From: a virus
Direction: 5' to 3' (one strand)
Length of the DNA: 42,175 bases
Virus record (IMG/VR): IMGVR_UViG_3300025834_000277
Coordinates: 1-42,175 of that record
Part shown: in pieces, positions 1 through 42,175 of the stretch
How the letters are laid out: each line of letters starts with the position of its first letter
How positions within the stretch are numbered: the first letter of the stretch is position 1
Program-made: the position numbers and the translations under genes
The notes under the pieces: generated by a model
What the model was told of the DNA's origin: nothing
The model's database searches: none
What the model saw: only the letters and a program-made list of their open reading frames with translations

Positions 1-480
1 TTATGGATGTTTTCCATCTTCAATATCCAAAATCTGATTCACCTGGCTGCTCACTTCTGCGTATCGGGCGCGGCAGGTGGCAATGGCGCCGGCGACGTCG
101 CGCTCGGTCGCAAACCGGAGGCCTCCACCAGCGGCAACGGTTGTGGTCGAACTCTCAGGTTCGCCGGCAGCGGCTGGCACTGGCTTGTCGCCGGTGCCGT
201 TGAGCATGCTGACAGTCCCAGCGCTAAGGCACTCACGGCTAGAAAGTTTTGTAATGTATGCACGGGCATCTCCTAATTTTTGATTGATTGCAGCCAAAGC
301 AGCCGCATGGGTGGTAGCGGCTTTGTCTTCAAAGCTGCGTTGTTGTTTGGCATCGCTGGCACGGGCCTCGGCTGTCGCCACATCAGCACGCGCCTGCACG
401 CCCAGTTGCCACTTGATGCCAACGGCGCCGCCGGCGGCAAAAATGATCAGCACGATGGCCAGCTTGGCCAGTGCGCTCAT
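1..480 (-). CDS. Rz-like i-spanin (lysis)
   Basis: A 159-residue protein with one hydrophobic N-terminal segment (about residues 5-22, rich in Ala/Ile/Val/Gly) followed by an Ala/Gln/Arg-rich, probably coiled-coil periplasmic domain. This is the layout of phage Rz inner-membrane spanins, which join an Rz1 lipoprotein to fuse inner and outer membranes in the last step of lysis. The start at 480 was chosen because its ATG overlaps the stop of the upstream DUF6527 gene (ATGA) and places the membrane segment at the N terminus. The reading frame stays open upstream to 579, but that part overlaps the neighbour. The stop codon is the first three bases of the window, so the gene is complete. A second gene of Rz1 type is nested in another frame. 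Confidence 0.82.
   Translation of the reverse strand: MSALAKLAIVLIIFAAGGAVGIKWQLGVQARADVATAEARASDAKQQRSFEDKAATTHAAALAAINQKLGDARAYITKLSSRECLSAGTVSMLNGTGDKPVPAAAGEPESSTTTVAAGGGLRFATERDVAGAIATCRARYAEVSSQVNQILDIEDGKHP
51..269 (-). CDS. Rz1-like outer-membrane lipoprotein, nested in Rz
   Basis: A 72-residue protein encoded entirely within the Rz-like gene in a different frame. It begins with a short signal peptide ending in the lipobox L-S-A-C (LALGLSAC, Cys about residue 22). The mature part is very proline-rich, as in Rz1 o-spanins. In the Rz/Rz1 family the lipoprotein crosses the periplasm to pair with Rz. The nested position, lipobox and proline content together make a chance shadow frame unlikely. 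Confidence 0.8.
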   Translation of the reverse strand: MPVHTLQNFLAVSALALGLSACSTAPATSQCQPLPANLRVRPQPLPLVEASGLRPSATSPAPLPPAAPDTQK

Positions 481-821
481 GCTGACTCCCAATCTGGCAG
501 ATCGACCGTCTGGCCAGCCAGCGCATGTGTACAGTCGCCCAGGAACTGGATGCGGCCGTCCGTCACATAGCTGTGGCAAATGTCGGTCACCTTGGCCTGG
601 TTTTCAGGCTTTGGCAAACCGGGGCCCGCCGGCGGCACCCAGTGGTCATACTGGACCAAGACGGATGGCGTGAATGTTGGTTTATCGACACTGCCATTCC
701 ATACCCAGCGTGGTCCTGATCCGGCGCCATGCTGAATGGCGTGGGCTCCATCGCAACCCGGGCACCAGAACATCAGGCCGTTGTCCTCGGTATTGCGCAA
801 GATTGCAGACAGCGCGCTCAT
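477..821 (-). CDS. DUF6527-like small zinc-binding phage protein
   Basis: A 114-residue protein whose N-terminal half carries FWCPGCDGAHAI, a CxxC pair followed by a His, and then a W-x-W-N-G / DKPTFTPSV segment typical of the DUF6527 family found in phage lysis and late regions. The function of the family is not known; a small metal-binding role is inferred from the Cys/His pattern. The start at 821 gives a 4-bp ATGA overlap with the endolysin stop and its own stop overlaps the Rz start, so it is translationally coupled on both sides. An upstream in-frame extension to 917 lies within the endolysin gene and is rejected. Confidence 0.7.
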   Translation of the reverse strand: MSALSAILRNTEDNGLMFWCPGCDGAHAIQHGAGSGPRWVWNGSVDKPTFTPSVLVQYDHWVPPAGPGLPKPENQAKVTDICHSYVTDGRIQFLGDCTHALAGQTVDLPDWESA

Positions 822-1276
822 ACCAGCACCTGAATTCCAAGCTGGGCGCCAGCATCGGTGATGGTGATCACGCGGTTCGATACCTTCTCGGGCGTTCGCG
901 TGCTGATATGCACCCACTGCTTACCCTTGATACCCTCCAGAATCAGTTGGCCAATACCCAAGGATGACACCAGCGGCGCCAGCAGTTTGGCGACCTCATA
1001 AGGTGTGCCGTAGCCAGGCGCCACCACATCGGCCGCATGGCCTTGTGTATGGTCGGAGCTGGTGACCCCGCCCACGGCCATGTTCAGCTTCTGGCAGCGG
1101 TAGCCACTGGTGATGTTGATGGGGGCGCCAAGCTCGACGCGAACGCGCTCCAGCAGCTCGGCCAGTAGCATCATGCGCGGGATCAACTCAGGCGGGGGCG
1201 TGTTATCGATGCCGCGTTCGTGAGCTTTGGTGCTGGCGATGAGTTCGGCGAGGGTGAAGTGAGGTGACAAGTTCAT
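818..1276 (-). CDS. Endolysin, peptidase M15 (D-Ala-D-Ala carboxypeptidase-like)
   Basis: A 152-residue M15_3-type metallopeptidase expected to cleave peptide crosslinks of peptidoglycan during lysis. The family motif S-x-H-x2-G-x-A-x-D is visible at residues 74-83 (SDHTQGHAAD), giving zinc ligands His76 and Asp83, and the third ligand lies in WVHIS (His123). No signal peptide is apparent, which fits export through a holin. The ATG has a good ribosome site (AAGGA, 7 nt upstream). A strong hairpin terminator lies just upstream, between it and the holin-like genes. The gene runs into the DUF6527 and Rz/Rz1 genes with 4-bp overlaps, forming the lysis cassette. Confidence 0.88.
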   Translation of the reverse strand: MNLSPHFTLAELIASTKAHERGIDNTPPPELIPRMMLLAELLERVRVELGAPINITSGYRCQKLNMAVGGVTSSDHTQGHAADVVAPGYGTPYEVAKLLAPLVSSLGIGQLILEGIKGKQWVHISTRTPEKVSNRVITITDAGAQLGIQVLV

Positions 1277-1302
1277 CGGACATCCTTTTGAATTTCAATG
1301 GC

Positions 1303-1329
1303 AATAAAAAACCCGCTCAGAGGCGGGTT
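1303..1329 (-). terminator. Intrinsic terminator between holin-like genes and endolysin
   Basis: Perfect 7-bp inverted repeat AACCCGC (1310-1316) / GCGGGTT (1323-1329) with a 6-nt loop. On the minus strand it is followed by an uninterrupted U-rich run (complement of 1303-1310). It sits inside the lysis cassette, so without antitermination it would lower endolysin and spanin expression relative to upstream genes. Confidence 0.75.
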
Positions 1330-1355
1330 GGTGGTGGGCATTTGGGGTTGCCTGA

Positions 1356-1718
1356 TTACGGGTGGTCGCCCACCCTGCGGGTTTTGTACATGGCGCACCC
1401 TTCTTTCAGTCGGGTCCTAATAATCAGGATGGCAAAGCCCGCCAGCACCGCGATCTCGGCCAGCGTGGGGCGCTCCAGGCGTAGCAGCATCGTTGGGATG
1501 CTGTGCACACCTAAAGCCAGCAGCACCGGTGTGGCCACGGCACCGCCGCCACCCAGGGCCAGCAGCGCCCAGCCCAGCGCCTTGACTGACTGCACCAGGC
1601 GTTCGCAGGTAGTGAGCCCGGCCGCCAGTGGACCGGTTCGCTCCAACTTATTGAGCGCCTCGGCCAGTACGATCAGGCCAGCGACCCAGTGCAAGGTTTG
1701 AATCAGCGCGGCGCTCAT
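1356..1718 (-). CDS. Small membrane protein, holin-associated
   Basis: A 120-residue protein with hydrophobic segments at about residues 5-20, 45-70 (including an LGGGG stretch) and 84-102, and a basic C terminus. I do not recognise a named family. Its 4-bp ATGA overlap with the preceding holin-like gene and its place directly before the M15 endolysin suggest a second holin, an antiholin or another membrane partner in lysis. This is inference from context and topology. Confidence 0.6.
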   Translation of the reverse strand: MSAALIQTLHWVAGLIVLAEALNKLERTGPLAAGLTTCERLVQSVKALGWALLALGGGGAVATPVLLALGVHSIPTMLLRLERPTLAEIAVLAGFAILIIRTRLKEGCAMYKTRRVGDHP

Positions 1719-2119
1719 GTCGGCGCTCCCGGCTGCGGTTGTGGGCCCCGAATCCGCAGGATAGCCGACATGAGCACTTGCTGAGCGCCTCCGCCCACTG
1801 CAAAAGCCACGCCGATTACCAGCGGCTCCGGCAAGTTGGCCATCAGTAAAACTAGCGGCGTGAGGTAGCCCGCTGTCAGGCTCGACGCCACAGCGACAAA
1901 CATCCGGCGTAATGTCGTCCGGATCAGCTCACGCCAGGTGTCACCGGTCGACGGCACGCTGTTAAGCAGGATGATGGCAACAAGTGACCCGAAGAAGCCA
2001 GCAATCAGCAGATCAACACGCAAGCCCAGCGGGATGCCGAGGACAGTGAGTACCGGAAGTGATACGCTGGTCGCCACAAAAGTAGCAGCGGCCAGCGCGG
2101 TGGAGGTAGGTTCAGCCAT
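1715..2119 (-). CDS. Putative holin (multi-spanning)
   Basis: A 134-residue protein with three or four hydrophobic segments (roughly residues 10-30, 34-54, 72-96 and 99-120) and a short Pro/Gln-rich hydrophilic tail, as expected for a phage holin that triggers lysis by permeabilising the inner membrane. No sequence-specific family signature is visible, so the call rests on size, topology and position between the tail-fibre genes and the endolysin. Its start codon overlaps the stop of the upstream fibre-assembly gene (TAATG). Confidence 0.6.
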   Translation of the reverse strand: MAEPTSTALAAATFVATSVSLPVLTVLGIPLGLRVDLLIAGFFGSLVAIILLNSVPSTGDTWRELIRTTLRRMFVAVASSLTAGYLTPLVLLMANLPEPLVIGVAFAVGGGAQQVLMSAILRIRGPQPQPGAPT

Positions 2120-2481
2120 TACAACTGCCCTCTCAGCAATGCGATCTCAGAGTCCACCTGCTCAATGAACGATTTATTGCCGGTCAGAATCGCATCCCGC
2201 AGCCGGCGCGGGGTGATTGATGCCTCAAGCGTTGCTATTTCTGCCCGAATTAAATCTTTGGGATTTGGCGCTACAACAGGCTCCAAAACGGGCCTTGGGA
2301 TGTTCTCAAGAACAAACGCAACCCCATTGAATTTAGCCCGCGTACAAGGGGGAATATCACCGGGTAGGGCATCGACGCAACCCGCCGGAAGCAGGAACAC
2401 CCCCTCTTCAAGCGGAGATTGATCAGCTTCAGTCAGCGATACGAAATAGCCATTGGCATCAAGTTGTGAAACGGTTTTCAT
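2119..2481 (-). CDS. Tail fibre assembly / chaperone-like protein
   Basis: A 120-residue protein immediately downstream of the collar fibre gene. Its N-terminal part (residues 1-60) carries tail-assembly-like features such as the VSLTEADQSP segment. The C-terminal half (residues about 75-118) is helical and charged, with an EIATLEASITPRRLRDAIL segment common in Burkholderiales fibre-adjacent proteins. It likely helps fold or attach the fibre. The assignment rests on position and general resemblance. Ribosome site AGGA lies 7-8 nt before the ATG. Confidence 0.55.
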   Translation of the reverse strand: MKTVSQLDANGYFVSLTEADQSPLEEGVFLLPAGCVDALPGDIPPCTRAKFNGVAFVLENIPRPVLEPVVAPNPKDLIRAEIATLEASITPRRLRDAILTGNKSFIEQVDSEIALLRGQL

Positions 2482-2491
2482 GTGTCAATCC

Positions 2492-3211
2492 TTAGTATTT
2501 GATGATTGCCAGTAAGGCAAGATTTCGCGGGCGGGTTTCCGAGCCGCCGTAGCTTCCAGTACTTGATCCTGCTGTAGCGGATTCACTAGAGCCGCCGCCA
2601 ACAGGTCGCGAATTAGCGCCAGCTAATGCAGATGAACCGTGTGCGTGGGCTTCAACAGAGAAACCCTGGGCGCTACCAAAACCGCGCCCACTGTCTACTC
2701 CACGCCCATCATCCCAACCCCGAATGAACTCACCACGGCCATCAGGGATTGAAAAGGTAGTTGATCCGTCGCCAGCCCCGAAAGTAGTCCCGATGGCTGC
2801 AAAGAGTGCGGCGTAGGTAGAGCGAGAAACCAGCGCACCATTTGCCTTTAGATAACCCGCAGGCGCAGAACTTGAAAAGGCGACATACATCACACTACCG
2901 ATAGGAACGAGGCCCGGCCCAACGAGGCCAGTCAAACCAGTGATGTCACCGTTGAGACCAGCGGCGGCAGCGCCAACCGGAAATCCAGTCGATAACGACC
3001 GTAGGCTAATCCAGCCGATGTTGGCGGCGTTGCGTTGCTTCAGGATCCCAGTGGTGACATCAGCCCATAATCGATAGGCACCAATGGCGCCAGGGTCGGC
3101 TGCCCCCGAATGAAGCGAATCTATGCTATCCAGTGCGGCATTAACAGCCTGCGCCAACGCCAGACCGGAAAGCGTTCCCGTTGTAGGAATTACGATTAAA
3201 TTTTGCGACAT
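2492..3211 (-). CDS. Tail fibre with phage collar domain
   Basis: A 239-residue fibre tip protein. After an N-terminal segment (about 1-95) that would join the tail tip, it has a collar-type domain beginning near VPIGSVMYVAFSSSAPAGYL (residue about 101) and continuing to FSIPDGRGEFIRGWDDGRG (about 155-172). It ends in a His/Gly/Ser-rich region and ETRPRNLALLAIIKY. These are the hallmarks of the phage tail collar family, which forms receptor-binding fibre ends. The ATG lies 1 bp beyond the tail-tip stop and has an AAGGG ribosome site. It carries no copy of the variable repeat found at 31.7 and 32.2 kb, so this fibre is not the target of the retroelement seen here. Confidence 0.85.
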   Translation of the reverse strand: MSQNLIVIPTTGTLSGLALAQAVNAALDSIDSLHSGAADPGAIGAYRLWADVTTGILKQRNAANIGWISLRSLSTGFPVGAAAAGLNGDITGLTGLVGPGLVPIGSVMYVAFSSSAPAGYLKANGALVSRSTYAALFAAIGTTFGAGDGSTTFSIPDGRGEFIRGWDDGRGVDSGRGFGSAQGFSVEAHAHGSSALAGANSRPVGGGSSESATAGSSTGSYGGSETRPRNLALLAIIKY

Positions 3212-3212
3212 G

Positions 3213-6185
3213 TCAGTACCCTTGTGATTTGTAGTTGATGTTTCTGGTTACGCCGATACCGGCGTTGACCACCTGCACAGTGAAGCCGTTGAGCGTCTGG
3301 GCGGACAGGATTACGTCGTCTCCCGCTACCCCATTGAGAATGGTGATCTGAGGCAGTGGCGCAACGTTTGCGCCCGTTCCGCCGTTAAATGCCGGTGTAT
3401 AGAGCACCGTCATGCCGCCGGCGGCCACCTGCATATTCCCCTCCACCATCCGGTCCGGTACATCCACCATGAAGGTGAGCCCTGAAAGGATGGCCGTCAC
3501 CTGCGGGTCGCTGCTGGAAATCAGCACGCGGGCTTTGTAATACTGGGCGTTGTAGGCACCGGGAATGAAGTTATTCCAAGCGCCGTAAATACCATCCGCC
3601 TGGGCCAGTGCAATTTGCGGCTGGGCACTCACCTTGACGCCCAGTGCATCGCCCAGAAAATCAGCAACGCTCAGCACGTCTGACATGGTCAGCATGTTGT
3701 CGTAGATGCTCTGGCCACGCACGGTGTAGCCGATCATGACGTTGCAGGGTGCAACGCGCCCGATATTGACGACGTGACCCGCTGATAGATCGTACTCACC
3801 CGATGGCGCTACACCGCCGTACCAAATGAAGTCTGGCACGGCCAGAATGTTGGCGACAGACAGAATATTGCCAGCGCCGGCCAGGATGATGCTGCCGGCC
3901 TGAATCGCCGCCCCGCCAGAGGTCGTGCCCGGCCAACCGAGCGCAAATTCATCGTAGTTGGCGATGACGTTGCTGGTGAGCGTTCCGCCGGCGAGAACCA
4001 TTGGAGTCGGGGCAGCAGAATAAGCCAGCCCAGAATGGGCCGACACCCAATAAGTATCATCTCCAATCGTCTGAAACTCTGTATTGGGTGTGCGCCCGAG
4101 CACCTGGGCGCCTGCCCATGTCGCCCCTTTGCGCACCTCATATTCCACTGTCCGCACCAGGTCGGGGACGGCATCCCATGAAGCCAGCGTCAACCCAGCA
4201 CGGAACACACTGATCAGGTTCTGCACGTTGGCCAGCGGCTCCAGCAGCGCCGCACCGGTGACGACATAGGGAAAGGCCGCCACCGTGGCAAGCGACTGTT
4301 CTGCGGCACCGTAAATATTGATACTGGTGAATTTGAAGTAGATCGTTTTACCGATCATCGACAGGTCCAGCGGGCCAGACTTGGCGATGGCATTATCCAC
4401 GCGGGCGAACGGATCACCGACCGCATGCGCTGAGCCACTGGTGCCAAAGGCCGAGCGCGTCAGGCCCGACAGCGTGTAGGCCAGGGAACCCGTCAGGGTA
4501 GCCGGACCGTGTGCCAGATATTCCGGGTTCGCACCGCCGATGTAGCACAGGGTGGACAGGTTGGCTGAATCGGTTGCGCTGCCGCTGAGCATTTGGCCGC
4601 CGTTGATGGTGATGGGCAAACTGCCCGCCGCAATCGGCCCGGCCAAAGCGCCGTAACGGGCTCCGCCGTACAGCACACCGCTGTCTTTGTATTGCACGCC
4701 ATCCAGCGATGCCCAAATGCGACAGCCGCCCCAGCTGGCACCCTTGCCAAGCACCGCTGCATAGACCTCCAGGCCCGTGGTGGTTCGTGCGATGGGCGCT
4801 TCAAAAATAAAGGGTGGCAGTACATCGCCAGGCGCTGCGTTGTAGTCATGCTGGAAGCCGGTGCCCGCTTGCGAGGGGTACAGCGCTGCATGGGCTACGC
4901 CTATCAGGAAGTCTTCCGCCACCACTGTCAAGTCGCCGCTGTCGGACTCCCCGATCTCGGTGATGCGCACGGCCAATTTGTTGTAGCCCAAACCGGCATC
5001 CGTCAACGTGACCAGATCCATCGGCTCCAACAGGGCCCGCGTCCAGGGCAAATCGAACTCGTAGGTGTTGCGGATGTACATCGCGCGCTGCAGCAGCAAT
5101 TGGGCTACGGTGCGGGCAATGTCGGCATCGCAGATCCAGTGAGCCGACACAATTTCAGCCGACCGCAGGCCGTAGGCGTCGATATTGGCGCTGTCTTTGG
5201 CCTCTGTAATCTCGACGTTGTAATAGTTCGCCCGGTTGACGAACTCGACCCGAATGTGGTTGTAGGCGTCCGCTTGTGGCTTGCGCTTGACGCGGATAGG
5301 GTCGCCACCTTCGGAGGGTGTGAAGTCGTCATCCGTCAGGTCATACAGTGGCGTGATATTGGGCGTGTAGGTTGCACCGTTGCCACTGATGACGGTGTCA
5401 CCATACGGGATCATCTTCAACTGATTGCCCGACCACACAGCGCCGGTATTGGTGAGGGCGCAGATTTTCGCCACAAACTCACCGGCCTGCATTTGCTCGG
5501 TGAGCGCAGGCGACAGCAAGATGTTGGATGCCAGGCAGTAGGTTGACCAGGCCGCTGTATCCATCTGGCCAGCAGGGAATGACGCCCCATAGCGGGGATT
5601 GGTCAGTACGTCCACCGTGACTAAGGCGGTATTGGCATCGGGGGCGCCGTAGCCGCCGCTGTAGGCCAGTTGCCCAGCGATTTCAAACGAATGGTTTTCA
5701 ATCGAAGCACTGGCACCCAGGTCGTAATCTTGCGCATAAACATGGGCCAAGCCACTGTAGCCGATGGCTTGCGCCGGAAACGAGGAGGAAAGATAGGGCC
5801 AGGTGGCTTGCCCATTCAGCCCAGCCGCGATCGACATGCTGAGTTGCAATGCTGCGGGTGCATCGCCCGAATACAGCTTCTTACCCTTCCAGATACGCGG
5901 AATGGCAGAAATGGGGCCCTCGCATAAGCCCATCATGACGGAGGCTGAATAGGTATAGGTGGTGCTGACTTGCGTCACGCCACCACCACCACCGCCGCCC
6001 TTGCCGCCCGAGGTTTGGCTGCTGGTGTGAGCGTTGGCTTTAAAGTCGCCGTACCAGAGCATATTGCCCGCGATGCGGTTGACACCATAGACCAGAGGGA
6101 TGGTGACGCCATAGGCCGAACTTTGCAGCGTCAGTGCTTCAATGCGTGTTTCGCTGGTCGAAATTGTGCTTGATGATCCACCCAT
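3213..6185 (-). CDS. Tail tip / host-specificity protein (central tail hub)
   Basis: A 990-residue protein that closes the tail tip and likely faces the host surface. The N-terminal 60 residues (IPLVYGVNRIAGNMLWYGDF) are typical of GTA/Rcc-type tail hub proteins, followed by a poly-Gly stretch (about residues 64-70) and then a domain with MGLCEGPISAIPRIWKGKK. The middle (about 280-420) resembles the Phage-tail_3 hub region, and the C terminus has fibronectin-like and beta-rich segments. It follows the DUF2460, DUF2163 and NlpC genes in the standard order of this tail type. The start overlaps the NlpC stop by 1 bp. Confidence 0.85.
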   Translation of the reverse strand: MGGSSSTISTSETRIEALTLQSSAYGVTIPLVYGVNRIAGNMLWYGDFKANAHTSSQTSGGKGGGGGGGVTQVSTTYTYSASVMMGLCEGPISAIPRIWKGKKLYSGDAPAALQLSMSIAAGLNGQATWPYLSSSFPAQAIGYSGLAHVYAQDYDLGASASIENHSFEIAGQLAYSGGYGAPDANTALVTVDVLTNPRYGASFPAGQMDTAAWSTYCLASNILLSPALTEQMQAGEFVAKICALTNTGAVWSGNQLKMIPYGDTVISGNGATYTPNITPLYDLTDDDFTPSEGGDPIRVKRKPQADAYNHIRVEFVNRANYYNVEITEAKDSANIDAYGLRSAEIVSAHWICDADIARTVAQLLLQRAMYIRNTYEFDLPWTRALLEPMDLVTLTDAGLGYNKLAVRITEIGESDSGDLTVVAEDFLIGVAHAALYPSQAGTGFQHDYNAAPGDVLPPFIFEAPIARTTTGLEVYAAVLGKGASWGGCRIWASLDGVQYKDSGVLYGGARYGALAGPIAAGSLPITINGGQMLSGSATDSANLSTLCYIGGANPEYLAHGPATLTGSLAYTLSGLTRSAFGTSGSAHAVGDPFARVDNAIAKSGPLDLSMIGKTIYFKFTSINIYGAAEQSLATVAAFPYVVTGAALLEPLANVQNLISVFRAGLTLASWDAVPDLVRTVEYEVRKGATWAGAQVLGRTPNTEFQTIGDDTYWVSAHSGLAYSAAPTPMVLAGGTLTSNVIANYDEFALGWPGTTSGGAAIQAGSIILAGAGNILSVANILAVPDFIWYGGVAPSGEYDLSAGHVVNIGRVAPCNVMIGYTVRGQSIYDNMLTMSDVLSVADFLGDALGVKVSAQPQIALAQADGIYGAWNNFIPGAYNAQYYKARVLISSSDPQVTAILSGLTFMVDVPDRMVEGNMQVAAGGMTVLYTPAFNGGTGANVAPLPQITILNGVAGDDVILSAQTLNGFTVQVVNAGIGVTRNINYKSQGY

Positions 6186-6619
6186 TACCAGAGACTCCAG
6201 TGTTGCATTTCTCGTCCCTCAAGGGGGTCCTCGGTGGGGCGCGACAAGATCACGCCACGCCCGATATAACTGTGGATAAACAAGCCGTTGCCGGCATAAA
6301 TAGACCCGTGTGAAAAACAGCGGCCAAACTTGAACAAACACACATCACCCTTTTGCAAAGGCGATCCGGCTGGCTGCAGCGTTGCAAACTTCTCCAGCCA
6401 GCCGCTAAAGACTTCCTGGCTATGGTGCAAATGCCAGTCCACTGCATAGGTGCCCGGGTCCACCGGCTGCACCAGCCCGCACGCCTCGTACACCGCGCAC
6501 AGCAGCTGCGCACAGTCCACGCCCACGCCTTTGAGGCGGGCATGGTGGTGGTAAGGCGTTTTGAGCCATGTCGCCGCCTCAATGACGACGGCCTCTCGCT
6601 GGTTTGCTTCGGTGTTCAT
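6185..6619 (-). CDS. Tail-associated NlpC/P60 peptidase
   Basis: A 144-residue cysteine peptidase of the phage NlpC/P60 type, which opens peptidoglycan during DNA entry. The catalytic Cys is in GVDCAQLLC (Cys36) and the catalytic His in FSHGSIY (His104), with the expected spacing. It overlaps the DUF2163 gene by 4 bp and directly precedes the large tail-tip gene, the usual neighbourhood of this family. Confidence 0.88.
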   Translation of the reverse strand: MNTEANQREAVVIEAATWLKTPYHHHARLKGVGVDCAQLLCAVYEACGLVQPVDPGTYAVDWHLHHSQEVFSGWLEKFATLQPAGSPLQKGDVCLFKFGRCFSHGSIYAGNGLFIHSYIGRGVILSRPTEDPLEGREMQHWSLW

Positions 6620-7488
6620 GAAATAGTCTCAGGTGCTGGCACGTAGGGGTGGCCCCTGAAGCGTGCGACATTGCCAAACTTGCCGCTGCAGGTGCCTTGT
6701 GTTTTGTCGCAGCCGGGGTAGACGGCAAACGTGTCGCCGGCCGCCACGGCGCTGGGCCAGGGCTGGATGGTGGTAATGGCGCCCGCACCAAACGCCTTGA
6801 TCGTGCGGCCAACGCCGGCATTGGCGCCCGTGACGCCAACCGCAAAGCCCAGGGCGAACCAGCCGGCGGCCTGCCCTGCCGCACTGTTGAATGTGGTCTT
6901 GGGCGCATCGGTGGCGCTGATCGCAGTGAGCGCTACCCCGTAGGCGGCCTTGGACAATCCACAGGCGCCATCAAACAGGGTGTTGCCGCAGCCCGGCTGG
7001 TACACATTGCGCGGCACCATGACATTGAGAAGCTCGCTGTCGCTGTTAACAGTAATGCTGGCCTCATAGCGCGAGGCCTGCGTGTCGCTGATACGGCCTT
7101 GAAACAATGGCAATACACCAATCCAGGCTGCGCCCGGTGCCGAGGTGAAGGCCCGATCCAGCGCGAGCCGCGCCCCATCAAAGCCACCGGCGGCAATAAA
7201 TTGCAGCAAGGGGATGCCGTTAATCAACACAGTGGCATCCGCCGCGAGCGTCACGCCCAGTGAGTCCACGGAGATGCCCACTGCCAGCTTGGTGTTGCCG
7301 CGCTTGATGACTGGGCCGAGGTTGAAGGTATTGCCATTGACCATCACCGCCATGTCGGCCGAGGTGTAGCGAATGACCGCCCCGCCCGACAGCGTGATGG
7401 TGAACAGGTCAACCATGTAGGTTTGCGTTGCGCTGTTGAGGAAGGCGGCCAGCGCACCCACGTTGCTCTCCCACGATGCGGCCCTCAT
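6616..7488 (-). CDS. DUF2163 tail tip protein
   Basis: A 290-residue protein of the DUF2163 / phage BR0599-type family, a distal tail component in GTA-like siphovirus tails. The C-terminal part has the typical pattern of conserved Cys residues (CGNTLFDGACGLSKAAYG and YPGCDKTQGTCSGKFGN) and ends in RFRGHPYVPAPETI. The start at 7488 gives a 4-bp overlap with the DUF2460 stop; the upstream in-frame extension overlaps that gene and is rejected. Confidence 0.85.
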   Translation of the reverse strand: MRAASWESNVGALAAFLNSATQTYMVDLFTITLSGGAVIRYTSADMAVMVNGNTFNLGPVIKRGNTKLAVGISVDSLGVTLAADATVLINGIPLLQFIAAGGFDGARLALDRAFTSAPGAAWIGVLPLFQGRISDTQASRYEASITVNSDSELLNVMVPRNVYQPGCGNTLFDGACGLSKAAYGVALTAISATDAPKTTFNSAAGQAAGWFALGFAVGVTGANAGVGRTIKAFGAGAITTIQPWPSAVAAGDTFAVYPGCDKTQGTCSGKFGNVARFRGHPYVPAPETIS

Positions 7489-8084
7489 GGTTTCGCCGTA
7501 ATCAGTTCGAGCGTCTTCAGCGCCCACAGGTTGTTCATGAACTTGTTGAACTCTGCCGTGTCCTGCGCAAAACAGATACGGCGGTAATAGGTGCCGGTCC
7601 ACGTCACCGCCGCCCCGGCGCCGGGGGCAGCTACGAACGTCAACAACCCGGCGTCACTCATGGTGTAGTTCATGGTGATTGTTTGCAGCACGCCGTCGAG
7701 GTAAACCAGTGGCGCACTGTTTACGTCAAAAACGGGCTCTACAAAGCCGCCAAAGGTACGCACCAACTGAAACAGCCGGTTCGAACCATCCCCCGGGCCC
7801 AAAGACTGCGCCGTCACCGCGCAATCGTCGGGGTCAGTGAACAGGAATGAATCGAAACTGCCGCGGCGGGCATTGAAAAAACCGACCAGGGCGGTGAACT
7901 CTGCAAAGCCGGTCGTTTGCCGAAGCACCTCGTAAGACAGCTTGTACTTGTAGAGCGGATAGCTGGCATTGGCACTGCGGAAATCACGCTGGCTGACGGA
8001 TGGTTTGTGCGTTGTGCTCCAGACTGGCGTGCGTGAAACTTCTGCTTTCAGGCCGGGGAAGCTGGGGAAAATAGCATTGCTCAT
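7485..8084 (-). CDS. DUF2460 distal tail protein
   Basis: A 199-residue protein of the DUF2460 family. It starts with the FPSFPGLKAEVSRTPVWST segment and has FFNARRGSFDSFLFTDPDD near residue 70, both typical of the family. Homologues form the distal tail ring in GTA-like tails. It shares its start base with the tape-measure stop and is followed by DUF2163, NlpC and tail-tip genes in canonical order. Confidence 0.87.
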   Translation of the reverse strand: MSNAIFPSFPGLKAEVSRTPVWSTTHKPSVSQRDFRSANASYPLYKYKLSYEVLRQTTGFAEFTALVGFFNARRGSFDSFLFTDPDDCAVTAQSLGPGDGSNRLFQLVRTFGGFVEPVFDVNSAPLVYLDGVLQTITMNYTMSDAGLLTFVAAPGAGAAVTWTGTYYRRICFAQDTAEFNKFMNNLWALKTLELITAKP

Positions 8085-10471
8085 CAGACAAACTCAAAGT
8101 TGCGTTTCATTTTTTTGAGCACCTTGCCCAAGTCTTTCAGCTTGATGGAATCATCAGGACTGCCGTAAATATGGATTGGCCCGGTATCACCACCGCCGCC
8201 ACCCTGCCCCGGCTCCTGGTCTGCCAGGCTACGAATGACATTGGCGTGTTTGGCGGGCAGCACCATTTCTTGTTCGTGGAGCTGGGTGATGGGGTCCAGT
8301 CCAGCGGGAATGTCGTAACCCCCCGAGGCACTGGCGATATTGGCGGCGAAGCCCATCACCACACCTGTGGCTGCGATCGCCATCACAGGTGCGAGGAACG
8401 GGCCGACATACGGAATAGCTGCAATCGCGGCATACACGCTGGCAGCAACTTCCCACGCTTTGATAGCAATATTTTTCACGGCAGACCATGCATTGGCCGC
8501 AACAGATTGCAGTGCGGCGCCCCAGTCAGACGTCGTGCGCGTAGCATTTCCCGCAACAGTGGCGCCTGTTTGTGCTGTTTCACCAAGTGCCCAGGCAACA
8601 ACTTTCTTGGCAATGAATTGGGTGAAGCCCTGCAATACGGCGCCCCAGAGCGCTTGCAACCCCTGGCGTAACGTCATCATTCCCTGCAACATACTGGCTA
8701 TGGTGTTCTCAAATCCGCTACGGATTCCACTGAATAAGCTGCGCTGTGCTGCGCTGGACTCCAGCGCAGATTGGCGATTGAGGTCGCCTTCAAGTGCTTT
8801 ATATTTGCGCTTGATTTCCAGTTTTTGTAACTCAAGCTGCTCAAGCATGACGACATTGGCATCAGGATCAAGTTTTGCAACTTCGAGTTTTTGCGCAATG
8901 AAGTCCAACTCGGCCTGCAGGCGCATTTGGTTGAATGCAGCCTGACGGTCCAGGTAGTCGGCTTGAGTCAGGTTTCCTTGGTCACGCTCAAAGGCGGCGC
9001 GAGCATCTAACTCGGCAATGTAATCAAGAGTTTCAGATTTCCAGTCTTCAGCGTGCAGCTGGGTGATGGCGCTCTTGTCTTTGGCGCTTTGCCGCAAAAT
9101 ATCAAGCTCCAACTTGCCCATCTTGAGGGCGATCGAAGTACGGTCTTTGCTGCCTACCGTATAGGTGTTAAGGATGTCGCGCCAGTAGGCCAGCTCCTGT
9201 TGCTTGCTGAATTCACGCAGGGTGTTCTCGCTCTCAAAGGCAAGCTTTTGTTGGGTTAGAACGGCCTCGTAAGTAGGCATGGCTGTCGGCTCTTTGTCGA
9301 TCTTGACATGCATGGCTTTGTCTTTTGCAGCTTCCTTTTTTTTGGGGTCGACATAGTCGCTCGTTCCTGCGCCGGGGCCGCCGCCGCTGCCAGCCTGGTC
9401 GTCGCGGGCAAACAGGTTATAAACCTGATCGGCCGTTTTGCGCGACTCATCGGCCATGCGATTGAGTGAGCCAGACCATGCATCGGCCATGTTGTTTCCA
9501 ATGGACTTGAAGGCGTTCACTGCGCCTGAGAAATCCCCGGTCATGGCGCGGCCCAGCATTTCAGTGAGGCCGCGCAGGGGTTCCAGCACGCTGTAGAGCA
9601 TGAGCTGGAGTGTTTCCCACAGCACGCTCACACCATTTTTTACAAACAGAAACGCAGAAGTCAGACCGCTGAGCGCACCGCGCACGAGAATAATGGCGGC
9701 CGGCATGACACTGTTGAACATATTGACCAGCGTGGTCATGACGGGCATGAGGGAGTCGCCGATGGCTTTGGTCATGCCTTGCGTACCGAAACCTGCTTTG
9801 TCCATGGCAGCGTCATATTCTCCCCATGCGGCCACGGCGTTTGCACCCACCGTAAGGCCCATTTCTTCCATGGTGCGACGGGCATCTTCTTGTGTTTGCT
9901 GGTTGTACACCATGAGTTTGCTGGAGGCGTCCAGGCCCTTGCCAAACAGGATCTGCGAGGCCAGCATGCGGTCTGTGCCCTCTTTGTAGTTGCCCAGCAC
10001 TTTGATGCCGTCTGCCACCAGTTCTGTCATGGGGCGCAGATGGCCTGATGCATCACGGGTTGCCAGACCCATTTTGTTCATCTCTTCTTCGTTTTCTTTG
10101 AGCCTTTTCGCCATGCCTTTGGCAGCGCCCTCATATTCACCAGTAGACGCGCCAATGTCTTCCATGGCAATCTGGATAGCCCGGGCTTCATTGGTAGTGA
10201 CTCCAAGAGCGCGACCGAGATCCATCGCGATCTCTGTCATCTTGGCCGCCTCATCAACAGCCTTGGCGCCCATAAAACCAGCGGCCAAAATTAATGACAT
10301 TTCGGCAAATACAACCTTCAGCCCGGCCAGCGGACCGGTGGCGAGGCCGCCCAGCGCGTTGGCCACGCCGCTTTGCCCGCCCTTGGCGGCGTCAACCATG
10401 CGGCGCATGGCTTGCTCGAACGGATTGATGTTCGCGCCAACCTGAAAACCTGTTGCGTTTTGTGTGCTCAT
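8084..10471 (-). CDS. Tail tape measure protein
   Basis: A 795-residue protein with long Ala-rich helical stretches, hydrophobic segments near residues 245-280 and 660-710, and a charged coiled-coil middle (about 395-570). These are typical of tape-measure proteins that set tail length and help DNA entry. It lies between the tail chaperone pair and the DUF2460 gene as expected. No strong Shine-Dalgarno sequence is visible before the ATG. A dispersed hairpin repeat has been inserted just upstream (10484-10527), which may have changed its expression. Confidence 0.88.
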   Translation of the reverse strand: MSTQNATGFQVGANINPFEQAMRRMVDAAKGGQSGVANALGGLATGPLAGLKVVFAEMSLILAAGFMGAKAVDEAAKMTEIAMDLGRALGVTTNEARAIQIAMEDIGASTGEYEGAAKGMAKRLKENEEEMNKMGLATRDASGHLRPMTELVADGIKVLGNYKEGTDRMLASQILFGKGLDASSKLMVYNQQTQEDARRTMEEMGLTVGANAVAAWGEYDAAMDKAGFGTQGMTKAIGDSLMPVMTTLVNMFNSVMPAAIILVRGALSGLTSAFLFVKNGVSVLWETLQLMLYSVLEPLRGLTEMLGRAMTGDFSGAVNAFKSIGNNMADAWSGSLNRMADESRKTADQVYNLFARDDQAGSGGGPGAGTSDYVDPKKKEAAKDKAMHVKIDKEPTAMPTYEAVLTQQKLAFESENTLREFSKQQELAYWRDILNTYTVGSKDRTSIALKMGKLELDILRQSAKDKSAITQLHAEDWKSETLDYIAELDARAAFERDQGNLTQADYLDRQAAFNQMRLQAELDFIAQKLEVAKLDPDANVVMLEQLELQKLEIKRKYKALEGDLNRQSALESSAAQRSLFSGIRSGFENTIASMLQGMMTLRQGLQALWGAVLQGFTQFIAKKVVAWALGETAQTGATVAGNATRTTSDWGAALQSVAANAWSAVKNIAIKAWEVAASVYAAIAAIPYVGPFLAPVMAIAATGVVMGFAANIASASGGYDIPAGLDPITQLHEQEMVLPAKHANVIRSLADQEPGQGGGGGDTGPIHIYGSPDDSIKLKDLGKVLKKMKRNFEFV

Positions 10472-10483
10472 GATGCTACGTTT

Positions 10484-10527
10484 TTAATAGCTGCTTGATC
10501 TTATTTAATAAGGGCTAGCAGCATTTT
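10484..10527. repeat. Dispersed intergenic hairpin repeat
   Basis: Nested inverted repeat: GCTGCT (10490-10495) / AGCAGC (10517-10522) outside and CTTATT (10500-10505) / AATAAG (10507-10512) inside, flanked by T-rich DNA. It resembles a short, non-coding interspersed hairpin I recall from Comamonadaceae genomes; that recollection was not checked. It fills the gap between the tail chaperone frameshift product and the tape measure gene. Confidence 0.55.
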
Positions 10528-10540
10528 TTACTGTTAATTT

Positions 10541-10876
10541 TCAAGCTGCCGGCGGCGGGGGTATCAGGTCCAGCATGGGGTCGTTGGGGCGGCCTTCAAA
10601 GGCAGGGATGCCTGCCATGGCAGCGGCCATAGCGACGTCTTGCTCACTACTGGGTACTGATGACTCCGCCATGCGGGCGGTGCCAGGTTGGGCGTCTTGT
10701 TTAATGCCCAGGAACTGGGCGATGCGCCTGAGCTGGATGGCTGCAGGGGGGACTTCCTGCCACCACTCGCACAGGGCAAAGTATTGGGGCAGGTCGCAAT
10801 GGTGCTGGACGTGCTGCCACGTCCAGCCCGTGCCGCTTACGATGTGAGCGGTGATGCGGTCCCAGTTGATTCCCCC
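10541..10876 (-). CDS. Tail assembly chaperone T extension, made by -1 frameshift
   Basis: An open frame of about 110 codons that overlaps the 3' end of the G-like chaperone in the -1 frame and has no start codon near its beginning. It runs through GINWDRITAHIVSG, GWTWQHVQHHCDLPQYFAL and CEWWQEVPPAAIQLRRIAQF to a stop at 10541. This is how the T part of lambda-type G-GT chaperones is built: a fraction of ribosomes slip back one base. A run of five Gs followed by AA (minus strand, 10876-10870) is a candidate slip site. P-site re-pairing on GGG is perfect, but the A-site match is imperfect, so the exact site is uncertain. The start given is the slip region. Confidence 0.72.
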   Translation of the reverse strand, partial: GGINWDRITAHIVSGTGWTWQHVQHHCDLPQYFALCEWWQEVPPAAIQLRRIAQFLGIKQDAQPGTARMAESSVPSSEQDVAMAAAMAGIPAFEGRPNDPMLDLIPPPPAA

Positions 10877-11262
10877 AGCGTACCGCCCTCCTCGGCGGTG
10901 GTGCTGGCGGTAGTGCTGGCAGCAGCTTTGGCTTTGCGCATCAGGCCAGACACATCCATGGCAGCCTGAAAGGTTTCCATGACCAGGTCCAAGCCCAGGT
11001 GCTCCGCGACAAACTCGGGCGTGATGTCGGGGTAGTTACGCCGCAGTGCCTCAAACACGAGGCTGATGATGGTGTCGACCGATGACTCTGAAAAATCAAA
11101 GTTATGCTTTTGCATGTCGATGCCTTTGGCATGACGCTTGAGCGTAGCGAGGCTACAGGGCGGCAGGGTGTAGATCACGCCGTCAAGCTTTACATCGACG
11201 CCTTCGAACGGTGGCGATGCAACAAATACGGGAGCCTTGGGCTGGGTGGTATTGGTCATCAT
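10837..11262 (-). CDS. Tail assembly chaperone G-like
   Basis: A 141-residue protein located between the major tail protein and the tape measure, the fixed place for the tail assembly chaperone. The body (about residues 15-110) is acidic and helical; the last 30 residues are low-complexity Ala/Thr/Ser. The first base of its start codon is shared with the major tail stop. A second frame without its own start continues from its 3' end, which supports the G/GT frameshift pair. Confidence 0.75.
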   Translation of the reverse strand: MMTNTTQPKAPVFVASPPFEGVDVKLDGVIYTLPPCSLATLKRHAKGIDMQKHNFDFSESSVDTIISLVFEALRRNYPDITPEFVAEHLGLDLVMETFQAAMDVSGLMRKAKAAASTTASTTAEEGGTLGESTGTASPLTS

Positions 11263-12026
11263 CAGTATTGGCAGATGTAGCCGACGCTGCCTGATGCATC
11301 GGCAAAGGATTCTGCATCCAGGTCATTGCTGGTGAAGTCGTCACTTTTGAATGGCAGGGCCATCTTGCCTAGCACGTTGGCATTGAGCTTCATTGCCAGC
11401 GTCTTACCCGCGTACTGGTTGTAGAAGATGGCGCTGAAGGTGGGGGTGTAGCCCATCAGGTTATTGGTGATGGCAAACAGCTGGCTGGTGGCGCTGATGG
11501 CGATGCTGTATTCGTAGCTGATAAGAACAGGCAGGCTGGCATCGGCGGCAGCGAAGGTGTAGACACCGGTAGCAGGGACCAGACTGTATTGGCCGGTTGT
11601 GGGGGCGCTGGCCACGCGCAACAGCGCAATGCCGGTGAGTGCATTGGTTACGCCGAGGTCGGCGACAAAGACACCGGTGGCTGGTGGCACGATGGTGATG
11701 GTGAACGTGGTGACGGCGGGTACTGTCTTGGCTTCATCAATCACGGCAGATTTGCGGCTGGCAGTGGGCTGGCTGCCGAGGAACAAGGACCCGAGGGCGG
11801 CGCCGCTGAAGTCGCCGCTTTTTGCTTTCCAGCCGATTTTGGCTTTGCCACGGGCGATGGCGATTGCAAATTGCTTTTCACCGTGTAGGGTTTTGGTCTC
11901 GAAGTCGAAGTCAACCGAGACTTCTTTGAGGACGGCAATGGCCACGGGGGTGGGGTTGAGGATGGCGTTGCCGAGCGCATCTTGCATGGGGGTGGCAATG
12001 AGCTTGCCTGCTCCGAATAGGATCAT
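11262..12026 (-). CDS. Major tail (tube) protein
   Basis: A 254-residue protein starting MILFGAGKLIATPMQDALGN and continuing with VAIAVLKEVSVDFDFETKTL and LHGEKQFAIAIARGKAKI. This pattern is typical of major tail tube proteins of this siphovirus group. It would assemble in hexameric rings around the tape measure. Ribosome site GGAG lies about 8 nt before the ATG. It sits between the tail terminator and the tail chaperone. Confidence 0.82.
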   Translation of the reverse strand: MILFGAGKLIATPMQDALGNAILNPTPVAIAVLKEVSVDFDFETKTLHGEKQFAIAIARGKAKIGWKAKSGDFSGAALGSLFLGSQPTASRKSAVIDEAKTVPAVTTFTITIVPPATGVFVADLGVTNALTGIALLRVASAPTTGQYSLVPATGVYTFAAADASLPVLISYEYSIAISATSQLFAITNNLMGYTPTFSAIFYNQYAGKTLAMKLNANVLGKMALPFKSDDFTSNDLDAESFADASGSVGYICQY

Positions 12027-12047
12027 GGTGGGTACTCCAGGGAAGGG

Positions 12048-12515
12048 TTACAAAGGCAAGAGCAGGTTTTGCTCACGCATGGCGAGGGTGATTTCGTAGA
12101 GATGAAGGGTCCAGCCAGCAGTGCCGTCAGCGCTTTCACGTTTCCAACTGGCCCGCCGCCAACGGGTGCTAGCGACCAAGCCGCCCAGCGTGGGGTCTGC
12201 CATCAGACGGGCATGGGCGCTGGCCCAGATCGGGTTCGATAGCTTGCGGGTGGGCTGCTCCACGCCTGCACTGTTGATGGCAGCACGGGTGTACACCGCC
12301 AACTCAATTTGCAGGGTGGTAGCGATTGAGCTGCGCAAGGGGTCGTAGTCGCACCAGGGCTGGCCATCGGCTTCACGCAGGTTGATGTCAATGGCGTTTT
12401 CCTGGTCGACAGTGAAGGCTTGCGCCCGGTCTTCAAACACACCGCCAGTGGCTTCGGGTGTGGTGCTGACGACAGCCATAAAGGCGTCCATCGCCTGGTC
12501 TATCAGGGTGGTCAT
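12048..12515 (-). CDS. Tail terminator-like protein
   Basis: A 155-residue protein upstream of the major tail gene. Size, position and features such as a long N-terminal helix, INLREADGQPW and a C-terminal WTLHLYEITLAM strand resemble gpU-type tail terminators, which stop tube growth and join tail to head. It overlaps the preceding gene by 4 bp. Family membership is inferred. Confidence 0.6.
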   Translation of the reverse strand: MTTLIDQAMDAFMAVVSTTPEATGGVFEDRAQAFTVDQENAIDINLREADGQPWCDYDPLRSSIATTLQIELAVYTRAAINSAGVEQPTRKLSNPIWASAHARLMADPTLGGLVASTRWRRASWKRESADGTAGWTLHLYEITLAMREQNLLLPL

Positions 12516-12817
12516 GCGCGCATCTCCTCCAGCTCGGCCCGGGTAAAGGTACCGTCACCTTGCTTGCGCGGGATGTTGTGCACGCGGTACTGGACAGCGC
12601 GTATGGTCAGGCCTTCGCCAGCAGCCACGTTGGGGGCATCGGCGGTGGCATATTCGATTTCAATATGCGCGGTGTGAACCGAGTCGCCCAGGATGAGTTG
12701 CTCGGGTTGCACAAAGCCCACGACAAAGCCGGGGCCGGCCGGGGCGCTGGCCCGGATGGCGCGGGTGGCCAAGCCATGGTCTTCAAATACGCTCATAAAA
12801 ATAGAAGCATCGAACAT
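12512..12817 (-). CDS. Head-tail joining / minor structural protein
   Basis: A 101-residue protein between the DUF2190 gene and the tail-terminator candidate. It begins MFDASIFMSVFEDHGLATRA and has beta-rich character, similar to short head-completion proteins encoded at this position in lambda-like genomes. It overlaps the next gene by 4 bp (ATGA). The role is inferred from synteny. Confidence 0.58.
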   Translation of the reverse strand: MFDASIFMSVFEDHGLATRAIRASAPAGPGFVVGFVQPEQLILGDSVHTAHIEIEYATADAPNVAAGEGLTIRAVQYRVHNIPRKQGDGTFTRAELEEMRA

Positions 12818-12838
12818 GCGTGTACCGCCGATTCCGGT

Positions 12839-13171
12839 TTAATGAATGGCGCCGTCGAGCAACACGGTACCGCTGGCGCTGGGATTGGCTGCAATGGCGT
12901 AGGCGACGCCGACCAGGGTGTCGGTGGTATTGGTGATGGTGAACGCCTTGGCGGTGTCATCCCAATACACCTTATCGCCGACAGCCCAGGCTTCGGCTGA
13001 ATTTTTGGCCACAGTGAAGACGCCTTCGCGCAGCACTTCGACCGTAGCGCCGGCGGCGGCGGCGTTGGTAGTGATTCCAAAGAGACTGCCCACCAGCAGG
13101 CCCACTCCAGAGGCTACTGCAGCGGCAGAGATAAGAGTGACAACGTCGCCCTTTTGTTTGAAGTTTTTCAT
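12839..13171 (-). CDS. DUF2190 family head decoration-like protein
   Basis: A 110-residue protein of the DUF2190 family: an N-terminal KQKGDVVTLISAAAVASGVG segment, a central GVFTVAKNSAEAWAVGDKVY and a short beta-rich C terminus. Members lie directly after the capsid gene and are thought to decorate or stabilise the head. The start has an AGGA ribosome site. A hairpin terminator separates it from the capsid gene. Confidence 0.82.
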   Translation of the reverse strand: MKNFKQKGDVVTLISAAAVASGVGLLVGSLFGITTNAAAAGATVEVLREGVFTVAKNSAEAWAVGDKVYWDDTAKAFTITNTTDTLVGVAYAIAANPSASGTVLLDGAIH

Positions 13172-13195
13172 GAGAGATTCCTAAAGTGAGAAATG

Positions 13196-13221
13196 AAAAA
13201 GCGCACTCAAGGTGCGCTTTT
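13196..13221 (-). terminator. Intrinsic terminator after the capsid gene
   Basis: Inverted repeat AAAAGCGCAC / GTGCGCTTTT with a 5-nt loop (stem GCGCAC 13201-13206, GTGCGC 13212-13217). U-rich ends on both strands make it potentially bidirectional. It lies between the major capsid stop and the DUF2190 start, and probably makes the capsid transcript more abundant than the downstream tail genes. Confidence 0.7.
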
Positions 13222-13246
13222 GGGAGGGTGCTGCTCAGCTGCTGGA

Positions 13247-15385
13247 TCAGTTGCCGCCGTTTTTGTAGAGACCGCGGGTATCGATTGCTTTGGCAGCGAA
13301 GACGTGGCGGGCTTTGATCATCAGGCCGTCCACTTCAAAGCCTTCTTTGCGTTCAGTGAACAGGCCTTCTTCGCCTTCCAGGTAGGCGTATTCGATAGTG
13401 TCGATGCGGCCCGGGCTGGCAGAAAGGTACCAGGCGTTGCCGATAACGCGGCTATCAACTACCACTTCGAGTCGGGTGTTGCTGGCGGGGTTAATGTCCA
13501 CATTTTTAGCGGCAACAAACTGGGCGCTGGTGTACTGGTAGGCTTCCACTTCCTTGTTCGAGCCCACGATCAGGAAGGAAGGCTCCAGATTCAACTTGCG
13601 GCCCTGAGGTCCGGTCTGCTCACGCATGGCAGCGCGGGCAGCACCCAGCGTAGTCAAGTTGATGGCAGCACCGGTGCCAGCCAGGTTGCTGTGGTCGGCA
13701 TGAAACAGGGCCACGGTATCGGCCATAGCGGCATTAGCAGACAGGATGCCATAGACGATGTCGCCTTCGCTGGCGGCGGCTTCTTCGGCAATCATGACCG
13801 GCAAACGGTCGAAGGCTGTCATGTCGTCATTGACCAATGCTTCCCAAGTGACGGCGATGATGCCGCCAGACTTGGCCAGGCTGTACTTCTCGGCTGAGTC
13901 GCCGAAGGACAGGTATTTGTATTCACCGCCCTCTTTCACCTTCTCGAACTTGCCGAGATCGGATAGCTGAGTGACGGCCTTTTCTTTAAAGTCTTTATTG
14001 CTGGAGCGCCGAGCCCAGCCGGTGAAGCTGCGCGGGGACAGTGCGTAGGCTGCGCGCAAGGTGCGACTGATGGTGTTGGCCAGCACGTTGGTGAAGTCAC
14101 TGGTACCGTGCATGCCGGCAGAGCGGACGGCATCGCTGTCGAGGTTGAGGGCAGCCAGGGCAATCTCGCGGCGGGTCAGGCCATCGGAATTACCGCCAGC
14201 CATGGCGATCGAGCGGCGGGCCATGTCGATCAGGTCCATGCCCCGGAAGGCGCGGGCCCCTGCGATGTCGATCACGCGATCGCCCAGTTGGGTGCGTCCG
14301 GGTTGGGCGCGCAGGGCAATGGCGTCAACCATGCGGCTGCGGGTAACTTCGACTTCATCGCTCACGGTGCGGATGCTGGTGGCACCACGTGAGGCGGTAG
14401 CGTTGCTGCGTTGGGTGAGCGCTTCAAGCACTTCGCGGCGGGCTTCGTCAATACCGACACCGGCATCGATCAGGCGAGTGGACAGCGCATCAACGTCAGC
14501 ACCCAGGGTAGACCGGGCCGCTTGTACGGCGGCGCGGATCTCGGTCTGGCGGGTGCGTTCGGCTTGTATGCCGGCAGCGCGGGCGGCCTCGGCATGGTCG
14601 GGTGCAGCGGGAGCGCTGCGGGTGGTAGTGTCGGCTGCGGCAGGATTACCGGCGGCGAGGTTTTGCGCTTGTGGCATGGTGGTGCTTTCAAAGTTACGGG
14701 TTTGGGTTGCGGCTGGGTTCCCCGCCGTGGGGATTTGGTGGCCTGTGTCTGTGATGACGCAGGGGTAGGTACGCAGGGTGCGACCTTCGTTGTCTTGGAG
14801 GTATTCGCCTTCGCTGCGCACTTGGCAGTCCATGTCGGCCGGGATAGCTACCAGGCTGACTTCCATCGGGGTCCAGCGGGTGATGCGGTAAACCCACATG
14901 CCTGCTTCATTGCTGGGGGCGACCATTTCGATCGCATCGCGGGCATAGCCGACGCTGACGTTGCGGATGACGCGGTCTTCAAGGTCTTGCACAATGCCGC
15001 GCACAGAGTCGCGCCGGCTGAGCTGGGTTTGCACAGTGCCTACACCAGCCTCAACAATGGGCTGGTCACACACGCCGATCTGGTCTTCCAGGCTATAGGC
15101 GTAGTGACTGTTAAGCAATGGGGCCCCGCGTTCCAGGCGATCGAGGTTGATGGCCTCGGGGGTGACTTCGAGTTGCTCCAGGTAGTAGCGGCCGTTGTTC
15201 CAGTCGTATCGGCGCACTGGAGCGCCTGCGGCAAATACGAGCTCGAAACGGGCGGCTGGGGCAGCAGTGGTTTCACCTTCTGCCGGGTCGGCACGGGTGA
15301 AGTTGCGCACGGCCATTTGCAGACTGGCCAGCGGCATGTCGGCGCTGCGGGTCTGTGGGGGTTGCGGGGCGGTTGCGGTTGGCAT
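13247..15385 (-). CDS. Prohead protease / major capsid fusion protein
   Basis: A 712-residue two-domain protein. The first about 180 residues (from ADMPLASLQMAVRNF through GYARDAIEMV) form a prohead protease-like domain. A linker rich in Ala, Gln and charged residues follows (about 200-300), as in scaffold/delta regions. The remaining about 390 residues resemble the major capsid protein, ending in EYAYLEGEEGLFTERKEGFE and a short tail. Fused protease-capsid proteins are known in some lambda-like phages; the protease would cut itself away during head maturation. The start at 15385 has AAGGA 6 nt upstream. An in-frame extension to 15472 overlaps the portal gene and is rejected. Confidence 0.83.
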   Translation of the reverse strand: MPTATAPQPPQTRSADMPLASLQMAVRNFTRADPAEGETTAAPAARFELVFAAGAPVRRYDWNNGRYYLEQLEVTPEAINLDRLERGAPLLNSHYAYSLEDQIGVCDQPIVEAGVGTVQTQLSRRDSVRGIVQDLEDRVIRNVSVGYARDAIEMVAPSNEAGMWVYRITRWTPMEVSLVAIPADMDCQVRSEGEYLQDNEGRTLRTYPCVITDTGHQIPTAGNPAATQTRNFESTTMPQAQNLAAGNPAAADTTTRSAPAAPDHAEAARAAGIQAERTRQTEIRAAVQAARSTLGADVDALSTRLIDAGVGIDEARREVLEALTQRSNATASRGATSIRTVSDEVEVTRSRMVDAIALRAQPGRTQLGDRVIDIAGARAFRGMDLIDMARRSIAMAGGNSDGLTRREIALAALNLDSDAVRSAGMHGTSDFTNVLANTISRTLRAAYALSPRSFTGWARRSSNKDFKEKAVTQLSDLGKFEKVKEGGEYKYLSFGDSAEKYSLAKSGGIIAVTWEALVNDDMTAFDRLPVMIAEEAAASEGDIVYGILSANAAMADTVALFHADHSNLAGTGAAINLTTLGAARAAMREQTGPQGRKLNLEPSFLIVGSNKEVEAYQYTSAQFVAAKNVDINPASNTRLEVVVDSRVIGNAWYLSASPGRIDTIEYAYLEGEEGLFTERKEGFEVDGLMIKARHVFAAKAIDTRGLYKNGGN

Positions 15386-15407
15386 GTTGCGTCCTTGGGT
15401 TAATGGG

Positions 15408-16898
15408 TTACGGGGTGGCGGTGTGCTTGAGGGCATCGGCACCGGTGAGGCCGAGTTCAGAGACGGCAGCATCGGTGTCAGTCACAATGCCGGCGGCTTT
15501 GAGGGCATCCAGTTCATATTTACGCTCTGTGATAAATGCCTCAAGCGTGGTGCCTTGCTCTCGCAGCCATTCACTTAAGGTGTAGCCGCCGCCCCGGATG
15601 GCTTCTTTGGCGGTCAGGGTGTCTTTGAGCGGGTCTACCTGGGCTTTGCGCGGCATGCTCATCTTGTCTTTGGTCAGAGCTCCGATCGGGACACCAGCCA
15701 GGGCAGCAGCTTCCTGCCACCATTTGCGGATGGGCTGCAGCACTTGCGGCACCAGGGTGAGCCATTGCTCTTGCTCGATCATTTGCCGGAACTCAATCAG
15801 GCCCATACGGTTGCTGGCAAAGTTGGCTTGGCTCATGTCGCCGGTCAATTGGGCGTAGGTGATGCCGGCACCTACCGCCAGGGCGTGCAACTGGTGGCGG
15901 GTGAATTCACCGCCAGCGCTGGAAGGGATTGGGTTGTTGAAGGTGACGCTTTCGCTGGAGCCGACGCGGCCAATCATGCCGGGGCGCATTCTTTCGACGC
16001 CTGGCGTGTTGCCGGCCATGCCGAGGGCTTTGTCGGGTTTGTCGCTGCTGATGATGGCGACGACGCAGGCCTCCATCTTTTTGCGGATCAGCTCAGCATC
16101 GACCCAGTCAGACAAGTCGCGGTAGCGCATCAGGCTGACAGCCAGCTCGCTGACGCCGCGCACTGCACTGGGTCGGTCGCGGCGGCGATAGTGAATGACT
16201 TCACTGGCTGGCACGCGGCGGCTCTCGAAGCTGCGAGCGCTCCAGCCGGCCAGTTCACCCGGGTGTTCGGGGAATAGCCAGTAGGCTACGCAGGCGCCCA
16301 GGGCATCGTATTCTTTGCCGAGGATGCAGTAGTTGCCGCTGTTTCCAATGGGGCCGATCTTGTGTTCGTCCAGGAAGTCAGGCTCCAGAAGTTGGATTTG
16401 CATGGGGATGGTGTAGCCATCGGTCACGCGGCGCCAGCGACGACGGATCAGGACCTCGCCCGCACTGAATCGTTCAGTAACAGCCAGACGCAACAGGCCG
16501 CCCAGGTTGTCAGTGCCGTCAGCATCGCATGCGAGGCTATCGCACCAGGTTTGCCACTGTTCGGCTTCGCGCGGGTCGTTGGGGGTGATGGTGATTCCGT
16601 AGCCCACTACGTTGCTGGCAAATACGGCGGTGGCGCGCTTGGCGTATTCGTTGTTGCGCACAACGTCACGGGCACGGTTGCGAATGCGGGCCATGCCCTG
16701 GCTAAGTTCGGCATTGGCACTGCCACCGCTAGCCTGCCAGCCAGCAGTGCGACGGCCGCTTTTGGCGGCATCGTAGCTACGGGCGTGTTCCAGGCCCATG
16801 CGTGCAATGGAGCGACGCAGGCCCCAGCCGGGGAAGATGCGTTCAATGGCACGATCGATGCCGCTACCGGTTGCGATCTTTTCTTGTTCTTGCATCAT
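15408..16898 (-). CDS. Portal protein, lambda gpB family
   Basis: A 496-residue portal protein forming the 12-fold ring through which DNA enters and leaves the head. Visible family features are RNRARDVVRNNEYAKRATAV near residue 70, then GITITPND, and a central RVPASEVIHYRRRDRPSAVR segment (about residues 228-247). The C terminus includes the EFRQMIEQEQWLTLVPQVLQ region. It lies between the gpW-like joiner and the capsid fusion. Two Met codons at the start are equally possible. Confidence 0.88.
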   Translation of the reverse strand: MMQEQEKIATGSGIDRAIERIFPGWGLRRSIARMGLEHARSYDAAKSGRRTAGWQASGGSANAELSQGMARIRNRARDVVRNNEYAKRATAVFASNVVGYGITITPNDPREAEQWQTWCDSLACDADGTDNLGGLLRLAVTERFSAGEVLIRRRWRRVTDGYTIPMQIQLLEPDFLDEHKIGPIGNSGNYCILGKEYDALGACVAYWLFPEHPGELAGWSARSFESRRVPASEVIHYRRRDRPSAVRGVSELAVSLMRYRDLSDWVDAELIRKKMEACVVAIISSDKPDKALGMAGNTPGVERMRPGMIGRVGSSESVTFNNPIPSSAGGEFTRHQLHALAVGAGITYAQLTGDMSQANFASNRMGLIEFRQMIEQEQWLTLVPQVLQPIRKWWQEAAALAGVPIGALTKDKMSMPRKAQVDPLKDTLTAKEAIRGGGYTLSEWLREQGTTLEAFITERKYELDALKAAGIVTDTDAAVSELGLTGADALKHTATP

Positions 16899-16903
16899 GG
16901 CGA

Positions 16904-17122
16904 TCAGTCCCGGCTGAATTCAGTGATGCTGGTCATGCCGCGTATCGGCGCATCTGCCAGCAGACCCATGGCCACCAGTTCTTCACGGATGACGCGGCGG
17001 GCATTCATGAGCGAAGGCAGGTCCTGGTACTGGATCTCTTTACCGTCGTAGCGCACCTTGAGGGTGCCGCTGGCGATGGCTTTCTCGATGGCTTCGAGTT
17101 GGGTGACGGTGAATCCGGCCAT
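16904..17122 (-). CDS. gpW-like head-tail joining protein
   Basis: A 72-residue protein with the helix-strand-strand-helix outline of gpW-type head completion proteins (FTVTQLEAIEKAIASGTLKV, then a short hairpin around YDGKEIQYQDL and a second helix). gpW in lambda is of similar size and lies in the same place between terminase and portal. Ribosome site AAAGGA precedes the ATG. Confidence 0.75.
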   Translation of the reverse strand: MAGFTVTQLEAIEKAIASGTLKVRYDGKEIQYQDLPSLMNARRVIREELVAMGLLADAPIRGMTSITEFSRD

Positions 17123-17137
17123 GGTGGGTTGTCCTTT

Positions 17138-19186
17138 TCAATACCAGTTGTCGGGCACATTGAGTGACCAGTCATCGTGTTCATGGGCTACAGCCGGTTC
17201 CTGAGTGGACTCGACGGCAACAGTGGGTTCAGTGGCTACCTCATGGGTAGCCGGTTCAGACGTCTGCACGGGCTCAGGCTCAGTGCCGGCGGTAGCGATA
17301 GGTGCAGGCTGCTGGGTAAACATGTCGTGGACACGCGGCTCCAGCAGGCGCTCCAGTTCGTCCCAGTCCGCTGCCCGTGCCGTGTGAATGGCCACACGGG
17401 GGTGCATGGCGGCGGCATAGGCATAGACCCACGTGTCTAGCGGTTCATTGCGTTTACCGGGTCGGTTGACCCATTTGCCGGTTTCCAGGTCGTAGTACTC
17501 GGCGGTGATACCTTCAAAAAAGGTGGTCGGCAACTCGGCGCTGTAGCGCACCATGCGGTCGGTCATTTCTTGGTGCAACAAGTCGCCATCAATGCGGGCA
17601 AACAGAGCGCTCTTGGCGGTATCGGTACCGACCATCCACAAGTCCACGCCGTTTTTGTCCATGGCGCCGCGGTCATTTTTGACGTCCTGTTTACTGGGCT
17701 TGCCAAGTACCGGTTTGTTGGGCTGGCTGTAGCCTTTGACGACGATCACGTCGTCATGCCGGTATTTGCGGGCATATTTGTAGGCCTCATGTACCGTCAC
17801 ACCGTCGCCAGAGTCAATGGCTGTCATGCTGATACGCAGGTCAATCCCATAGGCATTGCGAACGACACGGCGGCGGTAGGTGGTGATCACTTCCCAATCG
17901 GCACTGCGCGAGGGGTCGCCGGGGATCTCGACGTAGTCCACCGTGTGGCAACGCTCACCACGACCCCAGGCTACCAAGTGCAGGGCAAAGTAGCCGGCCC
18001 GCTGCACGTCAACACCGAGTGTGAGAAGCAGGTAACCCGCCAATACAGTGCGCAGTGGGTAGGCCTCGCTGCGCTGCTGCAGGGCGCTGGCTTGCACGGC
18101 ATCCGAGTTGTTCTCATACGGCAGGCCTTCGTGCAGGTTCACAAAGGTCTGCATCTTGACTGGGTCGTCTTTCGCCTCGATAAACTTTTGCGCCCGCTCG
18201 GCCCAGGTGTAGCCCAGGCCTACCGGGCTGTACAGGCCGTTGATGTGGTAACCGCGCTTTTTACGCTTGGGGAAACGGTGGCGCCACTCTGCTACACCGC
18301 CTGTTGCTTTGCTGGCCAGCATGCCCGGCTTGTGATGCTCTTCAATTTCGCAGCCGCAGTGCTCGCAAACATATACCGCGGTATCTGGCCAGTGGTGCGT
18401 CTTACCGTCTTCGTCCTTTGTTTTCTTCCAGCGTAGTTTTGCAAACTCCAGCACCTGCATCTCTTTGCAGTGCGGGCATGGCACCCAGTATTGGGCCATG
18501 CTGCTGGACTCATATTCATCGGTGATCACAGAGGCACCGCGCACTTTTGGGGTGCTGGTCTTCAGGATCTTGCGCCGGGGAAAGTTGGCGGTGCGCTGCT
18601 CGGCCAGCTTGACCGGGCTGCCTTCATCTTTCAGACTGACCGGGTAGCGGTCGACTTCATCGAGCGCGAGTTTTTTGATTGGCTTGCTGGCCAGCTCGCT
18701 GGGGGAGTTGGACCAGCCCAGGTAGAGCACGCCGCCAGGAAAGTTTTTCTCGGTGATTTTGTTGCCACTGCCACGCTTGCGGGCACTGGGTATCTTGGCC
18801 TGGATGCGCGGCATCATTTCAATAGCAGGGTCCAGGCGCTGGCTCACAAAGTCTTTTACCGCTTTTTCGGTGGGCTGCACGATCAGCATCGGGCCGGGGT
18901 CCTGGTCGATTGACTCGAACATCCAGTTCAATAGCACCTCGGTTTTCAGCACCTGCGACGCGGCCATGATGACAACCTCTTGCGTGCGCGACATCGAGCT
19001 CAGCTCATTCATGACCTCTTCGGCATACGGCGTGCGGCTGGTGCGCCACTGACCGCCCTCGGGGGATGACTTGCTGGGCACCATGCGGTACTTGTCTGCC
19101 CAGTCCGAGATCGACAGCCGTTCAGGTTGAAGCCAGGCTCTCGCTGCGGCATCCATAACCGCGTGGTAACCATCGCTCAGGTTCAT
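17138..19186 (-). CDS. Terminase large subunit, GpA family
   Basis: A 682-residue DNA-packaging motor of the lambda gpA type. The ATPase domain shows the atypical Walker A AASQVLKTE (residues 75-83) and Walker B LALDEVD (173-179). The nuclease domain begins near LLTLGVDVQRAGYFALHLVA (about 400) with acidic residues expected for metal binding. A CxxC/CxxC pair lies near residues 238-279 (CPHCKE and CEHCGC). The last about 60 residues are an unusual Glu/Thr/Ala-rich tail. It overlaps the small subunit by 4 bp. Confidence 0.92.
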   Translation of the reverse strand: MNLSDGYHAVMDAAARAWLQPERLSISDWADKYRMVPSKSSPEGGQWRTSRTPYAEEVMNELSSMSRTQEVVIMAASQVLKTEVLLNWMFESIDQDPGPMLIVQPTEKAVKDFVSQRLDPAIEMMPRIQAKIPSARKRGSGNKITEKNFPGGVLYLGWSNSPSELASKPIKKLALDEVDRYPVSLKDEGSPVKLAEQRTANFPRRKILKTSTPKVRGASVITDEYESSSMAQYWVPCPHCKEMQVLEFAKLRWKKTKDEDGKTHHWPDTAVYVCEHCGCEIEEHHKPGMLASKATGGVAEWRHRFPKRKKRGYHINGLYSPVGLGYTWAERAQKFIEAKDDPVKMQTFVNLHEGLPYENNSDAVQASALQQRSEAYPLRTVLAGYLLLTLGVDVQRAGYFALHLVAWGRGERCHTVDYVEIPGDPSRSADWEVITTYRRRVVRNAYGIDLRISMTAIDSGDGVTVHEAYKYARKYRHDDVIVVKGYSQPNKPVLGKPSKQDVKNDRGAMDKNGVDLWMVGTDTAKSALFARIDGDLLHQEMTDRMVRYSAELPTTFFEGITAEYYDLETGKWVNRPGKRNEPLDTWVYAYAAAMHPRVAIHTARAADWDELERLLEPRVHDMFTQQPAPIATAGTEPEPVQTSEPATHEVATEPTVAVESTQEPAVAHEHDDWSLNVPDNWY

Positions 19187-19797
19187 GGTGAGCCCGGTGC
19201 ATTCTGCAAAATGAGCAGTTGCAGCTTATCGCGCAAGGTGTCGCACATCCGCGTCACCTCAGATTCGATCATCATGTGGATCTTCCCGGCATCAGTTTCG
19301 GGTGTTACCAGGGGTGTGAGCCGGTCCGGCAACGACAGCAGCTCCGATCGGGTCGACACCATGGAGTCATACACGGCACGCTTCATCGGTTCTACTTCTG
19401 CAACCGTTTCTTTCAGCCGGGCTAAAAGGATCTGATCCCGCTCATTTTTAGTCTTTTCACCGAGAGTCCGTGCATCTAGCAATGATGACTGCGCAGTAAC
19501 CTTTTCCTGAGTAAATTCAGAACTGGAAACAACTACTGTTTTTTTGTTTACCAAGGCCTCGACTACCGTTCCCATTGGCATCACACCAAATACACCTGCC
19601 TGGCGCTGACCTCCCCGAAGAGGATTTGCCGTCGCACTCATACCAGCCCGCACAGCCTCAACATCAACTGTTCCATCATTCAGCCTGGAACATCGTCCCA
19701 TCTTTATTGCCTTTCGGATAGCTCCCTCAGTGATATCTAGCTGACGTGCGCACTCCCTAACAGAAACGCCTTTCGATGATTTATCTAAAAAACTCAT
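19183..19797 (-). CDS. Terminase small subunit, Nu1-like
   Basis: A 204-residue DNA-binding protein with an N-terminal helix-turn-helix (VSVRECARQLDITEGAIRKA, about residues 11-30). A helical C-terminal part matches the Nu1-like or DUF1441-type small terminase of lambda-like phages. It would recognise cos DNA and load the large subunit. The 160-bp gap upstream carries a 9-bp tandem repeat and a GC-rich stretch, a plausible target for this protein. Confidence 0.8.
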   Translation of the reverse strand: MSFLDKSSKGVSVRECARQLDITEGAIRKAIKMGRCSRLNDGTVDVEAVRAGMSATANPLRGGQRQAGVFGVMPMGTVVEALVNKKTVVVSSSEFTQEKVTAQSSLLDARTLGEKTKNERDQILLARLKETVAEVEPMKRAVYDSMVSTRSELLSLPDRLTPLVTPETDAGKIHMMIESEVTRMCDTLRDKLQLLILQNAPGSP

Positions 19798-19956
19798 TTT
19801 GAAACAATGTTCCGTTACTGCGTACTGTGCGTACTGTGCGTACTGTGCGTACTGTGCGTACCAACTTTAAAAAGTCTGCAAACCCGTAAACAACGGGGTC
19901 CGAATTACCCTCGGTGGGGGGTGGGTGCGGGAAGTACCTTTGAATTTTTGACGGCA
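19798..19956. other. Candidate cos / packaging region upstream of TerS
   Basis: A non-coding 159-bp gap directly before the small terminase gene. It contains a four-copy 9-bp tandem repeat and, nearer the upstream gene, a strongly G-rich segment (19911-19932). In lambda-like phages the cos site and the small-terminase binding repeats lie at this place. No sequence proof of a cohesive end is visible, so this is inference from position. Confidence 0.35.
19820..19861. repeat. 9-bp tandem repeat, four copies
   Basis: Unit GCGTACTGT repeated four times without error (19820-19855), followed by a partial copy GCGTAC. A related partial copy lies just before it. The unit length is a multiple of three and the minus-strand frame into TerS is open, but no standard start codon lies in it, so it is not translated in an obvious way. 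Confidence 0.9.
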
Positions 19957-20751
19957 TCAAAGCAATTGCATTTGTTGCTTCGGGATGGCGGTGCGCATTG
20001 CATCAGCCACTGCCCGCTCCAACTCCTTGGCGAACCGTTCATCAACCACTCGCTTGGCAATGCCAGGTACATCCAACTGCTGACGGTATGAAGGCTGGCT
20101 CGCAAAGATAATCACCGGCTTGATTGCCGAGCCACTTGTGCCGAAGTTGATGCGCTGCCAGACGCCAAGGGGTAAGCGACCACCACCTGGCCTGCCGATG
20201 AAGTACGTAATTCCCCGTGCCCCGGTGCGCTTGTTGCCACGGGCTAAGCTGGACCGCTTCTTATCGTTCATATTGGCCGAGTAGCCCTGCTCACCGAACG
20301 CCTTGAAGTAGGACAGGATCTGTACGATCTGCCCTCTCGACATATTCCCGTATGCATCCAGCTTGGCCGCACTGCCTGGCAATGCTGCATACCCCGACGG
20401 CAGCAACCCGGTGCGCTGTAATGACCGCTCGAATGCCTTGAGCTTTCGCTTTCCCCCGTACACCAGAGGTGACAGGTAGTCACGGGCTGATGTTCCTCGC
20501 CCAAATGCATCGCGGAAGTCTACTGTCGCAACCAGCTTGAGCTTGGTCGCAGGGTACAAGCGGAAGCCCTTCATTGTGTATGGCGTGGGCCGGTCGATCA
20601 GGCTGGGTAGTTGCCGTTCAACCTCTTCTTTGCCAGCCTTTGCGGTACGGGTCAGTGCCAGCGCTGTGGCGTAAGGTATCTGATCGCCAGCAACCCGGGC
20701 CCACTGCGATACCGTGGCTTCCAGATCACTCTTCACGCTGAACTGGATCAT
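19957..20751 (-). CDS. Phage structural/morphogenesis protein of unknown role
   Basis: A 264-residue basic protein and the first gene of the late operon. It starts MIQFSVKSDLEATVSQWARV and continues with a helix-rich N terminus, TLRTAKAG-like segments and a Gly/Arg-rich part (about residues 180-215). I do not recognise a specific function; proteins of this general look are often annotated as phage minor tail or morphogenesis proteins. The start at 20751 is set by a strong ribosome site (GGAGG, 5 nt). Eleven further in-frame residues upstream overlap the terminator and are rejected. Confidence 0.7.
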   Translation of the reverse strand: MIQFSVKSDLEATVSQWARVAGDQIPYATALALTRTAKAGKEEVERQLPSLIDRPTPYTMKGFRLYPATKLKLVATVDFRDAFGRGTSARDYLSPLVYGGKRKLKAFERSLQRTGLLPSGYAALPGSAAKLDAYGNMSRGQIVQILSYFKAFGEQGYSANMNDKKRSSLARGNKRTGARGITYFIGRPGGGRLPLGVWQRINFGTSGSAIKPVIIFASQPSYRQQLDVPGIAKRVVDERFAKELERAVADAMRTAIPKQQMQLL

Positions 20752-20761
20752 GGGAGCCTCC

Positions 20762-20796
20762 AAAAGAAAACCCCTGCAAGTCATGGTCTGCAGGGG
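20762..20796 (-). terminator. Late-operon leader terminator (tR'-like)
   Basis: Perfect 8-bp stem CCCCTGCA (20771-20778) / TGCAGGGG (20789-20796) with a 10-nt loop. On the minus strand it is followed by TTTTCTTTT (complement of 20762-20770). It lies about 50 nt downstream of a predicted promoter and directly before the first late gene, where a Q-type antiterminator would act. Confidence 0.82.
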
Positions 20797-20849
20797 CTTT
20801 AAGGGATGTTGAATTCAGGGTGGTGACACGAATTCCACATCTTGCATGA

Positions 20850-20877
20850 AATGTAGCAAATAAGTCTATGTTGACAA
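20850..20877 (-). promoter_or_regulatory. Predicted late promoter (PR'-like)
   Basis: Minus-strand -35 TTGTCA (20877-20872), 16-bp spacer and -10 TACATT (20855-20850). The -35 matches five of six consensus bases and the -10 four of six. It lies between the Q-like gene and a strong terminator, so it would make a short leader RNA unless antitermination allows reading into the late operon. Confidence 0.55.
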
Positions 20878-20890
20878 ACTACTTTCGATT

Positions 20891-21295
20891 TCACTCACGG
20901 GGCAAATGATAGGCAATTCTTTGGGCCGTCTTTACGTCTGCACGGTTATTTAACCAGGACTGCAGCGTATGGTCTGCTGTATCTAGGTTGGCCTTGACCG
21001 TGGACTCAGCCCGGCCCATACGCTGGGCTGTTGCTTTGATCCCGATGCCATCGATATAAATCAACTGCAGCGTCTGATACAGATGCAGCCTGGCAGGCCG
21101 CAGTGACTCCACCGCTTGGTTTGTCAGCACCGCGTCCGTCTCTTCAATCGTGCCCATCAACTCCTTATGCCCATCCACCGGCTCACTCAGAAACACCGAT
21201 TGAGTGGCGTAACCCAGGCCGCCGCTACTCTCGCGCACCTTCCACAGCGCCCAGTTGTCCAGGCGGTACTTGATGTAATCAATGCGAGCCATCAA
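20891..21295 (-). CDS. Q-like late antitermination / activator protein
   Basis: A 134-residue protein resembling the Q-type late regulators of Burkholderiales phages. It has an N-terminal RLDNWALWKVRESSGGLGYA segment, a middle region, and a C-terminal sigma-like helix-turn-helix (GIKATAQRMGRAESTVKANL, about residues 84-103). It is followed by a promoter and a strong terminator before the late operon, the genetic setting of lambda Q. The start overlaps the stop of the preceding 21292-21585 gene. Confidence 0.75.
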   Translation of the reverse strand: MMARIDYIKYRLDNWALWKVRESSGGLGYATQSVFLSEPVDGHKELMGTIEETDAVLTNQAVESLRPARLHLYQTLQLIYIDGIGIKATAQRMGRAESTVKANLDTADHTLQSWLNNRADVKTAQRIAYHLPRE

Positions 21296-21585
21296 AACAC
21301 TCCTTCGTCAGCAAAAAACACAATGTTGAAGTCGCCATGCTCGCGCTGCCAACGGGCCAGCTCAGGCATGACCTGCCCACGGGTGAACGGTGTCCCAACA
21401 ATGCGCCGTCCTTCCAGTGCGTAAAAGAAATTGGGATAACCCCGAAGGCCTTGACGCACCCACGCAAACACATCAGTACCGAATGCCTGGGCCTTTTCCT
21501 GAATCGCCAAATAAGTCTCGGGCATGGACCGCTTGATCTCCTCGATCTTGGCTGAAACATCTTGATTTGCTGTCTTGTGGTCCAC
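21292..21585 (-). CDS. Hypothetical phage protein upstream of Q
   Basis: A protein of about 97 residues with a helical N terminus (SAKIEEIKRSMPETYLAIQE) and a beta-rich C terminus containing GRRIVGTPF and FNIVFFADEGVF. No family is recognised. A GTG at 21585 is preferred because AAAGG lies 9 nt before it; a TTG at 21594 would adjoin that site too closely. It overlaps the Q-like gene by 4 bp, so the two are probably translated together. Confidence 0.65.
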   Translation of the reverse strand: MDHKTANQDVSAKIEEIKRSMPETYLAIQEKAQAFGTDVFAWVRQGLRGYPNFFYALEGRRIVGTPFTRGQVMPELARWQREHGDFNIVFFADEGVF

Positions 21586-21721
21586 TTGGTCCAACCTTTT
21601 ATATAGAGTAAATAAAGTGAAGTGCGAATGCCCGCGAGCGCGAGCGTGGGTGTGTGCCTGCTTGTGCCTGCCCGCCTTGCAATCAGGCCGGGGACACAGA
21701 CTTGAAACACAGTGGGCAATG

Positions 21722-21762
21722 CAGCAGCTTCAACCCTAGTTACTTAGGAATTAGGGCTGCTG
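21722..21762. other. Imperfect hairpin in a non-coding gap
   Basis: CAGCAGC (21722-21728) pairs with GCTGCTG (21756-21762), and CCCTA (21734-21738) can pair inside with TAGG. It lies in the 220-bp gap 21586-21805, which otherwise holds no supported gene. No U-run follows on the minus strand, so it is not a standard terminator. Confidence 0.4.
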
Positions 21763-21805
21763 GCGGTCTCTATGCAAACCGCTGGACCACTGGACCACTT
21801 CTAGG

Positions 21806-21964
21806 TCATTGGGGGGTGTGATGACTTCCCCGCAACCGCGCCACAATGGAAGGAGCGACGTTGAACGCACCCTTCCAGCCCTTCGGGCGCACTACTGCCA
21901 ATCTTGCGTCTGGTAGTGCTTGCAGCACGGCGCGTTTGTTGCGCCATGACCGTCTTCTGGTCAT
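21806..21964 (-). CDS. Possible small basic protein
   Basis: A 52-codon frame (start MTRRRSWRNKRAVLQALPD) with a helix-forming and very basic composition. Another frame on the same strand, starting at 21971, has the better-spaced ribosome site (AAGGA, about 8 nt) but a less protein-like sequence. One of the two may be a real small gene between the antirepressor and the next gene. I do not recognise either. Confidence 0.3.
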   Translation of the reverse strand: MTRRRSWRNKRAVLQALPDARLAVVRPKGWKGAFNVAPSIVARLRGSHHTPQ

Positions 21965-22012
21965 GGGGCATCGTCACCGTCCTTGTGTTTGAAAACAACA
22001 TGGGTTTCTGAT

Positions 22013-22303
22013 CTAGTGATCGCGGTTGATCACATTCAACCCGATCGTCCTGGCCGCATCCACCGTTATCAAATAATCAATCTGATGACTGGTTCTGAAG
22101 TGCCATCTATGCGGGATTTGCTTTGTGACCTCAAGGCGCAAGTAATCCTTATCTTCCATGAAGCCATGTTTAGCAATCTTGCTCTGCATCCAGCCCGAAA
22201 ACTGAATATAGACCTTGATGAATTTATGAACATCACGGGCATTAACCGTTTCTTGAAGAACGCCGCCAATTTGCTTCAGTTGAATAGGAATGAGTGGATG
22301 CAT
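22013..22303 (-). CDS. AntA-type antirepressor (N-terminal domain only)
   Basis: A 96-residue protein with the AntA/AntB antirepressor core: TVNARDVHKFIKV (from about residue 19), the FSGWMQSKIAKHGFMEDKDY segment and the later YLITVDAARTIG. Antirepressors bind or inactivate the prophage repressor. Full-length homologues often carry an extra C-terminal domain; this one stops after the AntA unit. The start at 22303 follows the stop of the preceding small gene by 7 bp; a larger open frame upstream overlaps other genes and is rejected. A C4-like RNA lies upstream in the same transcript. Confidence 0.78.
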   Translation of the reverse strand: MHPLIPIQLKQIGGVLQETVNARDVHKFIKVYIQFSGWMQSKIAKHGFMEDKDYLRLEVTKQIPHRWHFRTSHQIDYLITVDAARTIGLNVINRDH

Positions 22304-22310
22304 ATTGAAG

Positions 22311-22595
22311 TTACTTTTTGACCTGCTGTTGGGCAACCAAGTATTGCCCGCGTGCGTCCTGAAGCAGGTACTCGCAGGTTTGCATGTAGGAGCGGGAGTT
22401 CTCCAAGCTACTTTGTGCGGTGACGCGCTGGGCTTTGATGGAGAGGACGTTGTCGCACTTCCAGCGGCGTAAATTGATGATGCTGGACGGCCGGCGACCC
22501 GGTCCACGCTGTTGCTGGACGGGCTGCAGGGCAGCAGTAGGCAAAGGGATGATCTGTGCGGATGTACGCACAGGCAGTGAGAGGGATTGAGCCAT
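22311..22595 (-). CDS. Small phage protein in icd-like position
   Basis: A 94-residue basic protein with low-complexity N terminus (Pro/Gln/Thr), a GPGRRPSSIINLRRWKCDNV segment and a Gln-rich C terminus. Function unknown. It has the strongest ribosome site in this region (AGGAGG, 6 nt before ATG), and the bases immediately before that site (22608-22615) are complementary to part of the C4-like RNA upstream. In phages P1/P7 the gene at this position, between c4 and ant, is icd; the same regulatory logic may apply. Confidence 0.7.
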   Translation of the reverse strand: MAQSLSLPVRTSAQIIPLPTAALQPVQQQRGPGRRPSSIINLRRWKCDNVLSIKAQRVTAQSSLENSRSYMQTCEYLLQDARGQYLVAQQQVKK

Positions 22596-22651
22596 GATTG
22601 GCCTCCTAGTGGTTCGTTTTGCAACAACCACCGCACCCACTTCCAAATGAG

Positions 22652-22733
22652 GGCGGCAGCTCGAACAGGTTGGAAGACCGGGAACCACTTGCGTGAACCG
22701 GCAGGCCCTTGCGAGCCTCCCATTCGAGCCGCC
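22652..22733 (-). ncRNA. C4-like antisense RNA
   Basis: Read on the minus strand, this segment folds into a closed domain: an outer stem made of GGCGG/CCGCC and TCGAA/TTCGA encloses two hairpins, one with AGGC/GCCT ends and one with CCGG/CCGG ends. This layout, and phrases such as GGCGGCTCGAATGGGAGGCT, match my memory of C4 antisense RNAs, which control antirepressor operons in P1/P7-like prophages. The second hairpin carries AGTGGTTC (22689-22682). Its exact complement GAACCACT lies directly before the ribosome site of the next gene (22615-22608). True ends were not determined. Confidence 0.62.
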
Positions 22734-22756
22734 ATAAACTGGGGACTTGAACAACA

Positions 22757-22788
22757 AAGCCGCATGATCTGCGAAGAGACTGCGGCTT
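22757..22788 (-). other. Hairpin upstream of the C4-like RNA
   Basis: Perfect 8-bp stem AAGCCGCA (22788-22781 on the minus strand) / TGCGGCTT (22764-22757) with a 16-nt loop, followed by TGTTGTT. It may be a terminator-like element or part of a longer structured leader that is processed to give the C4 RNA. The stem is clear; the role is inferred. Confidence 0.5.
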
Positions 22789-22872
22789 GCGTCGCAGTGG
22801 TTACACGGGCTTCCAAACCCGATCCCGCTATCAAGCGAGACAGGTTGAGTGTACCCGGATTGCGGCGCGACA

Positions 22873-25593
22873 TCAAAACGGTGCATCGTCACCTTCCTGT
22901 TTAATCGGTCCGGTCACCTTGGGAGGTGGTACGGCCGTCATATCGTCATCCGTCTCAATCGGTGGCCAGTTAGAAGGCCTGACGTATCCCCAAGCCCTCC
23001 CGCCATTAACTCGTTTCTTGACCCGCTCCCAGCCCTCGTGATCAAGCCAGCCTCGGATCTGCGCCTCAAGGGCAGGCGTACTCTTCCCGGCATCGACTTG
23101 CAAGGCCAGGGTCAGCTGCGCGATCGTCACAAAGTTGGCCAGGTCATTCACGATGGCGGCAATCCCCGTTGCCACAGGTGGCCGGGTCAACACGTGCTGC
23201 AACTCGGACTGCACCGCTGTTTCAAGCAGCCGGCTTTCCTGCATCGGTGCGAACAGACGCTTTTCTGCATCCGGTGTCGGTGTGAACGCCACGCCCTGCT
23301 CGTACAACTCAAACGCTTCAGCCAGCAGTTGATCGCGGTACTTGATCAACCACTCGGTGTTGATCACATGCTTGACCGGCACCGGCCAGAAGCGCCGATT
23401 ACCAGTACGGTCGCGCAGATAAGTGTTTTCGTTGGTCGTGCCCACCAAAATGCACTGGCGCGCAAAGCTGCCCACCGTTGCGCCATAGGCCACGCGGTAC
23501 CGGTCCACCTTGCTGCTGATAAACGCTTTGATCGCGCCAATGTCGGATTTACTGAAATGCGTCATCTCAGCAATCTCGTACACCCACAGGCCTTGCACTT
23601 GTTCCTGCGCTTCCTTTCCGCGACCCACCTCAAACGGTGTATCGCTGTAATACTTCGTTCCGCCCAGAATCTCCACCATGGTCGACTTGCGCAGACCGCC
23701 CAAGCCTTCCAGCACTGGGCAATAGTCAAACTTGCAGCCGGGCTGCATCACCCGGTTAACCATGCCCAGCACCCAACAACGGCCCACAATCTGTAAATAC
23801 TCCAGCATGGCTGGGCTCAATGAATCGGGCGACTCGCCCAGCACATGTACCAGCCAGTTCGTCAGGCGCGGCTTCTTGTCCCACACCAGGCCCTGCAACA
23901 TCTCGCGTATCGGGTGAAAGCGCCGGGTATGCGCCACCGTCTGGATCGCTTCCATCAGGGCTGCCCGGGCAATGCTGGGCAGACCATAGGTATCGGTCAG
24001 GTACTTGCCCAGCATCAGATCCACCGCGTCGGTCACATCGCCCACCTGCGAGTGCGGCCAAGGCCACAGCGTGCGGCTTTGCATGTTGTTGCTCAGTTCG
24101 TTGTAAGCCAGCACCGGGGTCAAGATCGGGTCACGCTCAAGGATCAAGATCACCATTTTGCGTGATGCCATCCAACACTTTTTCTCTTTGTTGTAATACG
24201 GCGCAAGCCAGTCCGGAACCTGCCGACCAGCAATGAACGTGAAGCCACAGTCATCCGCGCCTTCAGTGTCAACGAGGCTATCGATTTTTTTCGCTGTGCT
24301 TTTGTCCGCCGCTGTTGCTGGCACATCAGTGCCATCGCCCAAGGGCAAGGCAAACGCCTGCCCAAAGAAGCCCAGCACGCGCTCACCAGTCCAGCCGTTG
24401 GTAGTGATGGCGTCGGCACAGTCCCAGCCCGCCGGCACAGCCAGCGGCTCAGGGATGGGTAGCAGCTGCACGGTGCAACTATGCTCGGCACGCAACAGCG
24501 CACCAATGCCCAGCATCGCCGCCATGCCAGGTTGTTTGGCCACCGGCAGCAGCGGCTTACATCTGGCTGCCAACTCGCATGCTGTATCACCAACGAGACG
24601 GCGATCGTTAGCAGTAATTTGCCCGCCTATGCCATCCAGCTGCTGCAAGGCTTGTGCCACAAGCGTGTCGCGCTCCTTCTTGCTCAGCTTCTCGCGGTGG
24701 GCGTCACAGTCCGGCCACAGCAACACGGTGCAGCTGGCCAGCCAGGACCAGTCCGCCTTCTTCCAGCCGTTGCAGCCACCCGACCAGCTCGCCACCAGGT
24801 AGACGCCCGGTGCGTGTGCTGTCAACAGCGCCTGCAGGATGTCGGCCTTCTTTTCACCCTCCACCAGGATGACCGTCGGCAAAGGCCCGCATGACTCCAC
24901 GCCCAGCATCCCTGCGGGCGACACCTTGCCAGGGAAATACAAGGGCCGGGGCGCATCCCACTGCTTCCAGTGCCAGCGGCTGGCTCCATCACGGGCCGAG
25001 GTACACCAGGTGTAAGGCAGTGTTTCTTTGCCGCCGTCGCTGGTGCGAAAGCGCACCACGTAGCCCATCAAGGCGCCGTCGATCTCGTAAGCAGCCGTGT
25101 GTTCGATTTCTTCCAGTGTTCGGTACTGGTGTTTGAAAGTAGCAGCAGGCGCATGCTCTGGCACCGGCACCACCGTGCACCAGCCTTCGTCTGTCTTGCG
25201 GGCCACTGGTACAGCCGCTGGTACATCGCGCACCGGCCTTACCACTGGAGTTGTATCACTGCGTGCATGCTGCACGCCGGCCACGTCTTCCAGGCCTTCT
25301 TCACGCGCCAGCTGCAGTGCGCCCTTGCCCATGCTCAGATCATGGATGGCCGCGTACAGGCTCACCAGATCGGCGCCACCCTCACCCGTAGCAAAGTCGC
25401 CCCACTTGCCGTTGGTTAAATTAACCGAGCAGCTGGTGCCCTCACCGCCCGACAGGGAGCCGCACACATATTCATGGCCCTTGACCACGCCACCCGGCAG
25501 CCACATCGGCACCAGCTGGCCAGCGCGAGGCAGCAGGGCTTCAGCCAGCGCCACAAACTTAATCGGCGGCAACGGTGCCCGCTCAGCCGTCAT
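22873..25593 (-). CDS. Primase-helicase, TOPRIM plus VapE (VirE) domain
   Basis: A 906-residue replication protein. The N-terminal 100 residues hold a primase-type region (YEVCGSLSGG-like, then WGDFATGEGGADLVSLY). A TOPRIM domain is marked by VILVEGEKKADI (about residue 238) and LLWPDCDAH (about 290). The C-terminal part is a VapE/VirE-like superfamily ATPase with GLGGLRKST as Walker A (about residue 628), WVYEIAEMTHFSKSD as Walker B region, and GTTNENTYLRDRTGNRRFWP as the conserved sensor/arginine segment. Such proteins initiate and drive phage DNA replication. It is transcribed with the CII-like gene from the Cro side. Confidence 0.87.
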   Translation of the reverse strand: MTAERAPLPPIKFVALAEALLPRAGQLVPMWLPGGVVKGHEYVCGSLSGGEGTSCSVNLTNGKWGDFATGEGGADLVSLYAAIHDLSMGKGALQLAREEGLEDVAGVQHARSDTTPVVRPVRDVPAAVPVARKTDEGWCTVVPVPEHAPAATFKHQYRTLEEIEHTAAYEIDGALMGYVVRFRTSDGGKETLPYTWCTSARDGASRWHWKQWDAPRPLYFPGKVSPAGMLGVESCGPLPTVILVEGEKKADILQALLTAHAPGVYLVASWSGGCNGWKKADWSWLASCTVLLWPDCDAHREKLSKKERDTLVAQALQQLDGIGGQITANDRRLVGDTACELAARCKPLLPVAKQPGMAAMLGIGALLRAEHSCTVQLLPIPEPLAVPAGWDCADAITTNGWTGERVLGFFGQAFALPLGDGTDVPATAADKSTAKKIDSLVDTEGADDCGFTFIAGRQVPDWLAPYYNKEKKCWMASRKMVILILERDPILTPVLAYNELSNNMQSRTLWPWPHSQVGDVTDAVDLMLGKYLTDTYGLPSIARAALMEAIQTVAHTRRFHPIREMLQGLVWDKKPRLTNWLVHVLGESPDSLSPAMLEYLQIVGRCWVLGMVNRVMQPGCKFDYCPVLEGLGGLRKSTMVEILGGTKYYSDTPFEVGRGKEAQEQVQGLWVYEIAEMTHFSKSDIGAIKAFISSKVDRYRVAYGATVGSFARQCILVGTTNENTYLRDRTGNRRFWPVPVKHVINTEWLIKYRDQLLAEAFELYEQGVAFTPTPDAEKRLFAPMQESRLLETAVQSELQHVLTRPPVATGIAAIVNDLANFVTIAQLTLALQVDAGKSTPALEAQIRGWLDHEGWERVKKRVNGGRAWGYVRPSNWPPIETDDDMTAVPPPKVTGPIKQEGDDAPF

Positions 25594-25677
25594 ACCTCAC
25601 CCCCAAAAGAAACGCAGAGGGTGTTGATCCAAACCGGCAGCACCACCACCGGGGTTTGTTGATTGGTCATGGGCTTG

Positions 25678-26031
25678 TTACCGGGTCCAGCCAGCGATGC
25701 ACTGGTCAAGCACGGCACGACCTGATGCCTCAGAAATGTCTGAAAGTTTGGCTGGCGCGTATTCAGCTACCGGGCGATTGCGGTACGCCACACAGCGCCA
25801 CCCCACAATGTCCAACTGGCCCCGGCGCTTCAACGCTGCCACCATATAGCGCGCCGCCTTCAGGCCCACACAACCCCGCATCGCCAATTCCTTCAGCGTG
25901 GCGCCCTGCCCTGATTCCGCCCGCTCTCGTTTGATCGCATGCGACACCTGCAACAGCTTGAGGTAGACCTCGCCCGCAGGCCGGCCTCGTTTGACCGATG
26001 GCGTTGACGCCACAACAACCGCGCCCATCAA
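25678..26031 (-). CDS. Small DNA-binding-like phage protein
   Basis: A 117-residue basic protein whose centre (ATLKELAMRGCVGLKAARYM, then VAALKRRGQL) looks like a winged-helix domain. It overlaps the CII-like gene by 4 bp and precedes the primase-helicase, so a role in replication or its control is likely. I do not recognise a named family. Confidence 0.65.
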   Translation of the reverse strand: MMGAVVVASTPSVKRGRPAGEVYLKLLQVSHAIKRERAESGQGATLKELAMRGCVGLKAARYMVAALKRRGQLDIVGWRCVAYRNRPVAEYAPAKLSDISEASGRAVLDQCIAGWTR

Positions 26032-26498
26032 ACCACCTGCTTCAGTTGGGCGGCCTTGCCAGCCTGGTTGCGCAATGCCAGCGACTCACGCAAAGCATGC
26101 GCACTGGCAATCATCTGGCCACATTTCTTATCGATACGCGCCAGCTCGTTGTCCGTGATCTTGTTGTCTGCCAGATCGCTTGCAACCTCTTGGCACAGGG
26201 CGCCAAACTCACGCGCCGAGTCCGCCAGACGCAACATGCAATCGTCCTGCGGAAACTCACCCAAGTGCGGCAACGGCACCAACATCTGGCCCGCATTGGT
26301 AGCAAAGGCCACCAGAATGCGCAGATCACCTGTCAGCTGCGTGATCTTCTCGGCATCCAGCAAGCCCAGTTTTGCTGTTCCCGTAGCTGCTACCTCATTA
26401 CTGAGATAAGTGCCACTCTTACCTATGCGGGGCGCCAATGAATTTGCCCCACCCTTGTAGTCATGAACCACGTTAAAGGCCGCGTCGAGCAAATTCAT
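26028..26498 (-). CDS. CII-like regulatory protein (CP76 type)
   Basis: A 156-residue protein beginning MNLLDAAFNVVHDYKGGANS and LAPRIGKSGTYLSNEV, which matches the N-terminal DNA-binding region of the phage regulatory protein CII/CP76 family. The remainder is helical. Members activate or regulate early and lysogenic genes. It lies after the Cro-like gene on the same strand, with the plus-strand gene 26643-26981 between them. Confidence 0.8.
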   Translation of the reverse strand: MNLLDAAFNVVHDYKGGANSLAPRIGKSGTYLSNEVAATGTAKLGLLDAEKITQLTGDLRILVAFATNAGQMLVPLPHLGEFPQDDCMLRLADSAREFGALCQEVASDLADNKITDNELARIDKKCGQMIASAHALRESLALRNQAGKAAQLKQVV

Positions 26499-26642
26499 TG
26501 CAAAACTCCAGAATTGTTGTTACAGACAGATACATCCAGCCCGCCGACACTGCGGACATGAGCACAAAAATGAAAAGGGTGGGCGCCCCCAGCAACGGAC
26601 AATGCAGATCTCACACAACAAAGTTCACCAAAAGGGACACCC

Positions 26643-26981
26643 ATGAAACGATATTTAGTACTGGTACATCTGGCCACAGCCTTTCCAAAAACAGAATTCG
26701 CGGCCCGCGCCACGGCCATGCACAAAGCAATGACGTCACTGCTGGACAACATGGAAACAGTACTAACCGCAGAAAAAGCATTTGCCTTTGCATGCGTGAG
26801 CGAGAAATCATCCAAAGAACTTTGGGCGGCCATCGTTGCCGCCGCCGTATTCGGGCGGCAAGACAACATCTCGGTGCTGGAAATTGGGTACGACATCAGC
26901 ACTACTCACGCAGGGTTATCGGGGTGGAATCAGTCAACCGGGTTTTTGGCGGGCCTCGCAGAATCAGCCCGCAAGAAATAG
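26643..26981 (+). CDS. Hypothetical protein inside the immunity region, opposite strand
   Basis: A 112-residue protein (MKRYLVLVHLATAFPKTEFA start) with a mixed alpha/beta composition and a Gly/Ser-rich end. AAGGGA lies 6-7 nt before the ATG. It is encoded against the minus-strand early operon, between the Cro-like and CII-like genes, and its 3' end overlaps a possible small minus-strand gene. Function unknown. An antisense ORF over it is less protein-like. Confidence 0.6.
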   Translation: MKRYLVLVHLATAFPKTEFAARATAMHKAMTSLLDNMETVLTAEKAFAFACVSEKSSKELWAAIVAAAVFGRQDNISVLEIGYDISTTHAGLSGWNQSTGFLAGLAESARKK

Positions 26982-27120
26982 GCAAAGCGGTCGCATCGCA
27001 AAAAATCTGCTTCAGCTGCTGCTCGCGGACCCGGCTATGCGCCTCGGCTATCCAGGAGCACGGAAAACTGGTGACCGCCGCCGATATGAGTCGGGCCGCA
27101 AGTGAGGTATATCGCAACAT
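26902..27120 (-). CDS. Possible small protein coupled to Cro
   Basis: A 72-codon frame starting one base after the Cro-like stop (TGA-G-ATG), with GGGAG about 8 nt upstream. Codons favour G or C in third position, like real genes here. The sequence includes FPCSWIAEAHSRVREQQLKQ. No family is recognised. Its last 80 bp overlap the plus-strand gene 26643-26981 tail to tail. Tight coupling supports it; short length and overlap weaken it. Confidence 0.42.
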   Translation of the reverse strand: MLRYTSLAARLISAAVTSFPCSWIAEAHSRVREQQLKQIFCDATALPISCGLILRGPPKTRLTDSTPITLRE

Positions 27121-27121
27121 C

Positions 27122-27559
27122 TCAAGCCACTCCCGTCTCTGGAGATTGAAACGGTGGGCCTTCTGCAGCCCGGCGATCAAGATCAATCGGCAAGTCCTGC
27201 GCCCGGCGATTGGCATGGCGGCGGACAACGCCTGTACGGAGAACGCCGACCTCAGAGATCGCGGCATCAACTGCTACGGTTTCAGCAGCAGCCTGCGCAA
27301 TATTGGCGGGGGCTTTAGCCAGTTCAGGCCAGTATTTATGCCAGTCATCTGGACGCAGATCCTTCCGGGTAACAGTGCCCTTAGTGGCCTGTTCAATGGC
27401 AAGGCAGTGCTCGACCGGGATACCACGCACTTTCCAATTCCCGATTGCAGCCACCGACACGCCAAGCAGATCAGCAAGAATTTTCCGTCCATCGACCAGT
27501 CGAGCCGCTGCATCGAGGGCTTGCGCAGAAGACGAATAAGAGGGGTTAGTGATTTCCAT
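27122..27559 (-). CDS. Cro-like regulator, YdaS family
   Basis: A 145-residue protein with a YdaS/Cro-type helix-turn-helix (RKILADLLGVSVAAIGNWKV, about residues 25-44), followed by RGIPVEHCLAIEQAT and LRPDDWHKYWPEL. The C-terminal 60 residues are Ala/Arg-rich and less conserved. It is divergent from the CI-like gene, with operators between them. GAGG lies only one base before the ATG, so translation may be leaderless or use a weak site. Confidence 0.8.
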   Translation of the reverse strand: MEITNPSYSSSAQALDAAARLVDGRKILADLLGVSVAAIGNWKVRGIPVEHCLAIEQATKGTVTRKDLRPDDWHKYWPELAKAPANIAQAAAETVAVDAAISEVGVLRTGVVRRHANRRAQDLPIDLDRRAAEGPPFQSPETGVA

Positions 27560-27568
27560 GCCTCAATA

Positions 27569-27621
27569 TAACACGTATCGTGTTAATAATCTAACACCAC
27601 GTGTTTACACTTTTTGTGTTG
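27569..27621. promoter_or_regulatory. Operator cluster between repressor and Cro genes
   Basis: Site 1 is a perfect 17-bp palindrome, TAACACGTATCGTGTTA (27569-27585). Site 3, TTACACTTTTTGTGTTG (27605-27621), follows the same 7-3-7 plan with mismatches. Between them an overlapping imperfect site has AACAC (27593-27597) and GTGTT (27601-27605) arms. Matching sites occur again at 29281-29322. The cluster fills the 73-bp gap between divergent regulator genes, as in lambda OR. Confidence 0.8.
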
Positions 27622-27632
27622 AATCACACGTA

Positions 27633-28124
27633 ATGAAAACGATTGGTGAAAGAATTCGACAAGCCCGTGAAGCGCACAAGATGAGCGGGGAAGCCCTCGC
27701 CAAAAAGGTGGGTTACAAAAATCAATCGGCCATCGGAAATCTTGAAAATCGAGTCGGTGGCACTGGCGGAAGCAAACTTGGCAGCATTGCCGATGCACTA
27801 AATGTCCCGCTTGAGTGGCTTATGCGCGGGCCAGACAATGACAATATTCCGTTTCTCCCTGGCAACGCGTATCACGGCACTGAGGTCAATACCACCGTAA
27901 GAGAATCTGGCTCCAGCACAAATGTGGTGACCATCGGTACGGATTCACGACCTGTAGCTGCCCTTGATCCTTGGACACTCGAAGCGATCGAGATCATGTC
28001 AAAGTTGAAGGAACATGAAAAGCAGGGCGCACTCGCCAACTTGAGAACCTATGTCTACAACTTGGGCCCACCCCGCGACGGCCAAGCTCTACCAATGGCC
28101 AGTCAAAAAAATGGAGCCTCGTGA
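27633..28124 (+). CDS. CI-like prophage repressor without peptidase domain
   Basis: A 163-residue repressor. Residues about 1-70 form an HTH_3-type domain (MKTIGERIRQAREAHKMSGE, then LAKKVGYKNQSAIGNLENRV). The rest has no S24/LexA-like Ser-Lys self-cleavage motif; near residues 115-145 is a short helical stretch (LDPWTLEAIEIMSKLKEHEK) that may support dimerisation. The start at 27633 aligns the HTH as in homologues; no clear ribosome site is present, so it may be translated from a leaderless message, as lambda cI is from PRM. A longer open frame to 27549 would run across the operators and is rejected. Confidence 0.82.
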   Translation: MKTIGERIRQAREAHKMSGEALAKKVGYKNQSAIGNLENRVGGTGGSKLGSIADALNVPLEWLMRGPDNDNIPFLPGNAYHGTEVNTTVRESGSSTNVVTIGTDSRPVAALDPWTLEAIEIMSKLKEHEKQGALANLRTYVYNLGPPRDGQALPMASQKNGAS

Positions 28125-28209
28125 GTCATATAAAAAACAAGACCACGCGCTAAACAAATTCATCGTTGGAACGCACGAAAATAATTCAAATTAATCAGGG
28201 AGTGGAAAA

Positions 28210-28662
28210 ATGGCTTTAAAGATGACTTGTGATGGCTGTGGCACTACAGTTTTAGGCGTAGTCTCATCCTTGCGTAAGGTCGGAAACTGCTACCTGTGCG
28301 CAACCTGCGCAACAAACCCAACCAGCGCACCCAAGTACTACTGCAACGCTTGCCACAACTACAGTCCCACTGCAGTGAAGAAGGGCAACGGCTGGATTGA
28401 ATTGGTCCTATACTTTTTTTATATCATCCCAGGCGTCATCTATTCGATCTGGCGCCGCTCCGATCCACCCAATGTTTGCCCACTCTGCAAGGCGCCCGGC
28501 TTGGTACTGGCAAGTGCCGCCAAACCAGATGGCCCCACTGAGATGAGCCTTTTGCGTGATGAGGTTGAATGCCCGCACTGCGCCGAGAAAATACTGGCCA
28601 GGGCGAATACCTGCAAGCATTGCGGAAAGCAAGTTAGGATTTCCGCCGCTCAGGGTGTTTGA
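28210..28662 (+). CDS. Zinc-ribbon membrane protein in the repressor operon
   Basis: A 150-residue protein with several CxxC pairs: CDGCG near residue 7, CATCA (about 35), CNACH (about 48), CPLCK (about 93), CPHCAE (about 119) and CKHCGK (about 135). One hydrophobic segment (ELVLYFFYIIPGVIYSIW, about residues 63-80) would cross a membrane. It suggests zinc ribbons flanking a membrane anchor. Located behind the CI-like gene on the same strand, it could be expressed in the lysogen as a conversion or superinfection-exclusion factor. GGGAG lies about 8 nt before the ATG. Confidence 0.7.
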   Translation: MALKMTCDGCGTTVLGVVSSLRKVGNCYLCATCATNPTSAPKYYCNACHNYSPTAVKKGNGWIELVLYFFYIIPGVIYSIWRRSDPPNVCPLCKAPGLVLASAAKPDGPTEMSLLRDEVECPHCAEKILARANTCKHCGKQVRISAAQGV

Positions 28663-28668
28663 CTGACC

Positions 28669-29034
28669 ATGATCCGCGACTTTGACCTCATTCGAAAGAT
28701 ACTTCTTGAAGTCGAATCCGCCCCATCTGGAGTAAGTCCAATTCCAGTTGAGTGTGGAGGCGAATACCCAAAGCCGGTCATCAATGAGCACCTTTCACTA
28801 CTCATTGATGCCGGTCTACTCGAAGGAAAACCCTTACGCAGCACAACAGGCATAGCAACCGTGGCAATTCAGGGCCTCACTTGGGAAGGCCATGACTTCA
28901 TTCAGGCCGCAGGGAAAGAGGTGATTTGGAAAAAAGCCTTTGAGATTGTGAAAGAAAAAGGCGGAGCTATCACGTTTGAGGTTCTAAAGGGGCTGGTGAA
29001 ATCACTGGCGTTGAAGGCTGCAGGACTTCCTTGA
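28669..29034 (+). CDS. DUF2513 family protein
   Basis: A 121-residue protein of the DUF2513 family: MIRDFDLIRKILLEVE start, NEHLSLLIDAGLLEG (about residues 40-54) and the characteristic GLTWEGHDFIQAA (about 69-81). The fold resembles a winged helix. Molecular role unknown; members are common in prophages. It follows the zinc-ribbon gene by 6 bp, so the two are likely co-transcribed with the repressor. Its 3' end overlaps a convergent gene by 65 bp. Confidence 0.82.
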   Translation: MIRDFDLIRKILLEVESAPSGVSPIPVECGGEYPKPVINEHLSLLIDAGLLEGKPLRSTTGIATVAIQGLTWEGHDFIQAAGKEVIWKKAFEIVKEKGGAITFEVLKGLVKSLALKAAGLP

Positions 29035-29230
29035 GGTCTTGCCAGCAGCTGAAATAACACATCGCCCCATGCTCAATAAACCGTCTCCCCATGAGGGTCT
29101 GTTCGCGCTCTGCATCGAAGAATTTCCGGCGCACAAGGTGTTTCCACTTTTTCATTAGCAGGTCCAGCGCAGCGACTTGCTCCCCCGTCAATAAAACTGC
29201 CTCTTGAGTCAGTTTTTTTTCGTCTGTCAT
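28970..29230 (-). CDS. Small phage protein, convergent with DUF2513
   Basis: An 86-residue protein (MTDEKKLTQEAVLLTGEQVA) with a helical centre ending in Pro-rich residues. Ribosome site AAGGA lies about 8 nt before the ATG, which supports it. It is divergent from the 29367 operon and would be transcribed from the same regulatory gap that holds operators 4 and 5. Its 3' end runs 65 bp into the DUF2513 gene. Function unknown. Confidence 0.65.
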   Translation of the reverse strand: MTDEKKLTQEAVLLTGEQVAALDLLMKKWKHLVRRKFFDAEREQTLMGRRFIEHGAMCYFSCWQDLKEVLQPSTPVISPAPLEPQT

Positions 29231-29280
29231 TTGTAATTCCTTTTCCCCGCACGATACGAGAAATGCGATTATTGCAAAAC

Positions 29281-29324
29281 AAACACGTTATGTGTTGACA
29301 AGATATAACACGAGTCGTGATAAT
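29281..29324 (+). promoter_or_regulatory. Second repressor operator region over a strong early promoter
   Basis: Operator 4, AAACACGTTATGTGTTG (29281-29297), and operator 5, TAACACGAGTCGTGATA (29306-29322), share the 7-3-7 plan and bases of the perfect site at 27569. They overlap a plus-strand promoter with consensus -35 TTGACA (29295-29300), an 18-bp spacer and -10 GATAAT (29319-29324, five of six consensus). Repressor bound here would block the operon that begins at 29367 and includes the retroelement. Confidence 0.78.
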
Positions 29325-29366
29325 TCACCCCAACCCCGCCAATTCCCGGCGGCAAAGGAGTGAAAA

Positions 29367-29834
29367 GTGTCAACTCAAACCCAGCCGGTCGCAGGCAGTA
29401 ACAGCCCTGCAGTCGCCCTCAATGCCCGCGCCATCGCTATTGCCGCCCAGCAAAGCATCACGCTCAGCCACTACACCCAGGCGCAGCAAGATGCCATCCT
29501 GCAGCTGTACCACTTGGTCAAGCGCCATAACGGCACCAGCGGCGGCACGGCTGCAGCCAAGCTTTTGCTGGGCCTGTACAACGGTCGCCGCTTCCCATTC
29601 GATCTGACTGACTTTCGACTGTTTGACGCGGGCAACTTCAATGCCGCGATGACGGTGTTGCAAATGGATGCCCGCCACACCTGGTGCGAAATCCACATCT
29701 TGCTGAACGCCATCCTTGGTGTCGGTAAAAACACCGGTGCCGAGTTCGAGCACTGGGCCTACAACCTCAGACTGCCCAAGCGCTGCAAGAAGGATCAATT
29801 GCCGGTGTTGGTGCGCTCAGGCGGTGCCGTATGA
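29367..29834 (+). CDS. Conserved phage protein (DUF7673-like)
   Basis: A 155-residue protein and the first gene of the plus-strand early operon. It carries KLLLGLYNGRRFPFDLTDFR (about residues 65-84), a pattern that I associate with a small conserved phage family named DUF7673 in recent annotations; that link is from memory. Start GTG with AAAGGAG about 6-7 nt upstream. Function unknown. Its stop overlaps the next start by 4 bp. Confidence 0.7.
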   Translation: MSTQTQPVAGSNSPAVALNARAIAIAAQQSITLSHYTQAQQDAILQLYHLVKRHNGTSGGTAAAKLLLGLYNGRRFPFDLTDFRLFDAGNFNAAMTVLQMDARHTWCEIHILLNAILGVGKNTGAEFEHWAYNLRLPKRCKKDQLPVLVRSGGAV

Positions 29835-30316
29835 GCAGCCCGTCAGTGCGAGCTCATGTTCGCGGATTGCATATCGACGCCTATTGCGGGAAAAGCGGCG
29901 TCGTAAACCTTATTGTTCGCGCAGAGCAAAAGCACGAAGGAGTTTGGCGGCGCTTTCGCCAGCACATTGCGAACGCGCTCTTTCGCGCCGGTGACGCTTG
30001 CCACCCCGGCCAGAACAACCACGCCTTGCGGGTAGTTTTTAGCCATATGGGCACTGCAACGGCTGATGATCAACTGGCCAAGCTCGCTGACCCTGACATC
30101 CGCGATATCTGGCCCCTGCACACTTCCAACGGTGATGCCTACTACATGGCTCTTTTGCTCCACGAGGGTATCAAACGCCATCACGATGGTCGGAGCGTTG
30201 TTCGTGAGAGCAGATTGTTCTGGCGGAAGAAAAGTGCTAACAATGCGCATGGTTTACCACCCATTCAAAGACAAACCAGCACTGTAGCTGATCAACATGC
30301 GGAAGTAGCAGTATGA
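29831..30316 (+). CDS. Hypothetical protein
   Basis: A 161-residue protein with LHIDAYCGKSGVVNLIVRAE near the N terminus and WRRFRQHIANALFRAG following. No family is recognised. Both ends form 4-bp ATGA overlaps with neighbouring genes, which supports it over a protein-like frame of 135 codons on the opposite strand (29843-30250). Confidence 0.58.
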   Translation: MSSPSVRAHVRGLHIDAYCGKSGVVNLIVRAEQKHEGVWRRFRQHIANALFRAGDACHPGQNNHALRVVFSHMGTATADDQLAKLADPDIRDIWPLHTSNGDAYYMALLLHEGIKRHHDGRSVVRESRLFWRKKSANNAHGLPPIQRQTSTVADQHAEVAV

Positions 30317-30528
30317 ACAGCCAGCTCACCCGCTGGCTGTCCGCCGCCTTGATCGCCCTGCTGCTCTCCAGCACCTACCTGCTCGATGGACCGAGCGAGA
30401 TTGAAGCCGCGCAGGCCGTCTCTGCTGACCTGCAAGACGCTATTGATTCAGTAGCTATCAGCGCAGGTGTAGAGCGGGCTATAGGTCAAAACAACCATAA
30501 AACCGTGATCGCGGCGGTACGGCCATGA
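30313..30528 (+). CDS. Small membrane or secreted protein
   Basis: A 71-residue protein with one N-terminal hydrophobic segment (about residues 8-24, LSAALIALLLSSTYLL) preceded by a positive charge, then a short acidic/helical part. It could be a single-pass membrane protein or an exported peptide. Its 3' third overlaps a degenerate copy of a hairpin-like intergenic repeat. ATGA overlaps on both sides place it in the operon. Function unknown. Confidence 0.6.
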   Translation: MNSQLTRWLSAALIALLLSSTYLLDGPSEIEAAQAVSADLQDAIDSVAISAGVERAIGQNNHKTVIAAVRP

Positions 30529-30779
30529 ACTGCTGCGAGCAAACCGGCACCGGCGCCGGCTGCACCCAGGGCCCCGACTGCCCGGTGCGGGCTTCACGCG
30601 CCGCCTCTGCTGGCGAAGCCTACCCACTGCCCATCGTCCCCAATGCGCTGGATCTGGAGGCTTCACTCAGCCGGGCCGAACATATTGGGCTCTGGGTTGT
30701 CATCACGATCCTGTGCCTGCTGCTGGTGTTCCTACTCAGCGGCGGAGAACTGCTGGCATGGAAAGTCTGGGCCGCGTGA
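30525..30779 (+). CDS. Small single-pass membrane protein
   Basis: An 84-residue protein with a Cys-rich N-terminal part (CCEQTGTGAGCTQGPDC) and a hydrophobic segment near the C terminus (about residues 56-73, LWVVITILCLLLVFLLSG). It overlaps the upstream gene by 4 bp. Topology suggests a tail-anchored membrane protein. No family is recognised. Confidence 0.62.
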   Translation: MNCCEQTGTGAGCTQGPDCPVRASRAASAGEAYPLPIVPNALDLEASLSRAEHIGLWVVITILCLLLVFLLSGGELLAWKVWAA

Positions 30780-30880
30780 TGCAAACGTCTGCACAAAACC
30801 CCTGCCAGGGCACCGGCGCGGCGCTGAGTACGTCGCCACCCATGTCCACACCCACAACAAACCCCAGGAGCATTGAGCCC

Positions 30881-31138
30881 ATGCCATCCATCACCCTCAT
30901 TCTGTGCGACACACCCAATGGCGGCGTGTCCATCCATAGCAGTTTTAAGCCTGCCGTAGGCCACCCCTGCAGCGCCGCCCAAGCGCATGCGCTGGACATT
31001 CTCAGCTGTACCCACAAGCAATGGGGCGTGCACATTGACGCGGCACCAGGCGGGGTTGACATTGATGCAGTGCACCGCACGCGCGACAAGGTCGTGGCCA
31101 CGATCAATACATTGCCTGTGCAGGAGCACGGTCAATGA
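30881..31138 (+). CDS. Small conserved phage protein
   Basis: An 85-residue protein starting MPSITLILCDTPNGGVSIHS with FKPAVGHPCSAAQAHALDI following, of a type seen in early regions of Burkholderiales phages. The start at 30881 has AGGAG 10 nt upstream. An alternative start at 30779, overlapping the previous stop, would add 34 low-complexity residues. Function unknown. Confidence 0.68.
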   Translation: MPSITLILCDTPNGGVSIHSSFKPAVGHPCSAAQAHALDILSCTHKQWGVHIDAAPGGVDIDAVHRTRDKVVATINTLPVQEHGQ

Positions 31139-31416
31139 AAAATACGCCAACTACCGCCACTCTGGAGCAGCAGCGCCAACAACGCTTCATCGAACTGGAG
31201 GCCTGGCTGGCAGCGCAAGGCCCGACCCGCACGCCATCCGTAACAGCCCACAGCGCATCCACTTCACGCGACTACGACGGCGCCGAACTCAGCGCCGCAC
31301 CGACACGCCCGGGCGCTGATAAAGCCCGGTCCATTCCCAGCCGAATGGGCGACAGGCTGCACCACTGCTGCAGCCGCACCACGGATCTGGCCGGTAACCA
31401 AATTTACACAACCTAG
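31135..31416 (+). CDS. Hypothetical small protein before the retroelement
   Basis: A 93-residue polar protein (MKNTPTTATLEQQRQQRFIE) with a helical N terminus and a Ser/Arg-rich disordered C terminus including HHCC. It overlaps the preceding gene by 4 bp and ends 8 bp before the first retroelement target gene. No family is recognised. Confidence 0.55.
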   Translation: MKNTPTTATLEQQRQQRFIELEAWLAAQGPTRTPSVTAHSASTSRDYDGAELSAAPTRPGADKARSIPSRMGDRLHHCCSRTTDLAGNQIYTT

Positions 31417-31424
31417 GAGCGACC

Positions 31425-31814
31425 ATGCCCACCCAACTTCAAACCACCCCAATCTCCACCCTGCCCGCCTTGGGCGGCGCGCTGGACGGCGGCGTCTTCG
31501 CCGGCGTCACCACCCGCCAAGACGGCGTGCACTGCGCTGTTATCCGATTGCCGGAAAACGGCACCAAGCTTACCTGGAGGAAAGCAGTGGCCTGGGCCAA
31601 GAAACAAGGCGGCGAACTGCCTACCCGTACTGTAGCCGCCCTGTTGTTTGCCAACGTGAAGGCCACCCTGCCCCCTGGCTGGCACTGGACCAGCGAAGAG
31701 GATGACGCCTCTTACGCCTGGGATTGCCTCTTCGACTACGGCGACCAGTTCAGCATCCCCAAGAGCTACAAGGGCTCGGCTGTTGCCGTCCGCTTGATTC
31801 CTATCACTGCTTGA
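31425..31814 (+). CDS. DGR target protein 1 (DUF1566 / C-type-lectin-like)
   Basis: A 129-residue protein with a beta-rich N terminus and the DUF1566-type pattern TWRKAVAWAKKQGGELPTR (about residues 50-68), then FANVK, WHWTSEEDDAS and SYKGSAVAVRLI at the end. Members adopt the formylglycine-enzyme/C-type-lectin fold used by many DGR targets. Its last part, residues about 94-123, is encoded by variable repeat 1. Against the template residues NCNFNNGNQNNNH it reads DCLFDYGDQFSIP. No signal peptide or membrane segment is visible. GGAG lies 5 nt before the ATG. It is paralogous to target protein 2. Confidence 0.88.
   Translation: MPTQLQTTPISTLPALGGALDGGVFAGVTTRQDGVHCAVIRLPENGTKLTWRKAVAWAKKQGGELPTRTVAALLFANVKATLPPGWHWTSEEDDASYAWDCLFDYGDQFSIPKSYKGSAVAVRLIPITA
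31705..31793 (+). repeat. DGR variable repeat 1 (VR1)
   Basis: 89 bp that align without gaps to the template 32879-32967. I count 12 differences, 11 at template adenines (template positions 18, 24, 25, 30, 33, 39, 45, 46, 49, 52, 55). The one other change is G to A at position 66, in the 3' conserved part. The last 23 bp are identical to the template. Confidence 0.92.
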
Positions 31815-31845
31815 TTCTTCAATCCTTTTTTCACAGGAGCCAACT

Positions 31846-32301
31846 ATGCCCACCATCACCCTAGAGGCCGTCCAGGCCAAACAAACCGAACTGACCGAGA
31901 TGATTCAGCAGCTGCAAAAGACCCAGCAAATTCGCGTCATCAAGATCACCGAAGACACCATTGAATTGCGCCCAGGTGAGCACTACTCGGGCGCAGTGCT
32001 GGACGCGGACGGCGGACACCTTCACCACCTGGTGCTGATGGCGCCCCGCCCCAACACCAAACTCACGCAGCAAGGTGCTATCGACTGGGCAGAAAGCGTC
32101 GATGGAGACTTGCCCGATCGTCAAGAGCAAGCCTTGCTCTACGCCAATTGCAAGCCACACCTGAAGCCTGAATGGCATTGGTCCAACGAAACACACAAGG
32201 ATGACGCCTCTTCCGCCTGGATTTGCCTCTTCAGCCACGGCGACCAGAGCTTCAGCCCCAAGAGCTACGAGGGCTCGGCTGTTGCCGTCCGCAGAGTCTG
32301 A
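31846..32301 (+). CDS. DGR target protein 2 (DUF1566 / C-type-lectin-like)
   Basis: A 151-residue paralogue of target 1. A helical N terminus (about residues 1-30, EAVQAKQTELTEMIQQLQKT) that target 1 lacks could oligomerise the protein. This is followed by LRPGEHYSGAVLDADGG, the DUF1566-like DWAESVDGDLPDRQEQALLY, and WHWSNETHKDDAS. Residues about 120-150 are encoded by variable repeat 2. Against template NCNFNNGNQNNNH it reads ICLFSHGDQSFSP. It ends directly after the repeat. AGGAG lies 6 nt before the ATG. No export signal is visible. Confidence 0.88.
   Translation: MPTITLEAVQAKQTELTEMIQQLQKTQQIRVIKITEDTIELRPGEHYSGAVLDADGGHLHHLVLMAPRPNTKLTQQGAIDWAESVDGDLPDRQEQALLYANCKPHLKPEWHWSNETHKDDASSAWICLFSHGDQSFSPKSYEGSAVAVRRV
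32204..32295 (+). repeat. DGR variable repeat 2 (VR2)
   Basis: 92 bp that align without gaps to the template 32879-32970. I count 12 differences, all at template adenines (positions 10, 19, 24, 25, 31, 33, 39, 46, 48, 49, 52, 55). From position 56 to the end (37 bp) it is identical to the template, consistent with an initiation-of-homing end. Confidence 0.93.
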
Positions 32302-32342
32302 TTCCTTTAGTCCTTCAATCCTTTTGAACTGAGCCCGCCACC

Positions 32343-32705
32343 ATGGCATTGCATACCGAACTCCCGATCCACCGCACCGGCGTGCGCCTGCTTGATCTCG
32401 CGATCAGGGCGCAGGTGCAAATGCCGCGCACCGTCAAGCGCGCGCTGGGCGAAAAGATCACTCAGCACTGCGTGGAAATGCTGGATCTGATGGCCCTGGC
32501 CAACGCCACCCAACGCGAGACCCGCGCCGGCCACATCGACCAGTTACTCACCCGCCAGCGCGCCATGACGGTACTGCTGCGGGTCAGCCACGACGCCCGG
32601 TATATCTCGCCCAAGCTGTGGGCAGATTCCATCGAGCTACTGGGGAGTATCGGCAGGCAGGCTGGTGGTTGGATCAAAACTGCGAACAGGGCGCCTGCTG
32701 TATGA
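32343..32705 (+). CDS. avd: Avd-like accessory variability protein (four-helix)
   Basis: A 120-residue all-helical protein with features of Avd/four-helix-bundle proteins: TGVRLLDLAIRAQVQMPRTV near residue 12, QLLTRQRAMTVLLRVSHDA (about 67-85) and RYISPKLWADSIELLGSIGR (about 86-105), ending in QAGGWIK. Avd forms a pentamer that binds the template RNA and reverse transcriptase in characterised DGRs. It lies between the targets and the template/RT as in the Bordetella phage element. No strong ribosome site is visible. Its stop overlaps the first ATG inside the RT frame. Confidence 0.82.
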   Translation: MALHTELPIHRTGVRLLDLAIRAQVQMPRTVKRALGEKITQHCVEMLDLMALANATQRETRAGHIDQLLTRQRAMTVLLRVSHDARYISPKLWADSIELLGSIGRQAGGWIKTANRAPAV

Positions 32706-34060
32706 CGGTCAAGGCCCTCATGCCCGTGCGCACAGTGAATCTGGTCGCGCCGCTGGCCCACAAGGCCACCGACATGCACACCACGGAGACCGCTGCACCA
32801 GTGCAGGCCCGGCCCGGTGCAGCCTCTCACCTGATCGGCTACGGCCTTCGGGAGAGAGGCCTCAATAGCGCGATAGATACGCCTCTTACGCCTGGAATTG
32901 CAACTTCAACAACGGCAACCAGAACAACAACCACAAGAGCTACGAGGGCTCGGCTGTTGCCGTCCGCAGATCCACACCTGTTCCACCAGCTGGTGCAGGC
33001 CTACCTTGACTGCCGCCGCACCAAGCGCAATAGCGCCAGTGCGCTGGCATTCGAGGCCCAGGCTGAGCACAACCTCTACCAGCTCTATGAAGAGCTGGCT
33101 TCTGGTACCTACCAGCCAGGCGGCTCCGTCTGTTTTGTCATCACCCACCCCAAACCGCGCGAAGTGTGGGCGGCGCGCATTCGCGACCGCATCGTGCACC
33201 ACCTGCTCTACAACTACATTGCGCCGCGCTTTCATGCGCGCTTCGTCGCCGACAGCTGCGCCTGTATCCCCGGCCGCGGCACGCTCTACGCCGCCAAGCG
33301 GCTGGAGCACCAGGTGCGAAGCTACACCCGCAACTGGAGCCAGCCGGCGCACTATCTCAAGTGCGATCTAGCCAACTTCTTCGTTAGCATCCACAAGACG
33401 GTAGTTCTGGAGCAGCTGCAGCGCCAGGTGACAGAGCCCTGGTGGATGGCCCTGGCCACGGTCATCCTGATGCACGACCCGCGCCACGATGTCGAGGTGC
33501 GCGGCACCCGCGCCGAGCTGGCCTTGGTGCCACCGCACAAAAGCCTGTTCAACGCACCCCAGGGCTACGGCCTGCCCATTGGCAACTTGAGCAGCCAGTT
33601 CTTTGCCAATGTGCTGTTGGACGATCTAGACCAGTTTGCCAAGCACCGCCTGCAGGCGCCCACCTACGTGCGCTATGTGGACGACTTCATTCTGTTGCAC
33701 GACAGTCCGCAGTGGCTCAACCAGGCACGACAGCAGATCGAATGCAAGCTGGACGAACTGCACCTGCAGCTCAACCCCCGCAAGACCATCCTGCAGCCCG
33801 TGGCACGCGGCATCGACTTTGTGGGCCACCTGATCCAGCCGTGGCGGCGCATCACCCGCCGCAAGACCGTGCACATGGCGCTGGAGCGCCTGCAGGACAT
33901 GCCCGCTGCAGATCTGCACCAGCCCGCCAACAGCTACTTCGGCCTGCTCCGGCAGGCGACCCATAGCCACCACGACCGCACCCGCGTTGCCAAGCTCATG
34001 CTGCAGCGTGGGCATGTGGTCAAGGGTGACATGACCAAGATTTATCGAAAGAAAGGTTAA
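32702..34060 (+). CDS. DGR reverse transcriptase
   Basis: A 452-residue reverse transcriptase. Catalytic residues are Asp in LKCDLANFFVSI (Asp222) and YVDD at about residues 325-328 (VRYVDDFILL). The GLPIGNLSSQFFANV stretch (about 290-304) is the DGR-type motif 4, and GIDFVGHLIQPWR follows. It would copy the template RNA with adenine-specific errors. The start at 32702 is favoured by the 4-bp overlap with avd; the conserved RT core begins only near 32970, after the template repeat. The first about 90 residues are therefore encoded across the template in another frame, giving a Thr-rich segment. A start farther downstream cannot be excluded. Confidence 0.9.
   Translation: MTVKALMPVRTVNLVAPLAHKATDMHTTETAAPVQARPGAASHLIGYGLRERGLNSAIDTPLTPGIATSTTATRTTTTRATRARLLPSADPHLFHQLVQAYLDCRRTKRNSASALAFEAQAEHNLYQLYEELASGTYQPGGSVCFVITHPKPREVWAARIRDRIVHHLLYNYIAPRFHARFVADSCACIPGRGTLYAAKRLEHQVRSYTRNWSQPAHYLKCDLANFFVSIHKTVVLEQLQRQVTEPWWMALATVILMHDPRHDVEVRGTRAELALVPPHKSLFNAPQGYGLPIGNLSSQFFANVLLDDLDQFAKHRLQAPTYVRYVDDFILLHDSPQWLNQARQQIECKLDELHLQLNPRKTILQPVARGIDFVGHLIQPWRRITRRKTVHMALERLQDMPAADLHQPANSYFGLLRQATHSHHDRTRVAKLMLQRGHVVKGDMTKIYRKKG
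32879..32970 (+). repeat. DGR template repeat (TR)
   Basis: Adenine-rich template of 92 bp. In the frame used by the targets it encodes one AAT and seven AAC codons in the variable part (NCNFNNGNQNNNH), the usual way a DGR avoids stop codons and reaches many residues. It lies between avd and the RT core and within the RT open frame. Its 3' GC-rich end (about 36 bp) is nearly the same as in both variable repeats. A short CGGC-TGTT-GCCG hairpin lies in that end. Confidence 0.93.
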
Positions 34061-34104
34061 CCCACCATGTCCACTGAATTCGCCATCGCCAAAGGATTTT
34101 CACA

Positions 34105-36300
34105 ATGAAAGAATATTTAACCGAAACCGGCCAGATCTTGCCCGAGGTGGACCCGGTCGAAGTACTCGATGCGGATGAGTTTGCCAATCTGCAGCTGACC
34201 GCCATCGTCACCAGCTTGACCAATCCACGCACCATCTTTGATGCCGTCAAGCTGGCCGAGCTGTCTTCCAGTATCAAGGCCAGCGGCGTGCATCAACCGG
34301 TGCTGGTGCGGCCGCTGCCCGGCAGCCGGTTGGCCGACACCTTTGACCTGCACCATGCCCGCTTTGGTAGCAGAGGCATAGAGCGGCCGACGCATGAACT
34401 GGTGTGCGGTGAGCGCCGCTACCGCGCCTGCTTAATAGCCGGCGTCAAGCGTATCCCCGCCCTGATCCGGGACCTGACAGACCACCAGGTGCTGGAGATT
34501 CAGATTGTCGAAAACCTGCAGCGCGACGATCTCAGCGAGCTGGAAGAAGCCGTGGGCTACGAACAGCTAATGACGCTCAGCGGCATCAGTGCCGATGAGG
34601 TTGGCGTCAAAATTTGCAAGAGCCGGTCCTACGTCTACGCCCGTTTGAAGCTGCTGGACCTGACCAGCGATGTGAAGACCAGCCTGCGTTCCGGCGTGAT
34701 TGATGCCAGCCGCGCCCTATTGTTGGCCCGCATCCCCGACCCCACGCTGCAACTCAAGGCGCTGGCAGAGATAACGCATAAAAATTACGACGGCGATCTG
34801 TCCATGAGCTACCGCAGTGCGGCGGCCCATGTGCAGCGCAATTACATGCTGAAGCTGGATACAGCCCGCTTCAAGATCACAGACGCCACGCTGGTACCGG
34901 ATGCTGGATCTTGCAAAGCGTGCGCCAAACGTACCGGTCATGAACCGGACCTGTTCGAGGACGTCAAAGGTGCAGATGTCTGCACCGACCCGCCCTGTTT
35001 CCACCGCAAGGAAGACGCGCACACCGCCCAGCTACTCAAGTCCGCACACGAACATGGCCAGCTGGTAATTGACGGGCGCGAGGCCAAGGCCTTGATGCCC
35101 AACAGTTGGAATGGGATCGAGGGCTATTTACGCCTGGACGATCCAAACGACAGCCCATCCGACCAGCCACTGCGCAAACTGCTGGGCAAGCAACTTGACC
35201 AGGACGAAGTGCAAATCACGCTCATTGCCAACCCGCACAAGGCCGGCGAACTGATTGCAGTGCTGCCGAGCTCCAAAGTGGCTGAGCTGCTCAAAGCCAA
35301 GGGCCATAAGGAGGCGGCTGAGCGCATCGACAAGAGCATGGAGGCCGACAAAAAGCTTGATGCTGTCAACGCAAAAAAGGAAGCCTCCGATGCCTACGAG
35401 CAAGGCTGGCGCAATACGGTGCTGACGCGCACCTGGAAGGAAATCAATATTGAGGAAGCGTTTGACGTCTCCAACGATGTGTACCGCCACGTGGCCATGC
35501 ACTATGCCAGCGCTTGCAATACCGACCGCGCCAAACAGCTGTGCAAGGTGCTGGAGCTGGGCAAGGTCGCCCCCAAAGACGGCCTGCTGGACTACGTGAA
35601 ATCCTGCGAATTCCCCGCCCGGGTGCTGCAGCTGCTGGTGATGCACACGGACGTGGAATATCGCAGCTGGATGCCCGAGGATTACAAAGCCAACAAAGGC
35701 CTGTTACTGGTGGCCGCTGAGTACCAGGTCGATATTGACGCGATAAAGGCCGAAATCAAGGGCCAGATGCGACTCAAGAAACCAGTTACCCCTAACACCC
35801 CTGCTGCGCTGGCTATCGCTAGCGCGGGGGGGCCGGTGGCTGGGGGCCAGGGGGTCAAAGGCCCGGACGCGAAAATAAACGCCGCCCCGCTGCGCAAGCG
35901 CAAACTATCTGCCGCCGAAGCCCAAGCCGCGATCGCGGATGCGATGCAGGATCAGGAGACCGATTCAGGCGCCGCTGACGCGTCACAAGGCAACGACGCA
36001 GACAGTAGCCAGCCAGTAGCAGGCGCAGGCACGGTTGCCAGTGCTGGCGCACTCGCCCCCGTGCCCGCCCCCGCTCTGTCTGTGGGCGTGCTCGTAGTCG
36101 TAACGACCGATGCCGATCTGCTGCCCGTCACGCAGCATAAATGGGTAGGCAAAGCGGGCGCGGTCTCCCAAAAACTACAAGGCTCCAACTGGATGGTGAC
36201 ATTCAAAGGCCGGACCGGCGGCATGGCCAGTTTTGACAGCAGCCTGTTATCGCCACAGCCGAGCCAAAAGCAACACAACGATCGGGTAAAAAAATCATGA
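34105..36300 (+). CDS. ParB/RepB-like partition-type protein
   Basis: A 731-residue protein. The ParB N-terminal domain shows GERRYRAC (residues 102-109) and IVENLQRDDLSELEEA (134-149), then a HTH region including SRSYVYARLKLLDL. A Cys cluster follows near residues 271-303 (CKAC, then VCTDPPCF). The C-terminal third is Ala/Pro-rich linker ending in a small beta-rich domain (WVGKAGAVSQKL, NWMVTFKGRTG). Prophage ParB relatives may act as DNA-binding or CTP-dependent spreading factors; no ParA partner is visible here. AAAGGA lies 8 nt before the ATG. Confidence 0.8.
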   Translation: MKEYLTETGQILPEVDPVEVLDADEFANLQLTAIVTSLTNPRTIFDAVKLAELSSSIKASGVHQPVLVRPLPGSRLADTFDLHHARFGSRGIERPTHELVCGERRYRACLIAGVKRIPALIRDLTDHQVLEIQIVENLQRDDLSELEEAVGYEQLMTLSGISADEVGVKICKSRSYVYARLKLLDLTSDVKTSLRSGVIDASRALLLARIPDPTLQLKALAEITHKNYDGDLSMSYRSAAAHVQRNYMLKLDTARFKITDATLVPDAGSCKACAKRTGHEPDLFEDVKGADVCTDPPCFHRKEDAHTAQLLKSAHEHGQLVIDGREAKALMPNSWNGIEGYLRLDDPNDSPSDQPLRKLLGKQLDQDEVQITLIANPHKAGELIAVLPSSKVAELLKAKGHKEAAERIDKSMEADKKLDAVNAKKEASDAYEQGWRNTVLTRTWKEINIEEAFDVSNDVYRHVAMHYASACNTDRAKQLCKVLELGKVAPKDGLLDYVKSCEFPARVLQLLVMHTDVEYRSWMPEDYKANKGLLLVAAEYQVDIDAIKAEIKGQMRLKKPVTPNTPAALAIASAGGPVAGGQGVKGPDAKINAAPLRKRKLSAAEAQAAIADAMQDQETDSGAADASQGNDADSSQPVAGAGTVASAGALAPVPAPALSVGVLVVVTTDADLLPVTQHKWVGKAGAVSQKLQGSNWMVTFKGRTGGMASFDSSLLSPQPSQKQHNDRVKKS

Positions 36301-36797
36301 GCAGCCACAAACCCCGCCGCCCGCGCTGGCTGCCCACAGGCCACACCATGGCGCTGGCCTTGAACCTGGCTGCTAAGCCCGACCCGGCCGACATCGAGCA
36401 GATACTGCAGGCCATTACCGATGCCGTCCGGGCGCTGCGTGAAGGCGTGGCCAGCGAGCATCAATGGTCCATCGCCGCCGGATCCGTCGATGTAGCCCGC
36501 GCCATCGAGCGGCAGGGCGTGGTGCGCGGCCTGCACGAGAGCCTGGCCAGCGCCGACAGCACGCTGAAAGCCATCCGCACCCGCGCCCTGTCAACCGGGC
36601 GCTGGACGCCCACCGCCTTGAATTTTTCCGAGATCGATGACATGCAAGCATTCATTGGGCTGCACGCCTTCCAGACCCGCCGGCTCAGCCGCGCCGAATA
36701 CCGTCGCGCCATCGATAGCGCCACCGGCGAGATCCGGGGTAGCGGCAGCCATTTGACGCGGATTGAGATTAAAGACTTTGTGGGAGCGCCAGCATGA
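36297..36797 (+). CDS. Hypothetical phage protein
   Basis: A 166-residue protein overlapping ParB by 4 bp. It has an Arg-rich N terminus (MSSHKPRRPRWLPTGHTMAL), a helical middle (DIEQILQAITDAVRALREGV) and a C-terminal region with FQTRRLSRAEYRRAIDSAT. No family is recognised; its place suggests early DNA metabolism. Confidence 0.62.
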   Translation: MSSHKPRRPRWLPTGHTMALALNLAAKPDPADIEQILQAITDAVRALREGVASEHQWSIAAGSVDVARAIERQGVVRGLHESLASADSTLKAIRTRALSTGRWTPTALNFSEIDDMQAFIGLHAFQTRRLSRAEYRRAIDSATGEIRGSGSHLTRIEIKDFVGAPA

Positions 36798-37060
36798 ATA
36801 AGAAAACAAAAGCCTACCAGGGTAGCGCTCAAGACATTGGGTGCGATGTGTTTATTAATCACGTCATGCCATTTATTCGGGCTGCATCAAAGCGTATGCC
36901 GGATTGTGAACTTGCTGAACTTTATGCAGGGTTTTTTGCAGGCGCCTGCGGGTCAATGGCCGCTGATTTTGGCAAGGAAGCAGCCAAGATCATGATTGAT
37001 ACGGTGGCCGCACAGTTTGATGACGTGGCCCAAGAAATCAATGCGGGGATGATGCAATGA
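36794..37060 (+). CDS. Small conserved phage protein
   Basis: An 88-residue helical protein: RMPDCELAELYAGFFAGACG (about residues 34-53) and SMAADFGKEAAKIMIDTVA. The pattern is seen in small early genes of several phages, function unknown. It shows 4-bp overlaps on both sides. Confidence 0.62.
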   Translation: MNKKTKAYQGSAQDIGCDVFINHVMPFIRAASKRMPDCELAELYAGFFAGACGSMAADFGKEAAKIMIDTVAAQFDDVAQEINAGMMQ

Positions 37061-37770
37061 AAGAACGTCCAATCCTTTTCAATGGACCGATGGTTCGGGC
37101 GCTGCTGGATGACAGCAAGACTAAGACGCGGCGGGTAATGAAGCCGCAGATGGTCTACGGTGACGTGTGCGGCTTGTTTGAATCATGGTATCTGCCGAAA
37201 GGCAACGACGGCGGCATCCTCTGGCTGAATGCCAAGGCTCAAATTCTCTCCATGTGCCCTTACGGCCAGCCCGGTGACAAGCTTTGGGTGCGGGAGACGT
37301 TCCAGTATCGCGGCGCAAGCTATGACGGCGATGGCATCGAGGATGCAGATTGGTTTCGTTGCTACGGCAAGGGAGATAGTTGGGATCCGGAATTCCCGTA
37401 CGGATGGGGGCCATCTAGACACATGAATGTGCGAGCAATGGTAGAGCCGGATGAGCAAGAGGGCGAAGGAATCACAGGCTGGGTTACAAAACGTATCCCC
37501 AGCATCCACATGCCCCGCTGGGCCAGCCGCATCACGCTGGAGATTGTCAGCGTGCGCGTTGAGCAGCTACAGGACATCAGCGAGGCCGATGCACTAGCCG
37601 AAGGGATCGACGCTGAAAAAGCAAAGCTCACGATGTCATCCATCGGGATGAATGACATTGTTGGCCCTATTGCTGAATACAGCACCCTTTGGGAATCCAT
37701 CAACGGACCCAGCTCATGGGCTGTGAACCCGTGGGTCTGGGTAGTCGAATTTAAAAGGATCGAATCATGA
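37057..37770 (+). CDS. ASCH-like / phage morphogenetic-type protein
   Basis: A 237-residue protein beginning MKERPILFNGPMVRALLDDS and KTKTRRVMKP, with PYGQPGDKLWVRETF (about residues 68-82), IPSIHMPRWASRITLEIVSV (about 147-166) and NPWVWVVEFKRI at the end. This is the pattern of the ASCH-related family often annotated as phage morphogenetic proteins; ASCH domains are thought to bind RNA or modified nucleotides. The early location argues against a structural role. Confidence 0.75.
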   Translation: MKERPILFNGPMVRALLDDSKTKTRRVMKPQMVYGDVCGLFESWYLPKGNDGGILWLNAKAQILSMCPYGQPGDKLWVRETFQYRGASYDGDGIEDADWFRCYGKGDSWDPEFPYGWGPSRHMNVRAMVEPDEQEGEGITGWVTKRIPSIHMPRWASRITLEIVSVRVEQLQDISEADALAEGIDAEKAKLTMSSIGMNDIVGPIAEYSTLWESINGPSSWAVNPWVWVVEFKRIES

Positions 37771-38048
37771 TCTCCCCAATTATGGATTCCCCCGCCGTCG
37801 CTGCACTGCTGAAATGTTCAGAGCGAACCGTCGAGGATCATGCCCGGTCCGGGCGCCTGCCGGCAGTCAAGTTTGGGGATGGCTGGATGTTTCCCAGCGA
37901 CGCCTTGCTGCGGGCTGTCAACCAATTGGCCGAGGAAGAGGCGGCCAAACGCTCAGCACCCGTCAAGCCTGTAGCGGTCAAACAGGTCATAGACAAAAAA
38001 CGATCTACCCGCCCCAACCTTTCGCTGCTATCCCAGGCGGGCGCTTAA
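37767..38048 (+). CDS. Excisionase-like HTH protein
   Basis: A 93-residue protein with a MerR/excisionase-type DNA-binding domain: SPAVAALLKCSERTVEDHAR and SGRLPAVKFGDGWMFPSDAL (about residues 8-47). It is the last gene of the plus-strand operon and overlaps the integrase 3' end by 21 bp in convergent orientation, which fits a directionality factor. Its expression from the repressed operon would restrict excision to induction. Confidence 0.7.
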   Translation: MISPIMDSPAVAALLKCSERTVEDHARSGRLPAVKFGDGWMFPSDALLRAVNQLAEEEAAKRSAPVKPVAVKQVIDKKRSTRPNLSLLSQAGA

Positions 38049-39167
38049 GTCCTCGCCGCGTAGGGATGCGTAGCGCAGCATCATCTTAAAGTCAGACCAG
38101 CCCATGATTTTGCAAACTTCAATCTCCGAGAATACCCAGCGCCCCGCTGGGTCACGCATCTCAACCCAGCGGCAGGTTGCCTCGTGGCGAAGGTCGTGTT
38201 CGGTGAAATCATCTACCTGGGCGAAACTAAACAGCGTTGAAAACCGCTGAGATAGCCGCCCAGTGGCCAGTTTTTTGTCTTCTTTCGTTCCATTCCAAAA
38301 CGGAAACAACAACCCAACCCGGCTGCGGCAGCGTGCCGCCAATAGCTCACGAAGCTCAATTACCAGCGGAACAACTCGCGGCTTTATTGCCCCGCGGTGA
38401 CCCTTGCTTCCTGCCACACGCAGGACCCATCGAGCCAGATCAACCTGGTCGGCGCGCAAACTGTATGCCTCGCTCAGTCGCAAGCCAGTATTCACGATTA
38501 ATTCAAAGAGCAAACTGAAATCGTCATCGACCTCTAGCGATCGCTCCCGCCCCTCGCGCCTCTCCCCCGCCAGAGCTGAGCGGACCCGCGCGTATTCTTG
38601 AGGCCACAAACGCCGGTCACGCTGCACATCACGCTTGACAATAAGATCTGACGCCTGAAGCAGCGCAGCCTCCCGATCGGTTGCTTGGCTGTAACCACGC
38701 GGCATCAAGCGCAAGGGGTTGGCTGGGGCCACATCATTTTTCAAGCGCCAATAGCCGTCGATCACCCGCGCCAAACTCTCTACCCGCTTGCGGATTGTGC
38801 TTGGAGCCAGGTGCTGCACTGTTTTCAGATCGACCACCCAAGCGTCAGCCCATGCGGCCGTGACCGACAGCAAGCGAACTGCGCCGACTGACTTATTGAG
38901 CAAGTTGAGTGTCGACCGGTCACTGGGGGCAACGGATGAATCGGCCAGGCAGTCCTCAATCAGGCGTTTGAGCAGCGGATTGTCCCCGCGCTTCCCCGCC
39001 TCCAGCAGCTCCACTGGAACAATACCCCGATCCAGCAGAGACTCCAGCTGCACGCCATAGGCCCGTGCCTCAGCCTCATCTGTGAACGTGTCGAAAAATG
39101 GTTTGGGAAGGAGCTTGTGCACAATACGAAGTTGCCACTTCCCGGAGCGCTCTTGAATGGATGCCAT
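38028..39167 (-). CDS. int: Tyrosine integrase
   Basis: A 379-residue phage integrase. An arm-binding and core-binding N terminus (about 1-200) precedes the catalytic domain. The active-site set is visible: Arg230 in NTGLR, Lys255 in VAGSKGHRG, HxxR at His324-Arg327 (EHDLRHEA), Trp357 in MGWSD and nucleophile Tyr366 in MLRYASL. It acts at attP near its own start; the host target is probably the tRNA region 200 bp to the right. The gene reads leftward, away from that end. Confidence 0.9.
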   Translation of the reverse strand: MASIQERSGKWQLRIVHKLLPKPFFDTFTDEAEARAYGVQLESLLDRGIVPVELLEAGKRGDNPLLKRLIEDCLADSSVAPSDRSTLNLLNKSVGAVRLLSVTAAWADAWVVDLKTVQHLAPSTIRKRVESLARVIDGYWRLKNDVAPANPLRLMPRGYSQATDREAALLQASDLIVKRDVQRDRRLWPQEYARVRSALAGERREGRERSLEVDDDFSLLFELIVNTGLRLSEAYSLRADQVDLARWVLRVAGSKGHRGAIKPRVVPLVIELRELLAARCRSRVGLLFPFWNGTKEDKKLATGRLSQRFSTLFSFAQVDDFTEHDLRHEATCRWVEMRDPAGRWVFSEIEVCKIMGWSDFKMMLRYASLRGEDLSARLG

Positions 39168-39364
39168 CGCCGCATTGTGCCACCGGCAACCGGAGACGGC
39201 TGCAAGCCAGCAAAACTCATATCGACGGGGTTTTTAATCCGTCTTGCGATAGCATGGCTACCGCCAACGATAGCAGAGCTGCGTACTCCACCTCATTCTG
39301 AGCGAACTCAGACGAAAAAAAACCACTTGGATTTCTCTAAGTGGTTGATTTCATTGCTATTTTT
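39168..39364. other. Right prophage end / attachment region
   Basis: A non-coding gap between integrase and tRNA-Cys. It holds two direct copies of CGATAGCA (39247-39254 and 39268-39275, 21 bp apart) that could be arm-type integrase sites, and the intact tRNA terminator. The tRNA-Cys 3' end faces the prophage, the usual orientation for tRNA integration. The core cannot be delimited because the other end is outside the window. Confidence 0.4.
39315..39346 (-). terminator. Terminator of the tRNA operon
   Basis: Perfect 8-bp stem AACCACTT (39321-39328) / AAGTGGTT (39339-39346) with a 10-nt loop, followed on the minus strand by a run of Ts (complement of 39315-39320). It lies 18 bp after the tRNA-Cys 3' end. 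It is intact despite the adjoining prophage, so the crossover is at its prophage-distal side or the element was restored by core duplication. Confidence 0.82.
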
Positions 39365-39438
39365 TGGAGGCGCGACCCAGAGTCGAACTGGGCTACACGG
39401 ATTTGCAATCCGTTGCATAACCGATTTGCTATCGCGCC
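39365..39438 (-). tRNA. tRNA-Cys (GCA)
   Basis: 74 nt including an encoded CCA (39367-39365). The acceptor stem GGCGCGA pairs with TCGCGCC, the anticodon loop is TTGCAAA with anticodon GCA, and the T-arm has GTTCGAC. It is the last tRNA of a three-gene cluster and its 3' end points to the prophage integrase. Confidence 0.96.
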
Positions 39439-39485
39439 AACTTCTCTTACAAAAATGGGAAGCGCATGCTTCCCATTTTGGAATT

Positions 39486-39561
39486 TGGAGCGGGAGAAGA
39501 GTCTCGAACTCTCGACCTCAACCTTGGCAAGGTTGCGCTCTACCAACTGAGCTACTCCCGC
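39486..39561 (-). tRNA. tRNA-Gly (GCC), copy 2
   Basis: 76 nt with encoded CCA. The acceptor stem GCGGGAG pairs with CTCCCGC, the anticodon loop holds GCC, and the T-arm contains GTTCGAG. Sequence identical to the copy at 39595-39670. Confidence 0.97.
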
Positions 39562-39594
39562 AAAAACCAGAAACGAAATCTCCATTTTTCACAA

Positions 39595-39670
39595 TGGAGC
39601 GGGAGAAGAGTCTCGAACTCTCGACCTCAACCTTGGCAAGGTTGCGCTCTACCAACTGAGCTACTCCCGC
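39595..39670 (-). tRNA. tRNA-Gly (GCC), copy 1
   Basis: 76 nt with encoded CCA; identical to the second copy 34 bp downstream. First tRNA after the lon gene on this strand. Confidence 0.97.
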
Positions 39671-39684
39671 GTTCCTAGTCTCAA

Positions 39685-39690
39685 ATTATA
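39685..39690 (-). promoter_or_regulatory. -10 box of the tRNA operon
   Basis: Consensus TATAAT on the minus strand, about 15 bp before the first tRNA. The matching -35 is not clear. It lies between the lon stop and the tRNA cluster. Confidence 0.55.
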
Positions 39691-39733
39691 GCTTACTTAT
39701 TTAAGCAAATTGAGAAACCGAAACGAAATGCGA

Positions 39734-42175
39734 TCAGTGTTTAACCGATCCAGCCAACTCGGGAGCAGGCACCACAACCGCCGCAGCCGCTGCTACGACA
39801 GGCTCGTCCTCAGGCAATGGCGTTGGCATTCTCTCCAATGCAATTTCCAGCACTTGGTCAATCCAGCGCACTGGCACGATCTCGAGACCATTTTTCACAT
39901 TTTCAGGAATATCTTGCAAGTCCTTGGCATTTTCTTCAGGAATCAACACCGTCTTGATACCACCACGCAAAGCAGCCAGCAATTTTTCCTTCAGACCACC
40001 AATAGCGGTTACCTCACCACGCAAAGTGATTTCGCCGGTCATGGCCACATCAGCTCGCACCGGAATACCCGTCATGGCGGAAACAAAGGCAGTAGTCATC
40101 GCGGCACCCGCACTGGGGCCATCTTTAGGCGTAGCGCCATCAGGCACGTGGATGTGAATATCTTTCTTTTCGAAAAACTCATCCTTGATACCCAAGCGAT
40201 GCGAGCGACTCCGCACCACAGTGCGTGCAGCCTCCACCGATTCCTTCATCACATCGCCGAGGGAACCCGTGCGCGTAATGACACCTTTACCGGGCATCAT
40301 GGCCGCCTCAATCGTCAGCAGATCGCCACCAACCTCGGTCCAAGCCAAGCCAACGACCTGCCCGACCTGATTTTGCTGCTCGGCGCGACCATAAGAATAC
40401 TTGCGAACACCGAGAAAATCATTGAGATTGTCAGCCGTCACCTTGATCTGCGGCACCATCTTCTTGAGCAACAAACCCTTCACTACCTTGCGGCAGATTT
40501 TGGAAAGCTCGCGCTCCAGCGAACGCACGCCGGCTTCGCGTGTGTAATAACGAACAATGTCGCGCACAGCCTCGTCACTGACCAGCAACTCTTCCTCCAG
40601 AACGCCATTATTTTTCAACTGCTTCGGCAGCAGAAACTTGATGGCAATGCTCGTTTTTTCGTCTTCGGTGTAACCAGACAGGCGAATCACTTCCATTCGG
40701 TCCAGCAAGGCTGAAGGAATGTTCATGGAGTTGGAGGTCGCCACAAACATGACATCGCTCAAATCAAAGTCAACCTCGACGTAATGATCGCCAAACTTGT
40801 GGTTTTGCTCCGGGTCCAGCACTTCCAGCAAGGCACTCGATGGATCGCCCCGGAAGTCCGTTCCCAATTTGTCGATTTCATCCAACAGAAAGAGCGGGTT
40901 GCGCGTGCCAATCTTGGAGAGGTTTTGTAGCACCTTGCCCGGCATCGCACCAATATAGGTACGGCGGTGGCCTCGAATTTCAGCCTCGTCACGCATGCCA
41001 CCCAAGGCCATACGCACATACTTTCGCCCCGTTGCCTTGGCAATCGACTGACCCAGCGAAGTCTTACCCACACCAGGAGGTCCCACCAGACAAAGAATAG
41101 GCGCCTTCACTTTCTCTACACGTTGCTGCACTGCCAGATATTCAAGAATGCGGTCTTTCACCTTATCAAGACCGTAGTGGTCTTCATTCAGCACTTGCTC
41201 CGCATTCCCCAAATCATGTTTGATCTTGGTCTTGCCAGCCCATGGCAAACCGGTCAACACATCGATATAGCTGCGCACCACGGTAGCCTCTGCCGACATG
41301 GGCGACATCAGTTTCAATTTCTTGAGTTCACCCTCGGCCTTTTTCAGAGCCTCTTTCGGCATCTTGGCGGACTTGATCTTTTTTTCGATTTCCTCGATAT
41401 CAGCCCCATCTTCGCCTTCACCCAGTTCTTTCTGAATGGCTTTCACCTGTTCATTCAGGTAGAAATCGCGTTGATTTTTTTCCATCTGTCGTTTGACGCG
41501 ACCACGGATTTTTTTATCTACGTTAAGGATGTCTACTTCGCGTTCGATTTGCTCAAACAGGTTTTCAAGACGTTCCTTGACGCCCGCCAGATTCAGCACG
41601 GCCTGCTTGTTATCCAGCTTCAGCGGCAAATGGGCCGCGATGGTATCGGCCAAACGTCCAGCGTCATCAATGCTTGAAATGGACGTGAGAATTTCAGGTG
41701 GTATCTTTTTATTGAGTTTGACGTACTGGTCAAACTGTTGCATCACGGCGCGGCGAAGTGCCTCGACTTCGCTGGCTTTACCGCGTGGCTTGGCTTCAGG
41801 CTCTGCAAGCGCTTCAACCGGCGTCACGTTGGCTGAAAAATGCAACTCACCTTCTTCAATCTTGTTCACGCGAGCGCGCTGCTGGCCTTCAACCAGCACT
41901 TTGACCGTGCCATCAGGCAATTTGAGCATTTGCAGGATGGTCGAAACACAGCCGACATCAAACATGTCGGTCACCAAGGGATCGTCCTTGGCGGCGGCCT
42001 TTTGCGCCACCAGCATGATGCGGCGATCCGCCTCCATGGCGGCTTCAAGCGCTTTGATGCTCTTGGGCCGACCCACAAAAAGCGGGATCACCATGTGCGG
42101 AAAAACAACCACGTCGCGCAGAGGCAACAGCGGCAAATCGATAGGGGTGGCAGGCAGTGGGGTATGACCAGACAT
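39734..42175 (-). CDS. lon: ATP-dependent protease Lon
   Basis: A full-length 813-residue Lon protease, a homo-oligomeric cytoplasmic enzyme that degrades misfolded and regulatory proteins. The N-terminal substrate domain (about 14-215) is followed by a coiled-coil region and the AAA+ module: Walker A GPPGVGKT (365-372) and Walker B LFLLDEID (428-435). The protease domain has catalytic Ser688 in KDGPSAGAAM and Lys731 in GLKEKLLAALRGG. The start ATG is the last three bases of the window, so upstream control is not visible. It is host, not phage, DNA. An Ala/Val/Pro-rich C-terminal tail of about 25 residues extends past the protease domain. Confidence 0.97.
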   Translation of the reverse strand: MSGHTPLPATPIDLPLLPLRDVVVFPHMVIPLFVGRPKSIKALEAAMEADRRIMLVAQKAAAKDDPLVTDMFDVGCVSTILQMLKLPDGTVKVLVEGQQRARVNKIEEGELHFSANVTPVEALAEPEAKPRGKASEVEALRRAVMQQFDQYVKLNKKIPPEILTSISSIDDAGRLADTIAAHLPLKLDNKQAVLNLAGVKERLENLFEQIEREVDILNVDKKIRGRVKRQMEKNQRDFYLNEQVKAIQKELGEGEDGADIEEIEKKIKSAKMPKEALKKAEGELKKLKLMSPMSAEATVVRSYIDVLTGLPWAGKTKIKHDLGNAEQVLNEDHYGLDKVKDRILEYLAVQQRVEKVKAPILCLVGPPGVGKTSLGQSIAKATGRKYVRMALGGMRDEAEIRGHRRTYIGAMPGKVLQNLSKIGTRNPLFLLDEIDKLGTDFRGDPSSALLEVLDPEQNHKFGDHYVEVDFDLSDVMFVATSNSMNIPSALLDRMEVIRLSGYTEDEKTSIAIKFLLPKQLKNNGVLEEELLVSDEAVRDIVRYYTREAGVRSLERELSKICRKVVKGLLLKKMVPQIKVTADNLNDFLGVRKYSYGRAEQQNQVGQVVGLAWTEVGGDLLTIEAAMMPGKGVITRTGSLGDVMKESVEAARTVVRSRSHRLGIKDEFFEKKDIHIHVPDGATPKDGPSAGAAMTTAFVSAMTGIPVRADVAMTGEITLRGEVTAIGGLKEKLLAALRGGIKTVLIPEENAKDLQDIPENVKNGLEIVPVRWIDQVLEIALERMPTPLPEDEPVVAAAAAVVVPAPELAGSVKH

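What the first reader, a model, noticed from the sequence alone, without database searches (positions are those of the whole stretch)
31425..34060. Complete diversity-generating retroelement with two targets in a prophage early operon
Seen: two variable repeats and one template align without gaps; 23 of 24 substitutions are at template adenines (11 of 12 in VR1, 12 of 12 in VR2). Established: adenine-specific mutagenic homing, Avd and a GxPIGNLxSQ/YxDD reverse transcriptase define DGRs. Inference: the element is active or recently active. It is unusual in that the targets are small DUF1566-like proteins away from the tail genes.
Basis: partly seen in the sequence, partly recalled or inferred. 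Interest (0 to 1): 0.93.

Follow-up and report, generated by a model that had tools for sequence, protein, structure and literature searches.

The report
Phage mutation cassette with new address
A bacterial virus carries a complete, recently used machine that rewrites the binding surfaces of two of its own small proteins; its relatives share a distinct template RNA and an apparently undescribed repeated DNA tag beside each rewritten gene, and the rewritten proteins are probably not parts of the virus tail.

Summary
Confirmed: a complete diversity-generating retroelement (DGR). Over 89 ungapped bases VR1 differs from the TR at 12 positions (11 adenines) and VR2 at 12 (all adenines). Avd and a DGR-type RT are present. 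Across 90 unique TR-VR pairs from 51 related loci, 42% of template adenines are changed but only 0.3-0.4% of C, G or T. Two sister-lineage elements identical over 2,321 flanking bases differ in their VRs at 14 template adenines and 1 other base, so the lineage is recently active. Three features set the lineage apart from the BPP-1 prototype. (1) The structured RNA is Rfam RT-15 and lies 5' of the TR, not 3'. (2) The window's clade lacks the hairpin normally found after the VR and carries a tandem 8-nt repeat there (76 of 80 non-redundant flanks across RT-15 DGRs, 0.5% of background, absent after the TR). (3) The TR lies inside the RT reading frame, usually opened by an ATGA overlap with avd. 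The targets have a C-type lectin fold and no signal peptide; I favour a non-virion binding role (about 60%).

The parts
31425..31814 (+). target gene 1 (129 aa, small C-type-lectin-like protein)
   Evidence: conserved in 43 of 46 relatives
31705..31793 (+). VR1 (ends with GTCCGC, candidate IMH)
   Evidence: 11 of 12 substitutions at template A
31794..31830 (+). 8-nt-period repeat 3' of VR1 (contains CTTCAATCCTTTT at 31817-31829); candidate cis homing site
   Evidence: In this single flank lag-8 matching is modest (0.36); the signal comes from the family.
31846..32301 (+). target gene 2 (151 aa; N-terminal helix plus C-type-lectin fold)
   Evidence: AlphaFold mean pLDDT 95.3; fold matches Bd2740 and Lcl C-terminal domains
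32204..32292 (+). VR2 (ends with GTCCGC)
   Evidence: 12 of 12 substitutions at template A
32293..32326 (+). 8-nt-period repeat 3' of VR2 (CTTCAATCCTTTT at 32313-32325)
   Evidence: lag-8 match 0.50, lag-16 0.55
32343..32705 (+). avd, accessory variability determinant (120 aa)
   Evidence: PF22296 43.8 bits, phrog_3206 2.6e-23
32689..32880 (+). RT-15 structured RNA (RF03018), immediately 5' of TR
   Evidence: 168.4 bits, gathering score 82
32879..32967 (+). template repeat (TR); identity to VR2 continues to 32970
32702..34060 (+). RT reading frame opened by ATGA overlap with the avd stop; it runs through RT-15 and TR; folded RT domain from about 32960
   Evidence: RVT_1 and phrog_1423; where translation really starts is not settled

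Best explanation
This is a phage-borne DGR of a distinct lineage (call it the RT-15 type). A transcript of the operon carries the RT-15 RNA and TR upstream of the RT core. Avd and RT use this RNA; RT copies the TR from near the GTCCGC end and misreads template adenines (A-specific change shown by sequence; the steps inferred from BPP-1). The cDNA replaces VR1 or VR2, which keep the same GTCCGC end. A tandem 8-nt repeat just 3' of each VR, absent 3' of the TR, probably marks the recipient in place of the hairpin used by BPP-1 (inferred). The diversified products are two small soluble C-type-lectin-fold proteins made from the operon between repressor and integrase, most likely binding proteins working in the infected or lysogenic cell rather than tail fibres (inferred, about 60%).
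For: A-specific change. Recent activity. RT and Avd identity. RT-15 ends at the TR start in 7 loci. Searched blind by RNA alone, RT-15 passed the cut-off in 9 of 399 Burkholderiales genomes; with one second copy in another genome, all 10 places are directly followed by a TR whose VRs are changed almost only at A. BPP-1's own conserved RNA, Phage_DGR RF03022, lies 3' of its TR. Synonymous divergence is low through RT-15, TR and about 50 nt beyond, then normal. 8-nt array: lag-8 identity 0.49 against 0.28 shuffled (z 25), 76 of 80 non-redundant flanks against 56 of 11,162 background segments; TR flanks 0.21; lag-8 of at least 0.45 in 70% of VR flanks against 2% of AT-matched ORF-end flanks; also at remote third targets. 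Hairpins in 1 of 83 flanks of the window's clade against 19% background. Cassette independent of morphotype. Lectin fold. No membrane segment.
Against: No experiment shows homing by this copy. The array's role is inferred from position and conservation only; in VR1 of the window alone the 8-nt period is weak. A virion role for the targets is not excluded. The RT frame is closed upstream of the TR in 3 of 10 blind RT-15 loci, so translation through the RNA is not universal.
Confidence: 0.8

Rival explanations
1. The targets are virion proteins after all: small lectins that decorate the tail or head and change host attachment, as in BPP-1, despite their gene position.
For: Most viral targets of DGR clades 1, 4 and 6 were annotated as tail structure proteins (PMC8144416); the lectin fold is the usual receptor-binding scaffold; Magia's authors suggest host-range change.
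Against: The same cassette sits in phages with contractile and non-contractile tails whose structural proteins are not related to the window's (LPPA56 portal and terminase excepted). Genes lie between repressor and integrase on the strand opposite to the structural genes. No tail-attachment domain was seen in the 129-151 aa proteins.
Confidence: 0.3
2. The 8-nt repeat is not a homing signal but a feature of translation end and restart between target genes, or simply inherited by gene duplication.
For: It overlaps the target stop codon, and the targets are duplicated paralogues.
Against: Other gene ends of the same loci, AT-matched, lack it (2% against 70%). Flanks below 80% identity keep the period. 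It follows remote third targets with different neighbours. The common unit TTCAATCC holds no stop codon.
Confidence: 0.3
3. RT is translated only from a start inside or after the TR; the open frame through RT-15 and TR is incidental to RNA conservation.
For: The 83-residue leader is unfolded in the model (pLDDT below 50). Codon-position signal in RT-15 is weak (p = 0.05 on 30 representatives). The frame is closed upstream in L034, L071, L073 and L077.
Against: 41 of 51 loci have an in-frame ATGA overlap with avd, and the RT frame is stop-free through RNA and TR in 46 of 51 while the third frame is in 8. L023 has no ATG, GTG or TTG between TR start and RT core.
Confidence: 0.45
4. A decayed or domesticated element: a fossil no longer moving.
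For: One non-A change in VR1, the G>A near the VR end.
Against: All reading frames intact; VRs of the near-identical sister elements differ at template A; VR2 shows no non-A change.
Confidence: 0.05

Closest known systems
Bordetella phage BPP-1 DGR (mtd/avd/brt)
   Same: Avd, RT, TR, A-specific VR change, C-terminal lectin-fold VR; RT is the closest solved structure (8ub7)
   Different: BPP-1: Avd abuts TR, 144 nt structured spacer 3' of TR (Phage_DGR RF03022), hairpin after VR, tail-protein target. Here: RT-15 RNA 5' of TR, TR inside RT frame, 8-nt array and no hairpin, two small non-tail targets.
Burkholderia phage Magia DGR (and Shewanella vB_Sb_QDWS, Pseudomonas Cruim01, LPPA56, Haboob)
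   Same: Same RT lineage (59-63% identical over the core), RT-15 RNA, two or three small targets, position between repressor and integrase side
   Different: No ATGA avd/RT overlap; different repeat unit and sometimes an added hairpin; different structural modules
DiGReF structural group 3 DGRs (TR overlapping the annotated RT ORF; PMC3521204)
   Same: TR overlaps the RT reading frame
   Different: That paper classes architecture only; no RNA element, start-codon coupling or VR-flank repeat was described in the section read
Rfam RT-15 (RF03018)
   Same: The window's RNA is a full-length member
   Different: Its Rfam entry as shown carries no DGR label; here it is tied to TRs in 10 of 10 loci found by the RNA alone

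Membership tests
Diversity-generating retroelement | TR and VR differing almost only at template adenines | tested here: met
Diversity-generating retroelement | DGR-type RT (GxPIGNLxSQ motif, YxDD), closest to DGR RTs | tested here: met
   GLPIGNLSSQ and YVDD; 8ub7 1.8e-45
Diversity-generating retroelement | Accessory protein Avd | tested here: met
Diversity-generating retroelement | VR at the C-terminus of a C-type-lectin-fold target | tested here: met
   (target 2 modelled; target 1 by sequence relation only)
Diversity-generating retroelement | Observed RT-dependent mutagenic homing | not testable with these tools
   needs culture; indirect support
BPP-1-like DGR subtype | Phage_DGR RNA (RF03022) between TR and RT | tested here: not met
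   window scan shows RT-15 only; BPP-1 control hits RF03022
BPP-1-like DGR subtype | GC-rich hairpin with GRNA loop 3' of VR | tested here: not met
Rfam RT-15 (RF03018) | score above gathering cut-off | tested here: met
   168.4 against 82
Pfam Lcl_C (formerly DUF1566) | score above Pfam gathering cut-off | tested here: not met
   19.7 and 14.2 against 34.9; same fold by structure

The most novel reading that the evidence does not exclude
RT-15 DGRs are a separate homing class: template RNA scaffold 5' of the TR and within the RT coding frame, recipient sites recognised through tandem 8-nt repeats instead of hairpins, and products that are soluble diversified binding proteins used inside the cell (for example against host or rival-phage factors) by unrelated temperate phages.
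Probability: 0.3. Interest if true: 0.8.

Novelty: new variant of a known kind. Interest (0 to 1): 0.56.

Why it matters
DGR homing has mainly been worked out in one phage. A lineage with its RNA scaffold on the other side of the template and a repeat array instead of a hairpin makes two open questions testable: what primes cDNA synthesis and what marks the recipient gene. If the small targets act inside the cell, it would extend phage hypermutation beyond receptor switching.

Tried and rejected
An apparent 500-600 nt insertion in six RT matches (L008, L011-L014, L020) was a tblastn artefact from VR hits; rejected after mapping TRs. Codon-position bias as proof of translation of RT-15: ratio 1.47 on pairs, but only p = 0.05 on representatives, so not claimed. 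Universal ATGA start: rejected after loci L071, L073, L077. Sub-threshold RT-15 hits (L079, L080, L081) have no TR found and count as chance. Structural RNA 3' of TR as in BPP-1: synonymous divergence is back to normal about 50 nt after the TR and there is no RF03022 hit. Papers for RT-15 (PMC5737381), Wu 2018 (PMC5758913) and the BPP-1 RT-RNA structure were not held, so whether RT-15 was earlier linked to DGRs is unchecked. A first per-gene conservation table had a wrong denominator because alignment files were read as loci; it was redone with 46 loci.

Full report
Observation. TR 32879-32967, VR1 31705-31793 and VR2 32204-32292 align without gaps. VR1 differs at 12 positions, 11 of them template A; VR2 at 12, all template A. 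Hypergeometric p is 1.2e-6 and 2.2e-8. In the target frame the TR reads YAWNCNFNNGNQNNNHKSYEGSAVAVR, rich in AAC codons as usual for DGR templates (frame 2; the AAC rule is general knowledge).

Genes. 31425-31814 and 31846-32301 encode targets of 129 and 151 aa with the VR at the C-terminus. 32343-32705 is Avd and 32702-34060 the RT frame. The RT's best solved match is the BPP-1 DGR RT 8ub7 at 1.8e-45, the next a group II intron RT at 8e-14. The record is an IMG/VR virus record of 42,175 bases. Repressor (27549-28124, +), the DGR operon and integrase (38028-39167, -) occupy one side; terminase, portal, capsid and tail genes are on the minus strand. tRNAs and a Lon gene at the right end look like host flank.

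Relatives. One viral scan gave 40 loci, five of the nine best-covered matches among the phage records were examined, and one genome scan gave six Burkholderiales-type loci. With an A-tolerant diagonal search, 51 loci including the window gave 90 unique TR-VR pairs: A changed at 1062 of 2539, C 9 of 2822, G 7 of 1976, T 5 of 1236. The detection score is lenient to changes at A, so these rates carry some ascertainment, but the window result does not depend on it.

Activity. L004 and L005 are identical to L006 over 2,321 bases outside the VRs, and their TRs are identical; their VRs differ at 14 template A and 1 other position. L023 and L041 show 0 of 1,813 outside and 3 plus 1 inside. It shows recent activity in the sister lineage (RT 87% identical to the window), not in this very copy.

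RNA. Rfam RT-15 covers 32689-32880 at 168 bits and ends where the TR begins. The same junction holds in seven more loci. To avoid circularity I searched RT-15 alone in 399 Burkholderiales genomes: 9 genomes passed the cut-off (one of them is the Limnohabitans genome of L051, already known). Together with one more copy from a known host genome, all 10 places are followed at once by a TR with VRs changed almost only at A. In BPP-1 the conserved RNA is another family, Phage_DGR RF03022, on the 3' side of the TR, and Avd abuts the TR. Synonymous divergence in the window's clade is low from the ATGA to about 50 nt past the TR and normal after that. The RNA scaffold is therefore on the opposite side of the template.

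RT frame. In 41 of 51 loci the RT frame begins with an ATG inside an ATGA overlap with the avd stop, and it is stop-free through RT-15 and TR in 46 of 51, against 8 for the third frame. The encoded leader is predicted unfolded. Codon-position evidence is weak (p = 0.05), and three of the ten RNA-found loci have the frame closed. Translation through the template is plausible for the window, not shown. TR overlap with the RT ORF as such was classed before (PMC3521204).

VR flank. BPP-1 needs a GC-rich hairpin within 24 bp of the VR (PMC3240598). The window's flanks fold little or no better than shuffles while the BPP-1 flank does strongly, and hairpins are rarer in this clade (1 of 83) than in background (19%). 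Instead there is an 8-nt period: lag-8 identity 0.49 against 0.28 shuffled (z 25), lag-16 0.42 (z 13). A tandem unit TTBRDYNHTT occurs in 76 of 80 non-redundant flanks but 56 of 11,162 background segments, and the period is absent after the TR. Other gene ends with matched AT content lack it. It follows remote third targets too. In the window CTTCAATCCTTTT occurs exactly twice, 23 and 20 nt after the two VR ends (chance mean 0.10). The unit pattern was written after looking at the flanks; the lag scan over 2-17 nt was not tuned to a sequence. Bacteroidales and Gracilibacteria DGR relatives and BPP-1, which lack RT-15, show hairpins or no such period, but only six were looked at.

Targets. The model of target 2 (pLDDT 95.3) is a C-type-lectin-like domain with an N-terminal helix; best matches are Bd2740 C-terminal domain (Z 14.0, 2.0 A over 99 residues) and Lcl C-terminal domain (Z 12.9, 3.7 A over 113). 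Of 78 distinct targets none shows a convincing membrane segment by hydropathy. Magia has a tail sheath and QDWS baseplate genes; Cruim01 and Haboob look non-contractile. With these the window shares the DGR genes and almost nothing structural (LPPA56 portal and terminase excepted). In all, the cassette lies on the repressor-integrase side or beside the lysogeny genes. This argues against a dedicated tail part, but only virion proteomics can decide.

Known or new. The DGR is a member of a known kind, and small non-tail targets were noted for Magia (PMC7883833). The tie between RT-15 and DGR templates, its 5' position, and the 8-nt array in place of the hairpin were not found in the papers I could read; key papers were not held, so novelty of the RT-15 link is uncertain. 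I file it as a new variant of a known kind.

Noticed in passing
window 22649-22739 (-): C4 antisense RNA (RF01695, 53.6 bits) inside the antirepressor gene 22013-22876, as in the P1/P7 immunity system.
   Followed up: no
L016, L044, L045, L051, L053: Third, remote target genes about 2-9 kb from the TR, with A-limited VRs; most keep the same kind of 8-nt repeat in the flank.
   Followed up: partly
window 34105-36300 (+): 731-aa protein with a ParB N-terminal domain directly after the RT, kept in 18 of 46 relatives; role unknown.
   Followed up: no
phage records OK094664.1 and OP650936.1: Shewanella phage vB_Sb_QDWS and 'Hujiaoplasma phage zrk29-1' have the same length (47,902) and the same match, although the hosts named are unrelated; possibly one genome under two names.
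   Followed up: no
window 37057-37770 (+): Conserved phage protein of unknown function (phrog_874, 8.6e-71), also in Magia and Cruim01.
   Followed up: no
L034, L036, L037, L047, L076: Some RT-15 DGRs carry both the 8-nt repeat and a GC hairpin after the VR, a possible intermediate between the two types.
   Followed up: partly

Follow-up and report, generated by a model that had tools for sequence, protein, structure and literature searches.

One template, two old paralogous targets: chance-level sharing of substitutions in a probable diversity-generating retroelement of a temperate phage

The window analysed here, a virus record of 42,175 bases, carries two neighbouring target genes (T1 and T2) that each contain a variable repeat (VR1 and VR2), followed by an accessory gene, a single template repeat (TR) and a reverse transcriptase (RT), and it raises the question of why two repeats that differ at many sites carry the same substitution at template positions 24, 25, 39 and 55. 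The initial annotation, made from the sequence of this locus, offered two explanations, namely that the targets were duplicated after one round of diversification, or that selection on the lectin fold, at a Cys-Leu-Phe and a Gly-Asp-Gln motif, imposed the same changes on both. Our analysis leads to a different answer. Taken as a whole, the locus is very probably a functional or recently functional diversity-generating retroelement (DGR) of a temperate phage in which one template rewrites two old paralogues separately, and in which the shared changes are coincidental. The features on which this reading draws are collected in Table 1.

Table 1. Features of the window discussed in the text; positions are those of the whole 42,175-base stretch.
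Feature	Position	Strand	Description
T1, first target gene	31425..31814	+	ORF; 129 aa; predicted C-type-lectin-like; VR at C terminus; orthologues in relatives
VR1, in T1	31705..31793	+	Against TR: 11 A changes and one G-to-A
VR1 3' anchor, IMH-like	31772..31793	+	22 nt identical across TR, VR1 and VR2
VR1 downstream element	31794..31830	+	11-mer at 31817 exact; putative function
T2, second target gene	31846..32301	+	151 aa; additional N-terminal helix; predicted C-type-lectin-like
VR2, in T2	32204..32292	+	Against TR: 12 A changes, nothing else
VR2 3' anchor	32271..32292	+	Same 22 nt as in TR and VR1
VR2 downstream element	32293..32330	+	8-nt-period units; putative function
Avd, accessory variability determinant	32343..32705	+	PF22296, phrog_3206
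RT-15 RNA (RF03018)	32689..32880	+	Immediately 5' of TR
TR, template repeat	32879..32967	+	89-nt core, 25 A
Reverse transcriptase reading frame	32702..34060	+	Putative start codon; RT core from 32972
CI-like repressor candidate	27549..28124	+ (DGR strand)	HTH_3, E 3.7e-10
Cro/YdaS-like regulator	27122..27559	- (structural-gene strand)	PF15943, E 3.3e-18
Integrase	38028..39167	-	PF00589; three tRNAs beyond the integrase
C4 antisense RNA (RF01695)	22649-22739	-	Prophage early region
Terminase, portal, head and tail genes		-	

Numbering the TR from 32879 reproduces the positions of the initial annotation exactly, and its description of the pair holds, as VR1 and VR2 agree at the four named sites and differ at 11 other adenines. 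Among the 25 adenines of the core, 11 are altered in VR1 and 12 in VR2; eight are altered in both repeats, four identically and four differently, and seven in one repeat only. The same restriction to adenines was found across 23 deduplicated loci that include the window, where VR1 is changed at 248 of 561 adenines against 6 of 1095 other positions and VR2 at 230 of 537 adenines against 2 of 1047 (the VR2 of locus L017 is excluded from these counts for an indel). With both repeats pooled (478/1098 adenines against 8/2142 other positions), the relation between TR and VR is far beyond chance, and changes at other letters are rare even with the one in the window counted. These A-confined differences in both VRs, together with the homology of T1 and T2, bear out the earlier proposal that one template serves two paralogous targets, and they show A-specific copying of the template into both repeats. 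A VR on the minus strand was found neither in the window nor in the 35 other loci scanned, each with its own TR. One change in the window stands apart, a G-to-A at position 66 (31770 in VR1, 32944 in TR) that turns Glu into Lys and is unexplained by A-specific copying.

The remaining parts of the cassette are those expected of a DGR. The Avd protein scores 43.8 bits against PF22296 (cut-off 40) and matches phrog_3206, described as 'Avd protein of DGR'; its score against NF033474, 45.7 bits, is below that model's cut-off of 80. The RT matches RVT_1 (54 bits) and phrog_1423 (3.4e-107), is 59-63% identical to RTs that adjoin TR/VR pairs in phage records, and contains the sequence IGxxxSQ, a hallmark of DGR-type RTs; NCBIfam names no DGR RT for it. 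The combination of A-confined TR-VR differences, a DGR-type RT, an Avd and a C-terminal VR in a target of C-type-lectin fold identifies the cassette as an Avd-type DGR, which on its sequence appears to be functional or recently functional. The RT frame is open from 32702 to 32971, through the RT-15 RNA and the entire TR, and its ATG overlaps the avd stop (ATGA). Among relatives, the RT frame stays open over 250 nt or more ahead of the RT core in 92 of 101 loci, compared with 2 and 10 loci for the other two frames, and 74 of 101 have an in-frame ATGA 200-330 nt upstream, a pattern suggesting that the template may be translated as part of the RT. The RT-15 RNA itself (168.4 bits, gathering threshold 82) was present in 6 of 6 sources scanned, and in this group it lies 5' of the DGR template as a conserved neighbour; in the literature searched, no title, abstract or passage linked RT-15 with DGRs, which does not prove absence.

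The two targets are recognisable homologues. In a profile-profile comparison they align over nearly their full length (probability 100%, E 6e-47, 42% identity over 122 columns), and their N termini differ, as had been noted, T2 having an added helix at residues 6-26. No signal peptide is apparent by eye at either N terminus. Structure prediction, which the initial annotation had suggested as a check, gave AlphaFold2 models with mean pLDDT of 82.1 for T1 and 82.4 for T2, low in the VR, and both match C-type-lectin folds. The T2 model resembles Bd2740 (Z 12.2, rmsd 2.3, 100 residues aligned) and the C-terminal domain of Legionella Lcl (Z 10.7, rmsd 4.4, 113 aligned), and the latter is also the best solved match of the T1 model (Z 8.0, rmsd 3.0, 98 aligned, with the VR at low confidence). 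Both targets are therefore modelled as C-type-lectin-like proteins with the VR at the C terminus. Foldseek returned no good PDB match for the T1 model, and a search of BFVD with the T2 model returned mostly animal-virus C-type lectins, which we read as a shared fold only; Mtd and TvpA are absent among the structural matches listed, an uninformative result. The likeness to the Lcl C-terminal domain (Lcl_C, DUF1566-type), which is the first or second structural match of both models, extends to the sole sequence match to a solved structure (8q4e, the Lcl C-terminal domain, E 0.0039), but the window proteins score 19.7 bits (T2) and 14.2 bits (T1) against the Pfam family, below its gathering cut-off of 34.9. 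At E 0.01, 21 of 22 T2 and 9 of 21 T1 sequences match Lcl_C, the T1 of the window not among them. Lcl is a bacterial surface protein that is not known to belong to a DGR.

Whether the four shared substitutions call for any explanation beyond independent mutation is a matter of expectation. For the window pair, the probability of at least four identical outcomes among eight doubly changed sites is 0.26 when the three outcomes are equally likely and 0.39 at the rate found between unrelated loci. Relatives were gathered by RT, Avd and T2; 36 chosen loci, the window included, were scanned for TR and VR (L031-L039 were left out), and the first set comprised the 27 loci of the main TR pattern less the duplicates L004, L012, L025 and L030, giving 23 deduplicated loci, of which 22 have both VRs readable once the indel-bearing VR2 of L017 is removed. 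In these 22 loci VR1 and VR2 agree at 282 of 537 adenines, against 48.0% with permuted partners (p 0.008), and are identical at 68 of 146 doubly changed sites, against 0.398 (p 0.048), the excess sitting in the 3' half next to the anchor (61.4% against 55.8%, p 0.0017). In 101 two-target loci, a subset of 131 distinct loci, identical changes make up 315 of 750 (0.420) within a locus against 0.411 permuted (p 0.34), and in the 80 loci absent from the first test 250 of 612 (0.408) against 0.416 (p 0.62). Because identical changes stand at the permuted level in the 101 loci, the four shared substitutions are a coincidence at chance level. An excess persists when all adenines of the 101 loci are considered (0.520 against 0.471), but it stems from adenines unchanged in both VRs, and this residual agreement reflects sites that are constrained or seldom hit in a given template. 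Sharing between unrelated loci, at 0.39-0.41, is somewhat above one third, and the outcomes at adenines are therefore biased, by mutation or by selection.

The alternative that survives this comparison best, although we consider it quite improbable, is that one cDNA, or recombination between the repeats, at times updates both VRs and leaves shared blocks of changes. The anchor-side excess in the first 22 loci is what such linkage would produce, blocks of four identical changes occur in L010 and L026, and pairs formed by T1 and a third target (T3) share much (6/7 in L027, 5/6 in L029). Against this, the four shared sites of the window are interleaved with differing ones, and the weak signal of the first set was not replicated for identical changes in the 101 loci or in the 80 new ones, on which ground we reject co-conversion of VR1 and VR2. 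Less probable again is that positions 24, 25, 39 and 55 were selected to suit one common ligand or the fold. A sharing rate slightly above one third between unrelated loci is in its favour, but these sites hold three to four bases in both VRs and vary freely across relatives, so that neither the Leu of Cys-Leu-Phe nor the Asp of Gly-Asp-Gln is conserved, and the base distributions of VR1 and VR2 in relatives differ at none of 24 sites (lowest p 0.087). The appeal of the initial annotation to the lectin fold accordingly finds no footing at these positions. Constraint on the fold, or selection, instead shows in adenines that never change, namely site 43 in a Gln codon (43/43 VRs) and sites 57 (43/43) and 58 (45/45) in a Lys codon, many of whose neighbours change often.

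The coincidental sharing of separately rewritten repeats is also consistent with the contrasting ages of the targets and of their VRs. In a tree of 63 target sequences with the VR removed, the 21 T1 rows, that of the window included, form one group (support 99/92) that also holds one T3 and gp4 of EBPR siphovirus 1, and the T2 rows of the same phages fall elsewhere; the alignment is short (111 columns), deep forks are weak, and the T1 of L008, the T3 of L029, the T1 of L020 and locus L005 were left out. The phylogeny of the paralogues proposed in the initial annotation thus separates T1 from T2, and the split between them is older than the divergence of the phage group to which the window belongs. 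The T1 and T2 of gammaproteobacterial phages do not sort cleanly in the tree, and independent duplications or swaps in other groups are possible. The VRs, by comparison, are rewritten quickly and separately. Two IMG/VR records (L003 and L005) are identical over positions 1583-9086 (7.5 kb) except at 15 sites, of which one lies in VR1 and 14 in VR2; L087 and L088 have 14 differences in the near VR and one more between the near VR and the RT core; L233 and L234 have a single difference, in the far VR; and in eight more close pairs, whose RTs are 1.1 to 11.1% different, the number of shared adenines that differ is 9-17 for the near VR and 11-15 for the far one. At the same time both repeats follow their template in concert, in that wherever a TR departs from the consensus at a letter other than A, the VRs carry the letter of their own TR (82/82 in VR1 and 79/79 in VR2, together 161/161), which shows that the TR has been recopied repeatedly into both targets after the split. 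Inheritance of the shared changes from a duplication that followed one diversification round, with some sites not rewritten since, has on its side that T1 and T2 are true paralogues and that four doubly changed adenines agree, but with 42% identity, separate tree groups, recopying after the split and VRs that differ on identical backbones (as in L003 and L005) we count it as excluded and give it next to no credence.

The paired arrangement extends well beyond the window. We collected 214 RT-bearing loci; judged on the RT together with the 500 nt before it, 131 of them are distinct, a criterion that also discarded L005 despite its different VR2. In the 119 distinct loci whose upstream sequence reaches 1.9 kb or more, two VRs occur in 84, three in 17, five in one (L127) and a single VR in 11, and six have none, so that 102 of 119 have at least two targets; remote loci, from Bacteroidales and elsewhere, are included in the one-VR and no-VR classes. 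Relative to the TR, the usual places of the two main VRs are about -670 and -1170, and two VRs are found in the phage records Magia, Cruim01, phPA-G, Haboob, LPPA56, QDWS and SC_8_H2H8_2017. Both targets vary and both are kept, rather than one alone varying beside a truncated partner. As sequenced, T1 is broken in L008 and T2 is frameshifted within VR2 in L017, which means either that a copy can disappear or that the assemblies are in error. Several loci show further variants of the layout. Third VRs lie 2-3 kb upstream of the TR in L013 (771-878), L027 (1001-1098) and L029 (772-876), the third target being T1-like in L027 and T2-like in L013 in the tree. The T1 slot of L013 (2385-2819) holds a divergent target outside the main T1 group, which suggests that a target was replaced and the VR kept. 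In L047, gp4 of EBPR siphovirus 1 (1937-2350) is T1-like (54.5% identity) and lacks the downstream motif described below, and no annotated DGR gene lies within the first 10 kb of that phage.

Together these observations fit a mechanism in which the RT, with Avd, reverse-transcribes the one template RNA and makes errors at A, and each resulting cDNA replaces the 3' end of T1 or of T2. Anchoring would be provided by the 22 nt common to all three repeats, probably along with a conserved element that lies downstream of each VR and is missing at the template. The targets are old tandem paralogues of C-type-lectin-like fold, and because each is rewritten in separate events, both keep the scaffold and the non-A letters of their own TR and differ in the A-derived residues. 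The four shared changes are then cases in which the same A was hit in two independent copies and, given a biased choice among three letters, came out alike.

How two recipients might be recognised by such a system is less obvious, since the usual signal appears to be missing. In BPP-1 a hairpin after the VR is required for efficient homing, and passages of Guo et al. describe GC-rich hairpins of 7-10 bp with a GRNA loop, 4-34 bp after the VR, in other phage DGRs (PMC3240598). We take a hairpin after the VR as usual and not universal for DGRs, and as no bar to membership. Within 60 nt, perfect stems in the window reach at most 4 bp after VR1 and 5 bp after VR2, although the same script recovers the 8-bp GAAA hairpin of BPP-1, and over the same distance the first 23 loci yielded no perfect stem longer than 5 bp. 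Of the 101 loci, 94 have a recognisable VR end; among these, stems of at least 7 bp were found after 13 near VRs, 11 far VRs and 7 TRs. A short motif marks the VRs instead. With up to two substitutions, CTTCAATCCTT follows 23/23 VR1, 23/23 VR2 and 3/3 third VRs and 0/23 TRs, the background rate in these loci being 0.178 per kb per strand. Across the larger set the motif was found after 32/32 near and 32/32 far VRs of loci with a template of the window type, after 28/62 near and 30/62 far VRs where the template is of another type, after 5 of the 16 further VRs, and after none of the 94 TRs. The downstream stretch has an 8-nt period, with a lag-8 self-match of 0.43-0.48 in four VR sets against 0.20 after the TR; the loci are related, and the z-scores for this element are inflated accordingly. 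Within the window the period stands out after VR2 (p 0.0125) but does not reach significance after VR1 (p 0.38), and Tandem Repeats Finder reported nothing at 31000-33200, which makes the array a weak repeat that is visible mainly across many loci. We infer that the downstream element is a recipient mark. It could possibly serve translation of the next gene as an alternative; in the window, however, T1, the first gene, has no copy before it. Nothing on tandem or direct repeats after VRs was found in the titles, abstracts and passages of the literature searched, and absence is not proven thereby.

Where the two proteins act is a separate question, which the initial annotation had left between the virion and the host interior. 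The cassette lies on the same strand as the CI-like gene and opposite the terminase, portal, head and tail genes, and upstream of the cassette of phage Haboob, on the cassette strand, are genes for a CI-like repressor and a glycosyltransferase. The neighbourhood was sampled as 111 ORFs from 23 relatives, drawn in random order from 67 loci with no more than five ORFs each; cytosine methylase (7), integrase (6), DUF2303 (5) and ParB (4) lead the Pfam families there, and no head or tail family occurs among the 25 listed of 27 Pfam families or of 167 PHROGs. The repressor-side strand and the neighbouring families without head or tail genes therefore favour early or lysogenic expression, a placement read from gene order alone, and a virion part can be encoded anywhere. 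We infer that T1 and T2 are ligand-binding proteins made from the early or repressor side, in the lysogen or during early infection, and not late parts of the virion. Display on the virion is nevertheless a serious rival reading, and a distinctly possible one even though we lean against it. In that case T1 and T2 would be receptor-binding proteins like Mtd of BPP-1, two independent adhesins per particle. The C-type-lectin fold of the models and the lack of a visible secretion signal agree with it, and phage DGR targets in clades 1, 4 and 6 are described in the consulted passages of Roux et al. as mostly tail proteins (PMC8144416); against it stand the position of the cassette on the repressor side, opposite the structural-gene strand and unlike that of BPP-1, the families listed among its neighbours, and the shortness of T1 and T2, in which no scan recognised a tail-attachment domain. 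A broader proposal builds on early-side expression of T1 and T2, namely a distinct temperate-phage DGR subfamily with paired paralogous lectin targets, a pyrimidine-rich array of 8-nt period as the recipient mark in place of the hairpin, expression from the repressor or early side, and variation displayed by the lysogen or the newly infected cell, for example in excluding or recognising other phages; in this full form we hold it to be tentative and rather unlikely. As for the host, the nearest named RT carriers are Comamonadaceae and other Burkholderiales contigs, on which basis a Burkholderiales host is likely; the named relatives of the phage are mostly in Burkholderiales too, and the gene near the integrase and tRNAs is one that we take to be the host lon.

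Set beside known systems, the cassette resembles the BPP-1 DGR (mtd, avd, TR, brt) in its order of target, avd, TR and RT, in its Avd, and in the A-biased VR at the target 3' end; our script recovered the BPP-1 pair with 18 of 22 differences at A. It differs in that mtd, avd and brt lie on the structural-gene strand of BPP-1, whose CI-side operon holds recombination and integrase genes, and in that BPP-1 has a GC-rich 8-bp hairpin after its VR, whereas in the window the targets are a paralogous pair on the side of the repressor, and such a hairpin is missing. Several VRs occur in 28.6% of DGRs according to the figure given in PMC6642488. The DiGReF passage on multi-VR DGRs (PMC3521204) already describes paralogous target ORFs, with duplication as the likely origin and 'continuing and independent diversification', so that DGRs with several independently diversifying paralogous targets are in print; the loci given in that passage are bacterial, whereas here the tandem pair is the rule (102/119) in a phage group. 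The gut phages nd4 and nd12 (tentaclins, PMC10743442) likewise have one TR and two VRs that differ within a genome and coincide 'only sometimes', but their two targets are of unlike topology, whereas those of the window are paralogues with a C-terminal VR in both, and section 2.6 of that paper gives no permutation test of the coincidence, which is given here. The nearest counterparts are the T-T-Avd-TR-RT cassettes with two VRs of Burkholderia phage Magia (gp47 and gp46) and of Pseudomonas phages Cruim01, phPA-G and Haboob, in which Magia gp47 is annotated as a potential DGR target, and gp46 and the targets of the Pseudomonas records as hypothetical proteins. To this body of work the present analysis adds a quantitative coincidence test, a natural rewrite of one VR, a fixed paired layout and the downstream array.

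In summary, whether the VRs of one genome resemble each other, a question about two-target DGRs that has been treated qualitatively in print, can be answered across 101 loci, where they do not do so beyond chance. If the downstream array is a recipient mark, it would supply a short rule for which sequences the RT rewrites and would separate targets from template. Because the cassette lies apart from the structural genes, the site of display can be tested directly in cultured relatives. The tandem pair, for its part, is a lasting feature of a widespread group of phages and no transient duplication.
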